From an uncultured Spirochaetaceae bacterium (GTDB lineage Bacteria > Spirochaetota > Spirochaetia > Treponematales > Treponemataceae), in contig CADCBK010000014.1 in the NCBI GenBank assembly GCA_902799665.1, forward strand, positions 64,793 through 128,792: a stretch of DNA of 64,000 bases, in the 5' to 3' direction. The notes below the pieces were generated by a model, which saw only the letters and a list, made by a program, of their open reading frames with translations, was not told the origin of the DNA and did no database searches. The translations under genes were made by a program, and so were the position numbers. Each line of letters opens with the position of its first letter. The stretch's first letter is position 1. Shown piece by piece: positions 1-64,000 of the stretch.

Positions 1-149
1 ATGCATTCAAAAGCGGAATCAATCGCCTCTTCGCAATCTTCGTCGGTCACGCGGCTTCTTCCGCACCAAGGGCAAAAGACATAATCCTTTTCAATCGTCC
101 GGCCGCATCCGCCGCAAACGCAAACCGCCGTCATTTTTGGAAATTCCAT
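1..149 (-). CDS. zinc-ribbon protein (3' part outside window)
   Basis: The N-terminal 49 codons of a small protein are visible; the rest lies beyond the left edge. It carries four cysteines in two CxxC-like pairs (C-G-G-C and C-P-W-C), the pattern of a zinc ribbon that binds one Zn ion. An acidic stretch follows. Two in-frame ATGs exist; the one ending at 149 is chosen because the GGAG at 157-160 is well spaced for it and too close to the ATG at 155. No function beyond metal binding can be stated. Confidence 0.6.
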   Translation of the reverse strand, partial: MEFPKMTAVCVCGGCGRTIEKDYVFCPWCGRSRVTDEDCEEAIDSAFEC

Positions 150-177
150 TTTCATTCTCCTAATATAGCAGGCACCG

Positions 178-1284
178 CTATTTGATTAGCGTCAAGGGGT
201 CAACGACCCTTCCGTTTTTATAAACTGTCCAGTGCAAGTGGGGGCCTGTCGAATATCCTGTGGACCCGACAAGTCCGATTTTTTGCCCTTGCTGAACGTA
301 TTCGCCAGTTGAACTGATTTTCTTTGACATGTGGCCGTACAAAGTCTGGTAGCCGTTTCCGTGATCGATGATGATGTAGTTTCCGTAAATGCGGGAGAAG
401 CTGGCCTGCAAAACCTTTCCGCCAAGCGCCGCGTAAATCGGAGTTCCTGTCGGGCAGGCCATGTCCAAGCCCGGGTGGTATTGCTTGACTCCAGTAAAGG
501 GGTCTCCGCGCCAGCCGCACTTTGACGTAAGGCGCCAAAGGCTCTTTAAGGGGCTGGCCCAACTTTCGCCCATCGCGCGGCGCAACGTGTCGCGGTCCAG
601 CTTGGCGCCGGGAATGAACAATTCCTGGCCGACAGTCAATGTCATTGTGTCCAAGTCGTTGGCGTCAAGGATGTCCTCGACGGCGGCGCCGTACTTTGCG
701 CTGATTCCCTGGATTGTGTTTCCAGCCTTGACCTTGTACTTCAATCCGTCGCAAGAAGGAATCACAAGCTTTTGTCCGGAATAAACTTGGCGGACGTTTT
801 CGATTCCGTTTACCGCTATGATTGTCGAAACGTTTTTAAGGCCAAATTTGATTGTGATGCCGCCAATGGTCTCGCCGGCCTTTACCTTGTATGTTTGGTA
901 AGTCACCTTGTCATGGAAAAGCGGAGCGGACGAAGCGCCGGAAACATTTCCGTCATCGTCAATCGCGTCGCCGGAGCTAAGCGCGAATTTCGACATCGCC
1001 TCGTTTATGAACTGCATTTCGTCAATCGCCTCGTTTTTGAGCGAAAGCGGATTTGAGCGGCTTTGCATAAAGTCGTAGGCCTTGTTGGCGGCAAGAGGAA
1101 GCGCCGCAAGGATTGCAAGCAAAGGAAGGGTCCACAAATACGAACCGATTTTTTTAAGCGTCAAAAGAGGATAAAAAGGCTTAAATCGCAGCGTCGGCAA
1201 CGCGATTTTTGGAAGGCCCAGCCCCCGGCTTAGCCCGCCGCGGCGGACAGCGGCCGACCCGCCCACATAACTTATTATTTCCAT
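178..1284 (-). CDS. LysM-M23 family murein endopeptidase, membrane anchored
   Basis: A 368-residue envelope protein expected to cut peptidoglycan cross-bridges during growth or division. One hydrophobic segment near residues 48-66 anchors it. Two LysM modules follow, each starting YKVKAG. The C-terminal LytM/M23 domain shows the zinc ligands in HPGLDMA and HLHW plus the YGHM motif. All catalytic residues look present, so it should be an active enzyme rather than a degenerate regulator. The start is the ATG at 1284; longer starts run into the structured intergenic element and have no support. There is no ribosome binding site, and a GATAAT box lies 6 nt upstream, so it may be leaderless, though no good -35 is seen. 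It diverges from the GH94 gene. Confidence 0.85.
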   Translation of the reverse strand: MEIISYVGGSAAVRRGGLSRGLGLPKIALPTLRFKPFYPLLTLKKIGSYLWTLPLLAILAALPLAANKAYDFMQSRSNPLSLKNEAIDEMQFINEAMSKFALSSGDAIDDDGNVSGASSAPLFHDKVTYQTYKVKAGETIGGITIKFGLKNVSTIIAVNGIENVRQVYSGQKLVIPSCDGLKYKVKAGNTIQGISAKYGAAVEDILDANDLDTMTLTVGQELFIPGAKLDRDTLRRAMGESWASPLKSLWRLTSKCGWRGDPFTGVKQYHPGLDMACPTGTPIYAALGGKVLQASFSRIYGNYIIIDHGNGYQTLYGHMSKKISSTGEYVQQGQKIGLVGSTGYSTGPHLHWTVYKNGRVVDPLTLIK

Positions 1285-1346
1285 ACGTCTATTATCGGAA
1301 TTTGAAAAAAATAGATTATAGAAAAGAATTTTTAGGCAAACGAAGT

Positions 1347-1474
1347 GGCGGGACGCAGAAAAAAAAACTTGGAAGGACCCGTCAGCTCTCGGCTTGGCCG
1401 CAGGCATCAAGACGAGAGCTAAGGACGGGAGGCTCCAAGGATTTTTTTTCGTCGCTGGGACCCGCCTTTTTTTT
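1347..1474 (+). ncRNA. candidate structured RNA or leader with intrinsic terminator
   Basis: Nested inverted repeats lie between the divergent M23 and GH94 genes. The helices are GGCGGG 1347-1352 with CCCGCC 1461-1466, CTTGGA 1368-1373 with TCCAAG 1434-1439, CCCGTC 1378-1383 with GACGGG 1424-1429, and AGCTCTCG 1384-1391 with CGAGAGCT 1413-1420. Eight Ts follow at 1467-1474 and another run of Ts sits at 1442-1449. On the plus strand this could be a terminated small RNA or a 5' attenuator for the GH94 gene 60 bp downstream. It matches no riboswitch class I recognise. The strand is inferred from the terminal T-run. Confidence 0.45.
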
Positions 1475-1535
1475 CGCTCTAGAATTTATTTATTATTTTC
1501 TGTAAAATGTTTTATTATTTTTTATAGGAGAAACT

Positions 1536-3959
1536 ATGACCTACGGATATTTTGACGACGAGCAAAAAGAATATGTCATCACTCGCCCGGACACGCCGGC
1601 ATCTTGGAGCAACTACCTTGGCTCCACAGAATACGGAGCGGTAATCACAAACAACGCCGGCGGCTACGGCTTTTACAAGTCGGGCGCGCAAGGCCGTTTT
1701 ATGCGCCTCCGCTTTAACTCGGTTCCGATGGACGCTCCCGGCCGCTACTTTTACCTCCGCGACCAAGAAAGCGGCGACTATTGGTCAGCCAGCTGGCAGC
1801 CTTGCGGAAAGCCCCTTGACCAATACAAGACTGAATGCCGCCATGGAACAGCCTATACAAAAATCACGTCTGAGTACTCAGGAATCAAGTCCGAGGCGCT
1901 TTACTACGTTCCCCTTGGACAGACTTTTGAATACTGGCGCCTAAAGCTGACAAACACATCCGGCAAAGCCAGAAAAATCTCGGCCTTTACCTATTGCGAG
2001 CCTTCAAACCAGTGGAACACGACGCAAGACCAAGTCAACTTGCAGTACTCCCTCTTTATTTGCAAGGGCGAACGAAAGGACAACCTTTTGCGCTTTGCCA
2101 TCCACGACAATTTGTACAAGCAGTTCCCCGACGAAGAAGTTGGCGGCCCTTGGCAGCATTCTTGGATGGCCCTTTGCGGAGCGGACGTTTCAGGCTACGA
2201 CACAAGCCGCGAAGCCTTCTTGGGAACTTACGGCTCCTACAAGGAACCGGCGGCGGTAATCGCCGGAAAGTGCTTTGGATCGAACGCTTACGGCGACAAC
2301 TTCTGCGCCTCATTCCAAAGCGACCTTGAGCTAAAGGCCGGCGAGACAAAGGAAATCATCGTCCTCTTTGGAATCGGCGACGCTTGGACCGTAGGAAAAA
2401 AGACCGCCGCGGAATTCGGCTCGGCCGCCCGCGCAGACCAAGAGTTGGACAAGCTTAAGAAAAATTGGCACGCCAAGTTGGGAAGCTTTAAGGCTATGAC
2501 TCCCGACGAGGACATAAACCACACAGTAAACGTTTGGGGCCTCTACAACTGTCTCATCACCTTCGCCTGGAGCCGCGCCGCCAGCTTGGTTTACAACGGA
2601 GAGCGCGACGGCTTGGGCTACCGCGACAGCGTCCAGGACATCCTCGGCGTCTCAGCGGCGATTCCCCAGGAAGCCGAAGCGCGCCTTGTCCGCATGATCA
2701 GCGGCCAGTGCAAAAACGGCGGCGCGATTCCCGTCATTTCCAAGGACTTTAACGCCGGCCACGAAAAGGCGCCCGCCCCGGAAGAATTCCGCAGCGACGA
2801 CTGCCAGTGGTTCTTCAACTCGATTCCTTGCTACGTTGCCGAAACGGGCGACTTTGACTTTTACAAAAAGGTCGTTCCTTACGCCGACGGCGGCGAGGCG
2901 ACGGTTTTCGAGCACTTAAAGCAGGCTCTTTTGTTCAACCTTGAGCGAATGGGAGCCAACGGCCTTCCCTGCGGCCTTCTCGCCGACTGGAACGACTGCC
3001 TTAAGTTGGGCTACAAGGGCGAATCCTTGTTCGTCGCCTTCCAATTGCGCTTGGGCCTTACGACATACGCCGACATCGCCCGCCGTCTTGGAAAGAAGGA
3101 AGAAAGCGACTGGGCGCTCAAAACCCGCGAAACTTTGGACGCCAACATCCAGAAAAAGTGCTGGGACGGAAAATGGTTCGTTTGGGCCATCGCCGAAGAC
3201 GGAACGGTTTACGGCACCCACACAATGGAAGAAGGCCAAGTTTACTTTAACACGCAGGTTTGGTCTGTAATGAGCGGCGCCGCGACGGAAGAGCAGGCCC
3301 GCGAATGCCTTAAGACGGTCAAGGAAAAGCTTGCCACGCCTTACGGCCTTATGCTTTGCGCGCCGCCCTTCGTCAAAGCCCCGCGCCAAATAATGACATC
3401 GGTTGTCTACAACGCCGGAATCAAGGAAAACGCCGGAATCTTCAACCACACCCAGGGCTGGGGCGTAATCGCCGAAACCTTGATGGGAAACGGCGACCAG
3501 GCCTTTGAATACAGCAAGGCTTCTATTCCGCCGGCCTACAACGACAAGGCCGAAATCCGCCAAAGCGAGCCTTACGCGGTAGGACAAACAACCTACTCCA
3601 CATTCTCGCCCCGCGCCGGAAACACGCGCGTCTCTTGGCTTAGCGGAGCCGCCACTTGGAACTACTACTCAATCACCCAATACATTTTGGGAATCCGACC
3701 GCAATACGACGCGCTTTTGCTTGACCCCTGCGTTCCGGCAAAATGGGACGGCTTTAAGGTGGAACGCCGCTGGCGCGGAATGAACCTTAGCATCGAGGTC
3801 AAAAACCCTGAGCATGTTTGCAAGGGAATCGTTTCAATCGAAGTTGACGGAAAGACTTTTGAAAGCGCCACAGTTCCTGTGTCGGAGCTGCGCGACGGAA
3901 GCAAAATCGTGGCCGTCATGGGAAAGAACGCCAAAGACCACGACTGGCAGCGCTTGTAA
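1536..3959 (+). CDS. GH94 cellobiose phosphorylase
   Basis: An 807-residue glycoside phosphorylase that splits cellobiose with phosphate into glucose 1-phosphate and glucose, saving ATP during cellulose breakdown. The length and N-terminus (MTYGYFDDEQKEYVITRPDT) match cellobiose phosphorylases better than the chitobiose or laminaribiose enzymes. The motif LLADWNDCL holds the catalytic aspartate, and RDSVQDILG lies in the (alpha/alpha)6 barrel. It has no signal peptide and acts in the cytoplasm, so cellobiose must be imported by a system not seen here. An AGGAG lies 8 nt before the ATG. The gene stands alone and ends at a strong terminator. Confidence 0.92.
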   Translation: MTYGYFDDEQKEYVITRPDTPASWSNYLGSTEYGAVITNNAGGYGFYKSGAQGRFMRLRFNSVPMDAPGRYFYLRDQESGDYWSASWQPCGKPLDQYKTECRHGTAYTKITSEYSGIKSEALYYVPLGQTFEYWRLKLTNTSGKARKISAFTYCEPSNQWNTTQDQVNLQYSLFICKGERKDNLLRFAIHDNLYKQFPDEEVGGPWQHSWMALCGADVSGYDTSREAFLGTYGSYKEPAAVIAGKCFGSNAYGDNFCASFQSDLELKAGETKEIIVLFGIGDAWTVGKKTAAEFGSAARADQELDKLKKNWHAKLGSFKAMTPDEDINHTVNVWGLYNCLITFAWSRAASLVYNGERDGLGYRDSVQDILGVSAAIPQEAEARLVRMISGQCKNGGAIPVISKDFNAGHEKAPAPEEFRSDDCQWFFNSIPCYVAETGDFDFYKKVVPYADGGEATVFEHLKQALLFNLERMGANGLPCGLLADWNDCLKLGYKGESLFVAFQLRLGLTTYADIARRLGKKEESDWALKTRETLDANIQKKCWDGKWFVWAIAEDGTVYGTHTMEEGQVYFNTQVWSVMSGAATEEQARECLKTVKEKLATPYGLMLCAPPFVKAPRQIMTSVVYNAGIKENAGIFNHTQGWGVIAETLMGNGDQAFEYSKASIPPAYNDKAEIRQSEPYAVGQTTYSTFSPRAGNTRVSWLSGAATWNYYSITQYILGIRPQYDALLLDPCVPAKWDGFKVERRWRGMNLSIEVKNPEHVCKGIVSIEVDGKTFESATVPVSELRDGSKIVAVMGKNAKDHDWQRL

Positions 3960-4003
3960 AGCAAAAAGCCTTAAAGGCCAAGACCACCGCCCTCAACGGG
4001 CGG

Positions 4004-4034
4004 AAAGCCCCGCGCCCGGCGCGGGCTTTTTTTT
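4004..4034 (+). terminator. intrinsic terminator after the GH94 gene
   Basis: A GC-rich hairpin (AAAGCCC..GCGCC paired with GGCGCGGGCTTT) is followed by a run of eight Ts. Confidence 0.85.
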
Positions 4035-4101
4035 GCCAAAAACTTTTAACGCGGCGCAACAAATTCCCCATTAAGTTGTCTAATAAATAGAGGAAAATAA
4101 A

Positions 4102-4761
4102 ATGGCAAAAAAGAATCTTTTTAAGACAATTTATTCGCTCCCCGAAATTTTGGCGACAAACTTCCAGAAGTTCGCCAAAAAGCCCGCCATGATTTTGGGC
4201 GGCGACAAGAAAATCTCATACAACGACATGCGCTGGGATGTTTTTAAGACTTCAAACGTCTTGCGCGTCGGCGGAAAAACGCCCAAGAGCGTGGCGATTT
4301 TCATCGACGACTCTCCGCAGGCGATCGAAAGCTTTTACAGCGTTCTTACGATTGGCTCAAAGGCCGCGCTCTTGCGCTACGACATGAGCAAGGATGAAGT
4401 GGCCGCCGCCCTTAAAAACGAAAAGCCAGAAGCGGTCTTTATCCGCGCGGCCAAAATGGACTTGCTTCCGCAAGACCTTAACGCCGTCGTTTACGAAATC
4501 GCCAACAACAGCGTGCTTAAAAAACACGACAAGGAAGAAATCCAAAAGCGCGCCCAAGAGGCGGTTGACAATTCGCAGGAAAAAGTTTTGGCCGTCGCCT
4601 ACTCCAGCGGAAACAAGCGCTCAGAGTTTACAAGAAGCGACTTGGCAAAAATGATAGGCAAAAAAGACAAGGTAAAAAAGAGCTACGGCTCGCTTGTTGA
4701 ATATGTGTCAAACCTTTTCAACGCCTTTATCAAAGGCCGCGCCGTTCAGGCCAACTTATAG
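4102..4761 (+). CDS. standalone N-terminal fragment of an ANL (AMP-binding) family protein
   Basis: A 219-residue protein resembling only the first part of acyl-CoA synthetases and related adenylating enzymes. ILATNFQKFAKKPAMI and the following 'KISYNDM' match the N-terminal ANL segment. Residues around 175 (VAYSSGNKRSEFTRSDL) look like a worn P-loop-type 'TSGTTG..' region with the glycines and threonines lost. The C-terminal subdomain is absent, so adenylation activity is unlikely. The frame is clean, has its own ribosome binding site (AGAGGA) and a terminator, so it is probably expressed. It may have a structural or binding role, or be a decaying relic. It ends with TAG, which shows that TAG is a normal stop in this chromosome. 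Confidence 0.55.
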   Translation: MAKKNLFKTIYSLPEILATNFQKFAKKPAMILGGDKKISYNDMRWDVFKTSNVLRVGGKTPKSVAIFIDDSPQAIESFYSVLTIGSKAALLRYDMSKDEVAAALKNEKPEAVFIRAAKMDLLPQDLNAVVYEIANNSVLKKHDKEEIQKRAQEAVDNSQEKVLAVAYSSGNKRSEFTRSDLAKMIGKKDKVKKSYGSLVEYVSNLFNAFIKGRAVQANL

Positions 4762-4793
4762 CGGCTAGTCTAACAAGACTTGCGCGCAAAAAA

Positions 4794-4819
4794 AATCCCG
4801 CTCCAGGCGGGATTTTTTT
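4794..4819. terminator. bidirectional terminator between convergent genes
   Basis: AATCCCGC pairs with GCGGGATT around a 5-nt loop. A-runs on the left and T-runs on the right allow it to serve both the ANL-like gene and the LRR gene on the other strand. Confidence 0.85.
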
Positions 4820-4831
4820 GTCTTTACAGCG

Positions 4832-6808
4832 TCAATCGTTATTCAAAATCCAAAGGGCCTTTTCCATCAAGCCTTGGCCAGGAATTCCGCGCGGGCCGTC
4901 CGACACTGTCGGCTCGGCTTCAACTTCAGGCGCGGCCGTTTCTTGGGCTTGCGAAAGATCAACCGTTGGCTCTTCAACTGTCGGCTCAGCCTCAATTGTT
5001 GGAGCCGCTGCGACCGCTGGCTCGCCAGCCGCGCTGCCCAAAGAATCCTGTATGTAAACCTTAAAGGGCTTTTCAAGCTCAAGCGCGTTGGGGGCGGCCG
5101 CGTTTTGGAAAGGCGTTACCGGCGACTGCAATTCGGCGATTTCGCCAAAGTTTTTTATTTCCTTGCTTAGGCCGCTTTCGTCGCTTGCAAGCGCGGCGTA
5201 AACGACGTTCCTGTACATGGCGAACTTTCCAAAGCCGAACAAAAACTCGTCGTTGTCCAAGCCAAGGCCGCCAAAAAAATAAACGCGCTTAAGTTCGTGG
5301 GCGCGCGCAAGCTCGACGCAAAAATCCTTGACCTCGGGCGAAACTGTTTTTTGCTCCGTGACTTTTTCGGTCACGACAACCATTGTCGTTATGTCTTCAA
5401 GCTCGTTAGGCTCGTGCTTGTCAAGTTCTTCTTCCGGCCTGTCCGGATAAAGGGCGCGCTCGTCGACAAGCTCAAAGCATTCCGACACGCTTTGCATTCC
5501 GTAAACAAAGCGCGGCTCTTGCGGTTCGGCCGACTGCGGCTCGTCGTCAATCTCAGGCTCGCCTTCTCCGTCGTGGGCGTGGGCCTGCGCGTCGGCGACG
5601 CGGGCGGCATAAACCGCTTCGTCCACTTCCTGGACGCCTCGGGCCACAGCGTCGTCAAGCTCTTCGGGCTTTATGCGGACGCTTTCCATTTCTTCGTCTT
5701 CGGAATCTTCGCCGTCGCCGGAGCCAACGTTTTGGCCAAGAATGTCGGCGAGCAAGTCGTCGGAGCCGCCCGCTTCCTGGGCTTTGCCATCGGCTTCCGG
5801 GGATTCGCCGGCGCTTTCGTCCGAGGCTTCTTCTTCCGCCGACTCTTCTTCCGGCGCGTCAATGTCGTCTAGAATGCTGTCTTCTATACCGCCGTCCTCG
5901 TCGTCAAAAATGTCTTCCTGGCTTACGATGGCGGCCTCCGCGCTTTCTTTTGCGGCGGCTTCTTTTTGGTATTCTTCGGAACTGGTGTCGATGATTTCCG
6001 CGACGACTTCCGTCTTAAGCGCGACAAAAATCGGGTGCTCGACAAGCGGACAGTCGATGAAAACTTTTTCCAAAGCGTCGCAGCCTTGGAAGGCTTCGCT
6101 GTGGCTTTGGACTACAGTCTGCGGAATCGTTATTTGGCGCGCGGTCGCGGGAACTTTTATCAAAACAAGGCTTCCGTCGTCGCGGCGGGCAAAAAGGCAG
6201 CCGTCGTCGTCAATAAAAAAGGCCGGATTGTCGTCCGCAAAACGGATGCGAGAAAGGCTTGTACAATTTCTAAAGGCGTCGTCTTCTATTAACTTAAGGC
6301 CGGCGGGCAAGACGACCGTCTCCAAATTTTCGCAATAGCCAAAGGCGCCGCTTCTTATGACGGCGACGCTAGGCGGAAGCGTTACGGATTCAAGCGAAAC
6401 GCATTCCGAAAAAACGTTGCGCGGCAATTCCAGAATTCCGTTCCTAAAAGGAAATTCCACAATCGACGCGCAGCGCTCGAACATGCTTTCCGAAAGAGCC
6501 TTGATTGTGTCGCACATTTCGATTTTTTCAAGCGAAAGGCAGCCGCTGAAAATTCTAGGCTCGACAAGCTCAAGATGTTTTGGCAAGCGGACAAATTGCA
6601 GCGCGTCGCAGCCGGCAAAGGCTTCGTAGCCGATTTCGGTGACGCTATCTGGCAGTTCCAAGCGGTTTACCGGAGCGTCGGCCATCGCGCGGCGGTCTAT
6701 CTTTTCAACTCCCTGCGGAATGGAAAGCTCCGCCGGACAATTTTGCTCGTAAACGCTCGAAAGAGTCTTGTTATTGTTTGTCAGAAAAAAAATGTCGCTT
6801 GCCTGCAT
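4832..6808 (-). CDS. BspA-type leucine-rich repeat protein with acidic linker
   Basis: A 658-residue protein. Residues 1-280 hold about nine LRR_5 (BspA-like) repeats with the pattern 'F.GC.SLE.V.LP..V..I...AF'. A long acidic, low-complexity linker (about 290-430) follows, then a mixed region and a second acidic tail rich in E, P and V. There is no signal peptide at this start, so it may be cytoplasmic, unlike surface BspA proteins. The ATG ending at 6808 is chosen because a TTGAAA-17-TATAAT promoter places the transcript start about at this codon. An upstream TTG three codons earlier would fall at or before the transcript start. Binding partners are unknown. Confidence 0.75.
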   Translation of the reverse strand: MQASDIFFLTNNNKTLSSVYEQNCPAELSIPQGVEKIDRRAMADAPVNRLELPDSVTEIGYEAFAGCDALQFVRLPKHLELVEPRIFSGCLSLEKIEMCDTIKALSESMFERCASIVEFPFRNGILELPRNVFSECVSLESVTLPPSVAVIRSGAFGYCENLETVVLPAGLKLIEDDAFRNCTSLSRIRFADDNPAFFIDDDGCLFARRDDGSLVLIKVPATARQITIPQTVVQSHSEAFQGCDALEKVFIDCPLVEHPIFVALKTEVVAEIIDTSSEEYQKEAAAKESAEAAIVSQEDIFDDEDGGIEDSILDDIDAPEEESAEEEASDESAGESPEADGKAQEAGGSDDLLADILGQNVGSGDGEDSEDEEMESVRIKPEELDDAVARGVQEVDEAVYAARVADAQAHAHDGEGEPEIDDEPQSAEPQEPRFVYGMQSVSECFELVDERALYPDRPEEELDKHEPNELEDITTMVVVTEKVTEQKTVSPEVKDFCVELARAHELKRVYFFGGLGLDNDEFLFGFGKFAMYRNVVYAALASDESGLSKEIKNFGEIAELQSPVTPFQNAAAPNALELEKPFKVYIQDSLGSAAGEPAVAAAPTIEAEPTVEEPTVDLSQAQETAAPEVEAEPTVSDGPRGIPGQGLMEKALWILNND

Positions 6809-6816
6809 ATTTTTCA

Positions 6817-6845
6817 ATTATACAATAGGATTTGAAATTTTTCAA
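6817..6845 (-). promoter_or_regulatory. sigma-70 promoter of the LRR gene, leaderless
   Basis: -35 TTGAAA at 6840-6845, a 17-bp spacer and -10 TATAAT at 6817-6822. Only 8 nt separate the -10 box from the ATG, leaving no room for a Shine-Dalgarno sequence. Confidence 0.8.
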
Positions 6846-6850
6846 CAAAA

Positions 6851-7033
6851 TTAGCCGCGGGCAGGAACTGCGGACGCGATTGGGGCGGCGTCTTTGCAAA
6901 AGGTTGTAATGCGGACTGAACCGTTGGGCGTTACCGCCGAAATGCTCCAGCCCTCGCGCATGATGGACAAAATTTTTCTGTCAGCCTGAACGTCGCCGAT
7001 TTTGTAAATAAAAGTGCGAACAGTATTGTTCAT
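6851..7033 (-). CDS. small conserved-looking protein, function unknown
   Basis: A 60-residue protein beginning MNNTVRTFIYKIGD. The ATG at 7033 is preceded by GGGG with 4 nt spacing, which decides the start over longer forms. The central part (ILSIMREGWSISAVTPNG) resembles the short beta-hairpin 'EGW.l..v' core of small DUF4177-like proteins, but the match is too brief to name a family. No membrane segment or signal peptide is visible. It lies upstream of the LRR gene on the same strand, but that gene has its own promoter. Confidence 0.5.
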   Translation of the reverse strand: MNNTVRTFIYKIGDVQADRKILSIMREGWSISAVTPNGSVRITTFCKDAAPIASAVPARG

Positions 7034-7126
7034 AATTCCCCTTGACATCACGGTTTTTAAAATGCATCGCTTTTATTATCGGCAGAATGTCGCGAACGCT
7101 TGAGGGGCAAACAGGAAACTCGCGGC

Positions 7127-7756
7127 CTAGTCCACCTTTACTTTTGCCCATTGCGGCAAAAGGCGCTGGGGATCGCTGGCCAAAAGGGCGCGGCAAAAAA
7201 GCTCGCCGGCCAAGGCGAAAACCAAGCTCATCGTTATAGCCTCGTCGCCCTTAAAGTCGCTCAAAACGTAGTCGGCTATGTTGACGCCGGCCGGCTTTGA
7301 AATGCCAAAGCGCAGGCGCCAAAAGTCGGCGGTTCCAAGGTTTTCTTTTGTGGAGCGAAGGCCGTTGTGGCCGGCAAGTCCGCCCGACCACTTTAAGCTG
7401 AAGGTTCCAATCGGAAGCTCAAGCTCGTCGTGGCAAACTAAAATCTCCGACGGCTCGATTTTAAAGAATTGAGCCAAAGCTAAAATCGACTCTCCGGACA
7501 GGTTCATAAAAGTGCCGGGCTTTAAAAAATAAATCTTGTCGGGCGGATTTTTGGGCGTGACAAGATTTGGAAAATGCCGCGCAACCTTTTGCGAAAAATC
7601 GTCAAAAGAAAGAGCCGCCCATTCGCCCTTGAATTTTTGCTGCCAGTTCAGTTCCCCATAAAACGGAAGCGCGCTTGCAAACTGCCACGCCGTGTTGTGC
7701 CTGTTGCGCTCGTATTGCGAGCCGATGTTTCCCAAAAATGCCGCGAGTCTAATCAT
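7127..7756 (-). CDS. pth: peptidyl-tRNA hydrolase
   Basis: A 209-residue Pth that releases peptides from prematurely dropped peptidyl-tRNA. The start GNIGSQYERNRHNTAW contains the catalytic histidine in RHNTAW. The motif CHDELELPIG carries the conserved aspartate, FLKPGTFMNLSG holds the substrate-binding asparagine, and GGLAGHNGLRS is also intact. Translation starts at the ATG at 7756 because a TTGCGG-17-TATACT promoter ends 6 nt before it; longer frames are not supported. It diverges from aroA with 93 bp between the two start codons. Confidence 0.93.
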   Translation of the reverse strand: MIRLAAFLGNIGSQYERNRHNTAWQFASALPFYGELNWQQKFKGEWAALSFDDFSQKVARHFPNLVTPKNPPDKIYFLKPGTFMNLSGESILALAQFFKIEPSEILVCHDELELPIGTFSLKWSGGLAGHNGLRSTKENLGTADFWRLRFGISKPAGVNIADYVLSDFKGDEAITMSLVFALAGELFCRALLASDPQRLLPQWAKVKVD

Positions 7757-7762
7757 GGGAAC

Positions 7763-7791
7763 AGTATAGTGACAAAACGAATTGTCCGCAA
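7763..7791 (-). promoter_or_regulatory. sigma-70 promoter of pth, leaderless
   Basis: -35 TTGCGG at 7786-7791, 17-bp spacer, -10 TATACT at 7763-7768, and 6 nt to the ATG. Confidence 0.75.
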
Positions 7792-7813
7792 GGCATGAAG
7801 CTTTCCGCCCGTC

Positions 7814-7842
7814 TTGCAAGCGCGGCTTTTTTTCATTAAAAT
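7814..7842 (+). promoter_or_regulatory. sigma-70 promoter of aroA, leaderless
   Basis: -35 TTGCAA at 7814-7819, 17-bp spacer, -10 TAAAAT at 7837-7842, and 7 nt to the ATG. No Shine-Dalgarno sequence is present. Confidence 0.7.
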
Positions 7843-7849
7843 CATTTCC

Positions 7850-9172
7850 ATGAACATTATTTCCACGCCGCATAAGCTTGGCGGCAAAATCACGGTGCCG
7901 GGCTCAAAGAGCCACACGATAAGGGCTCTCATTCTTTCCGCTTTGGCGGAAGGCAAGTCAAAGATTTCAAATCCGCTTTTCAGCGCGGACTGCCTTAGCG
8001 CCGCCAACGCGATTCCTCTTTTGGGAGCGGGCGTGGATTTTGGCGACGGCACCGTTTGGACTGTGAGCGGCGCGGGAAAGGACATCCACCTTCCGACCGA
8101 CGTGGTGAACGTTGGAAACTCCGGCTCCCTCCTTTACTTTTTGTCGCCCATCTGTTCCACCTTTGAAGGAACGGCTGTCTTTACCGGAGACGCAAGCATC
8201 CGAAAAAGGCCCGTGCATCACGTGGCCGACGTAATAAGGCAAATGGGAGCCGACGCTTGCTGCGCCGTTCCCGGAACCACGACCTGCCCGCTAATCGTCC
8301 GCGGAAAAGCCGACGGAAAAAACGTCGTCCGCACCGAAGGCTCGATTTCAAGCCAATACATAACCGGAATGATGATGGCCGCGCTGCGCTTGCCGGGCGG
8401 CTTGAAAATCGAATTGTCCGACCCAAAAGAAACGCCCTACCTTACGATGACAAAATTGTGGCTGGAAGAATTTGGCGCCAAGGTTCAAATGTCGGACGAC
8501 TTTAAAACGATTTCCGTAACGCCGCCCGCCCAGCTTAAGGCCAAGGACTTTGCCATTCCCAGCGATTGGGAAGGAGTGGCCTTTCCGCTAATCGCCGCGC
8601 TTTTGACGGACAGCAAAATAACGATTCAAAACGTGGACTTTTCGGGAAGCCAGGGCGACGACAAAATCGTCGGCGTCTTGCGCTCGGTCGGCGCCGACAT
8701 TGTGGAAGATAAAAACGCAAAGACGCTCACCGTTAACGGCGGAAAGCCCTTGAGCGCGCGCAACCTTCCGGGCCAAACTTTGCGCGTACCGATTTCAGGA
8801 TTCCCGGACGCGATTTGCGCGCTTGCTGTGGCCGCCTGCTTTATCGAAGGAAAGACGGTTATCGAAGACGCCGCCGTTTGCCGCCGCAAGGAAACAGACC
8901 GCATCTCTACGCTTAAAGCGGAATTGGAAAAAACCGGCGCCAAAGTTGAGGAAGGCCCGGACTGGCTTGCGATTTACGGCGGACAAAAATTGCATGGCGC
9001 GCAAATTCAAAGCCACGACGACCACCGAATCGCGATGGCGGCGGCCTGTCTTGGACTTGCGCTTCCTGCCGGAGAAAAGATTGAAATTGTCGGAGCGGAA
9101 TGCGCGAGCGTATCGTTCCCGCGCTTTTACGAATTGATGAACGGCTTGGGCTGCGGCTTTACGGAAGCCTAA
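7850..9172 (+). CDS. aroA: 5-enolpyruvylshikimate-3-phosphate synthase
   Basis: A 440-residue EPSP synthase, which joins PEP to shikimate 3-phosphate in the chorismate pathway in the cytoplasm. The N-terminal KITVPGSKSHTIRALI is the phosphate-binding signature, GNSGSLLYF replaces the common GNSGT.R loop, and CRRKETDRI and HDDHRIAMA are the second signature set. The length is usual. The GNSGS variant lies where glyphosate contacts occur, so sensitivity cannot be predicted. The ATG at 7850 is set by the promoter. Its last codons overlap the end of ohrR on the other strand by 4 bp. Confidence 0.93.
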   Translation: MNIISTPHKLGGKITVPGSKSHTIRALILSALAEGKSKISNPLFSADCLSAANAIPLLGAGVDFGDGTVWTVSGAGKDIHLPTDVVNVGNSGSLLYFLSPICSTFEGTAVFTGDASIRKRPVHHVADVIRQMGADACCAVPGTTTCPLIVRGKADGKNVVRTEGSISSQYITGMMMAALRLPGGLKIELSDPKETPYLTMTKLWLEEFGAKVQMSDDFKTISVTPPAQLKAKDFAIPSDWEGVAFPLIAALLTDSKITIQNVDFSGSQGDDKIVGVLRSVGADIVEDKNAKTLTVNGGKPLSARNLPGQTLRVPISGFPDAICALAVAACFIEGKTVIEDAAVCRRKETDRISTLKAELEKTGAKVEEGPDWLAIYGGQKLHGAQIQSHDDHRIAMAAACLGLALPAGEKIEIVGAECASVSFPRFYELMNGLGCGFTEA

Positions 9173-9627
9173 GCCTGCTCGCCGCCCCTAAAATTTTCAA
9201 GCATTTTGTGAAGGTTTTTCATAAGCGCGTCGCCGTCAACCTGGTCCAGCTTGGCTTCGCATATCAACTTGTCGGGATTTTCGCGGCACTTTTTTTCCAA
9301 GCCTTTCCCTTTTGAAGTGAGGCTGATGATTACGCTGCGCTCGTCGTTGGGGCTTCGCTCGCGGACCACCAAAGATTTTTCCGCCATCTTTTTTAAAAGC
9401 GGAGTCAGCGTTCCCGAATCCAAGAAAATTTTCTGGCCCAATTCTTTTACGGGAACCTTGTCCTTTTCCCAAAGGGCCATCAAAACGACATACTCTGTGT
9501 AAGTCAAGTCCAGGGGATCAAGAATCGGCTTGTAGGCTTTTATGATTTCGCGCGAGCAAGCGTACAAGGCAAAGCAAAGCTGCTTGTCAAGGCGCAAAAG
9601 CTCCGGGTCGTTCTTATTTACTTGCAT
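9169..9627 (-). CDS. ohrR: OhrR-type MarR family regulator
   Basis: A 152-residue winged-helix repressor of the OhrR group, which senses organic hydroperoxides through one reactive cysteine. The first helix reads LDKQLCFALYACSREI; Cys18 aligns with the peroxidatic Cys15 of Bacillus OhrR, and the nearby tyrosine that activates it is kept. The wing and recognition helix are clear (FLDSGTLTPLLKKM, SPNDERSVIISLT). A second cysteine four residues on could give either a 1-Cys or a 2-Cys mechanism. No ohr peroxidase gene is adjacent, so the target lies elsewhere or is the gene itself. The promoter is buried in inverted repeats, which suggests autorepression. Confidence 0.85.
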   Translation of the reverse strand: MQVNKNDPELLRLDKQLCFALYACSREIIKAYKPILDPLDLTYTEYVVLMALWEKDKVPVKELGQKIFLDSGTLTPLLKKMAEKSLVVRERSPNDERSVIISLTSKGKGLEKKCRENPDKLICEAKLDQVDGDALMKNLHKMLENFRGGEQA

Positions 9628-9681
9628 TTTTTAAGCATAGCATAAAATTAAAAATAATGCAAGTAAATTGTGTTCAATTTA
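9617..9681. promoter_or_regulatory. candidate OhrR operators
   Basis: A 10-bp inverted repeat (TTTACTTGCA at 9617-9626, TGCAAGTAAA at 9658-9667) brackets the promoter, one arm covering the start codon and the other the -35 box. It overlaps a perfect palindrome, TAAATTG-TGTT-CAATTTA at 9664-9681. The AT-rich AATTG/CAATT halves resemble known OhrR boxes. Confidence 0.55.
9634..9662 (-). promoter_or_regulatory. sigma-70 promoter of ohrR, leaderless
   Basis: -35 TTGCAT at 9657-9662, 17-bp spacer, -10 TATGCT at 9634-9639, and 6 nt to the ATG. Confidence 0.7.
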
Positions 9682-9696
9682 ATCTTGGCCGCGCCT

Positions 9697-12681
9697 CTAT
9701 TCTTGGCTACCCAAGAAATTGTCCGCCAGCTTGTTCAAGGCGATGACCAAGTCGTCCTCTTCCAAGAAGCCGGCCAAGGCCTTCATGTCGGTAACAACGA
9801 TTCGGGCAAGCTCGTCCTGGGAATAGTCGGTGTTCACGTCTTCCTCTTGAACAAAGTCAGACAGCGCGCCGCTCTTTCTCAATGCGTGCGAAGTCTTTAA
9901 GAGGCCGGGCCTTCCTTCCAGCTTGGAAATCAAGTAGTCCAAAGTGACGCGCGTGCGGCTTTGCAAGAATTCCTTTCTTTCGCTTTCGGGAAGGGATTCG
10001 CTAAGCGCGCGCAAGGTTTTGAAAAGCTTTATCTCGGCCGAATAATCGCGGTCGGAGCCGTCCTTTTTAAGGATGTTCTCAATCGCGGGAATCATTTCGG
10101 TGGCCTTTTGCACGGCGCTGTCAAAGGTCGGCGGCTCCGGCTCTGGTTCAGCTTCCGGTTCGGGAGCGGCGGCTTCTTCTTCGACGGCGGTTTCTTCTTC
10201 GATTACGGGTTCCTCTTCGACAGCGGTTTCTTCTTCGATTGCAGGCTCTTCTTCGATTACGGGTTCCTCTTCGACGACAGCCTCTTCTTCTGCAACAGGC
10301 TCATCTTCAACAGCAGGCTCAGAAGCGGGCGCGTCCACAAAAGACTCTTCATCGTCAGAAAACTTGTCCGCCGCGTCTTCGGCGACATCTTCTTCCGCTT
10401 CCTCTTCGCCGGGAACAGTCGTTCCAAGAATATCGTCAAACAAATCGTCAAGGCCGTCGTCATCCGCAGTCTCCTGAGGCTCTTCAGGCGCTTTTTCGTC
10501 AACTTCTTTTTCGGCCTCTTTTTCGGCCTTGTATTCCTCAAGCGCTTCGGCGGCTTTCTTCGCCGCTTCTTCGGCCATTTGCTCCATGCGCTCGTTCAAC
10601 TCGTCTTGGCTTTGCTCTATAGCCTGAGCGTTGTCGGCGGCCTTTTGCGCGGCGTACCAAGCCTTTTCGGCGGAGTCGCTGGCCTTCTTGGCGTTGTCTT
10701 CGATTTGCGCCATTTTGTTCATCAAGTCGCGGTTTGCGTTTTCCAATTCGCGAAGGCGTTCGTCGGCGCGCGGATCAGGCGCGTAGCTTTGCGGCGGATA
10801 GTTTTGCGGAGGATAGTCGCGCGGCGGTTCGTAGCGCTGGGGCTGAGGCTGCGGTTCATACGGAGGCTCGTATGCGGGTTCAGAATTATAGGCCGGCTCT
10901 TCTTCGGCTGTAGAGGCGGCGCCAGAAACGTCCTCGCCAGGAAGCTTCGAGTCAAAGTCAAAGGGCGTCTCATCTTCCTCAGGCTTATCCTTTAACGTTG
11001 ACTCGTCGCCAAGGAGATCCATGTCGTTGGTCTTCTCGTCTTCCTCTTCTTCCTTGTCGGTTGAATCGGCTATGTCGCCAAAATCGACTTCAGGCTCGTC
11101 TTCCAAAAGCGGAGACTTTCCAAAGGCGTCAAAGTCAAAGTCGTCTGTCGTCAATTCCTCTTGCTCTTCTTCCTTTTCCTCCACAATGTTTTCTTCCTGG
11201 CCCATGTCAATCTGAACGCTGTCCGTTTCGTCAAAGCCCGCGTTCAAGTCTTCGTCTTCGTTCATGTCAAAGCCCAAGTCAAGAGGCTCCGCTTCCTTTC
11301 CGATGGAGGAAGCGATTCTAGCGGAAGACTGCTTGGCCATTTTGTTTTCGCTTCCCAATTCCAAGGCCCTGTTATAAGCGGCAAGAGCGTCGTTAATATT
11401 TCCCATTGACTCTTCCACCTGCGCCAAAGCGACGTAGGCGTTTGAACTGCTGGGCGCTGTTTGCTTGATGTATTCCTTTATCTTGCTTTCGGCCTTCGCC
11501 ATGTTTCCTTTTTGCTTGTAGCGCTTTGAAGCGTTCTTAAGGTGTTCCTTATAAGAAGGGTCAAAACTTTCTATTTTTTTGTAGCAAGAGTCGGCGCTAT
11601 TTTCGTCGTCGGAGCAAATGTAATACTGGCCGGCCAGGTCAAGGGTTTCCAAATCGTCTTGGTCCTTGTCCATCAAAGCCTTTAGGTCTTTGTTGGCCGC
11701 AGCCATCTTCTTTGCGCTAAGATTTATTGAAACCGAATCCTTGGTGACCCTGTCGTCGTCGGCGGCAATTGACTTGGCCTTTTGAATCGCGTCAACCGCG
11801 TCGGCGTTCTTTCCCTGCGCCTCATACGATTTCGCCAAGCCCAGCAAGGCCTTCACTCTTTTTGGGTCGGACTTAAGCGAAAGCTTGTAGCGCTCCTCCG
11901 CTCCCTCGTAAAAATCCTCGGCCATGTATATGTCGCCCATCAAGGACTGAAGCCGCGCGCTGTCGCCATTCACTTTTATCGCTTGCTCGGTAATGTTTTC
12001 CGCTTCCTTGATTCTTCCCTTCTTAAAAAGAAGGCGCGCGTACTCTACGTAGGCTTCCTTCCAGCCTGGCTTGTAGCGCAAGGCGGCCTCGTACTCGCGG
12101 ATCGAACCGTCGATGTTGCCTGAAGACTCGTAAGTGTGCGCCAAGTTAAAGTGCAAAATCGGATGGTTGGGGTCAACCTTAAGACCCATTTGGTAGGCCT
12201 GAATCGCCGCGTCATATTCTTTTTTCAGCTCATAAATCGAACCCATGTGATTGTAAGCCAAAACATCGTTGGGGTTCAAAGTGACGACGGTTTCAAAGCA
12301 GTCAATCGCGTCCTTGAATTTTTCCTGGAACTTGTATGTGAATCCAAGGTTGTAGTAAACTTGAACGTCCTTGGCTCCAGCGGAAAGCGCCTTGTTCAAA
12401 ACCTCGATGGACTTGTCGTATAATTTTATGCGGCGGTAGATTCCGCCCAAAGTCAAAAGAAAGTCGGGATTCTTTGGCTCAAGCGTCAAAAGCGTTTCGT
12501 AAATGTCTTGCGCCTTTTTGTCTTCGCCGCTTTTTATGTAAACATTTCCCAAGCGCTTCAAAAGCTCCAAGTCGCTGGGCCTGTCCTTTAGCAAGGTGGA
12601 ATAAAGTCGCGCGGCCAAAGCGTAGTCGCGCGACATGACCGCTGAGTCAGCTCTATTTAAAAGCAAAGAATTCTCTGACAT
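9697..12681 (-). CDS. large TPR protein with acidic, coiled-coil C-terminal half
   Basis: A 994-residue protein. Residues 1-480 are about a dozen tetratricopeptide repeats (for example LGNVYIKSGEDKKAQDIY, YNLGFTYKFQEKFKDAID), a scaffold for protein contacts. Then come a very acidic stretch (490-600), a proline/tyrosine-rich patch with repeated YPPQ units (620-650), a coiled coil (655-740), and a tract of repeated 'EEEPVIEEE' units (about 800-860). The last 120 residues form a folded helical domain. No signal peptide is seen. It follows the LamG/FN3 gene by 36 bp and is probably co-transcribed; a GGAG sits before its ATG. The partner is unknown. Confidence 0.8.
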   Translation of the reverse strand: MSENSLLLNRADSAVMSRDYALAARLYSTLLKDRPSDLELLKRLGNVYIKSGEDKKAQDIYETLLTLEPKNPDFLLTLGGIYRRIKLYDKSIEVLNKALSAGAKDVQVYYNLGFTYKFQEKFKDAIDCFETVVTLNPNDVLAYNHMGSIYELKKEYDAAIQAYQMGLKVDPNHPILHFNLAHTYESSGNIDGSIREYEAALRYKPGWKEAYVEYARLLFKKGRIKEAENITEQAIKVNGDSARLQSLMGDIYMAEDFYEGAEERYKLSLKSDPKRVKALLGLAKSYEAQGKNADAVDAIQKAKSIAADDDRVTKDSVSINLSAKKMAAANKDLKALMDKDQDDLETLDLAGQYYICSDDENSADSCYKKIESFDPSYKEHLKNASKRYKQKGNMAKAESKIKEYIKQTAPSSSNAYVALAQVEESMGNINDALAAYNRALELGSENKMAKQSSARIASSIGKEAEPLDLGFDMNEDEDLNAGFDETDSVQIDMGQEENIVEEKEEEQEELTTDDFDFDAFGKSPLLEDEPEVDFGDIADSTDKEEEEDEKTNDMDLLGDESTLKDKPEEDETPFDFDSKLPGEDVSGAASTAEEEPAYNSEPAYEPPYEPQPQPQRYEPPRDYPPQNYPPQSYAPDPRADERLRELENANRDLMNKMAQIEDNAKKASDSAEKAWYAAQKAADNAQAIEQSQDELNERMEQMAEEAAKKAAEALEEYKAEKEAEKEVDEKAPEEPQETADDDGLDDLFDDILGTTVPGEEEAEEDVAEDAADKFSDDEESFVDAPASEPAVEDEPVAEEEAVVEEEPVIEEEPAIEEETAVEEEPVIEEETAVEEEAAAPEPEAEPEPEPPTFDSAVQKATEMIPAIENILKKDGSDRDYSAEIKLFKTLRALSESLPESERKEFLQSRTRVTLDYLISKLEGRPGLLKTSHALRKSGALSDFVQEEDVNTDYSQDELARIVVTDMKALAGFLEEDDLVIALNKLADNFLGSQE

Positions 12682-12717
12682 TAATTTATCTCCATTTTTA
12701 TAATCGCTTCTTATATT

Positions 12718-14220
12718 TTATCTTCCAGGCCGCGCGTCAGCTTCGTTTGAAAGGTTTCCGCTGATTTGCGCCTCATCGTCAGAATATGTCGAAACGGCAA
12801 AATAGTAAATAGCCCCGTTCCTCAATCCCGTCAACCTAAAGGACGTGATGTTGTCAACCTTAATCGGCGACGGCCCTTGGTCAGCGTCCGTTCCCAAATA
12901 CTCGCCCGGCCTGTTTCCGTAAAAAATATAATAGCCGCCGGCGTTTTCGTCAACAGAATACGACCAAGTCAAATCCACCAAGCCGTCGCCTGGAATCGCC
13001 TTAACCCTAAAGGGCGCTGTTGGCGCAGGAACTTGCGTGTAATTGATTTTAATTTCAGTGACCGACGGCGTGGCGCGGCCCGCTCCGTCAGGGAACAAGT
13101 CGGCGGCTATTTGGAAGTATCGGCCCTTTACGCCCTTTATTGACTGGCCGCTCTTCACTCGGATCCACTTAGGCGCCTTGACAGGATCGTTCCAGTTGTA
13201 AAAATTGTCGCCGGCGCGGACATAATAGCGGACTTCCGTTTGCGGCGGAACGCTGTCAACAATCTCAAGGCTGTCCATAACAGAAGCGGGGTTCACCATA
13301 ATCGGCATGCTCTCAAAGCGGCCGCCGTCAATCTTGTACTTGTCGTAATTCAAATTTTTGGGCTGCGAGGAATCTATGACCCTTGACAAAATTCTAAAGT
13401 CGTCAACGCAGCCTGTGTAGGCGGGCGCTATGCTAATCGGAGCGACCTCGCCCAACACCGGCTGGTAAATGGTCTTTCCTTCGCGGCCGCCTTCGGTGAT
13501 GTACTTTAGGGCTTCGACGCGGGAATCGATTTTGCATTCCAAAAGCCCGCTTTCCTCGTCGTAGGAAATTTCGTGGTGGCTCCATTTGTTGGGAATCAGC
13601 GCTGAGTAGCTTAAAAGCGTCACCTCTCCGTTGTTGTCGGTGTAGCCGTCAAAGACATTGGTAAAGTTCCACTGCATTCTGTTGTTAAAAAAACAGGCCT
13701 CTATTCTTTGGAAAGAAACATAGTTGTTGACGATTCTTGACGAATGCCACTCAAAAACTTTTTCTCCGTTTTCGGCAATCGCGGGACAAAGCCAAAATTC
13801 TATCGTCCAAGAGCCAGTTCCGCCCTGGCGTCCAAAAAAAGTTTCCGGCCCCGCGCGCAAGACCAGGCCCTTTCCGTTTCCGCGGCTAAGGGCCGAATAG
13901 TGGCCCATAACGGCTTTTGGCGAGCGCAAGAGCGAATTGCTTTGCGCGGCGAAATGCCCGCTCTTGTCGTCAAAGCTTTCAAAGTCCAAAAGCAAGTCGG
14001 TGTCGCTCGTTATCGCGCGAGCGTTTGTCGAAAGCTCCACCGCCTCGTAGCCAAAGCGGCCCGTACCAAAAGTCACGCCTTCGGAAGAAGAAAGTTCCGG
14101 CCAGCCAGTCTTTCCGCCCAAAACAATGGTCTTGCTTTCGGCGAAAGCGTTCCACCCCAAAAACAGCCAAAAGGCTAGACAAAAGCAGAGAAAAATTGTT
14201 ATCTTTTTATCAGCGTTCAT
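12718..14220 (-). CDS. secreted protein with LamG-like and fibronectin type III domains
   Basis: A 500-residue exported protein. The N-terminus has a signal peptide (hydrophobic ITIFLCFCLAFWLFLGWNAFA, cut after AFA). Residues 90-290 look like a concanavalin A/LamG-type jelly roll (GSWTIEFWLCPA, CVDDFRILSRV). The last 90 residues are an FN3 domain (PTAPFRVKAIPGDGLVDLTW...YYFAVSTYSDD). Such proteins usually bind carbohydrate or other envelope proteins in the periplasm or at the surface. It is the first gene of a unit with the TPR gene and diverges from uvrC with only 15 bp between starts. Confidence 0.7.
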   Translation of the reverse strand: MNADKKITIFLCFCLAFWLFLGWNAFAESKTIVLGGKTGWPELSSSEGVTFGTGRFGYEAVELSTNARAITSDTDLLLDFESFDDKSGHFAAQSNSLLRSPKAVMGHYSALSRGNGKGLVLRAGPETFFGRQGGTGSWTIEFWLCPAIAENGEKVFEWHSSRIVNNYVSFQRIEACFFNNRMQWNFTNVFDGYTDNNGEVTLLSYSALIPNKWSHHEISYDEESGLLECKIDSRVEALKYITEGGREGKTIYQPVLGEVAPISIAPAYTGCVDDFRILSRVIDSSQPKNLNYDKYKIDGGRFESMPIMVNPASVMDSLEIVDSVPPQTEVRYYVRAGDNFYNWNDPVKAPKWIRVKSGQSIKGVKGRYFQIAADLFPDGAGRATPSVTEIKINYTQVPAPTAPFRVKAIPGDGLVDLTWSYSVDENAGGYYIFYGNRPGEYLGTDADQGPSPIKVDNITSFRLTGLRNGAIYYFAVSTYSDDEAQISGNLSNEADARPGR

Positions 14221-14235
14221 CGCTTGTCCCCAACT

Positions 14236-16158
14236 ATGAATTCAATAAATTCGGATCGAGAAAAATTGCGCCAAACCGCGTTAAAAGCGCCTCACTCCAG
14301 CGGAGTTTACTTGTGGAGAAATCCGCAAGGGACCGTCATTTACGTCGGCAAGGCTAAAAATCTCAAGAACCGCCTTAGCTCATATTTTTCAGGAAGCAAG
14401 GACATCAAGACCCGTCTCTTGATTTCCCGCGCCCAATCAATTGAGTATATCACAACAGCGAACGAATACGAAGCGTTCCTGCTGGAAAACAATTTAATAA
14501 AAAAATATTCGCCGCGATACAACATAAGCCTAAAGGACGGAAAATCCTACCCCGTCTTGCGCGTGACAAACGAAAAATTCCCGCGCGTATTCAAGACCCG
14601 CCAAATGATTCAAGACGGCTCCCTTTACTTTGGCCCTTTTCCTGACGTCACAGCGCTGGACACGTTCATAGACACTTTGTACAAACTGTATCCTCTGCGC
14701 CACTGCAAACAGTTCAAGGAACGCGACTATCCTTGCCTTTACTACCACATCGGACGCTGCAAGGCGCCCTGCTGCAAAAAAATCGACAAAGACTCCTATA
14801 ACGCTTATATCGGAGAAATTTCAGAACTGCTTGAGGGAAAAGGAAAGGAAACAGAAGAGAAGCTTGAGCGCGAAATGAAAGCCGCAGCGGCCGAGCTTAA
14901 CTTTGAAAAAGCCGCTAGAATCCGCGACGGGCTAAAAGCCTTGATGATAATGCAAAACCAAAACGTGGTGGAGGACTTTTCGTCCGAAGACAGGGACTAC
15001 ATCGCCTTTTGGCGCGAAGGAGAGCTGGCCAGCTTTACCGCGCTTAAAATCCGCGACGGAAGGGTTCAGGGCCGCGACAACTTCCGCGTCACAAGCCTTA
15101 ACGAGGACGACGAAATTTTGCCTGAGTTCATCGCGGCCTATTACGGCGACGACGATGAGCTTCCGCCCGCGATTTACGTTCCGTCGCAAGGCGGCCTTGA
15201 AAGCATGGAACGCTGGCTAAAGGAAAAATTTGGCGAAAAGACAAAAATAGTTTTGGTCACAGACGGCATGGAAGGCGCCGCCCGCCACAAGGCCGCGATA
15301 GAAATGGCAAGGCAAAACGCGCATGAGGACATCATCCGGCGCATGAGGGAACGGGGCGACATGCCGGCGCTGCAGGAATTAAAGGAAGAGCTTGGCCTTA
15401 AAAGCCTTCCCGTTAGAATAGAAGGCTTTGACATCGCGCACATCGGCGGAAAATTCCCTGTCGCGTCGCTAATCAGCTTTTACAACGGAAACCCCGACAA
15501 AAAAAATTACCGCTACTTTAGGCTAAAGACCACAAACGGAATCATCGACGACTTTGCCTCTATGCGCGAAGCCGCGACGCGCCGCTACACAAGGCTTTTA
15601 AACGAAGGCGCCGATCTTCCCGACTTGATATTGATAGACGGCGGCATCGGCCAAGTCAACGCGGTCGAAGGCGTTTTGCGGGCGCTGGACTTGGACATAC
15701 CGGTTGCGGGTTTGGCGAAGCGCGACGAAGAAATATACAAGCCCGGCGACTCAACGCCGATAACGCTTCCAAAGCGCAGCGACGCGCTTCGCCTTTTGCA
15801 GCGAGTGCGCGACGAAACCCACCGCTTTGCCACCAGCCGAAACCAGCGCCTTAGGACAAAGGAAAACGTTGTTTCGGCCTTCGCGGCGCTGCCTGGAATC
15901 GGAGCCAAGCGCGAGCGCATCCTTACGCAAAAATTTATGACGCTAGAAAATCTTGCCGCCGCCCAAGAGGCCGACGTCGCCCAAGCGCTTGGAATAAAGG
16001 CGCAAGCCGCCGCGGAAATTTTGATGCAAGCGCGCCGCCTAAGCCAAGAGCGCAATCAAAAAAAGGAAGCGCAAATGCAATCGCTTAAAGAGGCCGGAAC
16101 GACAAAGGAAATCGCGGCGCATAACGAATGGATCGCGAGCCTGGCCGACGAGGCGTAA
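14236..16158 (+). CDS. uvrC: excinuclease ABC subunit C
   Basis: A 640-residue UvrC that makes both incisions in nucleotide excision repair, in complex with UvrB on DNA. Order of parts: GIY-YIG nuclease (GVYLWRNPQGTVIYVGKAKN), cysteine cluster (CLYYHIGRCKAPCC), UVR motif near residue 215 (ELNFEKAARIRDGLKAL), RNase H-like C-terminal nuclease (EGFDIAHIGG, LILIDGGIGQ, HRFATSRNQ), and a helix-hairpin-helix pair (LPGIGAKRERILTQKF). The ATG at 14236 is preferred over an upstream TTG. It ends 17 bp from the convergent AEC gene. Confidence 0.93.
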   Translation: MNSINSDREKLRQTALKAPHSSGVYLWRNPQGTVIYVGKAKNLKNRLSSYFSGSKDIKTRLLISRAQSIEYITTANEYEAFLLENNLIKKYSPRYNISLKDGKSYPVLRVTNEKFPRVFKTRQMIQDGSLYFGPFPDVTALDTFIDTLYKLYPLRHCKQFKERDYPCLYYHIGRCKAPCCKKIDKDSYNAYIGEISELLEGKGKETEEKLEREMKAAAAELNFEKAARIRDGLKALMIMQNQNVVEDFSSEDRDYIAFWREGELASFTALKIRDGRVQGRDNFRVTSLNEDDEILPEFIAAYYGDDDELPPAIYVPSQGGLESMERWLKEKFGEKTKIVLVTDGMEGAARHKAAIEMARQNAHEDIIRRMRERGDMPALQELKEELGLKSLPVRIEGFDIAHIGGKFPVASLISFYNGNPDKKNYRYFRLKTTNGIIDDFASMREAATRRYTRLLNEGADLPDLILIDGGIGQVNAVEGVLRALDLDIPVAGLAKRDEEIYKPGDSTPITLPKRSDALRLLQRVRDETHRFATSRNQRLRTKENVVSAFAALPGIGAKRERILTQKFMTLENLAAAQEADVAQALGIKAQAAAEILMQARRLSQERNQKKEAQMQSLKEAGTTKEIAAHNEWIASLADEA

Positions 16159-16175
16159 GCCGCGCGGCAGTTTTG

Positions 16176-17119
16176 TCATGCCAACGCTTCAAGCAGCGCG
16201 ACCAATAGCGGAATCGTGACGACGCAGGCGGCGCTAGAGACGGCCACCAAAAGGCTTGCGTAATCCGCGTCCTTTTTGAACACAACGGCGAAACTAGAAA
16301 CGCTCATGCCGACCGGGCAAGAAGCCGCGATGAAGAGCACGCTCATTATCAATTGAATTTCCGAGACAAAGCTAAAGGCGCGCATGGCAAAAAGCGTCGC
16401 GGCAAGCAAAATCAAGGGGCAAACGACAAGGCGCAAAAAGACGTCGCGCGCCAACGGCAAGACAATTGGCCTTGAAAAAGCATGGGCCGGCGACGCGGCC
16501 GCGTTTTTGTCTTGCCCGGATTTTTCTTTCGCGCCGCCAAAGGAAGCGAACAAAAGGCCAAGCAGTATCATGCTGGCCGCGCCGTTGCAAGCGCCAATCA
16601 TTTTCAAAGGCTCGATGATTACGTAGGGCGTTTTAAAAGGCAGGCAAAAAACGGCCAAGCCGGCCGCGCAAGCCAAAACGTTTGGGTTCGTCAGAATCTT
16701 CAGCGGCCGCATCGTTCCGGTCATAAGCCATTCGCCCCAAATCCAAAGCAAGACGTTGAAGACTAAAATGTAGCCCATAAGGAAAAAAACGCCCTCGCTT
16801 CCAAAGACGCCGTTTATAAGCGGAATGCCGATAAAGCCGGAGTTGGTGAAAACAATTCCGATTTTGCTAAGGGAGTCGCGGCCGGATTTTTGGCCTTGCA
16901 AGCAATCTTCGGCGAGGCCGGATTTTTGGCCTTGCACTTGGCGGCGCTAAAATCCACGTCAAAAGTAGAGACAATCATGCAGGGATTTATGACATATAAA
17001 AGAAGGCGGCTTAAATACTGCGACGCGTCCTTTCCAAAACCGTTCTTGCGCGAAAAGAAAAAGCTTATAATTACGATAATCGCCATCACTAAAAGCTGGC
17101 GGGCAACTGTCAAATACAT
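16176..17119 (-). pseudogene. AEC-family transporter broken by a frameshift at a 36-bp repeat
   Basis: Two halves of an auxin-efflux-carrier-like permease lie in different frames. The first half (start 17119) has two membrane helices and the text VINPCMIVSTFDVDFSAAK. It then enters two tandem repeat units (CKAKNPASPKIA, CKAKNPAA) and reads into nonsense ending at 16814. The second half resumes in the other frame with KIGIVFTNSGFIGIPLI and the remaining helices to 16176. The shift lies between about 16814 and 16937, at the repeats (21-bp identical cores at 16880-16900 and 16916-16936). Two 36-bp units alone keep frame, so an additional indel is needed. Either the gene is dead or the assembly has a 1-nt error here. 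Confidence 0.75.
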
Positions 17120-17247
17120 GGCCTTATAGTAACCTTTTGGCGCGGAAAAATCAAGAAATTTAGGGCAAAGCCCGCCCCGCCCCCTTGAAATTTTCCCATT
17201 TTTAGCCGATAATCAAGGCAATTATAAAGTTCCATTTGGAGAAACGT

Positions 17248-18090
17248 ATGAAAAAATTTTTGCTTTCCGCGCTCGTCCTTGCGGCGGGTTTTCTTGCTTT
17301 TGCCTACGACGACTCGCCTTTTATGAAGCCAAACGGAGCGCCCAAAAGCTACACCCAGACAGAATTCACGATAAGCACGAAATTCGGCGACTATTTTAGA
17401 ACTCCCGCCGTAAAATACAAGCACACCTTCAACGAGGCCGGCCTTGAAATCGAGTCCGCCGAATACTCTGTCGCCGGACAGCTTGCCAGCAAAATCGTCT
17501 ACGAATACGGCCCCGGCCAGCAAATCGCCTCGCAAAGCTGCTACGACGCCGACGGAAATCTCTTTTGGAAAGTCAGCGCCATTTTTGACAAGAACGGAAA
17601 AAAGGCAGAAGAAAACGAGTACGACGCCAAAGGCGCCTTGCTGGGAAAGACAATCTACAAGTACGACGGCTCGGACTCCATCGACGAAACCTACTACAAT
17701 TCCCGCGGCGACTTGATTTGGAAGAACACCTACAAGTACAACAGCGAGCAAAAGCTGATTGAAAACTGCTCGTATTTTTCAAACGGCGCCTTGGACGTAA
17801 AGAAAATCTACGTTTACACCAGCGACGGAAAGCTTTCTGAAATCAATTCCTACAACCACTTGAACGAGCAGGTCGCGCGCGAACAGAACATTTACAACGC
17901 GGAAGGGCTTCTTGCAGAATACGCGGTTTACGGCTCGGACGGAAAGCGCCGCTCAAGGGTCTTTTACAAATACGACGCGAACAAAAACGTCATAAAGCAA
18001 ACCACTTACAACATCGCGCAAAAGTTCGGCAACACCGTAAACGAAATGGTAGGCCAGTCGGACTTTGACTACGAATACCCTAATCCGTAA
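17248..18090 (+). CDS. secreted YD/RHS-like repeat protein
   Basis: A 280-residue exported protein. A signal peptide (MKKFLLSALVLAAGFLAFAY) is followed by about seven copies of a 20-24 residue beta repeat with tyrosine/aspartate cores such as 'YDADGNLFWKV', 'YDAKGALLGKT', 'YNSRGDLIWKN'. These look like YD (RHS-like) or MORN-like repeats that stack as beta strands. No enzymatic domain or lipobox is visible, so it is probably a periplasmic or outer-surface binding protein. GGAG precedes the ATG, and a TTGAAA-17-GATAAT promoter lies about 35 nt further up. Its 3' end overlaps the convergent lipoprotein gene by 11 bp. Confidence 0.65.
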   Translation: MKKFLLSALVLAAGFLAFAYDDSPFMKPNGAPKSYTQTEFTISTKFGDYFRTPAVKYKHTFNEAGLEIESAEYSVAGQLASKIVYEYGPGQQIASQSCYDADGNLFWKVSAIFDKNGKKAEENEYDAKGALLGKTIYKYDGSDSIDETYYNSRGDLIWKNTYKYNSEQKLIENCSYFSNGALDVKKIYVYTSDGKLSEINSYNHLNEQVAREQNIYNAEGLLAEYAVYGSDGKRRSRVFYKYDANKNVIKQTTYNIAQKFGNTVNEMVGQSDFDYEYPNP

Positions 18091-19051
18091 AATACTTTGA
18101 AAATTGCGGCTCGGCGCGAACAAATTCCTGGGCCGCGATTTTGTAGTCAATCCAAGTTGAGCTGAACAAAACCTTAAAGCCTGGAATGTAATACAAATCG
18201 GTCGGCGAAACTTTGTCGTAGGCCACGTTCCTGGCCTTAAAGAAGTCGTCGACTTTTTTCACGCACGTTTGCAAAACATAAGCCAAATATGTTGAGCAAA
18301 CAAAATGCTTTTGCTTTTTCGCGGAACTGATGTAGCCCTTCTTTAAATCGCGGCCTCCCAGCTTTGACTTTTCGCGCGGCATTTTCTTTCGCCTAAATCC
18401 TTCCACGCCGACAATCAAATTTTTTGTGGCCCAATACTTTACCTTTTGCTCGGCAAAGTCTTTTTCAAGCATTTTTTTCGCGGCTTCGTATTCTTCGGGC
18501 GTGACTTTTATCGCAAGCGTTGTCTGCGTGGACCTATAGGGATTGCAAAGCTTCATGTACAAATTTTCTTCGGGCAGCAGGCAGCTTTCCTTTTTCAAGT
18601 CCTTTCTTGAATACAGGGTCAAGCCGTAAAAGTCGTCCTCCAGCCCAAAGCCGATTGAAGAATGGCTTGCAAGCTCCGGGTTTGGGTCGGCCAAAATTAT
18701 AAGGTTCTTCAGCATGTTCACGCTTGAAGCCTTGTTGTCGTAGTCTGGATAATACAAGCGCATGAAAATATACTCGCCGTCCAAAGCCTTGTCCCCGGCC
18801 TTTTGCGCAGCGGCTTGAGAGTCTTTCCGCTCGGCGGGATCCGAAAAATCCGCGTCGTAAATCTTAAAGAAATCGTCGCTGGCGTTTATTTCCAAACCGT
18901 CGCTCATTATCTGCGTGCGCTCGTCCACAAATTTGGTGGAACGGCAGGAAGCGAACAAAGCGATAGATAGAAGCAGCGCGGCATGAAGCGCGCGCGGCGC
19001 TAAATTGGCGCCGCCATTTTTATGCATAAAAGTTTTCATATTCATTAACAT
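18080..19051 (-). CDS. lipoprotein with a YiiX-like permuted NlpC/P60 domain
   Basis: A 323-residue lipoprotein (lipobox LFASC near residue 36). A histidine in SHSSIGFG (about residue 130) precedes a cysteine in FVCSTYLAYVLQ (about 255), followed by PTDLYYIPGF. The order His-then-Cys is that of the circularly permuted NlpC/P60 (YiiX/LRAT-like) thiol hydrolases, which act on amide or ester bonds of lipids or peptides. This family call is from motif order only. The reading frame overlaps the end of purN, so it is probably the last gene of the pur operon transcript, although the function does not fit purine synthesis. Confidence 0.5.
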   Translation of the reverse strand: MLMNMKTFMHKNGGANLAPRALHAALLLSIALFASCRSTKFVDERTQIMSDGLEINASDDFFKIYDADFSDPAERKDSQAAAQKAGDKALDGEYIFMRLYYPDYDNKASSVNMLKNLIILADPNPELASHSSIGFGLEDDFYGLTLYSRKDLKKESCLLPEENLYMKLCNPYRSTQTTLAIKVTPEEYEAAKKMLEKDFAEQKVKYWATKNLIVGVEGFRRKKMPREKSKLGGRDLKKGYISSAKKQKHFVCSTYLAYVLQTCVKKVDDFFKARNVAYDKVSPTDLYYIPGFKVLFSSTWIDYKIAAQEFVRAEPQFSKYFTD

Positions 19052-19668
19052 AGCGAAAGAAGGCCTTCGACAATCGCCTCGTGCTCCTTGGGAGCGATTC
19101 GGGCGTAAAGGCTTTCAACAGTGTCGCCCGGCATTACCGGGACTTTTTTTTGGACTAAAATTTTTCCGGTGTCGCAGCCTGAGTCAACCAAGTGGACCGT
19201 GCAGCCGCTTTCCTTTTCGCCGGCGGCAAGAACGGCCTTGTGTACATTTTCGCCCCACATGCCCACTCCTCCGAATTTTGGAAGGAGCGCCGGATGCAAG
19301 TTGATTATGCGGCCAGAATATTCCTGCACAATGCCGCCGCTCAAAACGCTAAGGTAGCCGGCCAAGACGATTATGTCGGCCTTGCATTCCTTGCAGGCCT
19401 CCAGCGTCGCGTCGCTAACTGCGAGCATTTTTTCTTCGCGGCTTAAGGCGGCGGCTTTTTCCTTTCCTAAAACGCTTACCGGGCTTTTTACCGCCGTCGG
19501 AATCCCGGCCGCCGCGGCGCGCTCCAAGGCGTAGGCGCTTTTTGTGTTGGAGACAACCAAAACAATTTTGTAAGGACAAGCGGCCGCCGACTTTTGGTAG
19601 TCAATCAAGGCCTGCAAATTAGTTCCGCCGCCAGACACCAAGACCGCGACGCGCTTAACTTCCGCCAT
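19045..19668 (-). CDS. purN: phosphoribosylglycinamide formyltransferase
   Basis: A 207-residue PurN that formylates GAR with 10-formyl-THF, step 3 of purine synthesis. VAVLVSGGGTNLQALID binds the substrate phosphate. The catalytic asparagine, histidine and aspartate are in INLHPALLPKF and HLVDSGCDTGKI. The usual 'HGHG'-type loop after the NLHP motif appears as GGVGMWGENVHKAVL, typical of the spirochaete/Gram-positive forms with the histidine further on. It begins 3 bp after purM. Confidence 0.92.
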   Translation of the reverse strand: MAEVKRVAVLVSGGGTNLQALIDYQKSAAACPYKIVLVVSNTKSAYALERAAAAGIPTAVKSPVSVLGKEKAAALSREEKMLAVSDATLEACKECKADIIVLAGYLSVLSGGIVQEYSGRIINLHPALLPKFGGVGMWGENVHKAVLAAGEKESGCTVHLVDSGCDTGKILVQKKVPVMPGDTVESLYARIAPKEHEAIVEGLLSLC

Positions 19669-19671
19669 TCC

Positions 19672-20763
19672 TTAGTCCTCAAACAAGAGAGCGTCTTTTT
19701 GGCTTTGGACGGGACCGGCGGCTTTTGCCACGCGGCCAATCTTGTAGGCCTTCATGTCCGGGATGCCGGGCTTTGAGTATTGGCTTGCGTTCTTGTTGAA
19801 CATTTCGATTATCTTGTCCGCGTCCTTGTTGGCCACGGCAAGCACAAAGCCTATTCCCATGTTGAAGGTGTTGTAAACTTTTTCAACGTCGGCGCCGCGC
19901 TTTATCAGCTCGCCAAAGACCGGCGGGATGTCCCAAGAGCCGCGGTTGATGACGGAAATCAACTGCTTTTGTCCGGCCTCGGCTTTTGGATACATTCGGG
20001 GAATGTTTTCGTAAAAGCCGCCGCCTGTAACGTGCACCATTCCGTGAACGCTCTTGCGGAATTTTTTAAGAACCTGCATGACAGGCTTTACGTAAATGCG
20101 CGTCGGCGTAAGCAAAACTTCACCGATTGTTTTTCCTGTTTCCTTTCCGTTCAATATGAAAGGCTCGTTAAAGTCCTTGACCAACTGGCGGACAAGAGAA
20201 AAGCCGTTTGAGTGGACGCCGGTAGAAGAAAGGCCAATAAGCGTGTCGCCTTCCTTGATGTCCTTTCCGGTAATCATTTCGTTTTTGTCGCCGACGCCTA
20301 CGCCAAAGCCCGCAAGGTCGTACTTTCCAACGTCGTAAAAGCCCGGCATTTCGGCAGTCTCGCCGCCAAGCAAGGCGCAGCCGGTTTGAAGGCAGCCTTC
20401 CGCCACGCCCTTTACAAGTTCGGCGGCGACAGGGGCTTCAAGCTTTCCGCAAGCGACGTAATCCAAGAAGAACAAGGTTTGCACGCCAGAGCACAAAATG
20501 TCGTTCACGCTCATGGCCACGCAGTCGATTCCGACGGTGTCGTATTTTTTCATTTGAAAGGCGATGTCAAGCTTTGTGCCGACGCCGTCCGTTCCGCTTA
20601 CCATGACAGGATTTTTTATTCCCTTGGGAACGGAGAACATTCCGTTAAAGCTTCCAAGGTCGCTGAGCAAGCCGGGAATGGCAGTTTGCTTCGCGTATTT
20701 TTTATACTCGCTTACCGCGCGGTATCCTTCCTCAACGTCAACGCCAGACTCTTTGTAATCCAT
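19672..20763 (-). CDS. purM: phosphoribosylformylglycinamidine cyclo-ligase (AIR synthetase)
   Basis: A 363-residue PurM, the ATP-dependent ring closure to aminoimidazole ribonucleotide, step 5 of purine synthesis. GTDGVGTKLDIAFQM and VAMSVNDILCSGVQTLFFLDY are the conserved nucleotide- and metal-binding segments, and LLGGETAEMPGFY is the family signature. About 20 residues at the end (KIGRVAKAAGPVQSQKDALLFED) extend past the shortest family members. It begins 9 bp after purF in the operon. Confidence 0.93.
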   Translation of the reverse strand: MDYKESGVDVEEGYRAVSEYKKYAKQTAIPGLLSDLGSFNGMFSVPKGIKNPVMVSGTDGVGTKLDIAFQMKKYDTVGIDCVAMSVNDILCSGVQTLFFLDYVACGKLEAPVAAELVKGVAEGCLQTGCALLGGETAEMPGFYDVGKYDLAGFGVGVGDKNEMITGKDIKEGDTLIGLSSTGVHSNGFSLVRQLVKDFNEPFILNGKETGKTIGEVLLTPTRIYVKPVMQVLKKFRKSVHGMVHVTGGGFYENIPRMYPKAEAGQKQLISVINRGSWDIPPVFGELIKRGADVEKVYNTFNMGIGFVLAVANKDADKIIEMFNKNASQYSKPGIPDMKAYKIGRVAKAAGPVQSQKDALLFED

Positions 20764-20772
20764 ATTGTTCTC

Positions 20773-22230
20773 CTATTCGCTAATTTTTTTACCATTAAGT
20801 TCGCCGGGAACGCTCATCGGATATTCGCCGGTAAAGCAGCCCTTGCAGTAGCCAAAGTTTTCGGGGCTGCACGAGCGCAAGGCCTCCAGCATTCCCTCGA
20901 CCGAAATAAAGGCCAAGGAATCCGCTCCGATTTCCTTGCGGATTTCGTCAACGTCGTGCGCGCTGGAAATAAGCTCGGCGCGGCTTGGCGTGTCGATTCC
21001 AAAGTAGCAAGGAAATTTCACCGGCGGGCTGGAAACCCTAAAGTGCACTTCCTTGGCGCCCGCGCGGCGCAAGATTTGGATCAAGCGGCGGCTGGTCGTT
21101 CCGCGAACGATTGAGTCGTCGATTACGACAACGCTCTTTCCGTCAAGCTCCGACTTAAGCGCGTTGAGTTTTACGTAAACCATGTTCTCGCGCTCTTTTT
21201 GCGTCGGCGCGATGAAAGTGCGGCCGATGTACTTGTTCTTTACAATCGCGTTTGAATAGGGAATGCCCGCCGCGCGCGCGTATCCGATGGCCGCTCCCAA
21301 GCCGCTGTCAGGAACGCCCACGACGATGTCGGCCTTGACCGGGCTTTCCTTGGCGAGCGTCGCGCCCATTCTGTGCCGCGCCTCCTCGACAGAAATTCCG
21401 TCCATGACAGTGTCGGGACGCGCGAAGTAAACGTATTCAAAAATGCAGCTTCTCTTTGAAGTCTTTTCTCCAAACTCAAACGACAAAACTCCGTCGTCGT
21501 TTATGATTACGATTTCGCCCGGAAGAATGTCGCGGACAAAAGTTCCGTTCACAGCGTCAATCGCGCAAGACTCGCTGGACAAAATCCAGCCCTTTCCGCC
21601 GTCAAGCTTTCCAAGGCAAAGGGGCCTGATGCCGTTTGGGTCGCGAGCGCCGACCAAACCGTTTTCGGTAAGGACGCAAAGCGCGAACGAGCCTTTTATC
21701 ATTTGGATTGTGTCGGTAAGCGCGCGCTCAAGGCCTTTTTTGTAGCTTTTCGCGATGAGCTTTACGATAACTTCTGTGTCGCTTGAGGAGTTGAATGTGC
21801 TTCCCGTTTCCTCAAGCATTTCGCGGAGCTGCTCGTAGTTGACCAGTTGGCCGTTGTGAGCGACGGCCACGCTTCCAAGCTTCATTTGGCTTACCATCGG
21901 CTGCGCGTTCTCCACGCCTTTTCCGCCGGCGGTGGAATAGCGCACGTGGCCTACCGCCGCGTAGCCCGAAAGATTTTTTATGTCGTCTTGGCTAAAAATG
22001 TCGCCGACAAGGCCAACGTCTTTTTTTACCTTGATTTCGTTTCCGTCGTAGACAGCGATTCCGGCGGATTCCTGTCCGCGGTGCTGCAAGGAGTAAAGGC
22101 CAAAGTAGCAAGTCGCGGCGGGATTAAGGTCTTTGGGAAGCTTTCCGTCCTCGCCCTTGTTTATGTAAACGCCGTAAACGCCGCACTCGTCATGCAGCTT
22201 GTCGTCAAAGTTCTCTTGCATTTGAATCAT
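20773..22230 (-). CDS. purF: amidophosphoribosyltransferase
   Basis: A 485-residue PurF, the committing step of purine synthesis (PRPP plus glutamine to phosphoribosylamine). The Ntn glutaminase begins at the cysteine in DECGVYGVY after a 15-residue propeptide. The phosphoribosyltransferase signature is VVVIDDSIVRGTTSRR. Cysteines in SCIFEYVYFARPD, FPCYFGIDTP and YCKGCFTGEYP match the four ligands of the [4Fe-4S] cluster in the Bacillus-type enzyme, which makes it oxygen-labile and fits an anaerobe. Its ATG overlaps the purE stop (ATGA). Confidence 0.94.
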   Translation of the reverse strand: MIQMQENFDDKLHDECGVYGVYINKGEDGKLPKDLNPAATCYFGLYSLQHRGQESAGIAVYDGNEIKVKKDVGLVGDIFSQDDIKNLSGYAAVGHVRYSTAGGKGVENAQPMVSQMKLGSVAVAHNGQLVNYEQLREMLEETGSTFNSSSDTEVIVKLIAKSYKKGLERALTDTIQMIKGSFALCVLTENGLVGARDPNGIRPLCLGKLDGGKGWILSSESCAIDAVNGTFVRDILPGEIVIINDDGVLSFEFGEKTSKRSCIFEYVYFARPDTVMDGISVEEARHRMGATLAKESPVKADIVVGVPDSGLGAAIGYARAAGIPYSNAIVKNKYIGRTFIAPTQKERENMVYVKLNALKSELDGKSVVVIDDSIVRGTTSRRLIQILRRAGAKEVHFRVSSPPVKFPCYFGIDTPSRAELISSAHDVDEIRKEIGADSLAFISVEGMLEALRSCSPENFGYCKGCFTGEYPMSVPGELNGKKISE

Positions 22231-22718
22231 AGCTCAATGTCCTTGGCGGCTTTCGCGTCGTCGGCCAATTTTTTTCTAAAGGCCAAAAGCTTTTCCTTTA
22301 GCTCAGGATATTTTATTGAAAGAATTTGAACGGCCAAATAAGCGGCGTTCTTTGCGTTTCCGATTCCGACTGTCGCCACGGGAATTTGCGGAGGCATTTG
22401 AACGATGGAAAGGAGCGCGTCCATTCCGCCCAAACCGTTGGACTTTTCCGACACGCACTCAAGCGGAACTCCGATTACAGGGAGCGTAGTCATTCCGGCC
22501 ACAACGCCTGGAAGCGCCGCCGCCAAGCCTGCCCCGGCGATAATCACTTCAAAGCCGTCAGCCTCAACTTGGCTCACAGTCTGTCGCAAGAGCTCGCCGG
22601 CCCTGTGCGCGGAAATAACAAAAGCCTTGTATTCAACGCCAAATTCTTTCAATACGGCGGCGGCTTTTTTCATAGATTCTGTGTCGGATTTTGACCCAAA
22701 AAAGATAGCGACTTTCAT
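22227..22718 (-). CDS. purE: N5-carboxyaminoimidazole ribonucleotide mutase or AIR carboxylase
   Basis: A 163-residue PurE. FFGSKSDTESMKKA binds the substrate phosphate, SAHRAGELL holds the catalytic histidine, and VIIAGAGLAAALPGVVAG follows. Spirochaete PurE enzymes can be class II (direct CO2 use, no PurK). No purK is adjacent, which agrees, but the class cannot be fixed from sequence alone here. It is the first gene of purE-F-M-N. A TTGATT-17-TAGTAT promoter ends 6 nt before the ATG. Confidence 0.92.
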   Translation of the reverse strand: MKVAIFFGSKSDTESMKKAAAVLKEFGVEYKAFVISAHRAGELLRQTVSQVEADGFEVIIAGAGLAAALPGVVAGMTTLPVIGVPLECVSEKSNGLGGMDALLSIVQMPPQIPVATVGIGNAKNAAYLAVQILSIKYPELKEKLLAFRKKLADDAKAAKDIEL

Positions 22719-22724
22719 AAAAAG

Positions 22725-22753
22725 ATACTATCAGATTTGGACTTTAAAATCAA
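22725..22753 (-). promoter_or_regulatory. sigma-70 promoter of the pur operon, leaderless
   Basis: -35 TTGATT at 22748-22753, 17-bp spacer, -10 TAGTAT at 22725-22730, and 6 nt to the purE ATG. Confidence 0.7.
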
Positions 22754-22836
22754 GTACGGCTCCTCCCGTGTTTTTTGTAAGCAAAACCACAACAGTATGC
22801 TCGAGCGGATTTCGCGCAAGCGCGGCGAGTTTCCGG

Positions 22837-23625
22837 TTACACGTACTGCTTGACCGAACCGGCCCAGATTTTCACCGACAGGCTGTTGGGAAGGTGGCGC
22901 TGGAGCCAGGCCACGACGCGGACGGCAAAGCGGTAAATCGAAACGGCCTTTCCGCGCCGCGCGTCTTTTATCGCCTTTGCGGCGACCTTGTCGGCGGTTA
23001 CTATCAGCGGGAACTTTACCTTGACGCCGTTAAGCTTTTCGGGCAAAAGCGCGGTTTTAATCCAGCCAGGGCAAACGGCGGTGACTACGATTCCCGACTC
23101 GCGAAGCTCTTCGCGAAGCGCGCGGGTGTAGCTGTAAACAAAGGCCTTTGTGGCCGCGTAAAGGTTCATGTAAGGAAGCGGGCTAAAGGCGGCCTGCGAC
23201 GCAACGTTAACGATGCGGTCGCCGGCCTTCATGTATGGAACGCAAATGTTGCAAAGCGAGGCGATGGCCGCGCAATGCGTGTTCACGCTTGCGGAAAGCT
23301 CCTCGGTTGAAAAATTCTTTGACTCGCCAAAGCGGCCCACGCCGGCGTTGTTGATTAGCCAGCGGATTTGAAGCGCGGACTTTTTTTCTTCCGCCTTTAA
23401 TTTGTCGCTGAGTTTTGAAAAGGATTTTATGTCGGACAAGTCCATTTTAAGCGGAACGATTTTCGCGCCAAAATCGGCCTTTAAGCCTTCAAGCTTTTCG
23501 ACGTTGCGGCCAATCGCCCAGACTTCGTCAACGTCACCGATGACTTGCTTGACAAACTCTTTTCCAAGTCCGCCAGACGCTCCAGTAATAATAGCGATGC
23601 TTTTTGCGCTTGCGCTGCCGCTCAT
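22837..23625 (-). CDS. short-chain dehydrogenase/reductase
   Basis: A 262-residue classical SDR, an NAD(P)H-dependent oxidoreductase of unknown substrate. The Rossmann motif is TGASGGLGKEF. NNAGVG follows, then the catalytic set of Ser in NVASQAAF, Tyr and Lys in YAATKAF, and the PGWIKT loop. The C-terminus carries two arginine-rich helices (YRFAVRVVAWLQRHLP), as in membrane-associated SDRs that act on lipids or sterol-like compounds. GGGGG lies before the ATG. It is in the same direction as the LysR gene, 34 bp away. Confidence 0.85.
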   Translation of the reverse strand: MSGSASAKSIAIITGASGGLGKEFVKQVIGDVDEVWAIGRNVEKLEGLKADFGAKIVPLKMDLSDIKSFSKLSDKLKAEEKKSALQIRWLINNAGVGRFGESKNFSTEELSASVNTHCAAIASLCNICVPYMKAGDRIVNVASQAAFSPLPYMNLYAATKAFVYSYTRALREELRESGIVVTAVCPGWIKTALLPEKLNGVKVKFPLIVTADKVAAKAIKDARRGKAVSIYRFAVRVVAWLQRHLPNSLSVKIWAGSVKQYV

Positions 23626-23659
23626 TTTGATTCCCCCACCACTTTTTTAGATATAAGAA

Positions 23660-24592
23660 TTATTTTATCATTATAGCGCGAGTTTCAGAATTTGTCACGC
23701 TTTTTTTTTGCGCATCCCCTTCTATCACCATCTTTTCCAGGGCCTCGATTGGGGCGCCGATGCGCTTGTCTTTGCAAACAATAAGCTGGGAATAAATCTC
23801 AAAGTCGGCGCCATTCCAAGGAAGGCGCTTTGGTTTTTTTGCCTTGACCTCGGCGCGGGCGGCCATCTCGGGCATAAAGGCCACGCCCAGCTGGTTGATC
23901 GCAAACTGCTTTAGCACTTCTTTGCTGCTGGTTTCCAGCGCGACGCGGGGCGCGATTCCGGCGCGCTTTAGGTCTTCCAAAAGCATGCGCCTAAAGTTGC
24001 AGTTGTGCCCTGTAAGCAAAAGGGGAACGTCCGCAAGGTCTTTTTCGGTTACGCTCGCCTTCTTTGCAAGCGGATGGTTGGGGTTGGCGAAAAAGGCCAG
24101 CTCTTCGCGCTTTTTTTGCAAAAGCAAAAGGCCTTCCTCTTCTATAATCGGGTTTAGCGTGTAAACCAAATCCAAGGCGCCGTTTTTTAGCATTTGCGGA
24201 AAAGTGTCGTGGTTTATAAAAGAAATTTGTATGTCAACCTTGGGGTACTTTTTGCGGTACTTTAAAAGAATTTTTGGAAGAAGGTCGTAGCACATCGACT
24301 CGGAAACGCCAAGCTTTATGATTCCGCAAGGCTCCTTTGACGGCGGAACTTCCAAAAAAATTTCGCGCTTTAGCTGGAGCATTTTTTCGGCGTAGCCGCA
24401 AAGCTTTTCGCCTTCCGCGGTAAGGACGATGGACTTTCCAAGCCGCTCGAACAAGAGGCAGCCCAGCTCGTCTTCAAGTCCCTTTATTTGCGCCGTGACG
24501 GTTGACTGCGCGTAGCCCAGAATGTTTCCCGCCGTGGTGAAGTTTTTTGTCTCCGCGATTTTCAAAAAGGTTTCAAGTTGAAAGATGTTCAT
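23660..24592 (-). CDS. LysR family transcriptional regulator
   Basis: A 310-residue LysR protein. The N-terminal winged HTH is typical (FLKIAETKNFTTAGNILGYAQSTVTAQIKGLEDELGCLLFER), and residues 90-295 form the two-lobed effector domain. Effector unknown. It diverges from a three-gene ABC exporter, and a 20-bp palindrome with the LysR-type T-N11-A spacing sits between them, so it most likely controls that exporter. GGAGG precedes the ATG. The last residues are enriched in lysine. Confidence 0.88.
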   Translation of the reverse strand: MNIFQLETFLKIAETKNFTTAGNILGYAQSTVTAQIKGLEDELGCLLFERLGKSIVLTAEGEKLCGYAEKMLQLKREIFLEVPPSKEPCGIIKLGVSESMCYDLLPKILLKYRKKYPKVDIQISFINHDTFPQMLKNGALDLVYTLNPIIEEEGLLLLQKKREELAFFANPNHPLAKKASVTEKDLADVPLLLTGHNCNFRRMLLEDLKRAGIAPRVALETSSKEVLKQFAINQLGVAFMPEMAARAEVKAKKPKRLPWNGADFEIYSQLIVCKDKRIGAPIEALEKMVIEGDAQKKSVTNSETRAIMIK

Positions 24593-24648
24593 TCCGCCTC
24601 CTTTGCGCCTAAAAATCTTGACAAGCCAAAAACTCTGGCCGCCCCAAA

Positions 24649-24674
24649 AGGCCGCCGCATTTTCGGCCTTTTTA
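24649..24674. terminator. terminator-like hairpin in the lysR-ABC divergent region
   Basis: GGCCG pairs with CGGCC around a short loop, followed by five Ts on the plus strand and four on the minus strand. It could insulate the two promoters. Confidence 0.4.
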
Positions 24675-24689
24675 TCATTATATTTTTCG

Positions 24690-24709
24690 ATTATTCCATT
24701 CGGAATAAT
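24690..24709. promoter_or_regulatory. 20-bp palindrome, likely LysR operator
   Basis: ATTATTCC-ATTC-GGAATAAT is a perfect 8-4-8 palindrome containing T-N11-A. It lies just upstream of the ABC exporter -35 box in the divergent region. Confidence 0.6.
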
Positions 24710-24713
24710 TCAT

Positions 24714-24742
24714 TTTACTAATTGTTAATTTTTCGCTATTAT
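24714..24742 (+). promoter_or_regulatory. promoter of the ABC exporter operon
   Basis: -35 TTTACT at 24714-24719, 17-bp spacer, -10 TATTAT at 24737-24742. GGAGG precedes the ATG at 24772, so this mRNA has a leader. Confidence 0.6.
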
Positions 24743-24771
24743 ACAGAAAAACAAACGGAGGTTCAAGCAAA

Positions 24772-25554
24772 ATGAGCGTAATCGCAAACAATTTGACAAA
24801 AATTTACAGGCTAAAGAAAAAATCCTTCAAGACCGCCGTGGACAAGGTTTCGTTCGAAATCCCGGACGGACAAATCACGGCCTTTGTAGGCCCCAACGGC
24901 GCCGGAAAGTCAACGACGATAAAAATGCTCACAGGCATTCTCACGCCAGACGGCGGAAGCGTCAGCATAAACGGCTTGGCCTACCCCAAGGACCGCAAAA
25001 GGATAATGCTAAAAATCGGAACGGTATTCGGACAAAAAAGCGTTTTGTGCTGGGACATTCCGGTCTTGGACACGCTAAAGCTCTTTAAAGACATGTACGG
25101 CGTTCCCGAGGCGGACTACAAGCGCAACATGGAAATGTTCACCGACATTCTTGGCCTTGACGAATTCATAAACCAGCCGCCGCGCCTTTTGAGCCTTGGC
25201 CAAAGAATGAAGGCCGACCTTGCGGCGTCGCTCCTCCACAACCCGGAGATTTTGTTCTTGGACGAACCGACAATCGGAATCGACGTTCTTTCCAAGGAAC
25301 GAATCCGAAACTTTATTTTGCAAGTCAACAAGGAGCGAAAGACGACCGTCATTTTGACAACCCACGACGTTTCGGACATTGAAACGCTCTGCGAAAAAAT
25401 GATGGTAATCGACAAGGGCGTTTTGCTTTACGACGGAAACTTGACGGAACTCAAGGCGCTGTACAAGACGACAGACCTTGAGGAAATCATCAAGAAGATT
25501 TATTTGAACGGAATCATCAGACAGGGAGAAGAGGACAATGCGCAAGTATCTTGA
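24772..25554 (+). CDS. ABC exporter ATP-binding protein
   Basis: A 260-residue ATPase subunit. Walker A GPNGAGKST, Q-loop GTVFGQKS, signature LSLGQRMKADL (the LSxGQ variant typical of ABC-2 exporters of the viologen/daunorubicin type), Walker B ILFLDEPT and the H-loop histidine in TTHDVSD. It powers export through the next two membrane proteins, and its end overlaps the first permease by 17 bp. The substrate is unknown; relatives export drugs, lipids or antibiotics. Confidence 0.9.
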   Translation: MSVIANNLTKIYRLKKKSFKTAVDKVSFEIPDGQITAFVGPNGAGKSTTIKMLTGILTPDGGSVSINGLAYPKDRKRIMLKIGTVFGQKSVLCWDIPVLDTLKLFKDMYGVPEADYKRNMEMFTDILGLDEFINQPPRLLSLGQRMKADLAASLLHNPEILFLDEPTIGIDVLSKERIRNFILQVNKERKTTVILTTHDVSDIETLCEKMMVIDKGVLLYDGNLTELKALYKTTDLEEIIKKIYLNGIIRQGEEDNAQVS

Positions 25555-26329
25555 TTACATAATAATTGGAATAAAGGAGCGCGTCGCTTACAAGAGCTCA
25601 ATTTGGGCGGGCTTTTTGTCAAAGGTCGTCTACCTTTACATGCAGTACTGCTTGTGGTCCGCGCTCTTTATGTCGCAGGCAAAAGTTCCGCTTGCGATGA
25701 CAAAGGAAGGAACCTTGCGCTACGTGATTGTGGCAACAATCATCTCTAGCTTTATGGAGTGCGACGCGATTTTGTGGATAAACGAACAAATCCACACGGG
25801 CGACATCGCCGTTCAGCTTATAAGGCCGATAAACTTTAACGCGCTTGTGTTCGCCAAGCACGTCGGAGCGAGCGTAGCGCGATTTTTGTCTTGCTGCCTT
25901 CCGCTGGCAATCGCAGCAGCGCTCTTTTTTAGGATGCCGCTTGTTTGCGCGGAACAGCTGCCATTTGCGGCCGCGTCGGTTTTGCTTTCTTACGCGATAC
26001 AGTTTTTGTATTCGCTTGTCATCGGCTTGATGGCCTTTTGGCTTATCGTCACTTGGCCGCTCAACATGTTGATGGGAGCGTTTTACAAATTGCTTTCGGG
26101 CTCATGGATTCCCTGCGCGATGTTCCCGGACTTTCTAAAAACGCTCAACGCCTTTTTGCCCTTCCGGGCGATGTACGAAATTCCCGTTACGATAATTACA
26201 AGCCCGATGGACGCAAAGACGATCTGCGCAAAACTGGCTGTCCAGATTTTTTGGCTTTTGATTTTGTTCGCCCTTACAAAAATAACCTGGGCGGTCGGAA
26301 CAAAGAAACTTGTAGTTCAAGGTGGTTAA
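25538..26329 (+). CDS. ABC-2 type permease, first subunit
   Basis: A 263-residue membrane protein with six predicted helices and the cytoplasmic 'IHTGDIAVQLIRPINF' segment. That segment (G-x-[IL]-x-x-x-[LI]-x-R-P-[IL]) marks the ABC-2 permeases that work as unlike pairs (PF06182-like). It overlaps the ATPase gene and is followed by the second permease after a 73-bp gap that holds two stem-loops. Confidence 0.85.
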   Translation: MRKYLDYIIIGIKERVAYKSSIWAGFLSKVVYLYMQYCLWSALFMSQAKVPLAMTKEGTLRYVIVATIISSFMECDAILWINEQIHTGDIAVQLIRPINFNALVFAKHVGASVARFLSCCLPLAIAAALFFRMPLVCAEQLPFAAASVLLSYAIQFLYSLVIGLMAFWLIVTWPLNMLMGAFYKLLSGSWIPCAMFPDFLKTLNAFLPFRAMYEIPVTIITSPMDAKTICAKLAVQIFWLLILFALTKITWAVGTKKLVVQGG

Positions 26330-26334
26330 GTTAA

Positions 26335-26382
26335 AAGCCGCAAGCGTCTTTTAACTTGTCAAGTTTCCTGCGGAAACTTGCG
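26335..26382 (+). repeat. two tandem stem-loops inside the ABC operon
   Basis: AAGTTAAAAG pairs with CTTTTAACTT around a 10-nt loop, and directly after it CAAGTTTC pairs with GAAACTTG. There is no T-run, so these are more likely mRNA processing or stability elements than terminators. Confidence 0.6.
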
Positions 26383-26402
26383 AATTGTTAACGGAGGAAA
26401 GA

Positions 26403-27206
26403 ATGAGATTGTTTAAAATGTATAAGCATTTTGTCGCGATATACGTAAAGGGAAAGATGGCCTACCATTGCGCGCTCTTGTTCGAGATGGTGGCGAACAT
26501 AATTTTGATCGGCGTGTACATCGCGGGCTTTATGGTAATCTTCCACAACTTTGACGGAATAGCTGGCTGGAGCCGCGACGAAGTTTTGTTCATGTTCACG
26601 ACCAGCTGGCTTACCTACAGCCTCAGCTGCTTTTTGTTTTGGAAGCCGATGAAGCAAATGGGAGAGCTTGTCCGCACGGGAAAGTTTGACTTGTACTTGA
26701 CGCGGCCGATCAATCCGCTTTTGTACTTGGTTTTGCAGCAGTTTGAGTACACCTTTCTTCCGCGCCTGGGCTTTGCCGCCTTCTTTTGGATTTACAGCAT
26801 GAGGCAGTTGAACATTAGCTGGACGGCCGCGTCGCTTTTGTTTTACGCGCTCAACATGGCCAGCGCCTTTGTGATATTCAGCGCGATCACGATTTTTACG
26901 GGAACGATAAGCTTTTGGGCGATTAAGAGCGAAGAAATAGTTTCGCTTTTGACCAACAACAATTACGGCCTAAAGAACTACACCGACTACCCGCTTGGAA
27001 TTTATTCCAAGGGAATGCAAACGCTTTTGACCTTTATTGTGCCCTACGCTTTTACGGGCTTTTACCCGGTCGCGCTGCTTTTGGGCAAGGACGTGCCATT
27101 CCCGGCTTTGCGCTTTGCCGCTCCGCTTGTCGCGCTAATCGCGGGAACGGCTTCTTGCGCTTTTTGGAAAAATGGCTTAAAACATTATGGAAGCGCAGGA
27201 GCGTGA
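26403..27206 (+). CDS. ABC-2 type permease, second subunit
   Basis: A 267-residue membrane protein with six predicted helices. It carries 'VRTGKFDLYLTRPINPLLYLV', the counterpart of the conserved segment in its partner, so the two form a heterodimer. The ATG at 26403 follows GGAGG with 6 nt spacing, and longer starts are not needed. The intergenic region after it holds several hairpins and no T-run terminator. Confidence 0.87.
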   Translation: MRLFKMYKHFVAIYVKGKMAYHCALLFEMVANIILIGVYIAGFMVIFHNFDGIAGWSRDEVLFMFTTSWLTYSLSCFLFWKPMKQMGELVRTGKFDLYLTRPINPLLYLVLQQFEYTFLPRLGFAAFFWIYSMRQLNISWTAASLLFYALNMASAFVIFSAITIFTGTISFWAIKSEEIVSLLTNNNYGLKNYTDYPLGIYSKGMQTLLTFIVPYAFTGFYPVALLLGKDVPFPALRFAAPLVALIAGTASCAFWKNGLKHYGSAGA

Positions 27207-27370
27207 GCGACACTAAGATTGCAAGCAAGCCTAAAAGAGAAAGATGTCGCATAAGCCGCAACATTACGGCGTTGCCGTTTTGCGCAAAGAAGTTATCTAC
27301 TTGCTCGCTTACGCGAGCGGGCAATCGCGCTCGCAAAAAAACTCGCGCGAACAGCGGTACATATATCAGG
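27207..27370. repeat. intergenic hairpin cluster
   Basis: Stem-loops include GCTCGC-TTAC-GCGAGC at 27303-27318, a longer pair GCGACA with TGTCGC, and a CCGCAAC/GTTGCCG pair. No gene is seen in this stretch. Confidence 0.5.
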
Positions 27371-27380
27371 AGAACTAAAA

Positions 27381-28199
27381 ATGACTGAAAAACCCTTGCC
27401 GCCTTGGGCGGATCAAATGCCGGAAGGCGCCTTTATTTCTTACGCGCCCACTTACAAGGTTGGAGAATTTTTTGACCGCTTTCACAAAGAAAATTTTGGC
27501 GGCATGGACTATTACTTTTACGACCCAACGGAATACAGCTGGACCAAGGACAAAAAATATCCCGTTTTGATTTTCATGCACGGCTACGGAAACGCGCTTG
27601 AAGGGGACGTATGCATAAACTACGCAGGAGCGGAATTCTATTCAAAAGAGGAATATCAAAAAGCGCTTGGCGGCGCGTACATACTCGTTCCGCTTGCAGC
27701 CGAACGCCGCGATGAAAAAGGACAATGCGTGGACAGTTGGGACGACTCATACCTTCCGCGCGTCCGCGACATGGTTTGCAATTTCGAAAAAACGCGCGCG
27801 GCCGGACTCGTCTCCAAAAAAGTCCTCTACGGTGATTTTTTTGACATCATCGTTCCAATCGGAGGCGGCCACATTCCCGACGACGCGACGCTGGACCTCT
27901 ACGAGCGGAACGGAATAAAAATCTTCTTTGCAATCGGAAAGCATGACGAGCTTGTGGACTTTGAAAAAGACATAGCGCCCCGCCTTGACCGCATAAGCAA
28001 AATGCAAGGAAGCCGCGCATTCACCCCGGAATGGGTCTACAACGGCGACGGCGGAATAGCGTCAATCAACTTTGGAATGGAAATGGGCCAGCACTGCCTT
28101 GTGAACCCAATGCATTGCAACCTTATGTACGACGACGGAAAGCCGATGGACCTCAGCCTGCCGCAAGGAATCACAGGCTGGCTGCGCGAGGCGCTCTAG
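27381..28199 (+). CDS. alpha/beta hydrolase-like protein lacking the nucleophile elbow
   Basis: A 272-residue protein resembling prolyl-oligopeptidase-type hydrolases: VLIFMHGYGNALEG is the oxyanion loop, FFDIIVPIGGGHIPDD follows the elbow, IKIFFAIGKHDELVDF carries the acid, and a late histidine in GQHC completes the triad. Between KVLYG and DFFDI (about residue 150) the usual GxSxGG elbow and its helix are missing, as if roughly 20-25 codons were deleted in frame. Without the serine it should not be a hydrolase. A sequence deletion or assembly error at a repeat is the alternative. Confidence 0.65.
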   Translation: MTEKPLPPWADQMPEGAFISYAPTYKVGEFFDRFHKENFGGMDYYFYDPTEYSWTKDKKYPVLIFMHGYGNALEGDVCINYAGAEFYSKEEYQKALGGAYILVPLAAERRDEKGQCVDSWDDSYLPRVRDMVCNFEKTRAAGLVSKKVLYGDFFDIIVPIGGGHIPDDATLDLYERNGIKIFFAIGKHDELVDFEKDIAPRLDRISKMQGSRAFTPEWVYNGDGGIASINFGMEMGQHCLVNPMHCNLMYDDGKPMDLSLPQGITGWLREAL

Positions 28200-28203
28200 T
28201 TTT

Positions 28204-28653
28204 CTAGTAATCCTTAAGCTTCATTATGAACGCCTTTTTGGAGTCGCCGTCAAAGCCCAAGTTCTTGTAGAACTGATGGGCTTCTTTTCTAAAGCTCGCG
28301 CTTTCCAAAATCACTTTGTAGCAGTCTCTTTCGCGGGCAAAAGCGATCGCCCTTTCCATGATTTTTTTGCCAAGCCCTTGTCCCCTGTGATCCTTGTCGG
28401 TAACGACGTTCTCGACAAAGCAAGCCGAGCTTCCAAGCCGCGTAAGATTTGGGATTATCAGGCAAAAGCAAGTTGAAACGACTTTTCCGTCCTCAATCGC
28501 GCCAAAATATTTTATGTTTTTGTTGCCCCCGATTTCGTTTTTCCAAACCGCGCGCGCGGCTTCCACAGTAAAGCCTTCGTTTGAGCCGTCAAGCTGCTCG
28601 TACAATTTTACCAGCGACTCCAAATCGCCTTCATTCAACTCACGAAATTCCAT
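28204..28653 (-). CDS. GNAT family N-acetyltransferase
   Basis: A 149-residue GNAT enzyme that moves an acetyl group from acetyl-CoA to an unknown amine. The CoA-binding motif A is VVTDKDHRGQGLGKKIME (Q/R-x-x-G-x-G), preceded by the beta-4 strand ACFVENVV. The end, FYKNLGFDGDSKKAFIMKL, is typical. AAGGA precedes the ATG. It lies downstream of nudC on the same strand. Confidence 0.85.
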   Translation of the reverse strand: MEFRELNEGDLESLVKLYEQLDGSNEGFTVEAARAVWKNEIGGNKNIKYFGAIEDGKVVSTCFCLIIPNLTRLGSSACFVENVVTDKDHRGQGLGKKIMERAIAFARERDCYKVILESASFRKEAHQFYKNLGFDGDSKKAFIMKLKDY

Positions 28654-28681
28654 TGTCTATTCCTTCTTAGTTTTTTCGCGC

Positions 28682-29521
28682 TTAAAACTTTCCGTGAATT
28701 AAATTCCACGCCACCGAGCCGCGAATCATTTCCAAGGGCGGAAGCGCGTCGCGCTTGAACCAGCGCGCTTCGGCGATTTCTTCTTCTTGCAAGACCAAGC
28801 CGCCGCTTTGCCAGTCCGCCGTAAAGGCCAGCATCAACTGGTCTGGGAAGGGCCAGCTTTGGCTTCCGACGGCCTTTATGTTTTTTATTTCAAGGCCGAC
28901 TTCTTCCTTAACTTCGCGCCTGACCGCTTCGACCGCGGACTCGCCCAGTTCCATAAAGCCCGCTATGCAGGAATAAAAGTCCCGAGTGGCGCGCTTGTTC
29001 TTTACCAAAAGGATTTCGTCGCCGCGGCTTATCAATACGATTACGCACGGCTCGATGCGGGGATAAAGCTTAAAGGAGCACGCGGGGCAGTTTAGCGCGG
29101 TCTCTTTTTTGTCGTTCTCAAAGGCCGCGCCGCACTTGGGGCAGTGGCGGTATGTGTCGCGCCAAAACAAGATGCCCTTTGCGCGCAAGGCGGCTGGCGC
29201 GAGCGCCGGATTCTTGTAGCAGAACTCGCGCAGGGGAACAAAAGCCGCGGCTTTTTGGGCTTGCGATGAATTTTCGGGCAGACCTAAACTGCCAGGACGC
29301 GCGGCGATTTTCGCAGCGGCGTAATTCTGCGGGACTTCGACAATGGCGCGGTCAAGGTTGGCCGCCGCAATTTGCGCGGCGACAAAGGCGTCGTAATTTT
29401 TTTTGTCTGGAAGCTTTCCGTCAACAAGGAAAATTTCCCTGTCGCAAAAGATGTATCGCGCGGACACGGCGTTTTGGGCGTTCTCAAAGTCCGGGCCGTT
29501 GGATTGGTCTAATATGGGCAT
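28682..29521 (-). CDS. nudC: NAD(H) pyrophosphatase, RNA deNADding enzyme
   Basis: A 279-residue NudC. It cleaves NADH to NMNH and AMP and can remove NAD caps from RNA. A zinc ribbon of four cysteines (CPKCGAAF...CPACSFKLYP) precedes the Nudix box GFMELGESAVEAVRREVKEE. The NudC-specific SQSWPFPDQLMLAF replaces the common SQPWPFP. The start is fixed by a TTGACC-17-TATAAT promoter ending 6 nt before the ATG. Confidence 0.92.
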   Translation of the reverse strand: MPILDQSNGPDFENAQNAVSARYIFCDREIFLVDGKLPDKKNYDAFVAAQIAAANLDRAIVEVPQNYAAAKIAARPGSLGLPENSSQAQKAAAFVPLREFCYKNPALAPAALRAKGILFWRDTYRHCPKCGAAFENDKKETALNCPACSFKLYPRIEPCVIVLISRGDEILLVKNKRATRDFYSCIAGFMELGESAVEAVRREVKEEVGLEIKNIKAVGSQSWPFPDQLMLAFTADWQSGGLVLQEEEIAEARWFKRDALPPLEMIRGSVAWNLIHGKF

Positions 29522-29527
29522 TTGAAC

Positions 29528-29556
29528 ATTATATTAATCAAAGATTGCCCGGTCAA
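29528..29556 (-). promoter_or_regulatory. sigma-70 promoter of nudC, leaderless
   Basis: -35 TTGACC at 29551-29556, 17-bp spacer, -10 TATAAT at 29528-29533, and 6 nt to the ATG. Confidence 0.8.
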
Positions 29557-29591
29557 GACGGGCGTTATAGCGCTTGGAAGCCGTGCGACAT

Positions 29592-30506
29592 TCACTCCCG
29601 CTCCACTCCCAGCATTTCCAGCAGCTCGGCAAAAGTGTCTTGGCCGTCGCGGCAAGTGTCGTAAAGAAAGCCCTTTTCGTTTTTCCATTCGGAAAGGCCG
29701 CGGTAGTAAAAATTCTTTTTTGAGTCCTCAATGATAAAGGGCGTGACATTGTGGCGAAAGCATTCCTTTAGCGCGACAAGACGGCCGACGCGGCCGTTTC
29801 CGTCTTGAAATGGGTGAATGTACTCAAACTCGGCGTGCAAAGAAATTATGTCTTCCAAGCGCGCGGCCTTTTTTGAATTGTACTTTTTTAGCAAGGCCGC
29901 CATTTTTTGCGGAACAAGAGCGGGCTTTGTCGTCTCCCTTCCGCCAACAACATTGGCGCGCTTTTTGTAGTCGCCCATGGCGAACCAAGAGAGCGTCGAA
30001 TCTTTTGTGTCATGCTTTAAAATGTAATGAAGCTTTTTTATGATTTCTTCCGTAAGCTCTTCTTCCGCAACGTCGATCACATAGTCAATCGCCCTAAAGT
30101 GATGCACGGTTTCCAAGATGTCGTCAACGGGAACGCCGTCGCTAACGTCGATTGTGTTTGTCTCAAAGATAAGGCGCGTCTGGTCCTGCGAAAGCTTGCT
30201 GCCTTCGATGTGGTTTGAATTGTATGTCATTCGCACTTGAAGCTCGTGGTAAAGGCCGCCTGAAATTTTCATTTCCTTTTCGTCGCGCAGGCGCTGAAGA
30301 ATTTTGTTTGAAGAAATTTCCCGCATAATAGAGGCTGCGGGAAGGCCAAGGTAGTCCGCGATTTTTTGCGCGCTTCTGGCGCTAAGCTTTTGTCCCTTGG
30401 CAATTTTTGCCACGGTTCTTGTGGAAAGCCCTAGCGCCTGCGACAGTTCTGTTTTTCCGACGCCCTTTTCTTTTAGCGCCTTTATAAGCCCTTCATACGA
30501 CAGCAT
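29592..30506 (-). CDS. HTH-Fic family AMPylation protein
   Basis: A 304-residue protein with an N-terminal XRE-like HTH (KTELSQALGLSTRTVAKIAKG) and a Fic domain. The Fic core HPFQDGNGRVGR is complete, so it should transfer AMP from ATP to a target hydroxyl. The segment SNHIEGSKLS matches the (S/T)xxxE(G/N) inhibitory helix placed before the core (class II), so it is autoinhibited. The fused HTH and inverted repeats in its promoter suggest it represses its own gene. AGGAGG precedes the ATG. No separate antitoxin gene is adjacent, and the target is unknown. Confidence 0.85.
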   Translation of the reverse strand: MLSYEGLIKALKEKGVGKTELSQALGLSTRTVAKIAKGQKLSARSAQKIADYLGLPAASIMREISSNKILQRLRDEKEMKISGGLYHELQVRMTYNSNHIEGSKLSQDQTRLIFETNTIDVSDGVPVDDILETVHHFRAIDYVIDVAEEELTEEIIKKLHYILKHDTKDSTLSWFAMGDYKKRANVVGGRETTKPALVPQKMAALLKKYNSKKAARLEDIISLHAEFEYIHPFQDGNGRVGRLVALKECFRHNVTPFIIEDSKKNFYYRGLSEWKNEKGFLYDTCRDGQDTFAELLEMLGVERE

Positions 30507-30520
30507 TTTTGCCGCGCCTC

Positions 30521-30600
30521 CTAAAATCTTTACTTATTATAGCATAAACCGCTAAAAAAGTAAAGATTTTAGGCCAAATTTGGCAAAAAAGTAAAGAATT
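30521..30600. promoter_or_regulatory. inverted repeat operator of the HTH-Fic gene
   Basis: CTAAAATCTTTACTT (30521-30535) is matched by its exact reverse complement at 30558-30572. A third, imperfect copy (AAGTAAAGAATT) sits at 30589-30600, over the metY stop codon. A separate perfect palindrome, GCCAAATTTGGC, is at 30573-30584. Confidence 0.6.
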
Positions 30601-31874
30601 TACACCGCTTCAAGCGCCTGCTTAAGGTCGGCCACCAAGTCTTCCTTGTCTTCCAGGCCGCAAGAAAGGCGGATAAGGCCGGCCGGGATTCCAGCGGCGG
30701 CCAATTGCTCGTCGGACATTTGCCTGTGGGTGCTAGTCGCCGGGTTAAGGCAGCAAGAGCGGGCGTCGGCAACGTGCGTTTCTATTGCAAAAACTTTAAG
30801 AGCCTTCATAAACTTTCCGGCGGCTTCTCGTCCGCCCTTAAGCTCAAAGCTTACTACGCCGCATCCACCGTCAGGCAAATACTTTTGGGCAAGCGCGTGA
30901 TACTTGTCGCCCGGCAAACCGGAATAGTTGACCGCGGCCACCTTGTCGCTTGAAGACAAAAATTCGGCGACGGCTTGGCCGTTTTGAGCGTGACGCGCCA
31001 TTCTAACATGCAAGGACTCCAAGCCAAGGTTAAGGATAAAGGCGCTTTGCGGGGACTGGCTGCATCCAAAGTCTCGCATCAATTGCGCCGTCGCCTTTGT
31101 GATAAAAGCGCCCGCCTGGCCAAACTTTTTGGCGTAGGCGATTCCGTGGTAGGACTCGTCGGGCTCGCAAAGACCGGGGAATTTGTCGGCGTGGGCCAGC
31201 CAGTCAAATTTTCCTGAGTCAACAATCGCGCCGCCAACGCAAGAGCCGTGGCCGTCCATGTACTTTGTGGTGGAATGGGTCACGATGTCAGCGCCCCACT
31301 CAATCGGGCGGCAGTGAACCGGCGTCGGAAAGGTGTTGTCAACGATAAGCGGAACGCCATGCGCGTGCGCGACGCGGGCGAACTTTTCTATGTCCAAAAC
31401 CGTCAGCGCCGGATTCGCGATTGTCTCGCCAAAAAGCGCCTTTGTGTTTGGCCTAAAGGCGGCGTTCAATTCCTCTTCGCTAGCGTCGGGCGAAACGAAA
31501 GTTGTTTGGATTCCCATCTTGGCCATCGTAACGCTAATCAAGTTGAAGGTTCCGCCATAGATCGAAGACGAAGCCACGATGTGGCCGCCGTTTTCGCAAA
31601 TGTTAAAGAGAGCGAAAAAGTTCGCCGCCTGTCCGCTTGAAGTCAGCATGCCCGCCGCTCCTCCTTCCAAGGCGGCGATTTTTGCGGCCACCATGTCGCA
31701 GGTTGGGTTTTGCAGGCGCGAGTAAAAATAGCCCGACGCTTCCAAGTCAAACAAGGCGCCCATGTCTTCGCTTGTGTCGTATTTAAAAGTCGTTGACTGG
31801 ACGATTGGAATCTGGCGCGGCTCTCCGTTTTTGGGCGCGTAGCCCGCCTGAACGCATTTTGTGTTAAGCTTCAT
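30600..31874 (-). CDS. metY: O-acetylhomoserine aminocarboxypropyltransferase
   Basis: A 424-residue PLP enzyme that makes homocysteine from O-acetylhomoserine and sulfide (direct sulfhydrylation). The Schiff-base lysine is in VTHSTTKYMDGHGSCVGG. SSSIYGGTFNLI and VDNTFPTPV bind PLP, and the long central loop (120 residues between PLP lysine and C-domain) fits MetY rather than MetB. No SAM riboswitch or T-box is visible upstream; GGAGG precedes the ATG. Confidence 0.9.
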   Translation of the reverse strand: MKLNTKCVQAGYAPKNGEPRQIPIVQSTTFKYDTSEDMGALFDLEASGYFYSRLQNPTCDMVAAKIAALEGGAAGMLTSSGQAANFFALFNICENGGHIVASSSIYGGTFNLISVTMAKMGIQTTFVSPDASEEELNAAFRPNTKALFGETIANPALTVLDIEKFARVAHAHGVPLIVDNTFPTPVHCRPIEWGADIVTHSTTKYMDGHGSCVGGAIVDSGKFDWLAHADKFPGLCEPDESYHGIAYAKKFGQAGAFITKATAQLMRDFGCSQSPQSAFILNLGLESLHVRMARHAQNGQAVAEFLSSSDKVAAVNYSGLPGDKYHALAQKYLPDGGCGVVSFELKGGREAAGKFMKALKVFAIETHVADARSCCLNPATSTHRQMSDEQLAAAGIPAGLIRLSCGLEDKEDLVADLKQALEAV

Positions 31875-31925
31875 TTTTTTCCTCCAATATTATGCGCGGG
31901 CTTTCCCCGGACATTTTTTAAAAGA

Positions 31926-31947
31926 ATCCCGCGCCGAAGCGCGGGCA
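31926..31947 (-). terminator. intrinsic terminator of the 817-residue lipoprotein gene
   Basis: GCCCGCGC-TTCG-GCGCGGG on the minus strand, followed by a T-rich tract (ATTCTTTT). Confidence 0.75.
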
Positions 31948-31954
31948 TTGCTTT

Positions 31955-34408
31955 TTATATCACTGACAACGGAAGGTCAAATATTTCTATAGGCTTGTCG
32001 CCGCTGGACTTGTCAAGAATTTTTATCGCAGTCCAATTAGTCTTAACCTTCTTTCCGATTACCGGAATCGTGACTTCAACATAAGGCCCAAATGTGACCA
32101 AAAGCTTTAAGAGGCCCTGCAAGTGGAAGGGCGTGTTGTTGGGCGGTCCCGCGAACTTGTCGCCTATAATAAAGTGCAGCTCTGGCTGGACGTTTCCGGT
32201 CACTTCAAGGCCCGCGCTGACATAGCTAAAGCCGACGCCAAACTGCGGCTTTAGAGTTCCCTTTGCGTAGACGCCGACGTCAAAGCCCACTTCCTTTTGG
32301 TCAGGAGCTTCGGCGGCGGGCCCGACATAGGCGGCGTGCTCGTTGATTCCATGCGCGTTAGTGGGCCAGGGGTCAAAGTAGCCGCCTACCGGAATTACCT
32401 TCCACTTGAACTTTACGCCCCACTTGGCGCCCAAGTCAACTTCGCCGCCGTAAAGGCCGGTAAAGCCCGCCATGAATTTCACGTTAGTCTTAACCTTCGC
32501 AGTCCATCCAAAGTCCCAGCTGAACGTCGTCTTGTAAACGCAAGGGACAGGGCCAAGCGAGAAAGTGATTGGCTTGTGCAATTCTTTTGACATTTTTTCC
32601 AATTCTTCTTTTGAAAAGAAGGAATGTTCGCCCATGTCAATGTTTTGGAGAGTGGCTTCGGCCTTGATAAAAATCGCGGCGCCCAAGCCCTTTATTCCAA
32701 GCTCGCCGGACTTTATGCCAAGGTTCTTTATGACCTTTCCCTTGACGCCCACAGCGAAATTCACGCCCACGACAGAAAGACGGTTTCCGTTCACCTTGGC
32801 CAAATCCATTCGGTGGAACTCGCTGAACTTCTTTTCTATCGCGTCGCGCTTGTCGGTGTACTCTTTGTATTTTGACGATTTCGCCGAACTCATCGAAACA
32901 AGCGGGTTGTCGGCGAGCGAGGCGGAGAAGATGTTCGAGGCTTCGTAGTCGGACGGATTGTAGCCCGCGCTTCCCATGTCAAGCGCGATGTCGGGATAGA
33001 TGTTGAACAAGCTGGGCGGATCTACATAAGCGTCCGGCGAATGGTCGTAAACGGCGTCCATGATGCTTCTGAACGTTTCGACATACTGGTTGTTTTGGTT
33101 CTCAAAGTCTTCGGCGCTATTCGCGACGTTCATAGAGGGATCTGCGAAAACGCTTTCCCACTTGGCTTGGTTGAACGTAATTCCCGAGCCAGGGCTGTGA
33201 TAGTGGCTTAAGGCATCCTTCATTTCAGTCGCGAAGGCGCTTTTTCCTTTGCTTTCCAAATCATTGGCTATGATTGTCAAAGATTCCTTGTCGCAAAGAA
33301 TCCAGTTGAGCATCTTTACGTAAAAAATCGCTCCTCTGTCTTTGTAAACGGAATTTTGAAAATTATGGTTGGCCAAATCCTGCGCCGCTTTGGGCAAGGA
33401 CTCAAAGAAAATTTTAGGTCCGTTAACTTGGTCAGGGAACTGATACAAGTGGTAGGCATAGCGCAAGAATGACTCTGGCGCGCCTTCCACGCCGGCGGAG
33501 GTGTTTCCGTCATAGTCCTTTTCTGTCTTTAGGGCGGACATGCCGCTAGTTTTCACGTCTCCCGCGACAGAATACATTGTGTTATTGGCTTGGTCGATGA
33601 TGTAGTCGCCGTAAGCAAGCATGTCAAGAATGTTCAGAATTGAAGTCGGATAATAGTCGCCCGCAGCGCCCGCGCCGCCGATAAGGAAGACGAAGCTTTT
33701 GTCCGAGTTCACTCCGTAAAGCGCCGAAGCGTTTCCGTTCACTTCCGGCACGCAGGAATACATGCAGGCGCTCATGCTGTCTTCGCTGTTCACAAAAGTC
33801 AGCCAGCGGGCGCTTTCAAAGCCCTTGCGCGCGATTTGGGGCATCTCGTATTTTACGATTGAAGCGGAGCCTCCAAGCTTGACTGATTCGCCAAGCCTAA
33901 GCGTAACTGCCTGGGACGAAACGCCCGAGCCGCTCGTAGGATAATAGTAGTAGACGAATGTGATGGAAGAATCCCCCACGCTCAAGACAACGATGTATCC
34001 AAAGACCGCAGAGTCTTCTTTTTCGGCGATGTAGTCGTCAAAGGTTTCGGACGCGCCGCCGCCAGACCAGGTTCCGCTCTCCCCAATGGAAACTGTCTCG
34101 TCCGTCCTTAGCGTGGAGCCCTCTCCGATTTGACGCATCGAAACGCTTTTCTTTTCCAAAACGCTGGTTCGGACCGCGATTTTGACGCCGTAGCCCAACT
34201 GCGACAAAGCGGCGCTGTTCGGATTGTAAATCAGCGAGCCGCCGATGTAAGCCCTGTGCGAAAGCGCGTCTCTTGAAAAACAATTCGTTGAACTAGCAGC
34301 CGGCGACGGAACGTAATCCCCCGACGACGAGCTGTTTGAGCAAGCGAAGAAAACCGCCACAAAAAGCGGCGCTAACAAACGGGGAAGTTTTTTAAGAAAA
34401 TTCTTCAT
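31955..34408 (-). CDS. large lipoprotein of unknown function
   Basis: An 817-residue protein with a lipoprotein signal (hydrophobic core then FFACSN, cysteine near 23) and a serine-rich linker. Residues 40-330 are beta-rich, 330-560 more helical with several tryptophans, and 560-817 consist of alternating amphipathic strands rich in G, K and aromatic residues (GVKGKVIKNLGIKSGELGIKG, KWGVKFKWKVIPVGGYFDPW). That last part resembles a beta-barrel or lipid-binding tube, but I recognise no family. It is expected in the outer membrane or periplasm. GGAGG precedes the ATG. Confidence 0.6.
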   Translation of the reverse strand: MKNFLKKLPRLLAPLFVAVFFACSNSSSSGDYVPSPAASSTNCFSRDALSHRAYIGGSLIYNPNSAALSQLGYGVKIAVRTSVLEKKSVSMRQIGEGSTLRTDETVSIGESGTWSGGGASETFDDYIAEKEDSAVFGYIVVLSVGDSSITFVYYYYPTSGSGVSSQAVTLRLGESVKLGGSASIVKYEMPQIARKGFESARWLTFVNSEDSMSACMYSCVPEVNGNASALYGVNSDKSFVFLIGGAGAAGDYYPTSILNILDMLAYGDYIIDQANNTMYSVAGDVKTSGMSALKTEKDYDGNTSAGVEGAPESFLRYAYHLYQFPDQVNGPKIFFESLPKAAQDLANHNFQNSVYKDRGAIFYVKMLNWILCDKESLTIIANDLESKGKSAFATEMKDALSHYHSPGSGITFNQAKWESVFADPSMNVANSAEDFENQNNQYVETFRSIMDAVYDHSPDAYVDPPSLFNIYPDIALDMGSAGYNPSDYEASNIFSASLADNPLVSMSSAKSSKYKEYTDKRDAIEKKFSEFHRMDLAKVNGNRLSVVGVNFAVGVKGKVIKNLGIKSGELGIKGLGAAIFIKAEATLQNIDMGEHSFFSKEELEKMSKELHKPITFSLGPVPCVYKTTFSWDFGWTAKVKTNVKFMAGFTGLYGGEVDLGAKWGVKFKWKVIPVGGYFDPWPTNAHGINEHAAYVGPAAEAPDQKEVGFDVGVYAKGTLKPQFGVGFSYVSAGLEVTGNVQPELHFIIGDKFAGPPNNTPFHLQGLLKLLVTFGPYVEVTIPVIGKKVKTNWTAIKILDKSSGDKPIEIFDLPLSVI

Positions 34409-34465
34409 AATATGCCTCCTTCAATAAAAAACTGTTTGCGCGGCAAAACCGCGAAAACTCCAACA

Positions 34466-36169
34466 CTAATTGATAGAATCTATGTTAGCCTTTCCGGCCA
34501 TAACATACGGAAGAACGTCTTCGTCGGCGTCAATCTTGACGCGGACAAAGGCGGGCGCCTTTCTTGCCGGGTCAAAAACTTTTTTGGCCCAGTCGCGGTC
34601 GGCATCGGCGTCAAAGGCTTGGATTCCAAAGCCGCGCGCGATTTCAAGCAAGTCGGGGCTCTTTCCAAAAACGCTGGCGCTATAATTGTTCTTAAAAATA
34701 TACTTTTGTTGCTGTCGGACCATTCCAAGCGTTCCGTTTTCAAAAACGATTACGGTAACGTTCAAGTTTTGCTCGGCCAAAGTGGCAAGCTCCTGCACGT
34801 TCATCATAATCGAGCCGTCGCCCGATATGCAGACAACGCGCTTTTGCGGGTTGGCAAGGGCCGCGCCGATCGCGGTCGGAAGGCCAAAGCCCATCGTTCC
34901 CAAAGAGCCGGACGTCAAGAAAGTCCGCGGCTCCTGGACGGGATAGTATTGCGCGGCCCACATTTGGTGCTGGCCTACGTCGGTCGTTACGATTACGTTT
35001 TTGCTTGGAAGCGACGCGATGAAGGCGCGGGGGTTAACCAAGCCGGTCTTTTTGTTGCGGCCGCATTCAAGCGTAAAAGTCTTCTTTCTAAGGGCCGACA
35101 TTTTTTCCAGCCATGCTTTTCGCGCGGCGGCGGCTTCCTTGTTAAACGAAGACTTTTTTTCGCGGACAAGCTCTGAAAGCGCGGCAAGCGAGCTTTCCAA
35201 GTCGCAGACAAGCGAAATGTCGGCGCTGAATATTTTGTTCACTTCGGCGGCGTCGATGTCGATGTGGACGATTTTCGCCTTGGGGCAGAATTCTTTGGCC
35301 AATCCAATCGCGCGGTCGTCAAAGCGGACGCCGAGCGCGAGAACCAAGTCCGCGTCATGCATCGCTTGGTTTGCCGCGACCGAGCCGTGCATTCCGACCA
35401 TTCCCAAATAAGCGGGGTCTGTCGCGGGAACGGCTCCAATTCCCATAAGGCTTGAAACCGCAGGAATTTTGTAAAGGCCAAAAAGCGCCTTAAGGTATTT
35501 TGCGACCTCGACGGAATTGCAGCCGCCTCCCAAATAGGCGACAGGCTTTTTGCTTTTGTCCATCGCGGCAAAAATCGCCTTGAGGCGCGCGGGAATTTCT
35601 TTTTTGCTTGTGTGAAAGCGCACTTCTTTTTTTGCGGAAGAAATTTTTGGCCAAGAGGAAAATTCAACTTCCTCAAGCTGAACGTTTCGCGGAACGTCAA
35701 TCAAAACCGGGCCGGGCCGGCCAGTCACGGCGATTTCAAAAGCCTTGGGAATCGCGGTCAAAAGCTCGGCGGCGCTCTTTACCATCATGCTGTGCTTTGT
35801 TATGGGGAAAGAAAGGCCAAAAGTGTCGGCCTCTTGGAATGCGTCCGTTCCAATCATGGAAAGGTTGACTTGCCCCGTAATCGCGATTATCGGAATCGAG
35901 TCGCAGCGCGCGTCGGCGATGGCCGTCAAAAGGTTCATCGCGCCGGGGCCGCTTGTGGCCATGCAAACGGCGGGCTTACCCGTAGTCCGCGCGAAGCCCT
36001 GCGCTATAAAGCCCGCGGCCTGTTCCTGGCGGACCAAAACGTGCTTGATTCCGCTGCGCGCCAATTCGTCGTAAAGCGGCAAAATAGAGCCGCCCGGAAT
36101 TCCCGCCACGGTCGTGATTTTATGAGCCTTTAAGAGTTCGCAAATGATTTGTGAGCCAGTCTTTTTCAT
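34466..36169 (-). CDS. ilvB: acetolactate synthase large-subunit-like ThDP enzyme
   Basis: A 567-residue thiamine-diphosphate enzyme that joins two pyruvates into acetolactate, the first step to valine and leucine. The catalytic glutamate is in VRQEQAAGFIAQGFAR, the FAD-like fold has RFDDRAIG, and the ThDP-Mg motif is GDGSIMMNVQEL. No ilvN regulatory gene is adjacent, so it may work alone, pair with a distant small subunit, or be a catabolic homologue. It is preceded by a TTGAAT-17-TATAAT promoter 8 nt before the ATG. Confidence 0.85.
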   Translation of the reverse strand: MKKTGSQIICELLKAHKITTVAGIPGGSILPLYDELARSGIKHVLVRQEQAAGFIAQGFARTTGKPAVCMATSGPGAMNLLTAIADARCDSIPIIAITGQVNLSMIGTDAFQEADTFGLSFPITKHSMMVKSAAELLTAIPKAFEIAVTGRPGPVLIDVPRNVQLEEVEFSSWPKISSAKKEVRFHTSKKEIPARLKAIFAAMDKSKKPVAYLGGGCNSVEVAKYLKALFGLYKIPAVSSLMGIGAVPATDPAYLGMVGMHGSVAANQAMHDADLVLALGVRFDDRAIGLAKEFCPKAKIVHIDIDAAEVNKIFSADISLVCDLESSLAALSELVREKKSSFNKEAAAARKAWLEKMSALRKKTFTLECGRNKKTGLVNPRAFIASLPSKNVIVTTDVGQHQMWAAQYYPVQEPRTFLTSGSLGTMGFGLPTAIGAALANPQKRVVCISGDGSIMMNVQELATLAEQNLNVTVIVFENGTLGMVRQQQKYIFKNNYSASVFGKSPDLLEIARGFGIQAFDADADRDWAKKVFDPARKAPAFVRVKIDADEDVLPYVMAGKANIDSIN

Positions 36170-36177
36170 GGAGAAGA

Positions 36178-36206
36178 ATTATATTGAATTTTCCAATTAA
36201 ATTCAA
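36178..36206 (-). promoter_or_regulatory. sigma-70 promoter of ilvB, leaderless
   Basis: -35 TTGAAT at 36201-36206, 17-bp spacer, -10 TATAAT at 36178-36183, and 8 nt to the ATG. Confidence 0.75.
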
Positions 36207-36250
36207 TGGAATCAAAGCGTGGCGATTGGGCGCTATTCACGCGGCCGCTC

Positions 36251-37444
36251 TCACGGAGTATTTTTTACGCGCAAGGCTGGAACAACGCCGTGCGTTGCTG
36301 TGCCATAAGACATAACAATAGTGCCATCATAAAAAACAATCTGAATTTGGTTAACATGTTGTTGGGAGGCAGGAGAGCGCAAAGACCACTGTCCGGCTCT
36401 TGCCCCTTCTTCTTTGGCGCAAAAGTCAACAGGAGTTTTTACGCGCTTGGCGATTGTTTTGTCGTCGTAATGGCCAAAGAGATATCCGGGTCTAGTGGCC
36501 TCGTTTACGCTGAGCAAGAAAATTTTATCGGTCGTAGGCTCGGTATCATAACCGTTAGGAACCCAACTCTTCTTGTTCTCCTCTGTAAAAGTGTCAAACT
36601 CAACAGGAAGCGTCGAAGCTTCGTCATTTGCGACGCTTGTGTCCACAATAGACTTTTGCTCGTCCGCAGTAAAGGCCGTCTGCAAAAAGCCTGGCGCTCC
36701 GCCATAGTCGCTTTCTCTGCCGGAAGAGGAGTTTCCGTTGAGCCACTTTCGGATTTCGGAATATTCATATATAACGTTATAAGACGAGTTAAACGCCTTT
36801 GCGTACAAAATTTTTTCCGCAAGCAAAAGCTTATGACCGCCCGAATCCGTCTCAAGGACGCGCCAGAACACACGCTCCACCTTAAACCATTCGTCCTTAA
36901 ATTTGGAATACCATTGGCCGTCGTCGCCCCTGCAGTAGGTAAAGCAGCCCTCGGTCTTGGACGCTCTTTCGTAAATTGCAAGGCCGTCAGCTTTTTTTGT
37001 TTGCGGCCACAGTCCAAAGGACACAAGATCGTTTCCTTCGTCTTTGTATTCGCCTGTCGCGGCAAAGGCGACAAAGACCGGCTTTACCTCAACGTTTTGC
37101 GCGGGCATTTTGAACGTTCTTTCCGTTCCGCTTCCTTCAAGCGTTACAAAAGAGCCGTCACCGGCCACTACGTCAAGCAAAATCAATTCATAGCCGCTTT
37201 TGATTGAAATCTCAAGCGAGACGCTTTGTCCTTCCTTCGCCGTTGTTTTGTCCGCCTTCACGATTCCCCTTTCCGTTCCGGCGGGAACCGTAATTGTAAA
37301 ATCCGGATTAGGCGGTAACGGCGGCGTAGGAGGAACGACAATCGCGGCGCCGCTTTTTTTTGCGTCGTTAAAAAAATCGCTGCACGACGCCAGCAAAAGA
37401 AGAGCCAAGATTGGCAAAAAGATTTTTTTTCCAAACTTATTCAT
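36251..37444 (-). CDS. lipoprotein with a DUF6273-like domain
   Basis: A 397-residue lipoprotein (lipobox LLASCS). A proline-rich linker leads to an Ig-like module of the InlB_B_2 type (IVKADKTTAKEGQSVSLEI...). The C-terminal 230 residues have the pattern VSFGLWPQT ... VFWRVLE ... SEIRKWLNG ... LFLLSVNEA ... WSLRSP ... ALRV. That is the layout of DUF6273-type secreted domains, often found in gut bacteria. Role unknown; surface display is likely. Its ATG overlaps the stop of the barrel gene (ATGA), so the two are translated together. Confidence 0.65.
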   Translation of the reverse strand: MNKFGKKIFLPILALLLLASCSDFFNDAKKSGAAIVVPPTPPLPPNPDFTITVPAGTERGIVKADKTTAKEGQSVSLEISIKSGYELILLDVVAGDGSFVTLEGSGTERTFKMPAQNVEVKPVFVAFAATGEYKDEGNDLVSFGLWPQTKKADGLAIYERASKTEGCFTYCRGDDGQWYSKFKDEWFKVERVFWRVLETDSGGHKLLLAEKILYAKAFNSSYNVIYEYSEIRKWLNGNSSSGRESDYGGAPGFLQTAFTADEQKSIVDTSVANDEASTLPVEFDTFTEENKKSWVPNGYDTEPTTDKIFLLSVNEATRPGYLFGHYDDKTIAKRVKTPVDFCAKEEGARAGQWSLRSPASQQHVNQIQIVFYDGTIVMSYGTATHGVVPALRVKNTP

Positions 37445-38061
37445 TTTTTCCTCCCCTTCATCTCGCCAAAGCGCCACGCCGCGCCCAGCCTAAAGCCCGC
37501 CTCAAAGACAGGCCCGCTCTTTTCCAAATTCATCATCAAAAGAGGCGCAAAATCCAACTCCACCGGCGTTTTGGGAATGGCAAAACGCAGCGCCGGCAAC
37601 ACGCCTATGGTTTGGTCAGCGTAAAAGCCATGCAAGCCGCTTGAGTCGCGCCAGCGGGGATTCTTAAAAGCGATTCCGTAGAAAACCTCCGGCATAAAGG
37701 CAAAATCAAATTTGCCGACGGAAAAGGGAAGGCGCATGAAAAAACCGGGAGACAATCTTGTGTCACAACCGCCTTTTAAGTTGCTTCCGCCTTTGGCAGC
37801 GTAGCCCAGACATTCCATCCTAAACGAAAAGCCAATGTCAAAACGTTTGATTTTTTTGGGAAGAGTCAATTCCGCGCCAAGCCCAAAGCCCACGCAGGAA
37901 AACAACTGATCGCCCGCGCTGCCAAGGGGATAAGCATTGGCGAAGTGGGCTTCAACCGCAAAATTGTCCAAAAAAGAATAAGAGCCCTTCTTATTCTCTG
38001 CCGTCGCGAAAATAGCCGTAAGCGCAAAAAGAGCCGCGGCCGTCAACAAAACTTTTTTCAT
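37441..38061 (-). CDS. small outer-membrane beta-barrel-like protein
   Basis: A 206-residue exported protein. The signal peptide MKKVLLTAAALFALTAIFA is followed by alternating strands with aromatic girdles (FDIGFSFRMECLGYA, FDFAFMPEVFYGIAF) and the C-terminal AGFRLGAAWRFG, consistent with an 8-10 stranded barrel. GGAG precedes the ATG. It is the first gene of a two-gene unit with the lipoprotein, and it has a standard promoter with a 63-nt leader. Confidence 0.6.
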   Translation of the reverse strand: MKKVLLTAAALFALTAIFATAENKKGSYSFLDNFAVEAHFANAYPLGSAGDQLFSCVGFGLGAELTLPKKIKRFDIGFSFRMECLGYAAKGGSNLKGGCDTRLSPGFFMRLPFSVGKFDFAFMPEVFYGIAFKNPRWRDSSGLHGFYADQTIGVLPALRFAIPKTPVELDFAPLLMMNLEKSGPVFEAGFRLGAAWRFGEMKGRKK

Positions 38062-38124
38062 AATTTTCTCCAAAGCAAAAGAACGCCTTTCGCGCGAGGA
38101 GCAAAAACTTATTGCATTGTCTTA

Positions 38125-38153
38125 ATTATAGCGTGAATTTTTCGAATTTGCAA
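38125..38153 (-). promoter_or_regulatory. sigma-70 promoter of the barrel-lipoprotein unit
   Basis: -35 TTGCAA at 38148-38153, 17-bp spacer, -10 TATAAT at 38125-38130. The leader is about 60 nt and has a Shine-Dalgarno sequence, a useful contrast to the leaderless set. Confidence 0.75.
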
Positions 38154-38171
38154 GAAAAAAAACGCAGGCTC

Positions 38172-38206
38172 AAAAAAAAAAAAAACGCGGCCCCTTTGGA
38201 ACCGCG
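38172..38206 (-). terminator. terminator after tRNA-Ala
   Basis: On the minus strand CGCGG pairs with CCGCG through a short interrupted stem, followed by a run of 14 Ts. Confidence 0.8.
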
Positions 38207-38211
38207 CCTTG

Positions 38212-38284
38212 TGGAGTATATCGGACTCGAACCGACCACCTATAGATTGCGAACCTATCGCTCTACCAGATGAGCTAATACCCC
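38212..38284 (-). tRNA. tRNA-Ala (anticodon CGC)
   Basis: A 73-nt cloverleaf: acceptor GGGGTAT with ATACTCC containing the G3:U70 wobble that defines alanine tRNAs, D-arm GCTC/GAGC, anticodon loop TTCGCAA with CGC (38249-38251 on the plus strand as GCG), and T-loop TTCGAGT. Discriminator is A. CCA is not encoded. It reads GCG codons. Confidence 0.9.
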
Positions 38285-38387
38285 AAGTGGAATTGATTAT
38301 AGCGCATTTCACGCGATTTGTTCAAGTGGTGAGGAAAAAATATTGCCTTGAAAAGGCGTTTTCTTTATACTGACTTTTGGAGGCGCT

Positions 38388-39263
38388 ATGGACATTTTAG
38401 TTGTTGGCGGAACGAAATTCTTTGGAATTCCTATGGTGGACGCGCTTATAAATGGCGGACACCAAGTCAGCGTGGCCACGCGCGGAAAGTCGGCCTTTCC
38501 CTTTGAAGGAAGGGCAAGGCATATCGTTTTTGACAAGACAGACCCGGCCAGCGTCCGCGCGGCGCTAAAGGACAAACGCTTTGACATGATAATCGACAAG
38601 GTGGCCTACAGCCCCAACGACGTCCGTTCCCTGCTGGAAAACGCCGCGTGCGAAAAATATGTTCAAATGTCCTCTTGCGCGGTTTACAAAACAATCCACA
38701 CAGACACAACAGAAGACGAATTTGACGCGGCTTCATACCCCCTGCGCTGGACAGACCGGCTTGACGACTACGACGAAACCAAAAGGCTCGCCGAACGCGC
38801 CGCGCTGGAATTCATGCCGGCCTCTTCCTGCGCCTTTGTCCGCTATCCCATTGTCCTTGGGCCAAACGACTACACAAGGCGCCTGCATTTTTACGTGGAG
38901 CATGTAAAAGAGCGAAAGCCGATGTTCATAGACGACTTGGACACGCTAAGCCCCTTTATCCACGAGACGGAGGCCGGACTTTTCATGGCTCATTTGGCGG
39001 AACATTTTGAGCCGGGGCCTTTTAACGGAGCCTCTAACGGAACAGTGAGAATTCGCGGCTTGCTCTCTTATATAGAAAAAGCCGTTGGAAAAAAAGCCGT
39101 CCTTGACAAGAGCGCCGAGCCAGCGCCCTTTAACGGCCTTCCGCGCGACCGCAGCATAAACACGCAAAAGGCCCAAAGGCTTGGCTGGAATTTTTACGAG
39201 CTTGACAATTGGCTTTTTCCATTGATTGACAAAATAGCCTCGGACAACGGGGGCCAAAAATGA
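38388..39263 (+). CDS. NAD-dependent epimerase/dehydratase family protein
   Basis: A 291-residue extended SDR. The N-terminal MDILVVGGTKFFG is the nucleotide-binding glycine motif. The YxxxK catalytic pair appears as YDETKRLAE (about residue 125), and the C-terminal half shapes the substrate pocket. Close relatives are annotated as NAD-dependent epimerases or isoflavone-reductase-like proteins; the substrate is unknown. A TTGCCT-17-TATACT promoter with a short leader and GGAGG precede the ATG. It overlaps the next gene by 4 bp. Confidence 0.8.
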   Translation: MDILVVGGTKFFGIPMVDALINGGHQVSVATRGKSAFPFEGRARHIVFDKTDPASVRAALKDKRFDMIIDKVAYSPNDVRSLLENAACEKYVQMSSCAVYKTIHTDTTEDEFDAASYPLRWTDRLDDYDETKRLAERAALEFMPASSCAFVRYPIVLGPNDYTRRLHFYVEHVKERKPMFIDDLDTLSPFIHETEAGLFMAHLAEHFEPGPFNGASNGTVRIRGLLSYIEKAVGKKAVLDKSAEPAPFNGLPRDRSINTQKAQRLGWNFYELDNWLFPLIDKIASDNGGQK

Positions 39264-39862
39264 GAATTGTTTTGGAGGCGGTTGGATACGTTGGAACCGC
39301 GCTGGTAGTCCTTTCGATGATGATGACTTCCGTTTTGCGCCTTAGAATCGTGAACATCGCCGGAAGCGCGGTCTCCGTCTTTTACGCGGCGGCCGTCGGA
39401 GCATACCCCGTCGTGTTTTTGAACGCGATTTTGATTGTCGTGAACGCGGCAAAAATCGTCCAGTTTTTTAGGGTGGAAAAGAGCTACCACTTAATAGAAA
39501 CAAACGGCGGCGCGGGCCTTCCAAATTATTTGGCGCAAAAATACAACGACGACATCCTGAATTACTTTCCCGGCTTCAAGGGCTTGGACAAGGACGACGC
39601 GGTTTTTATTTTGATGAACGGAGACAACGCCACCGGAATCACGGCCGGAAAAATCGACGGCGAAAAGTCCTTCCACATTTCAATCGACTACACGACGCCC
39701 GCCTACCGCGACAATTCCGCCGGCCTTTTCCTTTACAAGGAAATCGCGCGCCGCGGCGTAAAAAAAGCGGTCTTGGAAACAAGCGCCAAAAACCACGAGG
39801 CCTACATGTATAAAATCGGCTTCGTTAAAGTCAGCCGCGGAAAATACGTGAAGGAACTTTGA
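39260..39862 (+). CDS. membrane protein with a GNAT-like C-terminal domain
   Basis: A 200-residue protein. The first 70 residues hold three hydrophobic helices like the small YgjV/sugar-transport-type membrane proteins (GYVGTALVVLSMMMTSVLRLRIVN). The rest resembles an acetyltransferase fold (FHISIDYTTPAYRDNSAGLFLYKEI, VLETSAKNHEAYMYKIGF), though the Q/RxxGxG CoA loop is replaced by YRDNSAG. Such fusions recur in gut bacteria and their role is not known. It sits between the epimerase and the carrier with overlaps at both ends, so the three are one operon. Confidence 0.6.
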   Translation: MRIVLEAVGYVGTALVVLSMMMTSVLRLRIVNIAGSAVSVFYAAAVGAYPVVFLNAILIVVNAAKIVQFFRVEKSYHLIETNGGAGLPNYLAQKYNDDILNYFPGFKGLDKDDAVFILMNGDNATGITAGKIDGEKSFHISIDYTTPAYRDNSAGLFLYKEIARRGVKKAVLETSAKNHEAYMYKIGFVKVSRGKYVKEL

Positions 39863-41031
39863 TGATGCTTGACAAAACGAAAAAGGCGGCAAACGCCGCC
39901 GCGTCTTTTGCAAAACGAGAGCCTGTATTGTTGGCGGCGCTTTTGTTGGCGGCCGTCGCGGCGGCGCTTGTAAGGCCGGACAAAAGCCTTTATGTCCAAG
40001 CGATGGATTTTAGGACGCTGGCCATCCTCTTTTGCTTGATGCTTGTAATCAAGGCCTTTCAAAGCCAAAACTATTTGGACTTTGCCGCGGCCCGCCTCGC
40101 GCGTCTTTGCAAAAGCCGCCGCTCGCTTTACTTTTTGCTTACGTTCATCGTTTTCTTCAGCTCGATGCTGGTGACAAACGACGTCGCTCTTTTGACATTC
40201 GTTCCAATATCGATATTGATTTTCAAAAACCTTGGCTTTCCCTGCGCAAAGCTAGTCGTGCTGGAAACGCTCGCGGCAAACCTTGGCTCTTGCGCGACGC
40301 CGATGGGAAACCCGCAAAACCTCTACTTGTTTTCGCGCTACAATTTTTCGGCGGCGCAATTCTTCGCGCTAACCGCAAGGATAGCCCTTCCGTCGCTTTT
40401 CGCGCTGGCGGCGCTCGCGGCTTTCTTTAGCAAAAAGGCGCCAGGCCAAATCGACAAAATCAAGCCGGAGCAATTGCAAAACCAGCGCGTCTTTGTCCAA
40501 TGGAATTTCAGGACTTTCCTTTACGCGGCCGATTTTGCCGTCTGCCTTTTGACAGTTTTCCGCGTCTTGGACTGGAAAATCATGCTGGCGGCCACGCTTG
40601 TCCTTGCGCTTGTTTGCGACATCCGCCTTCTTAAAAAGGTTGACTACAGCCTGCTCTTTACCTTCGCGGGCTTTTTCATCTTCACAAAAACGCTTTCAAC
40701 CGTTCCGGCCTTTTCTGAATTCTTGCAGGGAGCCTTAAAAAGCCGTCTTTCGACTTACATCGCGGGAATCGCGGCAAGCCAGGTGATAAGCAACGTTCCG
40801 GCGGCGCTCTTGCTAAGCGCCTTCGCGCAGGACGGAGCGGCCCTTTTGCTGGCCGTCAACGCGGGCGGCCTGGGAACCTTAATCGCCTCGATGGCAAGCG
40901 TGATTTCGTTCAAGCTTTACTCGACAAGCGACGAGGCAAAATCGCAAAACGCTCCCAACTACATGGCCATATTCACCTTGTGGAACGTCGCCCTGCTCCT
41001 TGTCCTAGGAACGCTGGCCTACATATTGTAA
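39862..41031 (+). CDS. SLC13/ArsB-type ion transporter
   Basis: A 389-residue permease with about eleven helices of the ion transporter superfamily. The paired re-entrant motifs FFSSMLVTNDVALLTFVPI and LGSCATPMGNPQNLYL in the first half, and AASQVISNVPAALLLS with GGLGTLIASMASV in the second, match the SNT/SNP-like motifs of SLC13 and ArsB/NhaD carriers. The ion is unknown (dicarboxylate, sulfate or arsenite are options). The ATG at 39862 has AAGGAA 6 nt upstream and overlaps the previous stop. Confidence 0.8.
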   Translation: MMLDKTKKAANAAASFAKREPVLLAALLLAAVAAALVRPDKSLYVQAMDFRTLAILFCLMLVIKAFQSQNYLDFAAARLARLCKSRRSLYFLLTFIVFFSSMLVTNDVALLTFVPISILIFKNLGFPCAKLVVLETLAANLGSCATPMGNPQNLYLFSRYNFSAAQFFALTARIALPSLFALAALAAFFSKKAPGQIDKIKPEQLQNQRVFVQWNFRTFLYAADFAVCLLTVFRVLDWKIMLAATLVLALVCDIRLLKKVDYSLLFTFAGFFIFTKTLSTVPAFSEFLQGALKSRLSTYIAGIAASQVISNVPAALLLSAFAQDGAALLLAVNAGGLGTLIASMASVISFKLYSTSDEAKSQNAPNYMAIFTLWNVALLLVLGTLAYIL

Positions 41032-41042
41032 AACACCAGGCA

Positions 41043-41175
41043 GCGTCCATAGGACGCGGAAAAACCGCCCGAACATACTATTATTGTCTTGCGTTCGTAA
41101 ATACGGGCGGCAATTGGCAGTCCGCGTGAGCGGACCTGTGGATTGTTTCCTTGACAAACAGCGCCGTAGGCGCTG
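41043..41175. repeat. cluster of four stem-loops before lolA
   Basis: GCGTCC-ATA-GGACGC (41043-41057), CCGCCCG with CGGGCGG (41065-41110), GTCCGC-GTGA-GCGGAC (41120-41135) and CAGCGCC-GTA-GGCGCTG (41159-41175). None has a T-run. They fill the gap between the carrier and the lolA promoter; no gene is seen here. Confidence 0.6.
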
Positions 41176-41176
41176 A

Positions 41177-41205
41177 TTGACAGTTGAGCGCGTTTCTTCT
41201 ATAAT
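41177..41205 (+). promoter_or_regulatory. sigma-70 promoter of lolA, leaderless
   Basis: Near-consensus -35 TTGACA at 41177-41182, 17-bp spacer, -10 TATAAT at 41200-41205, and 7 nt to the ATG. Confidence 0.85.
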
Positions 41206-41212
41206 AATTGGC

Positions 41213-41878
41213 ATGAAATTGTCATTTAGGAAATCGCTTTTTGCCGGCCTTTTCGCAGGCTTTTTTTACTTTAAGAGCGTTTCGGAAGAATACGGAAAAA
41301 TAAAGGACTACCAAGCCAACGCCAACATCACGATAGACAAAGAGGACATGAAGGCAAAAATCACTTACCTTCAGCCCGACAAAGTCCGCTTTGACTTTTC
41401 AAAGCCGGAAGACCAGGTAATCGTCTTTAACGGCGAAACGCTCACGATTTACTTGCCCGGCCACCAAGCGGTCTTGACGCAAAACGCCAACGCCGAGGAT
41501 TCCGACGCAAAGGGAAACGCGGCCAACCTTGCCACAAGCGAAGGCCTTTCATTGATGCGCCGCTACTACACGGTAAGCTACGAGACAAGCCAGGAAGCGG
41601 TTCCCTTGGACGAGGACAAGGCTACGGGCGAAGTTTCGGAAGAAAAAGTAGTGCGCCTTGTTCTATGGCGCCGCACGACAAGCGAAGCCTTCCGCTACAT
41701 CAAGCTTTCAATCACTCCAAAAACAAAATTGATTCGCCGCATAGAAGCGGTCACGCCAGCGGACGTAACATACAAAATTGACTTTTCGGATTACGAAATC
41801 AACCAAGGCTTGACCGCCCAGCGCTTTAGCTACGACATCCCATCGGCGGCGAACAGTTACGACAATTTCATGTTTTAA
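41213..41878 (+). CDS. lolA: LolA-like lipoprotein carrier
   Basis: A 221-residue periplasmic protein that would ferry lipoproteins to the outer membrane. A short signal peptide (MKLSFRKSLFAGLFAGFFYF) leads to the LolA/LolB half-barrel: VSEEYGKIKDYQANANITI, then the diagnostic 'YLQPDKVRFDFSKPEDQVIVFNG' (lipid-release strand), and 'TLTIYLPGHQAVLTQN'. An acidic insert (EDSDAKGN) lies in a loop. It is followed 11 bp later by rodZ, and lolA-rodZ-rimO are probably co-transcribed. Confidence 0.8.
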   Translation: MKLSFRKSLFAGLFAGFFYFKSVSEEYGKIKDYQANANITIDKEDMKAKITYLQPDKVRFDFSKPEDQVIVFNGETLTIYLPGHQAVLTQNANAEDSDAKGNAANLATSEGLSLMRRYYTVSYETSQEAVPLDEDKATGEVSEEKVVRLVLWRRTTSEAFRYIKLSITPKTKLIRRIEAVTPADVTYKIDFSDYEINQGLTAQRFSYDIPSAANSYDNFMF

Positions 41879-41889
41879 AGGAAAGTTTG

Positions 41890-42234
41890 ATGGACAGTTA
41901 CGGAGCCATTCTGCGACACGCTCGCGAAGAAAAAAAGATATCGATAGAAACGGCCGCGAAAGAAACATCAATAACGCAACATTACTTGGAAGCGTTGGAA
42001 AGCGAAAACACGGAAGTCTTCCATGGCGAAGCCTATGTTGTCGGCTTTTTAAGAAACTACGCTGAATACCTGAACGTCGACGCGGCGCGCTTGACAAAGC
42101 TTTACCACGCGGCCTTGGTGCAAGAGGCTCCAGTTCCCGAAGGCTTGTTTGAAAAGCCAAAGCCGACCTACTTTGTTCCGGCCATCGTGACCAGCTCAAT
42201 AATCGTTGTGACAACCGTCACGCTTTTGATATGA
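41890..42234 (+). CDS. rodZ: RodZ, N-terminal HTH and membrane part (frameshifted gene)
   Basis: The first 114 residues of a RodZ-like cell-shape protein. A RodZ-type HTH (LRHAREEKKISIETAAKETSITQHYLEALE) is followed by a basic/proline linker and one membrane helix (YFVPAIVTSSIIVVTTVTLLI). Translation meets TGA at 42232-42234 directly after the helix. The periplasmic domain continues in the +1 frame. As read, the product would bind MreB inside the cell and lack its outer domain. The ATG at 41890 is preferred over the TTG before it because of GGA spacing. Confidence 0.75.
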   Translation: MDSYGAILRHAREEKKISIETAAKETSITQHYLEALESENTEVFHGEAYVVGFLRNYAEYLNVDAARLTKLYHAALVQEAPVPEGLFEKPKPTYFVPAIVTSSIIVVTTVTLLI

Positions 42235-42889
42235 CTCCAAGCCCCTTAACGAGCGCCTTTACGTCGGCGACCAAATTTTGGTTCCCAGCCGCGACGGAAA
42301 CATCATGCTGACGGTAGCCAGCGACACAGACTCGCGCCTTGGCTTGCAGACTCCGGTCGGACTCCAATACTTTGACCTTAGCGAAACGCGCGAGCTTGAC
42401 ATTGACGGCGACAGCGCGGTTGACCTTGTGGTTGACGTTTGGGAAGTTTCTTCAAACAAGAATTCGCGCGGAGCGGAAGTTTACATCATGCTTAAGGACG
42501 GAAGCGCGGTGACCGAAAACGTTGACGAAACTTCGATTCCTTTGCTCGCGTCGCAGCAGGCCGACCAAACAATCATTCTTGAAGACAACCGCGCCTACCC
42601 CTTTACGCTTAACGCAAGCTTTAGAAACCCCTGCGTTTTCCGCTACGAAGTAGACAGAAAGGATTCTGTGGAAAACTACTACACCAACGGCGACGCCGTC
42701 ACCATGACAGCGAACAACAAGACGCGCGTTTGGATAAGCAACGGAAACACCGTAAAGTTCCAAGTGATCGCAGGCGGCCGCGCCCATGATTTGGAAATAG
42801 CAAAGGCGGGCGAAGTCGTTGTTGAGGACATCAAGTGGATTCGCACCGACGAAGGCCGCTATCGTTTGGTAGTTGAAGGCCTTGACTAA
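42230..42889 (+). pseudogene. rodZ: RodZ periplasmic domain in the +1 frame
   Basis: The frame opens after a TGA at 42227-42229 and reads YDSKPLNERLYVGDQILVPS, then a beta-rich domain of about 190 residues like the C-terminal DUF4115 of RodZ. It has no start codon with a ribosome binding site. Joining it to the upstream part needs a single +1 shift within 'CTT TTG ATA TGA C'. It ends 17 bp inside the broadest rimO frame. Options are a real mutation, a base-calling error, or recoding at the weak TGA-C stop. Confidence 0.6.
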
Positions 42890-44444
42890 ATTTTTCTTAG
42901 ACCAGCGCGGCTGCGCCAAAAACCAAGTTGACGGCGAATTAATCATCTCCAATTTGCTAAAGGAAGGCTGGGAGCAGGCGGAATCCGCCGACCAAGCCGA
43001 CTTAATCATAATCAATTCCTGCGGCTTTATCGAAAGCGCCAAAAAAGAATCCCTTGACGCGCTTTTGGGAGCGCGGAAAAAATACGATGACAAAAAAATA
43101 ATTTTGGCCGGCTGCTTGGCGCAGCGCTACGCGAAAATCTTTAAGGACGAACTGCCGGAAGCGGACGGCATTTTTGGAAACGGAGACTTAAGCCACGTCG
43201 CCGCCTTCGCAAAAAAAATCGTGAAAGGAAAGCGGGCCGTGGACACTCCAGAGCAAAAGGGCGTGTCTTGCGGAGAGCGGCTTAAGCTTTTGTCCTACAA
43301 AAATTCCGCCTACGTAAAAATAACCGAAGGCTGCTCAAACCATTGCAGCTTTTGCGCGATTCCCCTTATCCGCGGGGAACTAAGGAGCCGCCCGGCCGCC
43401 GACATCGTCGCCGAAATCAAGGCGCTTTTAAAGCGCGGCGTCTTTGAGATAAACCTTATCGGGCAGGACTTGGCGGCCTACGGAACGGAAGGCGCGACGG
43501 AGAGCGTTGGCAAGCCTAAGACTGGGGCCGGCAAAGCGGAGACTGCCGGCAAGACTGAGACTGCAGGCGGCAAAACCGCAAGTGAATCCAAGGCCAAAAA
43601 GCGCGGCGAGACAGAAATCGTTTGCAAGACCAAAAAGCGCGGCGGCCTTTCGCCGCTCGCGGCCCTGCTAAAAAAAATCAGCGCGATAAAAGGCGCCTTT
43701 TGGGTCCGCTTGCTTTACATCCACCCAGACCACTTTAACCCGGACATTTTGGAAGTCCTAAAAAAAGACGGGCGCCTTTTGCCCTACTTTGACATTCCCT
43801 TCCAAAGCGGAGACGACGGCGTAATCCGCGCGATGAACAGAAAAAATTCCGCCGACTGCTACAAGCGCCTTGTAAAAAAAATCCGTTCCGACTTTCCGGC
43901 GGCGGCCTTGCGCACAACGTTTTTGGCCGGCTTTCCCGGCGAAACGGAAGAGGCCGCGGCCAACACTTTGGACTTTTTGCGCGCGATTGAGCCGGACTGG
44001 AGCGGAGCCTTTGCCTACAGCCGCGAAGACGACACTCCAGCGGCCTTGATGAAAAAGCAAGTGACAAAAAAAATTGCCGCCGCGCGGGTCAAGGCCTTGC
44101 AAGACGCGCAAGAAAAGATAACCCAAAAGCGCTTGGCTGGCCGAGTCCTTAAAAACAAAAAGCGCTTGGAATACGACGTTTTGGTTGAGGAAATCGTAGA
44201 CAATCCCCGCAAGGGCTCGCAAGGCCAAGAAGCCGCCGCTTTTGGCGCAGACGACAGTTCCGGCGCGTCTTACGCGATTGGCCGCGCCTGGTTCCAAGCC
44301 CCAGAAGTCGACGGAAACATTGTCATTGAATACGACGCGGACGACAAAAAAGCGGCGGCGAAAATAAAGCCCGGCGCGCTGGTTCGCGTCCGAGCGATCG
44401 CGGTTAGCGGCGTCGACATCTACGCCGAGCTTTTGGGCAAATAA
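42882..44444 (+). CDS. rimO: ribosomal protein S12 methylthiotransferase, with a repeat insertion
   Basis: A 520-residue radical SAM enzyme that methylthiolates Asp88 of protein S12. The N-terminal UPF0004 domain carries its cluster cysteines (QRGCAKNQVDGE, NSCGFIES, AGCLAQRY). The radical SAM motif is CSNHCSFCAIPLIRGELRSR, and a TRAM domain ends the protein. Between residues 207 and 255 there is an insertion of about 47 residues, lysine, threonine and glycine rich, that ends in two 12-residue repeat units (SKAKKRGETEIV, CKTKKRGG). It lies in a loop after the DLAAYG motif, so activity may survive. The start is a TTG; the alternative is a TTG 9 bp upstream. Confidence 0.88.
   Translation: MTKFFLDQRGCAKNQVDGELIISNLLKEGWEQAESADQADLIIINSCGFIESAKKESLDALLGARKKYDDKKIILAGCLAQRYAKIFKDELPEADGIFGNGDLSHVAAFAKKIVKGKRAVDTPEQKGVSCGERLKLLSYKNSAYVKITEGCSNHCSFCAIPLIRGELRSRPAADIVAEIKALLKRGVFEINLIGQDLAAYGTEGATESVGKPKTGAGKAETAGKTETAGGKTASESKAKKRGETEIVCKTKKRGGLSPLAALLKKISAIKGAFWVRLLYIHPDHFNPDILEVLKKDGRLLPYFDIPFQSGDDGVIRAMNRKNSADCYKRLVKKIRSDFPAAALRTTFLAGFPGETEEAAANTLDFLRAIEPDWSGAFAYSREDDTPAALMKKQVTKKIAAARVKALQDAQEKITQKRLAGRVLKNKKRLEYDVLVEEIVDNPRKGSQGQEAAAFGADDSSGASYAIGRAWFQAPEVDGNIVIEYDADDKKAAAKIKPGALVRVRAIAVSGVDIYAELLGK
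43501..43645 (+). repeat. 36-bp repeat insertion in rimO
   Basis: The last two units share CCAAAAAGCGCGGCG at 43594-43608 and 43630-43644, exactly 36 bp apart. Worn units precede them (GCAAGCCTAAGACTGGGGCC, GCAAGACTGAGACTGC). The unit sequence matches the repeats in the AEC and thiE genes. Confidence 0.7.
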
Positions 44445-44449
44445 AAGAG

Positions 44450-44478
44450 TTGACAGAACAGCCCATTTTCGTTACCCT
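44450..44478 (+). promoter_or_regulatory. promoter of the biotin cluster, leaderless
   Basis: -35 TTGACA at 44450-44455, 17-bp spacer, weak -10 TACCCT at 44473-44478, and 7 nt to the birA ATG. Confidence 0.6.
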
Positions 44479-44502
44479 ATAAATTATGTTGGGTAACGAA
44501 AA
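44466..44502. promoter_or_regulatory. BirA operator
   Basis: Perfect 12-bp inverted repeat TTTTCGTTACCC / GGGTAACGAAAA with a 13-bp spacer, covering the -10 box, the transcript start and the birA start codon. The GTTAC/GTAAC half-sites and spacing resemble known BirA operators. Confidence 0.75.
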
Positions 44503-45439
44503 CGCCTCCACAAAAGCGCGGCTTTTGGAAATTTTAAGGCAAACAGACAAAAGAGTTTCCGGCGAAGAGCTTTCCTCCGCCTTGGAAATTTCCAGAACGT
44601 CCGTTTGGAAAGCCGTCCAAGGCTTGCAAAAGGCCGGCTACCAAATCGACGCGCAAAAAAGCGGCTATTTATTAAAAGAAAACAATTCCGACAGCCTTTG
44701 CCCCTTTGAGTTTGGAAAAGACGAAGGCCGCTTTGTCCACTTTAAGACAATCGGATCGACAATGGACGAGGCTAGGAAAATCGCGCTTAAGGGCCTTGAA
44801 GCGGGCGACCTTAGCGCGAAAGTCGTAACCGCCGACGAGCAAAGCCAAGGAAAGGGCCGCGGAAAACACCTTTGGAAAACGACGGACGGCTCTTTGGCCT
44901 TTACGCTTGTGACTTACCCAAAGCTCTTGTCCCAGCAAAGCGGCCGCGCCTTGATGGCGGCCCAAATCGCTATGGCAAACGCGCTTGAAAAAACCAGCGG
45001 CAAAAGATTTTTCGTCCGCTGGCCCAACGACATATGGAGCGCCGATGGAAAAGTTTCAGGCATCCTAGACGAATCGCTAAACGTTGGCGGCCTTTGCTCA
45101 TACTTAAACCTTGGAATCGGCGCGAACATCAGCGAATGCCCAAAAATCCAAGGCGTGGACAAAGCCTTTGACAAAAAGCGGCCTTCCGCCAGAAAAGAAA
45201 TTCTCGAAGCCTTCTTAAAGGAATACTCGTTGATGGAAGGCATGGTTTTTTCCGGCGCGAACGACTTGCAAAAAATCTGGGACAAAAAAAATTTCGACGC
45301 GCAAAAAACAGTCCGCGCCGAAAACGGAGAGAAATTGATTTTTTGTGGAATCAACCCCTATGGCTGGGCCAGATTCAAGACATTAAACGGAGCGAAGAAA
45401 ACTTTCGCGCCGGGGAGCATAAGTTATGAAAAGCGTTAA
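44486..45439 (+). CDS. birA: biotin ligase / biotin operon repressor
   Basis: A 317-residue bifunctional BirA. The N-terminal winged HTH (VSGEELSSALEISRTSVWKAVQGLQKAGY) lets it repress, and the ligase part attaches biotin to carrier proteins through biotinyl-AMP. Ligase motifs: KTIGSTMDEAR, DEQSQGKGRGKHLW (GRGR-like loop reads GKGRGK), KRFFVRWPNDIWS and KVSGILDE. Its promoter holds a long palindrome, so it should repress its own cluster when biotin is plentiful. It overlaps bioY by 14 bp. Confidence 0.92.
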   Translation: MLGNENASTKARLLEILRQTDKRVSGEELSSALEISRTSVWKAVQGLQKAGYQIDAQKSGYLLKENNSDSLCPFEFGKDEGRFVHFKTIGSTMDEARKIALKGLEAGDLSAKVVTADEQSQGKGRGKHLWKTTDGSLAFTLVTYPKLLSQQSGRALMAAQIAMANALEKTSGKRFFVRWPNDIWSADGKVSGILDESLNVGGLCSYLNLGIGANISECPKIQGVDKAFDKKRPSARKEILEAFLKEYSLMEGMVFSGANDLQKIWDKKNFDAQKTVRAENGEKLIFCGINPYGWARFKTLNGAKKTFAPGSISYEKR

Positions 45440-46055
45440 AGTTCAAAAAAAGCTCACGCTCAGCGCCTTGTTCGCATCTCTAATTTGCGCGGGCTGCTTC
45501 ATCCAAATTCCGCTTCCGGGCGGAGTTCCGATTGTAATCCAAGACATGATGGCGATGCTAAGCGGCCTTTTGCTGGGACCGGTTTTTGGCGGCCTTGCCG
45601 TCCTGCTCTTTTTGCTTTTGGGAGCGATAGGCCTTCCGGTTTTTACAGGAAAGGCGGGGCTCCACGTTTTGCTGGCGGGGCCGACCAGCGGCTTTTTGTG
45701 GGGCTATTTTTTTGCGGCTGTCATTGGCGGAACGATTCTCGCGCTTTTTGAATTGACGCAAAAAGGCGCCGCGGATAAAAGCGGCCAAGACGGGGCCAGA
45801 CCTGAAGCGGAGGCAAAAAAAAGCCTCGCGCCAAACATCGCGCGCATCGCAATAATAACATTGGCCGCGCTTGTTGCGACAATCACAGCGTTCGCGTGCG
45901 GAGTCGCCGGCGGAATCATCGTAATGCATTTTTCGCTAGAAAAAGCCTTGCCGCTTTACGTCCTCCCCTTCATTCCCGGAAACTTGATAAAGCTTGTCCT
46001 TATGGTTTTATTGACAAAGAAATTCAGGCCGACAATTTTGGCCTACACAAATTAG
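45426..46055 (+). CDS. bioY: biotin transporter substrate-binding subunit
   Basis: A 209-residue S component of the ECF biotin importer, six membrane helices. The conserved start KLTLSALFASLICAGCFIQIPLPGGVPIVIQDM and GKAGLHVLLAGPTSGFLWGYFFA bind biotin. An unusual hydrophilic insert of about 25 residues (QKGAADKSGQDGARPEAE..) sits in a cytoplasmic loop. Its DNA (GGCCAAGACGGGGCCAGACC) is loosely like the 36-bp repeat family. Works with BioM and BioN. Confidence 0.92.
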   Translation: MKSVKVQKKLTLSALFASLICAGCFIQIPLPGGVPIVIQDMMAMLSGLLLGPVFGGLAVLLFLLLGAIGLPVFTGKAGLHVLLAGPTSGFLWGYFFAAVIGGTILALFELTQKGAADKSGQDGARPEAEAKKSLAPNIARIAIITLAALVATITAFACGVAGGIIVMHFSLEKALPLYVLPFIPGNLIKLVLMVLLTKKFRPTILAYTN

Positions 46056-46067
46056 GCGGCTTGCCAG

Positions 46068-46820
46068 ATGGATTTAGAAGCGGCGCAAACAGCTGATGGC
46101 GCGCGAAAAATTTTGGAAGTCAAAGATTTAACCCGCGTTTTTGCCGACGGAACAAAGGCGCTTGACGGCGTTTCTTTTTGCGCAAGCCAAGGCGACTTCA
46201 TTGTCCTGGCCGGTTCCAACGGCTCGGGAAAAAGCGTCTTGATGTCGCTAATCGCAGGGCTTGACGAGCCTACAAGCGGCCTGGTTCAAATCCAAAAAGG
46301 CTTTGAAGCGGGCCTTGTCTTTCAAGACGCCGACGCGCAAATCCTTGGAGAAACGCCGTACGAAGACGTTATGTTCGGCGCGAAGGGCTTGGGCCTTGCC
46401 AAAACGCAGGCGGCGGCGCTTTGTCGCGAAGCCTTGGAAAAAGCCGGCCTTTTTGAAAAAAAAGATTTTAACGCGCGGACTTTAAGCGGCGGAGAAAAGC
46501 GCCGCCTTGCAGTAGCCGGAATTTTGGCGCTGGGCCGCAAGCTTATAATCTTTGACGAACCCTTCGCAAACCTTGACTGGCCTGGCGTAAAGCAAACGAC
46601 TTTTATAATGCGAAGCCTTAAAGAACAAAAGAAGACCGTCATCGTTTTGACCCACGAGATAGAAAAAGTTTTGGCCTTGGCGAACCGCATGATAGTTTTG
46701 GACAAGGGAAAAATTCGCTTTGACGGAAGCCCCGCCGACGGCCTTAAATTTCCGCTTGAAGAATGCGGAATAAAAAATCCGCTCAACTCCTACAAAACGT
46801 TAGAGGACTTGCAATGGTAG
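46068..46820 (+). CDS. bioM: ECF biotin transporter ATPase
   Basis: A 250-residue ABC ATPase, the A component that powers biotin uptake. Walker A GSNGSGKSV, Q-loop GLVFQDADAQILGETPYEDVMFG (the ECF-type 'Q.p..Q' loop), signature LSGGEKRRLAVAG, Walker B LIIFDEPFANLD and H-loop LTHEIEKV. It ends with TAG inside the bioN start (ATGGTAG overlap), so translation is coupled. Confidence 0.9.
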   Translation: MDLEAAQTADGARKILEVKDLTRVFADGTKALDGVSFCASQGDFIVLAGSNGSGKSVLMSLIAGLDEPTSGLVQIQKGFEAGLVFQDADAQILGETPYEDVMFGAKGLGLAKTQAAALCREALEKAGLFEKKDFNARTLSGGEKRRLAVAGILALGRKLIIFDEPFANLDWPGVKQTTFIMRSLKEQKKTVIVLTHEIEKVLALANRMIVLDKGKIRFDGSPADGLKFPLEECGIKNPLNSYKTLEDLQW

Positions 46821-47455
46821 CGGCCTTGTTCTCATACCGGCGCGGCGCGTCTTTTTTGCACAGGACGAACGCCGGCCTTAAAATAATTTTTCTGTTCGCC
46901 TTTAGCGTCTTTGTCTTTTGGGGAAAGACGCCCGAAAGCGCAAAGGAAATTTTTGGCGGCCAGACAATCGCGCGAACGGCTCTTTGTTTTGCGGCGAGCG
47001 CCGCGCTGTTTTTTTTGGCGGGCGCCAATTGGAAAAGCCTCGCGGCCCTGCGCTTTGTCCTAATTCTTGGCCTTATGGTCGCCGCGCTAAAAATCGTAGG
47101 CTCGCCCGCCGCATCTTGGGCTGACGGCGCTTCTTACGCGCTTTTGTACAGCGTTCGCTTTTTTACAAGCGCGCTTGCCGCGCAATGCGTCTTTGAAACG
47201 ACGACGATGGTTCAAATCCAAGAAGCGCTGCGCCTGCCTCTTTTTGTAACTCTGGCGATAAATTTCATTCCGCAAATTTTTAACGAATGGGAAAAGATAA
47301 AGCTTGCGGCGCGAGCGCGGACAAGCGCAAAGGCAAGGAAAAATCCAATAAGGGCGGCCGCGATTTTTTTTAGCCAACTAGAGGCGCTCCTGTCGGCCAT
47401 GCTTCAAAAGGCCGAGACGACAAGGCGCGCGGCGGCAAACAGGCGGGGCTTTTAG
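46814..47455 (+). CDS. bioN: ECF transporter T component
   Basis: A 213-residue membrane protein that couples the ATPase to BioY. It has five predicted helices, and the cytoplasmic coupling helices carry the family's A-R-[GA] motifs: LAARARTSAKARK near residue 175 and KAETTRRAAANRRG at the end (the usual 'ARG' reads ARA). The ATG overlaps the end of bioM; longer starts are rejected. Confidence 0.85.
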   Translation: MVAALFSYRRGASFLHRTNAGLKIIFLFAFSVFVFWGKTPESAKEIFGGQTIARTALCFAASAALFFLAGANWKSLAALRFVLILGLMVAALKIVGSPAASWADGASYALLYSVRFFTSALAAQCVFETTTMVQIQEALRLPLFVTLAINFIPQIFNEWEKIKLAARARTSAKARKNPIRAAAIFFSQLEALLSAMLQKAETTRRAAANRRGF

Positions 47456-47466
47456 GCGGAGCGGCA

Positions 47467-48444
47467 ATGTCGGACATGAAAAATTTTTTGCAAAAAACAA
47501 AAGAAAAAATAATTAGCTGCGGCTATAAAATAACAAAAGGCGACGCCCATAAAATTTACGCTTGGCCCGACTTGGAGGAACTAAAAAGCGCCGCCGGCGA
47601 AATCAGGGAAAGACTTTGCGGAAAGTCAATCGAGCCTTGCGGCTTGATAAACGCGCGGCAGGGAAAATGCCCGGAAGACTGCAAGTATTGCGCCCAGTCG
47701 CGCTTTTGGTCCGCGGCCTGCCAGACAAAAAAAATGATGGAAGCCGGCGACGCGCTTAAAATCGCGGACCAAAATTTTAGCGCGGGCGTAAAAAGAATTT
47801 GCGTCATCACAAGCGGCCGCGGACTTGACGGAAAGGATTTTGAAAAGGCGCTGGACATAATCCGCGCGATAAAAGAAAAACACGGCTCTGATTTTAGCGT
47901 CTGCGCGTCGCTAGGCATTTTGGACAAAGAGCGCCTGCAAAAACTAAAGGAGGCTGGAGCAAGCCGCGTCGCCAACAATTTGGAGACAAGCGAGCGCTAT
48001 TTTTCAGAGATTTGCTCCACCCACAGCTATAAAGAAAAAACCGATTACATAAAAAGCGTAAAAGAAGCCGGGCTTGAATTGTGTTCGGGCGGAATTTTAG
48101 GAATGGGAGAAAGCGTCCAAGACAGAATCGACTTTGCGCTCGCTTTTTCGCAAATCCAGCCGGACTCAATTCCAGTGAACATTCTAAGCCCGGTAAAAGG
48201 AACGCCGCTTGAAAGCGCGCCGCCGCTTGGCGAGGAAAGCTTTTACAGGACGCTTGCCCTTTTGCGCTTTGCCAGCCCCAAAAGCCAAATCCGACTTGCA
48301 GCGGGCCGGAACGCGCTTTTGGACAAGGGCCGGGAAGCGCTTTTAAGCGGAGCCAACGCGCTTGTAAGCGGCGGCCTTCTTACGCTAAAGGGCGGCGACG
48401 AAAGCTCCGACTTGAAAATGATAGAAAGCCTGGGCGGACTTTAG
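47467..48444 (+). CDS. bioB: biotin synthase
   Basis: A 325-residue radical SAM enzyme that inserts sulfur into dethiobiotin. The [4Fe-4S] motif is CPEDCKYCAQS. The [2Fe-2S] cluster cysteines (SVCASLG, ELCSGG) and the arginine near IRLAAGR are present, and NNLETSERYF replaces the usual HNLDTS. No bioA, bioD or bioF is here, so the cell probably imports dethiobiotin or biotin with BioYMN and finishes the ring itself. Last gene of the cluster. Confidence 0.92.
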   Translation: MSDMKNFLQKTKEKIISCGYKITKGDAHKIYAWPDLEELKSAAGEIRERLCGKSIEPCGLINARQGKCPEDCKYCAQSRFWSAACQTKKMMEAGDALKIADQNFSAGVKRICVITSGRGLDGKDFEKALDIIRAIKEKHGSDFSVCASLGILDKERLQKLKEAGASRVANNLETSERYFSEICSTHSYKEKTDYIKSVKEAGLELCSGGILGMGESVQDRIDFALAFSQIQPDSIPVNILSPVKGTPLESAPPLGEESFYRTLALLRFASPKSQIRLAAGRNALLDKGREALLSGANALVSGGLLTLKGGDESSDLKMIESLGGL

Positions 48445-48492
48445 GCGGCCAAGCGAAGCGATTTTTGGCTCCGTTCCCCCATTGCTGAATTC

Positions 48493-48521
48493 TTGCATAT
48501 TTCCCTTTTTGGGTTTACAAT
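48493..48521 (+). promoter_or_regulatory. sigma-70 promoter of the cyclase gene, leaderless
   Basis: -35 TTGCAT at 48493-48498, 17-bp spacer, -10 TACAAT at 48516-48521, and 7 nt to the ATG. Confidence 0.75.
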
Positions 48522-48528
48522 ATATGGC

Positions 48529-51500
48529 ATGAAAAGATTGTTTTCGTTCGTTCTCGCCGGAGCGGTTCTAGCTGGCGCCTCTTTCGCGAAAGACACATTT
48601 TTTGACAATTATGTCTACCAATCATGGAATTCCTTTGGCAGCCTAAAGGGAACGACCGCCACAGACACAATTCAAACCAACGACGGCTTTATAAACATTG
48701 GAACATACGAAGGCTTGGTTCGCTTTGACGGCATTGAGTTCACAACATTGCGCCGCGGAAAAGACAACAACATTTCATTCGCTTCGGCCCGCGCGCTTTT
48801 GCAAGACTCGGACGGAAACTTGTGGGTTTGCTCAAACGACGAAGGTCTGCAAATGATTTCGCCAGACGGAAAGAGCTTAAGCTTTACGACGCAAAACGGA
48901 CTTCCCAACAATTCAGTCCGCGCGATTGTGGAAGACAAAAAGAAAAACATTTGGGTGGGAACTTCCGCCGGCGTCATTTGCCTGACGCACGACAAGCATT
49001 TGTTAAACCCTCAATTCGAGCCGGGAACGGTTTCAAAGGGAATTCTTTGCACAAGCCTTTACTGCGACACGGCAGGCTGCGTTTGGCTTACGACGGAAAA
49101 CGAAAAGGGCCTCTTCATTTTCATCAACGGACTTTTTCGCTCGGTTCCCTTCATGAGCAACTTTGGCGAATACACAGCCACAGCGATTAGCCAAGACAAG
49201 AGCGGAAGCTATTGGATCGGGCTTGGCTCAAAAGGAATCTACAAAATAAAGAACGGACGCGCGACCCGCATTTTGACAGGAACGATTCTAGACTATTCGC
49301 CCACAGGAACAATCTATCCGGCGCCAGACGGAAGCGTTTGGTTTGGAACCGATGACGGCTTGGTGGTTTGCAAAGACGATGATTTTTACGAGTGCCCGAT
49401 TCAAAACATAAAAAACACAAAGATCAACAAAATAATTTGCGACCGCGAAGGATACATTTGGATTGCGACAGACAGGAACGGAATCGGAAAGCTAACGCAA
49501 GGCCGATTTAAGATGGCAAAGAATTTCGTCACGACAAACGCAATCGCCGAAGCCAAGGACGGAACGGTTTGGCTCGCGACCGACAAGGGCGTTCTTGCCT
49601 ACAGGAACGAAAAGCAAATTCACAACCGCCTTACGGAGTTCACAAAAGAGCTGCGCGTCCGCCATGTTGAAATCGCGTCCAACGGCGACATCTTGGCCTG
49701 TTGCTATTCCAAGCCCGGCCTGATACGCTACAACGTCCGCGCCGGCCAGATAAAGACTTGGTCCACGGACGACGGCCTTGTAGGAAACAAGGTTCGCGTC
49801 GCGATAGAAAGCCAGCCTGGAGAAATTTACGTTGGAACTACAAACGGCCTAAGCGTCATTCACCGCGACGGCAGCATCAAAAATTTCAGGCAAACGGATG
49901 GACTGACCAACGAGTACGTAATGTGCGTCTACAAGGACAAGAACGACCTCTTTTGGATTGGAACGGACGGCGGCGGCGTTTACTACATGAAAGACGAAAC
50001 GATTCTTGGCCGCCAAAATTCCGACAACGGCCTGCCCGGAAACATTATATTTAAAATCAACCAAGACAAGCAAGGCTCTTATTGGATCAGCACAGGAACA
50101 GGACTCGCGCGCTGTCCGTCCTACGACAGTTCGCAAAGAAGGCTTCCGACAGGCTTTCAAATCGTCAACAGCGACAACGGCTTGGAGACGGATTCCGTTT
50201 TCCAAATTTTCTTTGACAAAATGAACCAAGCCTGGATAACCAGCAATTACGGAATCGCTTGCGCTCCCTTTGAGGATTTTGTGGCCGCGGCCGAAGGGAG
50301 AAAGGAAAAAATCTCGATTAAATATTACAATAAAAACGAAGGCTTTGATTCCGACGGACCCGCGTCAACCTCGCTAAGCATTTGCGACCATCTTGGACGC
50401 ATATGGCTTGCGGCTGTCGACGGCTTTGCGATTTACGACCCGCAAAAAGTTCGCGCCAACCCCGTTCTTCCCTTGGTTTGCATAGAAAGCATAAGGGTTG
50501 ACGCGGTCGAGCACAAGAACCCCTCAAACATCATTGAGCTTAAGCCGGGCACAAAACGCGTCGAAATAAAATACACGGGCCTAAGCTTTGGCGCGCCGGA
50601 GAAATTGAAATTCACGCACAGGCTGACAGGCTTTGAAGACGACTTCTCGGAAGCAAGCTCAATACGAACGATTTCATACACAAACCTAAAGCCGGGCCGC
50701 CATATTTTTATGGTCAACGCCATAAACGGAGACGGCTTGATTTCGCCAAAAGCCGAAACAATGCTTTTTGTGCAAAAGCCTTACTTTTACCAAACAAAAT
50801 GGTTTTGGATTTTGGCCACAATCGCTTTCTTTGGAAGCGTGGTGACAATCTTTTACCTAAAGCAACGGCGAATAAAGTTGGAAAACATTCGCCTTGAAGG
50901 AATCGTAAAAAAGCGCACAAAGCAGTTGGAAATAGAGAAAGAAAAATCAGACCAGCTTTTGCGCGCTATTTTGCCTGACAAAATAGCGAACGAATTGCGC
51001 GACAACATCCACTCAATCGGCGAAAACTTCTCTGACGTGACGATTTTGTTCTCCGACATAGAGAACTTTACAAAGACTTCAAGCGAGCACACCGCCGAAG
51101 AAATCGCCTTTGCGCTTAACGACTTGTTCAGCCGTTTTGACGAACGCGCGAAAATGATGGGCGTTGAAAAAATAAAGACAATCGGCGACGCCTACATGGC
51201 CGGCTGCGGCTTGCCAACGCCAAACCCTCGGCACGCCGAGACAATGGTCCAATTCGCGCTTGGAATGATGGAAGACTTAAAAAACTACAACGAAAAGGCG
51301 ATGATTAAATTCAACATAAGGATTGGATTGAATTCAGGCCCTGCCAACGCCGGCGTTATCGGAAAGACAAAATTCATTTACGATGTTTGGGGAAACACCG
51401 TCAACGTCGCAAGCCGCATGGAAAGCGCCTCCGTTCCAGGAAAAATCAAAGTTTCAAAAGCGGTTTATGAACGCGTTGCCGGCATGGACTTTGACTTTAA

Positions 51501-51576
51501 AGGACCTATCGAATGCGACATAAAAGGAAAAGGCGTTATGGAAACTTATGACATCACGCCAGGAGAAGCAAAATGA
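48529..51576 (+). CDS. beta-propeller receptor adenylate cyclase
   Basis: A 1015-residue membrane receptor. Signal peptide (1-20), two seven-bladed propellers built of reg_prop repeats (20-640; e.g. DGNLWVCSNDEGL, DGSVWFGTDDGL), a Y_Y_Y domain (660-745), one membrane helix (WFWILATIAFFGSVVTIFYL), a coiled coil, and a class III cyclase. The cyclase has both metal aspartates (LFSDIENFT, TIGDAYMAG), the adenine-selecting lysine and aspartate (EKIKTIGD, FIYDVWGN) and the transition-state N/R (NTVNVASRME), so it should make cAMP in the cytoplasm when the periplasmic propeller senses a signal. It overlaps the next gene (ATGA). Confidence 0.85.
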   Translation: MKRLFSFVLAGAVLAGASFAKDTFFDNYVYQSWNSFGSLKGTTATDTIQTNDGFINIGTYEGLVRFDGIEFTTLRRGKDNNISFASARALLQDSDGNLWVCSNDEGLQMISPDGKSLSFTTQNGLPNNSVRAIVEDKKKNIWVGTSAGVICLTHDKHLLNPQFEPGTVSKGILCTSLYCDTAGCVWLTTENEKGLFIFINGLFRSVPFMSNFGEYTATAISQDKSGSYWIGLGSKGIYKIKNGRATRILTGTILDYSPTGTIYPAPDGSVWFGTDDGLVVCKDDDFYECPIQNIKNTKINKIICDREGYIWIATDRNGIGKLTQGRFKMAKNFVTTNAIAEAKDGTVWLATDKGVLAYRNEKQIHNRLTEFTKELRVRHVEIASNGDILACCYSKPGLIRYNVRAGQIKTWSTDDGLVGNKVRVAIESQPGEIYVGTTNGLSVIHRDGSIKNFRQTDGLTNEYVMCVYKDKNDLFWIGTDGGGVYYMKDETILGRQNSDNGLPGNIIFKINQDKQGSYWISTGTGLARCPSYDSSQRRLPTGFQIVNSDNGLETDSVFQIFFDKMNQAWITSNYGIACAPFEDFVAAAEGRKEKISIKYYNKNEGFDSDGPASTSLSICDHLGRIWLAAVDGFAIYDPQKVRANPVLPLVCIESIRVDAVEHKNPSNIIELKPGTKRVEIKYTGLSFGAPEKLKFTHRLTGFEDDFSEASSIRTISYTNLKPGRHIFMVNAINGDGLISPKAETMLFVQKPYFYQTKWFWILATIAFFGSVVTIFYLKQRRIKLENIRLEGIVKKRTKQLEIEKEKSDQLLRAILPDKIANELRDNIHSIGENFSDVTILFSDIENFTKTSSEHTAEEIAFALNDLFSRFDERAKMMGVEKIKTIGDAYMAGCGLPTPNPRHAETMVQFALGMMEDLKNYNEKAMIKFNIRIGLNSGPANAGVIGKTKFIYDVWGNTVNVASRMESASVPGKIKVSKAVYERVAGMDFDFKGPIECDIKGKGVMETYDITPGEAK

Positions 51577-52769
51577 AAAGCAAAAAGCGTTTAACGGTCG
51601 CCGCCGCCCTTATGGCAATCGCCCTTGTTTCGTGCTCAAACAAGAAAAACGAAAACATCGTTAAAGTCGGTATCCTGCATTCATTCACAGGCGCGATGTC
51701 CGACAGCGAGCGTGCTGTCGCCAACGCCGAAAAAATAGCGATTAGCGAAATAAACAAAAGGGGCGGCGTCCTTGGAAAGCAAATAAAAATCGTGGAAGAA
51801 GACGGAGAAAGCAATCCTGAAAAATTCGGAATAAAGGCAAAAAAGCTTTATGTCGTCGACAAAGTCGCCACAATTTTCGGCTGCTGGACAAGCGCCTCGC
51901 GAAAAGAAACGGCTTCGGCCATTGAGTCGCCTGACATTTATGGATTGCTTTGGTATCCATTGCAGTATGAAGGAATGGAAGCCAGCCCCAACGTCATGTA
52001 CATGGGCTCGGCGCCCAACCAACAAGTTGTTCCCAGCGTGGAATATTGCTTTGAGAATTTTGGCGGCCGAATGTATTTGGTCGGCTCCGACTATGTCTTT
52101 CCTCGCACCGCCAACAAAATCATAAAAGCGCTTTTAAGCCATTTGGGCGGAGTTTGCGTCGGAGAGGAATACAAGCCCCTTGAAGCGGAAGACTTTCAAG
52201 AAATAGTCCAAGACATTGTGGCCAAAAAGCCCGACATAGTCATAAACACAATCAACGGCGCGTCAAACAAGGCTTTTTTCACTCAACTTAGAAAGGCCGG
52301 CGTAACGCCCAAAGACATACCAGTGATGAGTTTTTCCGTTTCAGAAAGGGAAGCGTTTTACATCGGCCCGGAATATGTCGAAGGCCATCTTGCGACATGG
52401 AGCTACTTTCAAACGATCGCCTCGTTCCAAAACAAAACCTTTGTCCAGCGCTACAAGGAATTGTACGGCCAGGAAAAAATCATAGGAGACCCGATGGAAG
52501 CCGCCTACACAGCCGTTTACATGTGGGCTCTCGCGTGTGAAAAAGCGGGAAGCTTTGACACCGAAGCGGTGCGCATTGCGGCCAAAGGATTGACTTTTGA
52601 CGCGCCCGAAGGAATAGTTAGAATAGACGGAGAAAACCAACACTTGCAAAAAAGAGTGCGCATCGGAAGAATCAACGCAAAAGGCTTGATTGACGAAGTC
52701 TGGGAAAGCCCCAGCGCGATTAAGCCGGACCCATACCTTTCCACCTACGGCTGGGCGAAAGGATTGTAG
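51573..52769 (+). CDS. urea/short-chain amide-binding lipoprotein (UrtA/AmiC-like)
   Basis: A 398-residue periplasmic binding protein of the Peripla_BP_5 family. The lipobox is ALVSCS, and the fold text (VKVGILHSFTGAMSDSE, GGVLGKQIKIVEEDGESNP, TIFGCWTSASRKE, GLLWYPLQYEGMEASPNVMYMG) is that of urea and amide receptors. No permease or ATPase gene is near, and the gene is translationally coupled to the cyclase. It may therefore present a small amide to the cyclase's propeller rather than feed a transporter. That role is inference. Confidence 0.8.
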   Translation: MKSKKRLTVAAALMAIALVSCSNKKNENIVKVGILHSFTGAMSDSERAVANAEKIAISEINKRGGVLGKQIKIVEEDGESNPEKFGIKAKKLYVVDKVATIFGCWTSASRKETASAIESPDIYGLLWYPLQYEGMEASPNVMYMGSAPNQQVVPSVEYCFENFGGRMYLVGSDYVFPRTANKIIKALLSHLGGVCVGEEYKPLEAEDFQEIVQDIVAKKPDIVINTINGASNKAFFTQLRKAGVTPKDIPVMSFSVSEREAFYIGPEYVEGHLATWSYFQTIASFQNKTFVQRYKELYGQEKIIGDPMEAAYTAVYMWALACEKAGSFDTEAVRIAAKGLTFDAPEGIVRIDGENQHLQKRVRIGRINAKGLIDEVWESPSAIKPDPYLSTYGWAKGL

Positions 52770-52794
52770 TATTTGCCAAGGCTTCCAGCCTCTT

Positions 52795-53247
52795 CTAAAA
52801 TTCTTTGTAGTTTTGGTCAAAGCCCTCTTCCAGCCAAAGCGCGACGCTTTCGGAGAGGGCTTGTATTTTTTGAGCGCGGTTCTTTCCTGTAATCGAACAT
52901 TCCCAGACAACGCCGACTCTGTAGCCTTGATCCAAAAGGCTTTTGACTTCTTCTTTGTCGCGCTCCCTATTGCGCTCGATTTTTTTAGTCCAATATTCCG
53001 TGTTGCTTTTTGGAATCCTCACTTTGCCGCAGGAACGGTGGCCGTGCCAAAAACAGCCGTTCACAAAAATCACGGCGTAATAGCGCGGAAAGTAAAGGTC
53101 TGGCTTTCCGGTCAAGCGCTTGTCGTTTTTCCTAAAGCGAAAGCCCAGTTTGTGCAAGTAGGAACGAACCAAAAGCTCTGGCTTGGTGTCGCGGCTTTTT
53201 ATTTGCGACATTACAAAATGCCGCTGTTCTTTTGTGAGCGTGTCCAT
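52795..53247 (-). CDS. vsr: very short patch repair endonuclease
   Basis: A 150-residue Vsr, which nicks T:G mismatches left when 5-methylcytosine deaminates. GKPDLYFPRYYAVIFVNGCFWHGHRSC holds the catalytic aspartate and histidine and zinc ligands, and VRSYLHKLGFRFRKND is typical. It starts 1 nt after the stop of the cytosine methyltransferase gene, the usual partner. Confidence 0.93.
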   Translation of the reverse strand: MDTLTKEQRHFVMSQIKSRDTKPELLVRSYLHKLGFRFRKNDKRLTGKPDLYFPRYYAVIFVNGCFWHGHRSCGKVRIPKSNTEYWTKKIERNRERDKEEVKSLLDQGYRVGVVWECSITGKNRAQKIQALSESVALWLEEGFDQNYKEF

Positions 53248-53248
53248 C

Positions 53249-54268
53249 TTAATTCGCGCTCTTTAGCGCCTTTGCGATTTGAAGCGCGATAAACTGAAGA
53301 ACGTCAACCACGACAGAGTTTCCGAACTGCTTGTAGGCTTGGTTAGGCCTTTTTGAAATTTTGTAGGAATCAGGATAGCCCATCAAGCGGGCGCACTCGC
53401 GCGGATGCAAGCGGCGCGGCTTTCCGTTGACCAAATATCCGCCGGTTTTAGCGAACACTCCGCCGCCGTAAGCGCTCAATGTGACGGCGATTCCTTTTGT
53501 TGAATAGACGCGCTCGCCTTGGCCGCCCTTGTTCACTATCGCAAGCTTGATGGCCTTTGAGCTGTGTTTTTCTTTCTTTTTGGGATTAAAGACCATCGGG
53601 TAGCGCTCGTCGCAAAGCGCGAGGGTCTCGTCTGATTCAGGAAGCAAAAAATCTTCCACGTGGCGCGCCAGCGGAATAGGCTTTGGAAATTCAAAATTGA
53701 TTTCGCATGAAGCGCCGGCCGAAGCGCCTTCCGCTCCGCAAAAACAATCTTTTCTAAAGCAAACCATGTAAACGCGCTCGCGCTTTTGCGGAACGCCGTA
53801 ATCAAGCGCGCTCAAAACTTTCCAATAAAATGCGTAGCCCAAATCTTCCATCGTTTTTTGAACGACTTTAAGCGTTCGGCCGCCGTCGTGGCGCGCGAAG
53901 TTCCGCACGTTTTCCATAAAAACAACTTTTGGCTTTTTTTCCTTTACGATGCGCGCGACGTCAAAAAAAAGCGTTCCGCGGCTGTCTTCAAAGCCGCGCA
54001 TTTTTCCGCTAATCGAAAAGGCCTGGCAAGGAAAGCCGGCGCAACAAATGTCATGGTCTGGAATTGATTTTTCGTCCACTTTGGTTATGTCGCCGTTGGG
54101 GCGCTCGCCAAAGTTTTCTTGGTAAACTTTTTGCGCCTGCTTGTCCCATTCGCTGGAATAAACGCAAGAGGCGCCCAAGGATTCAAGAGCCAGCCTAAAG
54201 CCGCCGAGTCCAGCAAACAAGTCTATGAATGTCATGCCGGAAAGCGGCGAGCCTTGAACTTCTATCAT
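53249..54268 (-). CDS. dcm: DNA (cytosine-5) methyltransferase
   Basis: A 339-residue C5 methyltransferase. Motif I IDLFAGLGGFRLALE, motif IV GFPCQAFSISG with the catalytic cysteine, motif VI MENVRNF, motif VIII KRERVYMVCFRK, and motif X KQFGNSVVVDV. The target site lies in residues 180-260 and cannot be read by eye. No restriction enzyme is adjacent, only vsr, so it is probably a solitary methylase. The ATG is set by a strong promoter 6 nt upstream. Confidence 0.92.
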   Translation of the reverse strand: MIEVQGSPLSGMTFIDLFAGLGGFRLALESLGASCVYSSEWDKQAQKVYQENFGERPNGDITKVDEKSIPDHDICCAGFPCQAFSISGKMRGFEDSRGTLFFDVARIVKEKKPKVVFMENVRNFARHDGGRTLKVVQKTMEDLGYAFYWKVLSALDYGVPQKRERVYMVCFRKDCFCGAEGASAGASCEINFEFPKPIPLARHVEDFLLPESDETLALCDERYPMVFNPKKKEKHSSKAIKLAIVNKGGQGERVYSTKGIAVTLSAYGGGVFAKTGGYLVNGKPRRLHPRECARLMGYPDSYKISKRPNQAYKQFGNSVVVDVLQFIALQIAKALKSAN

Positions 54269-54274
54269 TCCTAA

Positions 54275-54303
54275 ATTATAACGACGCGCCGCCCTTGGGT
54301 CAA
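54275..54303 (-). promoter_or_regulatory. sigma-70 promoter of dcm-vsr, leaderless
   Basis: -35 TTGACC at 54298-54303, 17-bp spacer, -10 TATAAT at 54275-54280, and 6 nt to the ATG. Confidence 0.8.
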
Positions 54304-54387
54304 TTGCAACTCATACCTTTGGTTTCAAGACCTCAATCGTTGTTGCGAGCTGTTTCGCCGTATCCTTTCGGACGCTTCACGCAGCTT

Positions 54388-54416
54388 GTCATTGTCGGGC
54401 TTGACCCGACAATCTT
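54388..54416. repeat. palindromic element, copy 1, supplying the end of cytX
   Basis: A 29-bp palindrome with arms ATTGTCGGG / CCCGACAAT around TTGA-like centre, beginning GTC and ending CTT. It provides the last seven codons and the TGA of cytX. It matches the second copy inside the same gene with compensating changes in both arms. Confidence 0.75.
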
Positions 54417-55648
54417 CCAGCCGCAAGCGCCAAGACAAAAGTCGCCGCCATCGCGGGAAGCGTACAGCCAAAGGCAAAGTCCAAGCGCATGAAAAGCCTG
54501 TAAATTATAAAGCCCAAAAGCCAAAGGGCGGCGCGTTTTGTGTCAATTTGTTTTTTGGAGGAATCGTTTTTGAGGACAAAAAAGTCGGCGAGCAAAATCG
54601 CGGTCATCGGAGCGAACACGCTTCCAATCAAGTACAAAAAGTCCGTGATGTTGTCCATGTTAAACAAAAGCGCGCCAACCGTTCCCAAGACAGCGACAAT
54701 TATCGCGGCGGCCTTTATGTTGATTTTTGAGTGAACGCTTTGGCTTGAAACGCCGGCTGAATACGCGTCAAGGTAAGTCGTGGTAACTGTGGAAAGAACG
54801 ACAATCACAAGCGCGGCGATTCCCAAACCAGTCTTTAGCATTACGATGTCAATCGAACTTTCGCCCGCCACAAGAGCCGCGCCCATGCCGATTGCGTACA
54901 TCCAAACGCTGACCAAAAAATAAACGACGGCCGCGGCAAGCGAAACTGCGACAGGCCGCTTTGCGTCCTTTGTGTAGTCGCTGATTACGGGAAGCCAAGA
55001 AAGCGGCATCGCGACAGAAAGCTCTATCGCCGCGCCAAACGAAAGCGCCTGGTCCGCCATTCCCTCGCCCGCCGCGCCGGCCGCCATCGCGGCGCCAGAA
55101 GCCGCTCCGCCAAAAAGGCCGCCAAAAATTTTCACGCACAACAAAATCGTAAGGCAAAAAAGAGCGATTGCCGCCGCAAAATTAAGCTTGTCCAGGTTTC
55201 GCACGCCGGCCAAAATCCAAACGACAATCAAAACGCCAATCGCAAGCGCGGCCCACATCGCCCCGTGTGTCATTGCCAAACTCGTCTCTTGTGTCATTGC
55301 CGGGCTCGACCCGGCAATCTTTGCGCCGTTGATGATTGTGTTGGCGCAGAGAGAGCCGTCGTAAATCATAATTCCTGTCCAGCCCAAAAGCTGCGCCGCG
55401 TTCAAAAAGCCAAAAAACTTCGCCCCGAATTTTCCAAACGACAAAGCGGTAGTCTGCATGGCGGCCATTTTTTTCTTGGCGCCAATCACGCCTGTCATAA
55501 ACAAAAGCGCGCAGCCAAGAACGTGTCCGATTACAATCGCCGCCATTCCTTTTGCAAAGCCCAGCGGCGCGAAATAAGTTCCGGTAATAATTTCCGCGAT
55601 GGAAACTCCGGCTCCAAACCAAATCAAAGAACTAGAAAAAACAGTCAT
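54389..55648 (-). CDS. cytX: NCS1-type hydroxymethylpyrimidine transporter
   Basis: A 419-residue permease of the cytosine/purine family with about twelve helices (WFGAGVSIAEIITGTYFAPLGF, ILIVVWILAGVRNLDKLN, LPVISDYTKDAKRP). Its place after thiD in a TPP-riboswitch operon makes it CytX, a predicted HMP importer. Two palindromic elements lie in it: one inserted in frame (IAGSSPAMTQETSLAMTHG, about residues 112-130) in a loop, and one forming the C-terminus (RLSGQARQ). GGAG precedes the ATG. Confidence 0.85.
   Translation of the reverse strand: MTVFSSSLIWFGAGVSIAEIITGTYFAPLGFAKGMAAIVIGHVLGCALLFMTGVIGAKKKMAAMQTTALSFGKFGAKFFGFLNAAQLLGWTGIMIYDGSLCANTIINGAKIAGSSPAMTQETSLAMTHGAMWAALAIGVLIVVWILAGVRNLDKLNFAAAIALFCLTILLCVKIFGGLFGGAASGAAMAAGAAGEGMADQALSFGAAIELSVAMPLSWLPVISDYTKDAKRPVAVSLAAAVVYFLVSVWMYAIGMGAALVAGESSIDIVMLKTGLGIAALVIVVLSTVTTTYLDAYSAGVSSQSVHSKINIKAAAIIVAVLGTVGALLFNMDNITDFLYLIGSVFAPMTAILLADFFVLKNDSSKKQIDTKRAALWLLGFIIYRLFMRLDFAFGCTLPAMAATFVLALAAGRLSGQARQ
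55267..55322. repeat. palindromic element, copy 2, in frame inside cytX
   Basis: A 29-30 bp palindrome (arms ATTGCCGGG / CCCGGCAAT) at 55293-55322 is preceded by a half copy beginning GTGTCATTGCC at 55267. The arms differ from copy 1 by a paired T-to-C/A-to-G change that keeps the hairpin. Confidence 0.75.
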
Positions 55649-55726
55649 ATTAACTCCAAATATAGAAAAATAAAAACCTGTCGAGGCGCCCGCAATTTTA
55701 GTCTTGCCAGCAATCAGCGGCAGCCG

Positions 55727-56533
55727 CTAAAAAACTCCCTCAACATTAAACGCGTGGTTCATCGGGCCGGAACCTTTTCCCAAATCCAGCATGGCGGCGA
55801 GCGCGCCTGTAAGATAGTTTTTGGCCGACTGGACAGACTCGACTAAACTTTTGCCCTTGGCCAAATTGCTGGCAATTGCGCTCGAAAGGGTGCAGCCAGT
55901 TCCGTGCGTGTTGGGGTTGTTGATTCGCTTTCCGTTAACCCAACGCCCCATGCGCTCGCCGCCGCAAATGTTGCCGAAAAGATAATCGTTGGCGTCATTC
56001 AAATTATGGCCACCCTTAAGCAAAACCGCCGCGCCAAACTGACTAAAAATGTTTTGGGCAGCGGCCTCCATGTCGGCCGGGCTGTGGATTGGATTTCCGC
56101 AAAGGACTTCTGCTTCGGGAATGTTTGGCGTTATCACTGTCGCAAGAGGCAAGAGCAAACCTTTAAGAGATTCAATCGCGTCATCGCTAATCAGCTTGGC
56201 GCCGCTTGTGGCCACCATCACCGGGTCAACGACAATGTTCCTAAAATTATATTCCTTGATTGAATCCGCGATTGTTTGAATCAGCGCGGAAGAAGAAACC
56301 ATTCCGACCTTCACCGCGTCCGGAAAAATGTCCGTGGCGACGGCGGCTATTTGCGCCTTTAAAAAGTCCGGCGAGACTTCCATAATGTCTGTTACGCCGG
56401 TCGTGTTCTGGGCGGTCAAGGCGGTGACAGCGCTCATCGCGTAAACGCCGTTGGCTGTCATTGTCTTGATGTCCGCTTGAATGCCGGCGCCTCCGCTGGA
56501 ATCGCTTCCAGCGATCGTTAAAGCAGTTTTCAT
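55727..56533 (-). CDS. thiD: hydroxymethylpyrimidine (phosphate) kinase
   Basis: A 268-residue ThiD that phosphorylates HMP twice for thiamin synthesis. ALTIAGSDSSGGAGIQADIKT is the signature, MEVSPDFLKAQI and VVDPVMVATSGAKL follow, and HGTGCTLSSAIAS contains the catalytic aspartate-position loop. The ATG at 56533 follows AGGAGG; longer starts are rejected. Confidence 0.93.
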   Translation of the reverse strand: MKTALTIAGSDSSGGAGIQADIKTMTANGVYAMSAVTALTAQNTTGVTDIMEVSPDFLKAQIAAVATDIFPDAVKVGMVSSSALIQTIADSIKEYNFRNIVVDPVMVATSGAKLISDDAIESLKGLLLPLATVITPNIPEAEVLCGNPIHSPADMEAAAQNIFSQFGAAVLLKGGHNLNDANDYLFGNICGGERMGRWVNGKRINNPNTHGTGCTLSSAIASNLAKGKSLVESVQSAKNYLTGALAAMLDLGKGSGPMNHAFNVEGVF

Positions 56534-56559
56534 TTTTCCTCCTAAGTTACGGCTGAACG

Positions 56560-56760
56560 CGCGAGCCTTACGCGAGCGCGTTTGTTGCCGCTTATGCGGC
56601 GCTCTAGCATTGTTGTCTTGCAAACAATTGTCGCGCCGCTAAATCTGCTTTATGCCAAGTGGTGCCCCCAAGGCATTTATATTTGTCGCCGCAATCGCAA
56701 CGTTTTTTTTGGTCTTGTTAAAGTTCTCCGCATGCGCGGCGAATTTTAGGCTTGATAAAA
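56560..56760. repeat. intergenic hairpins between thiE and thiD
   Basis: This 240-bp gap in the operon holds several stem-loops, such as GCCGC-TTAT-GCGGC at 56588-56601, and an ACGCGC/GCGCGT pair around CTTACG just before it. No gene is visible. Confidence 0.5.
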
Positions 56761-56776
56761 ATTCCCCGCTGTTAGT

Positions 56777-57517
56777 CTAAAAAACCTCCGCCACTTTTCC
56801 CGCCAATTTTTTTGTCGCCGCGGCGATGTCGTCGTTGGCGAAAATCGCGCTGATGACGCTTACGCCCGCGATTCCGCTCCCCTTTAGCTCGTGGACATTG
56901 CCCGCGCTTATTCCGCCAATCGCGACGACTGGAATTTTCACCGCGCCGCAAATCGCCTTTAGCGTTTCAAACGAAACGCTTTCCGCGTCGGCCTTGCTTC
57001 CGGTTGCGAAAACCGCTCCCACGCCAAGGTAATCGGCTCCCTGCCTTTCGGCCAAAAGCGCTTGCTCAACGGTCTGCGCGCTTACCCCGATAATGCTGTC
57101 AGGCCCTAAAATGCGGCGCGCCTCTAGGCAAGACGCGTCGGATTGGCCAACGTGAACTCCGTCCGCGCCGACTTCCTTTGCAATCATTACGTTGTCGTTC
57201 ACCACAAAGGGAACGCCGCGCTCTGAGCAAAGTTTTTTTAGCGCGCGGGCTTCGTTCAAAAAGGCGGCCTCGTCCAAGTCTTTTTCGCGCAACTGCACAA
57301 AAGTCGCGCCGCCGTCAATCGCTTGCTCCACGCATTCGACCAACGTTCTTCCGTTAAGCCAGTGGCGGTCGGTGACGGCGTAAAGGCGCAGGGCCGCGCG
57401 CATCTTAGGCTTACAACCGTTTATGGTCTCGGCCCGAATCTTAGGCTTGCAACCGTTTGCGGCGCTGGCCGCCCCCGTTTCGGTCTTGCTGCCAGTCTCC
57501 GCTCTATCTGATTTCAT
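56777..57517 (-). CDS. thiE: thiamin-phosphate synthase with repeat-derived N-terminal extension
   Basis: ThiE couples HMP-PP and HET-P to thiamin phosphate. The core starts LRLYAVTDRHWLNGRTL and holds GATFVQLREKDLDEAAF, NDNVMIAKEVGADGVHVGQSD and GVGAVFATGSKADA, all typical, and would be about 205 residues. In front lie about 40 residues with two 12-residue repeats (CKPKIRAETING, CKPKMRAA) from the 36-bp family. The start used is the ATG at 57517, which overlaps thiM by 14 bp; an internal ATG at 57403 could give a normal-length enzyme. Confidence 0.88.
   Translation of the reverse strand: MKSDRAETGSKTETGAASAANGCKPKIRAETINGCKPKMRAALRLYAVTDRHWLNGRTLVECVEQAIDGGATFVQLREKDLDEAAFLNEARALKKLCSERGVPFVVNDNVMIAKEVGADGVHVGQSDASCLEARRILGPDSIIGVSAQTVEQALLAERQGADYLGVGAVFATGSKADAESVSFETLKAICGAVKIPVVAIGGISAGNVHELKGSGIAGVSVISAIFANDDIAAATKKLAGKVAEVF
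57402..57501 (-). repeat. 36-bp repeats in thiE
   Basis: ATCTTAGGCTTACAACCGTTT at 57402-57422 recurs with one change at 57438-57458, exactly 36 bp apart. A worn third unit (GCAAGACCGAAACGGGGGCG on the coding strand) precedes them. Confidence 0.7.
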
Positions 57518-58325
57518 ACTTCGCGCCTTTTTCTAGGTCGTCGCCTGTCATGTTGTACAAGGCGTCGATGATGCGGTTGCGGTAAGTGGAATTGCCGTCA
57601 CCGGCCTGCATTCGTTCCCAAGCAAGCTCGCCGGCCAAGCCCATGGAGCAAACAGAGGCGGCCGCCGCTTCCAAAATATTGTCGGGATTGGCCACGGCAA
57701 AGGCCGCCGTCACCGCGCTAAGCTGGCAGCCGGTTCCGGTGATGCGGCTCATTTCCGCGCGACCGTTTCGTATCACATAACACTTGCCGTCGTCGGCCAC
57801 AAGGTCAATCGCGCCTGTAATCGCGACGACGCAATTGTGGCGCGCGGCGAAATCTTTTGCAAAGGCGACCGACTTTTCCAAATTGCCATCGTTCACGCTG
57901 TCGGCGATGTCCGCGTCAACGCCCTTTGTCGTTCCGCTTCCAAGCGCCAAAGTTTTTATCTCGCTAATGTTTCCGCGGACAACGTCAAAATGGAATTTCT
58001 TCAAAAGCTTTAAGGCGGTGTTGGTTCTAAGCGCGCTGGCTCCCGCTCCGACCGGGTCAAGCAAAAGCTTGTGGCCCAACGCGGCGGCGTTCTTTGCGCT
58101 CGCGAACATCGCCTTGATTGTCCGCTTGTTCAGCGTTCCGATGTTGACGTTAAGGCCGCCGCAGATTTTTGTAATCTCCGCGGCATCGCTCGGTTCGTCG
58201 GCCATGATGGGGCTAGCGCCAATGGCCAACAAAACATTGGCCACGTCGTTTACAGTTACATAGTTTGTGATGTTGTGGATTAGAGGACAAGTCGCGCGGA
58301 CCTTGTCCAAACAAGTTTTGAACAT
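57504..58325 (-). CDS. thiM: hydroxyethylthiazole kinase
   Basis: A 273-residue ThiM that phosphorylates the thiazole alcohol for salvage. PLIHNITNYVTVNDVANVLLAIGASPIMADE is the signature start, LLLDPVGAGAS and RGNISEIKTLA follow, and RITGTGCQLSAVTAAF holds the catalytic cysteine/glycine loop. First gene of thiM-thiE-thiD-cytX. With no thiC or thiG here, the operon is a salvage route for HMP and thiazole. AAGGAG precedes the ATG, just after the riboswitch. Confidence 0.93.
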   Translation of the reverse strand: MFKTCLDKVRATCPLIHNITNYVTVNDVANVLLAIGASPIMADEPSDAAEITKICGGLNVNIGTLNKRTIKAMFASAKNAAALGHKLLLDPVGAGASALRTNTALKLLKKFHFDVVRGNISEIKTLALGSGTTKGVDADIADSVNDGNLEKSVAFAKDFAARHNCVVAITGAIDLVADDGKCYVIRNGRAEMSRITGTGCQLSAVTAAFAVANPDNILEAAAASVCSMGLAGELAWERMQAGDGNSTYRNRIIDALYNMTGDDLEKGAKYEIR

Positions 58326-58340
58326 AATCTTCTCCTTACG

Positions 58341-58412
58341 TTGGAATTACCCAAATCAAGTTCAAAGGTCAAGGGGAACACCCTACTCTCAGCCGGATTT
58401 GTCCAGCTCCCT
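58341..58412 (-). promoter_or_regulatory. TPP riboswitch
   Basis: On the minus strand the leader has the conserved CTGAGA (58387-58392 as TCTCAG), GGGT next to it, ACC..TGAAC..GAT in the second arm, and GGGTAATTCC near the gene. It ends within 15 nt of the thiM ribosome binding site, which fits control of translation start by thiamin pyrophosphate. Confidence 0.93.
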
Positions 58413-58476
58413 TTTAAATTGTCGCCTCATTCTATCACGCGCGATATTTTTGCGCAAGGCCTTGTATTTTGTATAA

Positions 58477-58508
58477 AGAAAAAAGCCCGAGCGTTTTTTG
58501 CCCGGGCC
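58477..58508 (-). terminator. intrinsic terminator of the GH43 gene
   Basis: GCCCGGGC pairs with GCTCGGGC around AAAAAAC, followed by a T-run on the minus strand. Confidence 0.85.
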
Positions 58509-58557
58509 TTTCTTTAAATTTTAATTCGCGCCGTCATCTTGGCGCTTTATTCAGCGC

Positions 58558-59342
58558 TTATCTGTCAAAGCCGTCCATCGTCTGAATCTTTCCGTCGGCC
58601 TTAAAGGTCAGCTCGCGGAACTTGACGTTTCGCTTTTGGTTTACGCCGTTGGAGCGCTCGCAGTCGTGGTAGAACAAGTACCACTTGCCGTTGTATTCCA
58701 TAATCGAATGGTGCGTCGTCCAGCCCAAAACCGGAGTCAAGATGCAGCCGCCGTAAGTGTATGGGCCGTAAACGTTCTTGCTTGTGGCGTAGCACAAAAG
58801 GTGGCTTGTTCCAGTTGAGTATGTAAAGTAATAAGTTCCGTCCTTTTTGAAAAGCCAGGGATCCTCAAAGTAGCGGCGAACGTCGTCTCCGCCCTTAAGC
58901 GGCTGGCCCTTGTCGTCAACGATAACCAAGTCGCGCAAGTCTTCGGCCAACTCCTTCATGTTGTCCTTAAGCAAGGCGATTTTTGGCGTGCAGGCAGGCT
59001 CGGCTCCCTGCGGCTCCTTGTTGTCGGCGCTCCACTTGTTGTTTCGGTACTGGTCAAGTTGGCCGCCCCACAAGCCGCCCATCACAAGGTAGTACTTGTT
59101 GTCGGTGTCTTGGAAGCAGCAAGGGTCGATGCTGTATGTTCCCTGAATGTAGTCGTCTTCCGGGGTGAAGGGGCCTTCGGGCTTGTCGCCGACGGCAACT
59201 CCAACGCGGAACATTCCCTTTTTGTCGCGCGCGGGAAAATAAAAGTAATACTTTCCGTCTTTTTCCGCGCAGTCGGGAGCCCACAATTGCTTTGAGGCCC
59301 ACTTCACGTCTTCCAGCTTTAGGACGCAGCCGCAGTCGCGCG
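58558..59342 (-). CDS. GH43 glycosidase, 5' end lost at the junction
   Basis: About 260 residues of a family 43 enzyme (arabinofuranosidase or xylosidase type) acting on plant hemicellulose. The part present starts near RDCGCVLKLEDVKWASKQLWAPDC, then YYFYFPARDKKGMFRVGVA, SIDPCCFQDTDNKYYLVMGG (the pKa-tuning aspartate), YFEDPWLFKKDGTYYFTYSTG (the acid glutamate) and HHSIMEYNGKWYLFYHD. The first 40-60 residues, which carry the catalytic base aspartate, are missing. Upstream codons read only the antisense of a phage gene. The 3' end and terminator are intact. Confidence 0.85.
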
Positions 59343-59962
59343 GCAAGGTTTCCGCGTCCGTGCAGACGAAGAGCATCCTCTTCGAGCCGGACGGAACGAA
59401 GCAGGGCTTCACGCCGGACGCCGGGAAGTATCTCACGACCGCGTACATCTATCCGTGCCGGATGAAGACGTACACGGGTACGTTCGACTGGGAACAGGGC
59501 GATATCACGGGAGTCACCATGTCCAAGGTGTTTGTCATTCCTGCGAATCCCGTTCTGAGGAATTATCTTCCGACGCAGTACGAACTCACCATTTTCACGG
59601 ACATGACGAAGGAAATCGACGAGGCGAACCCGCAGACGGGGGATCTCGAACCCATCGTCGAACCGTACATCGTCGGCGTGCATCTGCACCGCGACGTCGA
59701 GGGTAACGTAACGTCTGACCTGTCTGATATCAGGCCGTCTATGCTATCCAACGGGATTGAAATACGGCACGTCAGTTCGACCGCAACGGTTTCGCTTTCG
59801 TTTGTGACCACTCCCGTCGCGGGGTATCAGATCTCGGTGGCGTGGAACGGTTCCGTCTATGACCCGATGGATCCGCATTTTGAGCGCGGATGCCGATACG
59901 TTCTGACCGCGTGGGAGTCCGTTCCCACTGACACGCCGCTCGCACAGGGCGACCCGGCATAA
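59342..59962 (+). CDS. phage protein of unknown function, 5' end uncertain
   Basis: At least 200 residues. The frame is open through the junction, so the true start may be lost; a GTG at 59360 is possible but poorly supported. Content is beta-rich with short Ig-like strands near the end (VSLSFVTTPVAGYQISVAWNGSVYD), as in tail, baseplate or head-decoration proteins, but no family is recognised. It ends TAA and is followed by a ribosome binding site (AAGGAGG) for the next gene, so it belongs to the late gene run. Confidence 0.5.
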   Translation, partial: GKVSASVQTKSILFEPDGTKQGFTPDAGKYLTTAYIYPCRMKTYTGTFDWEQGDITGVTMSKVFVIPANPVLRNYLPTQYELTIFTDMTKEIDEANPQTGDLEPIVEPYIVGVHLHRDVEGNVTSDLSDIRPSMLSNGIEIRHVSSTATVSLSFVTTPVAGYQISVAWNGSVYDPMDPHFERGCRYVLTAWESVPTDTPLAQGDPA

Positions 59963-59974
59963 GGAGGTTTCACG

Positions 59975-60208
59975 ATGACATGGGAAATTGTACTGGGGCT
60001 GATCGCCCTCGTCGGATTCATCGCGTCCATCGGCGGCTTCGTGTGGCGGCTTTCCTCGATGATCGCGCGGCTGGAGAAGGCCGTGGAGACGATGACGAAG
60101 GCGGTCGAATCCCTGCGCGTAGACAACGACGCGGAGCACATTCGGCTGAACGAGAAGCTGGAAAATCACGAGACGCGGATCGTGCGGATCGAAACGAAGG
60201 TGGGCTGA
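59975..60208 (+). CDS. small phage membrane protein, XhlA/holin-accessory-like
   Basis: A 77-residue protein: one membrane helix (IVLGLIALVGFIASIGGFVW) at the N-terminus, then a 50-residue coiled coil (MIARLEKAVETMTKAVESL). The layout is inverted compared with haemolysin XhlA, where the coil comes first, but the size and place beside an endolysin suggest a lysis accessory or spanin-like part. AAGGAGG lies 7 nt before the ATG. Ends TGA, 1 nt before the endolysin start. Confidence 0.6.
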   Translation: MTWEIVLGLIALVGFIASIGGFVWRLSSMIARLEKAVETMTKAVESLRVDNDAEHIRLNEKLENHETRIVRIETKVG

Positions 60209-60209
60209 G

Positions 60210-61001
60210 ATGCTGGGGATCGACGTAAGCGTATCCCAGAAGGGGATGCCGTGGAACCGGTACGCGCAGACCGACGTATCCTTCGCCTTCATCCGCGCGT
60301 CGCAGGGGAAAATGCCGTCGTACCAGCGTCCGTTCACCGACTCGCAGTTCGTCAACCACATGCGCGGCGCGGTCGCGCTCGGCGTTCCGTTCGGCGTGTA
60401 CCATCTGCTGACCGCCAGGAACGCGCAGGAGGCCGAGAGCGAGGCGAAATACTTTCTGTCGGTCATTGAGCCGTACCGTGAGGATATCGCCCTGTGGGCC
60501 GTCTGCGACGTCGAGGACGAGGTGTTTCTGCCGAAGGACAAGGCGTCTCTGACGGAGGTCGTGCTCCGCTTCTGCGACGTGGTGCGCGCGGGCGGCTTCC
60601 ATCCGATGATCTACACGAACCCGAACTACCTGACCTACCGGCTTTATTCCAACCGCATCTCCTCCATCCCGCTGTGGCTTGCGTACTGGGGCGTGAGCGA
60701 GGCGGCGGCGAAGCGGTATGATCCGGTGATCTGGCAGCCGGGAAAGAAGAAGATCTTCGGCATCTGGACGGACGTGGACTACGGCTACTTCACGCCGCCG
60801 GACGTAAAGCCGTCGCCGCAAAAACTGAAGGCTGGAGACAGGGTGAAGGTTCTGCGTCCGCTTATATACGGCACGCAGAAGAAATTCACGGCCTACTTCC
60901 CGGAATACGACGTGATCTCCGTATCGGGAGACCGGGTCGTGATCGGGATCGGGCGCGCGGTGACGGCGGCGGTGGACGCGGCGAATCTGGAAAAGGCGTG
61001 A
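60210..61001 (+). CDS. GH25 lysozyme (phage endolysin)
   Basis: A 263-residue muramidase that cuts peptidoglycan glycan chains at lysis. The GH25 start MLGIDVSVSQKGMPWNRY carries the first aspartate, FAFIRASQGK follows, VCDVEDEVF holds the acidic DxE catalytic pair, and MIYTNPNYLTYRL and LWLAYWG complete the barrel. The last 60 residues (AGDRVKVLRPLIYGTQKKFTAYF) look like a small SH3-type wall-binding module. GH25 endolysins are usual in phages of Firmicutes. No TAG codon is present; it ends TGA. Confidence 0.9.
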   Translation: MLGIDVSVSQKGMPWNRYAQTDVSFAFIRASQGKMPSYQRPFTDSQFVNHMRGAVALGVPFGVYHLLTARNAQEAESEAKYFLSVIEPYREDIALWAVCDVEDEVFLPKDKASLTEVVLRFCDVVRAGGFHPMIYTNPNYLTYRLYSNRISSIPLWLAYWGVSEAAAKRYDPVIWQPGKKKIFGIWTDVDYGYFTPPDVKPSPQKLKAGDRVKVLRPLIYGTQKKFTAYFPEYDVISVSGDRVVIGIGRAVTAAVDAANLEKA

Positions 61002-61039
61002 CTGTTCGCTGAATATTCATTCACTGAATCCCGATTCAC

Positions 61040-61089
61040 CGACATTTCACGCGAAAATCACGGAAAAAGTGCGACATTTCACGCGAAAA
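61040..61089 (+). repeat. direct repeat upstream of the first TAG-containing gene
   Basis: CGACATTTCACGCGAAAA occurs at 61040-61057 and 61072-61089, a 32-bp period, followed in each case by a GGAAAAGTGCG-like string. The second copy supplies the AAAAGGAG ribosome binding site of the next gene. Confidence 0.7.
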
Positions 61090-61100
61090 GGAGCGGAAAA

Positions 61101-61328
61101 GTGCGGTTTCTGAAAAAACTGCTCGTGTAGGTATACGTGTACATGGGCGTCATCGGGTTTGCCGCGTTCATCGCGTGGGCGGCAACGGGCGAGGAGCCGG
61201 TTGCTCTTCTTGCCGGGGTATTCGGCGCGGCGGGGGTCGAGTCGATCATCGCGGGCATCATGCGGATCCACGAAATCGCGGCTGAGGAAAGAGCGCGGCG
61301 AGAGGAGAGAGAACTCCCGCCCCACTGA
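61101..61328 (+). CDS. small phage membrane protein with an in-frame TAG (recoded)
   Basis: A 75-residue protein if TAG is read as an amino acid. The GTG start at 61101 follows AAAAGGAG. Codon 10 is TAG (61128-61130), after RFLKKLLV, and the frame goes on as VYVYMGVIGFAAFIAWAATG, two hydrophobic segments, and a charged end (AEERARREERELPPH). The basic-then-hydrophobic start reads across the TAG as one membrane segment. Starting after the TAG (GTG 61137 or ATG 61143) has no ribosome binding site. It ends TGA. It sits just before the CTA-anticodon tRNA and may be a holin-like protein. Confidence 0.65.
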
Positions 61329-61333
61329 ATCGC

Positions 61334-61351
61334 GGCGGGGACTTCCCCGCC
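61334..61351 (+). promoter_or_regulatory. hairpin just upstream of the suppressor tRNA
   Basis: GGCGGGG-ACTT-CCCCGCC, seven base pairs. It repeats the first eight bases of the tRNA (GGGGACTT) six bases before the tRNA begins. No T-run follows, so a processing or folding role is more likely than termination. Confidence 0.5.
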
Positions 61352-61356
61352 CATAC

Positions 61357-61460
61357 GGGGACTTGCCGGAGTGCTTGAACGGAGCCGTCTCTAAAACGGA
61401 TTAAGAGGAAACCACTGGCAGAGGTTCCTCACGCGGGTTGGAATCCCGCAGTCCCCGCCA
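61357..61460 (+). tRNA. amber suppressor tRNA (anticodon CTA), serine-like
   Basis: A 104-nt gene including CCA. Acceptor GGGGACT pairs perfectly with AGTCCCC; discriminator G, then encoded CCA at 61458-61460. D-stem CCG/CGG with loop GAGTGCTTGAA. Anticodon stem GCCGT/ACGGA (outer G-A mismatch) with loop CTCTAAA, so the anticodon is CTA (61391-61393) and reads UAG. A 32-nt variable arm forms an 8-bp stem GAGGAA(A)CC/GGTTCCTC. T-stem GCGGG/CCCGC with loop TTGGAAT. The long variable arm and G73 point to seryl-tRNA synthetase. D-loop position 19 is C and T-loop position 56 is G, the reverse of the normal G19-C56 pair. Confidence 0.9.
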
Positions 61461-61491
61461 GATTTTCAAAAAATCAAAAAGGAGAACCCCT

Positions 61492-61788
61492 ATGAACTGG
61501 ATTGAACTTTGCGTCAAGATCCTGTTCCTCATTCTCACGGCGGTCGTCAGCGCATACGTCGTTCCGTGGCTGAAGGAAAAGAAGCTGTACGACACGGTCT
61601 ACCGCATGGTGCAGGCCGCGGAGAAGTGGAACCGGACGCACGAAATCGACAAGAAGCAGTGGGTGATCGGTCTGCTGGAAGCCAGAGGGATCACCGTCAA
61701 CGCCTATGTGGACGCGCTGATTGAAGCGTGTGTGGAGGAACTGGATATCCGGGTCGGCACCGCGCTGACCTACGAAGAGGAGGAATAA
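61492..61788 (+). CDS. LLH-family phage holin
   Basis: A 98-residue protein with one N-terminal membrane helix (LCVKILFLILTAVVSAYVVPWL) followed by the amphipathic segment LYDTVYRMVQAAEKWN and ARGITVNAYVDALIEACVEEL, the pattern of LLH (phage_holin_6) holins found next to endolysins. The ATG at 61492 follows AAAAAGGAG. Ends TAA, 1 nt before the next gene. No TAG codon. Confidence 0.8.
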   Translation: MNWIELCVKILFLILTAVVSAYVVPWLKEKKLYDTVYRMVQAAEKWNRTHEIDKKQWVIGLLEARGITVNAYVDALIEACVEELDIRVGTALTYEEEE

Positions 61789-61789
61789 T

Positions 61790-64000
61790 ATGCCCACGAG
61801 CGCAGAAGCATACGATCAGTACAGGAAGCTGGGCCAGCAGTACGCGGACGCCCTGAACGCGGCGTCGCAGAACGGATGGGTGGTTTCCTCAAACGGCGGA
61901 TTCCGCACGTAGAACGGAACCTACGTCCGCGACACCTCGCGGGATTATCTCGCCTCGCTGACGGGCGATCCGAGAACCGGATTCTACAACGGGACGCTCT
62001 ACACGATGGGCGACACGTCGAACGTATCCGACGCGGTGAAGGTGACGGACGCGGACGTCCGCGCGGCGGCTCCGCAGCTCGCGGCGGCTGCCGAGCAGGC
62101 GCAGAAAATCAAGAGCGGCGCGACCCCTGCCGCCAACCCGACGGGCGCGGCGGTCAATTTCGGTTCGTCCACCGGCGCGCAGACCGGACGCGAGATGAAC
62201 GGCGCGGCTGACGCCGCCAAGGCGGTATCTTCCTCCGCCGGACTCTCCGCGGCGGTGCTGAACTCGCTGAAAAGCCCCGGCGGTCTCACGGCGCAGGAAA
62301 ACCCCGCCAAAACCGGCGCGCAGAGCGGCGGGAATATGTCCACGCTCCGGTCTCTGTATCAGGATTACTTCAACAGCCCGGAGTACCGCGGCGCGGCATC
62401 CGGCGCAGCTAACACGCCGTATTCCCCGGTCGGCGCGGTTACCGGCAGCGCGAACGCCCCGACGGTGAGCGGCAACGCGAACGCGGCGTCCGCCAAGACG
62501 GCGAATCCGACGAGCGGCAACGCGAACGCGGCGAACGGCACGGTGATCGGCAACGCGAACGCGGCCTATCCGAACGGCTATCCGAACGGCTATCAGGGCG
62601 GGTACGGAAGCTATTCCACCACCGGCGCGGGCGCGACGCCTACGGACGTCAACTACAACAATCAGATTTCAAAGACAATTGCCGAACTGGAAACGCTGTA
62701 CCGGGATCTGTACGGTCGGCAGAGGGACGGCGACTATACAAGGACGCCGTATTACCAGACGATCATGGATCAGTACGGCATCCGCGGAGACAACGCGGCA
62801 AACGCCGAATATGCCTCGGCTGCGGCGGCGAACGGCGGCAATCTCGATTCCTACGCGGCGGCGAACGCGCGGCGTCAGCAGCTGGCGTACCGAAACGCGG
62901 CGCAGACGGCGGCTCTGAATGCCTACAACGCGGAGATCGGGAACATGCTCCAGACGCTCCAGTCGCTCGGCGTGAACGTAAATGACCTTTACGGCACGTG
63001 GTCGGGCGATCTGGCTTCCCAGCGTTCCGGAGCGAACGCGGCCTACGGGTACGACACGCAGCGGTATCTCTCGGACAACGACTATCGCGCGGCTCTCGCC
63101 GGGTACGACCGCGACCGGTATCTGTCGAACAACGATCTGACCGGGACGATCTACAAATCCAACACGGATCGGTACAAATCGGACAACGAGCTTCTTTCCG
63201 ACCGGTATCTCTCGGACAACGATCTGACCGGAAAGATGTACGGGTACGACACGAACTACGACATTGCCGCGCTGCAGGACGCGACGAACCGCTACGGGAT
63301 CGACGTCAACTATCTCACGTCGGTTCTCGGCTACAACACGCAGGCGGCTATCGCGCAGATGGACGCGGATGCGCAGATGCGCGTGGCGCAGTATCAGAAT
63401 CTGCTCGGCATGTATCAGGCGGACATTCAGCGCGAAATCGCGCAGGGCAACAACGCCTCCCAGGAGCGGATCAACGCGGCGACGCTGGCGTACAACCAGA
63501 CGAGGGACGCGCTGAACGACGAGCTGCAGCGGTATCTCGGCGGTCTGGACTATCGGGCGAGCATCGCAAACGCGAAAGCGAGCGTGGCCGCGGCGAAGGC
63601 GAAGGCAAATGCGGAAAATGCGGAACGTCAGGCGTACATCGATTATCTGACCGGAAACGGCGGCACGAACGGCGGCACGATTCCCGGAACCGATGGAACC
63701 GGCGATGGAACCGGCGATGGAACCGGAGACGGAACCGGCGCGCCGCATGTAACGCCGCAAGCCCCGACCAGTTACGGTGTTGACCGCGTCGGACTTCAGC
63801 CGTATGTGGACGATCTGTACAGAATCCGCATGCAGTCCACGCTGGGAACCCAGCAGGGAGATTACCAGAACTATATCAACGCTCTCCGCAAATACGGACT
63901 CACTGAAAACGACATCGCGTATGTCGAAGACGCCGTGACGGATCTCGTGCGAAGAGACCTCGCGAGCGGAGACGCGAAGTTTGAAGGAACCTCGCCGAAC
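61790..64000 (+). CDS. large phage structural-type protein with in-frame TAG, runs off the window
   Basis: 737 codons without a TAA or TGA to the window edge, after AGGAGG placed 5 nt before the ATG. Codon 41 is TAG (61910-61912), between SSNGGFRT and NGTYVRDTSRDY, with clear protein-like sequence on both sides. The protein is A, G, N and Y rich. Parts: an Ala/Gly-rich region with repeated GNANAA units (62450-62570), a helical region, a block of 'RYLSDND' repeats (63060-63240), a coiled-coil-like region with MDADAQMRVAQYQNLLGMYQ, and a GTGDGTGDG linker near 63690. No family is recognised; a virion or tail-tube-inner protein is likely. Confidence 0.65.
62456..62590 (+). repeat. coding repeats in the large phage protein
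   Basis: The string GGCAACGCGAACGCGGC recurs at short intervals (around 62472, 62517 and 62550), giving GNANAA units, and CCGAACGGCTAT occurs twice in tandem (PNGYPNGY). Confidence 0.6.

Follow-up and report, generated by a model that had tools for sequence, protein, structure and literature searches.

We found that a phage fragment at the end of the 64,000-nucleotide stretch of DNA analyzed here (the window) contains in-frame TAG codons that, judged from sequence, very probably encode serine, and it seems likely that a 5′ amber codon locks selected late genes and that a natural serine suppressor tRNA resembling supD releases this lock. A more specific form of this proposal, which we hold to be about evenly balanced, is that in each of a fixed set of late genes (those for the portal, the capsid, a small membrane protein and a large late protein) selection keeps exactly one amber codon among the first ~45 as a one-codon lock, whatever residue it replaces, with the serine suppressor tRNA of the lysis cassette as the key.

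The phage fragment and its relatives

The window ends where its contig ends, and its final stretch belongs to a phage, of which it covers the end with the lysis genes (Table 1). This fragment was compared with three close relatives (L002, L005 and L006), for a set of four contigs and 41 curated genes; L002 is 93% identical to the window phage. The relatives share with P22-type short-tailed phages the gene order portal, putative scaffold, capsid and a PF16510 (P22_portal) portal, matched in L006 at 85.4 bits (cut-off 26.1); the window itself stops short of the portal. They differ from P22-type phages in the capsid, which PHROG calls a major head protein and which matched no Pfam family at E 0.01, and distant capsids of annotated phages, found in 11 INPHARED records, were at most 27% identical.

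Upstream of the phage, a chromosomal match of 96% to a genome of the same genus continues to 59358, and the match to L002 begins at 59386. The join cuts both a phage gene and a chromosomal gene (270 chromosomal residues are left before it, compared with open frames of 323-350 aa in the homologues), and chromosome and phage have probably been joined chimerically in this contig. The initial annotation had pointed to chromosomal genes ending in TAG, and of 47 ORFs with at least 200 aa, selected mechanically, 16 do so. However, use of this chromosome as the host comparison for the phage is unsupported, since the join at ~59386 is abrupt and probably chimeric, and its TAG stops are therefore uninformative on the phage's host. 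We also rejected the window chromosome as the phage host because the capsid profile, which recovered 7/7 known carriers as a positive control, had no match in the chromosome's own assembly and none in the 97 genomes formed by this assembly and its kin.

Phage relatives were found in Clostridia genomes. The capsid profile matched 25 of 395 genomes from one Clostridia family (all seven known carriers among them), 4 of 394 from the same order (one known) and 25 of 391 from the class (one known). None of the 59 listed places of capsid matches in these three sets had an in-frame TAG, and a single TGA flagged in a class-level match proved to be the normal terminator of that gene, where the match ends.

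Table 1. Features of the phage end of the window.
Feature	Position	Strand	Stop	Details
Abrupt join of chromosome and phage sequence	59359..59385	.		Probable chimeric contig
Phage gene, 3′ part	59386..59962	+	TAA	Cut by the join; counterpart L002 6420-7331
Small membrane protein, 77 aa	59975..60208	+	TGA	Weak spanin-like match (PHROG E 6e-6 and weaker); without TAG
GH25 endolysin	60210..61001	+	TGA	PF01183 E 6e-26; PHROG endolysin; without TAG
Tandem 32-nt direct repeat	61040..61103	+		Lies 5′ of the small TAG gene and runs into its start
Small membrane protein, 75 aa	61101..61328	+		GTG start; AAGGAG upstream; one TAG read through (codon 10)
In-frame TAG	61128..61130	+		Codon 10 of the small membrane gene
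tRNA-Ser(CUA)	61357..61460	+		Encoded CCA; G73; long variable arm; 67/89 identical to serU
Anticodon CTA	61391..61393	+		Reads UAG
Holin, 98 aa	61492..61788	+	TAA	phrog_6918 holin E 1e-13; without TAG
Large gene	61790..64000	+		ATG start; GAGGAGGA upstream; TAG read through at codon 41; open to contig end
In-frame TAG	61910..61912	+		Codon 41 of the large gene

The CTA-anticodon tRNA and the residue read at TAG

A tRNA gene with the anticodon CTA does lie between the two TAG-containing genes of the window, as the initial annotation had proposed. Its description there as well folded was not borne out by energy (z -0.58, with 53/200 shuffles equally stable), ARAGORN did not call a tRNA at 61357-61460, and the sole Rfam match in the region was to tRNA-Sec, at 26.9 bits and below the gathering threshold. 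Our claim of a tRNA is based on pairing and homology. The acceptor stem is paired at 7/7 positions, the T-stem at 5/5 and the anticodon stem at 4/5, and the sequence agrees with E. coli serU, a tRNA-Ser(CGA), at 67/89 positions, compared with 52/85 for leuX; serU was the closest of three control tRNAs.

The amber form of E. coli serU is supD (su1+), and charging by SerRS is independent of the anticodon. Like supD, the phage tRNA combines a serU-like class II tRNA-Ser body, including a Ser-type D arm, with G73 and the anticodon CUA, the combination expected of a serine amber suppressor of this type. It differs in being a natural phage gene within a lysis cassette, in its longer variable arm and in the tertiary pair 19-56 (conventional numbering), where both sides have changed and C19-G56 replaces G19-C56. 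The tRNA is present in both contigs that cover the lysis cassette, the window and L002, with 3/104 nt differing between them, all in the variable-arm loop; L005 and L006 stop short of the cassette. A tRNA pattern scan gave five matches, of which only the one in L002 was tRNA-like, and a short DNA search for close host parents of the tRNA found none (best non-self E 0.013).

Serine had been suggested for TAG from the tRNA type, and the capsid alignment supports this suggestion. Among the 120 homologues listed, the column at the capsid TAG holds 110 S, 3 T and 7 gaps; the corresponding column in DNA loci holds 34 S, 3 D, 3 N and 2 stops, which by design belong to L002 and L005. Given this column and the serU-like tRNA with G73, TAG very probably stands for serine, not glutamine, and we regard the assignment as strong. 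The glutamine reading was rejected on zero Q among the 113 capsid residues. Genetic code 15 (TAG = Gln) would place glutamine opposite TAG, which the capsid column does not show and the portal column leaves even (4 Q and 4 S among 104 residues); nor did we find its many TAGs and large gain in coding density, as there were nine TAGs in 10,205 codons and at most one per gene. Homologue residues at the other TAG sites do not indicate serine: the portal column is variable and also holds K 20 and R 17, the column at codon 14 of the L006 capsid is dominated by Glu (79 E, 18 S, 12 T, 1 Q), and that of the large gene (I 22, V 15, L 6, F 5, T 2, S 2, Y 1, 16 gaps) belongs to a region whose divergence makes it unreliable.

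Placement of in-frame TAG codons and starts downstream

Both in-frame TAGs reported for the window, at 61128 and 61910, are present, and the homologous codons in L002 are also TAG: the small gene has it at the same codon, and the complete homologue of the large gene (754 aa, 9159-11423) has it at codon 43. A third TAG in L002 lies inside the major capsid gene. Over the four contigs, 9 of the 41 curated genes contain exactly one TAG and the other 32 none. The nine genes are every copy of the portal, the capsid, the small membrane gene and the large gene (9/9 in the sequenced part, three copies being cut at the 3′ end), and their TAGs all fall at codons 10-43. For five independent sites within the first 44 codons, a cut picked after the data were seen, the chance was 1.2e-4 when every codon a single step away from TAG was counted and 4.9e-5 when computed inside the same genes. 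The phage sequence compared comes mostly from late regions, early genes being hardly sampled (part of L006), and a restriction of TAG to late genes is therefore no more than possible.

The genes with an internal TAG are otherwise intact; capsid and portal are widely conserved, and the small membrane gene and large gene are conserved in L002. The product of the small gene, holin-like only by its position and content, had no family match in PHROG or Pfam, and beyond L002 its gene had no further homologue among the related loci compared. A profile search with the large gene found no carrier beyond L002, and a sigma-70 scan gave no promoter-like site. The view of TAG as a sense codon is upheld by the internal TAGs in capsid and portal genes of the relatives and by the absence of TAG terminators among 37 complete curated genes. 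The five phage genes with a stop inside the window all end in TAA or TGA, as first described. By mechanical calling, 34 of 230 ORFs in 14 related loci (L007-L020, summed) end in TAG.

It is possible, if doubtful, that TAG is simply a rare serine codon in a GC-rich phage, a plain and little-used reassignment without regulatory role, and that the few TAGs reflect drift or incipient recoding after a suppressor tRNA was gained. TAG makes up only 9 of 608 serine-coding codons, and incipient recoding after gain of a tRNA is described for a crAss-like phage (PMC7886860). However, this reading leaves unexplained why the TAGs occur singly, near the 5′ end and in the same four families in every copy, and why the capsid's one TAG has two different positions among relatives, L006 having an ordinary codon at the serine site and its TAG 20 codons earlier, at codon 14.

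Proteins that start after the TAG, raised in the initial annotation as a point against TAG as sense, do exist in databases, but in the closest relatives they resemble gene-caller truncations. Database calls were N-terminally truncated for 5/5 capsids of at least 78% identity, 4/4 portals of at least 74% and 5/6 large-gene proteins of at least 63%, the sixth (P0309) being a short unrelated match. At 56-62% identity three portals were truncated and four normal, and at 60-64% identity 11/15 capsids had a normal start; the trait is therefore limited to a small clade. Protein-level selection acts on the stretch 5′ of the TAG in the capsid (pS 0.55, pN 0.19, L002 vs L005) and the large gene (pS 0.55, pN 0.17).

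Another reading, which we consider unlikely overall, is termination followed by reinitiation, or dual products; it would apply at least to the small membrane gene, with a 9-aa leader and an internal start as in holin/antiholin pairs. In the small gene of L002 the TAG is followed by a GTG after 1 codon and by an ATG after 5, and that of the window has an internal GTG ORF from 61137. The next GTG of the capsid gene stands behind an SD-like AAGGA in both L005 and L006, so that a restart there is possible as far as ribosome sites alone can tell, and the L006 portal has a weak GGAG ahead of its next start. However, the distance from the TAG to the next ATG in the portal, capsid and large genes is 32 to 177 codons, and to any start codon 8 to 57; nothing resembling a ribosome site stands before the next start in the capsid and large gene of L002, and the capsid is conserved across the TAG as a single protein in homologues. 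A role of the tRNA against the host, with readthrough of host stops as anti-defence and the phage TAGs as tolerated by-products, has been proposed for crAss-like phages (PMC7886860, PMC12386605); it would leave both the 5′ clustering and the choice of genes unexplained, and we think it very improbable here. Sequencing error, pseudogenes or a degraded prophage are scarcely credible even in a probably chimeric contig, as separate contigs of 77-93% identity share TAGs at homologous codons and the capsid, portal and large-gene frames 3′ of the TAG are under purifying selection.

The proposed amber lock and known recoded phages

The initial annotation had suggested that TAG times the production of late membrane and structural proteins. 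The choice of genes and the 5′ position agree with this, and it is from them that we infer a lock or switch. Under the proposed amber lock, host RF1 would stop the portal, capsid, small membrane and large proteins after 9-42 residues until the tRNA builds up. Late transcription would yield this key, as the tRNA gene sits in the lysis cassette directly after a locked gene, and host SerRS would charge the predicted tRNA-Ser(CUA). The locked proteins would then follow the unlocked terminase, putative scaffold, endolysin and second holin, so that coat and portal would not assemble ahead of the scaffold and the small membrane protein would be delayed.

Stop-codon recoding with a suppressor tRNA and genetic code 15 is described for crAss-like phages, phAss-1 and some jumbo phages (PMC7886860, PMC9523058, PMC10607447, PMC12386605, PMC13037316), and one jumbo-phage survey in this group takes a 10% gain in coding density as its sign of recoding. 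The phage described here appears to be a variant of these, with serine for TAG. As in those recoded phages, TAG lies inside conserved phage genes, with a CTA-anticodon phage tRNA and perhaps a bias to late genes; there, however, TAG is glutamine, whereas here it is very probably serine, one per gene and near the 5′ end, and phAss-1 has TAG in 41 ORFs compared with nine TAGs across our four contigs. A literature search of titles and abstract starts found no report of a serine reading of phage TAG, though an earlier mention is possible.

Coding-density screens would probably miss such phages, because their TAGs are few and very probably read as serine rather than glutamine and their tRNA is missed by ARAGORN. 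With single 5′ UAGs and a predicted serine tRNA, the phage could withhold these proteins until the tRNA is made. The idea of delay by recoding is hard to test in genes with many recoded stops, but one TAG per locked gene, adjoining unlocked control genes and a single tRNA would make it directly testable.

The phage end of the contig and its relatives

The window ends where its contig (G000:C14) ends, and phage DNA occupies the last 4.6 kb. A 96% match to a chromosome of the same genus stops at 59358, and the match to the related phage contig L002 begins at 59386. The chromosomal gene interrupted at this join has a longer open frame (323-350 aa) in 15 of 15 matching relatives, whose matches begin at residues 26-37 of the window version, and a phage gene is likewise interrupted. 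Judged from these alignments, the contig is probably a chimera of chromosome and phage, although the join may instead be a real recombination and not an artifact of assembly. A scan alongside the tandem repeats at 61040-61103 found no sigma-70 promoter-like site.

Features of the window at and around the phage part, the phage genes in order
Feature	Coordinates	Strand	Remarks
Gene pair resembling Vsr-type endonuclease and C5 cytosine methyltransferase	52795-54268	minus	judged from ORF translations
Chromosomal thiamine cluster	54389-58423		ORFs that we take to be thiD-, thiE- and thiM-like, plus a permease
TPP riboswitch of this cluster	58316-58423	minus	
Chromosome/phage join	59359-59385		end of chromosomal match versus onset of L002 match
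Cut phage gene	from 59386		
Small membrane protein			
GH25 endolysin			
Two tandem 32-nt repeats	61040-61103		84% alike; extend into start codon of the next gene
TAG-bearing small membrane gene	61101-61328		TAG at 61128-61130
GC hairpin GGCGGGGACTTCCCCGCC	61334-61350		immediately 5' of the tRNA; identical letters in L002
tRNA	61357-61460		anticodon CTA
PHROG holin			
TAG-bearing large gene	61790-64000		TAG at 61910-61912

The phage shares its clade with three IMG/VR contigs: L002 (12,741 b), L005 (6,772 b) and L006 (10,483 b). Identity between L002 and the window is 93% over 2.8 kb and 94% over another 1.1 kb. L002 keeps the tRNA, the small gene's TAG at codon 10 and the large gene's TAG, which is codon 43 in L002 and codon 41 in the window. 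The L002 capsid gene carries TAG at codon 33, the L005 capsid at the equivalent position (codon 32) and the L006 capsid at codon 14; in L006 an ordinary serine codon, 20 codons beyond the TAG, stands at the position matching serine 33. These capsid codon numbers come from a separate capsid alignment, not from the gene-curation entries. Both the L005 and L006 portal genes have TAG at codon 14. Searching GTDB genomes with a capsid profile gave 14 loci, every one of them titled Clostridia, Clostridiales or Oscillospiraceae. L006 1-1000, which lies upstream of that contig's terminase genes, holds minus-strand ORFs, one HNH-like in look; the two recognised as likely genes lack TAG.

A predicted serine tRNA and the residue at TAG

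The 104-nt tRNA gene is identical to E. coli serU (tRNA-Ser CGA) at 67 of 89 aligned positions, compared with 55/88 for serT and 52/85 for leuX. The acceptor and T stems are fully paired and four of five pairs form in the anticodon stem; the anticodon loop reads CTCTAAA, G stands at N73 and the gene includes CCA. Compared with serU, D-loop G19 is changed to C and T-loop C56 to G (numbered by the usual convention), a double change by which the 19-56 contact is retained. With the Rfam tRNA model, 57 to 59 bits are obtained for the control genes serU, serT and leuX, and the phage gene reaches 26.9 bits with tRNA-Sec, under the gathering threshold. By its sequence it is a divergent serine tRNA overlooked by these detection tools. 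The CUA form of serU is supD, and SerRS does not need the anticodon. The two copies, from the window and from L002, show 3 mismatches in 104 positions, each within the variable-arm loop, but since the surrounding DNA is also very similar, this likeness alone shows little constraint. The first arm of the upstream hairpin is fully complementary (10/10) to the 3' acceptor strand (61450-61459), and the tRNA precursor could thus adopt two alternative folds.

The L002 capsid search returned 1203 homologues. Among the 120 matches listed, the TAG column shared by the L002 and L005 capsids holds 110 serines and 3 threonines in the 113 with a residue. The same column in 42 matches to DNA loci, counted after removal of ten window-derived or duplicate loci, holds 34 S, 3 D, 3 N and 2 stops (L002 and L005). 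The L006 capsid column holds 79 E, 18 S, 12 T, 1 Q and 10 gaps among the 120 matches listed, and L002 and L005 have T there. The portal column gives no pointer (of 104 residues, 4 are S and 4 are Q). The large-gene column, in a stretch where the alignment is not trustworthy, is hydrophobic. Glutamine is preferred at none of the TAG sites. On the strength of the capsid column and the tRNA, we conclude firmly that TAG is very probably read as serine by the phage tRNA.

Upstream of the TAG, pS/pN is 0.55/0.17 for the large gene and, for the capsid, 0.55/0.19 (L002 vs L005) and 0.60/0.30 (L002 vs L006); this stretch is thus selected as protein. The 12-codon portal leader (0.40/0.30) and the unchanged small-gene leader are powerless as tests. 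The annotated starts are preceded by ribosome sites, a weak one in the case of the L006 portal. Past the TAG, the next GTG has AAGGA in front of it in the capsids of L005 and L006 and GGAG in the L006 portal; no such site was found in the L002 capsid or large gene. Judged by ribosome sites alone, a restart past the TAG is thus conceivable in the former three genes.

Distribution of TAG and database gene calls

We curated 41 plus-strand genes (window 5, L002 15, L005 8, L006 13), not counting the gene cut at 59386 or any minus-strand gene of L006; in five entries the assigned start is not a start codon, two of these being the capsids of L005 and L006, shifted by one codon. Nine of the 41 have a single TAG (three capsids, two portals, two small membrane genes and two large genes), counted over the sequenced part in the 3'-cut L005 capsid, L006 capsid and window large gene. 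These are every copy of the four families in the four contigs. The other 32 genes have none, serine is encoded elsewhere by TCN/AGY 599 times, and none of 37 complete genes terminates in TAG. TAG does end 34 of the 230 ORFs called mechanically in 14 related loci, L007-L020; composition may explain part of this difference, because G+C is lower in the six loci measured (0.45-0.55 vs 0.59-0.61). Of codons one step from TAG, 16.5% fall in the first 44 codons, so that five independent sites would all do so with a chance of 1.2e-4 (4.9e-5 with genes fixed), both the cut at 44 and the merging of nine observations into five sites having been chosen post hoc. Purine 3' of TAG favours suppression; it follows all nine TAGs, at five sites too few for a test.

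Database gene calls were compared over the best 32 matches per family. Among these, capsids of at least 78% identity are all truncated (5/5; starts at residues 15, 21, 76, 90 and 90), as are portals of at least 74% (4/4; residues 23-61), and five of six large-gene matches of at least 63% begin at residue 75, the first ATG past the TAG; the sixth, protein cluster P0309, is a short match and was set aside. At 60-64% identity 4 of 15 capsids are truncated and 11 start normally, with one further truncated at 58%; at 56-62%, 3 of 7 portals are truncated and 4 normal. More distant within the same matches, 11 capsids and 21 portals start near residue 1, one of these portals with an extension, and large-gene matches are too divergent for judging starts. 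Where capsid and portal clusters have a longest contig of equal size, a mere proxy for the same contig, their states agree in all six pairs compared: truncated for 55,227, 14,682, 28,295 and 55,339, full for 55,291 and 6,140. Indirectly, the truncations appear to mirror the TAG pattern in wider relatives.

TAG as a possible lock on chosen genes

Recoded gut phages that carry suppressor tRNAs, read TAG as glutamine and show a late-gene bias are established in earlier reports (PMC7886860, PMC9523058, PMC10607447, PMC12386605, PMC13037316), one of which reports that jumbo phages show no preference for protein type (PMC13037316). Codon reassignment in general is treated in PMC8629427, and a regulatory hypothesis for stop-codon recoding is credited by others to Borges et al. 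2022. Compared with the recoded gut phages as those reports describe them, TAG here is very probably serine and not glutamine, each gene has one 5' TAG with near-zero use elsewhere, and the capsid TAG position differs between relatives.

We put at even odds, or marginally better, the reading that the TAGs are locks, blocking chosen genes until the suppressor tRNA, the key, accumulates. The tRNA, as key, would be encoded immediately downstream of one of the locked genes. The same contigs hold unlocked genes: the terminase (a PHROG match), the endolysin, the second holin and a putative scaffold, named by position and without a family match. These unlocked genes beside locked ones are a natural contrast.
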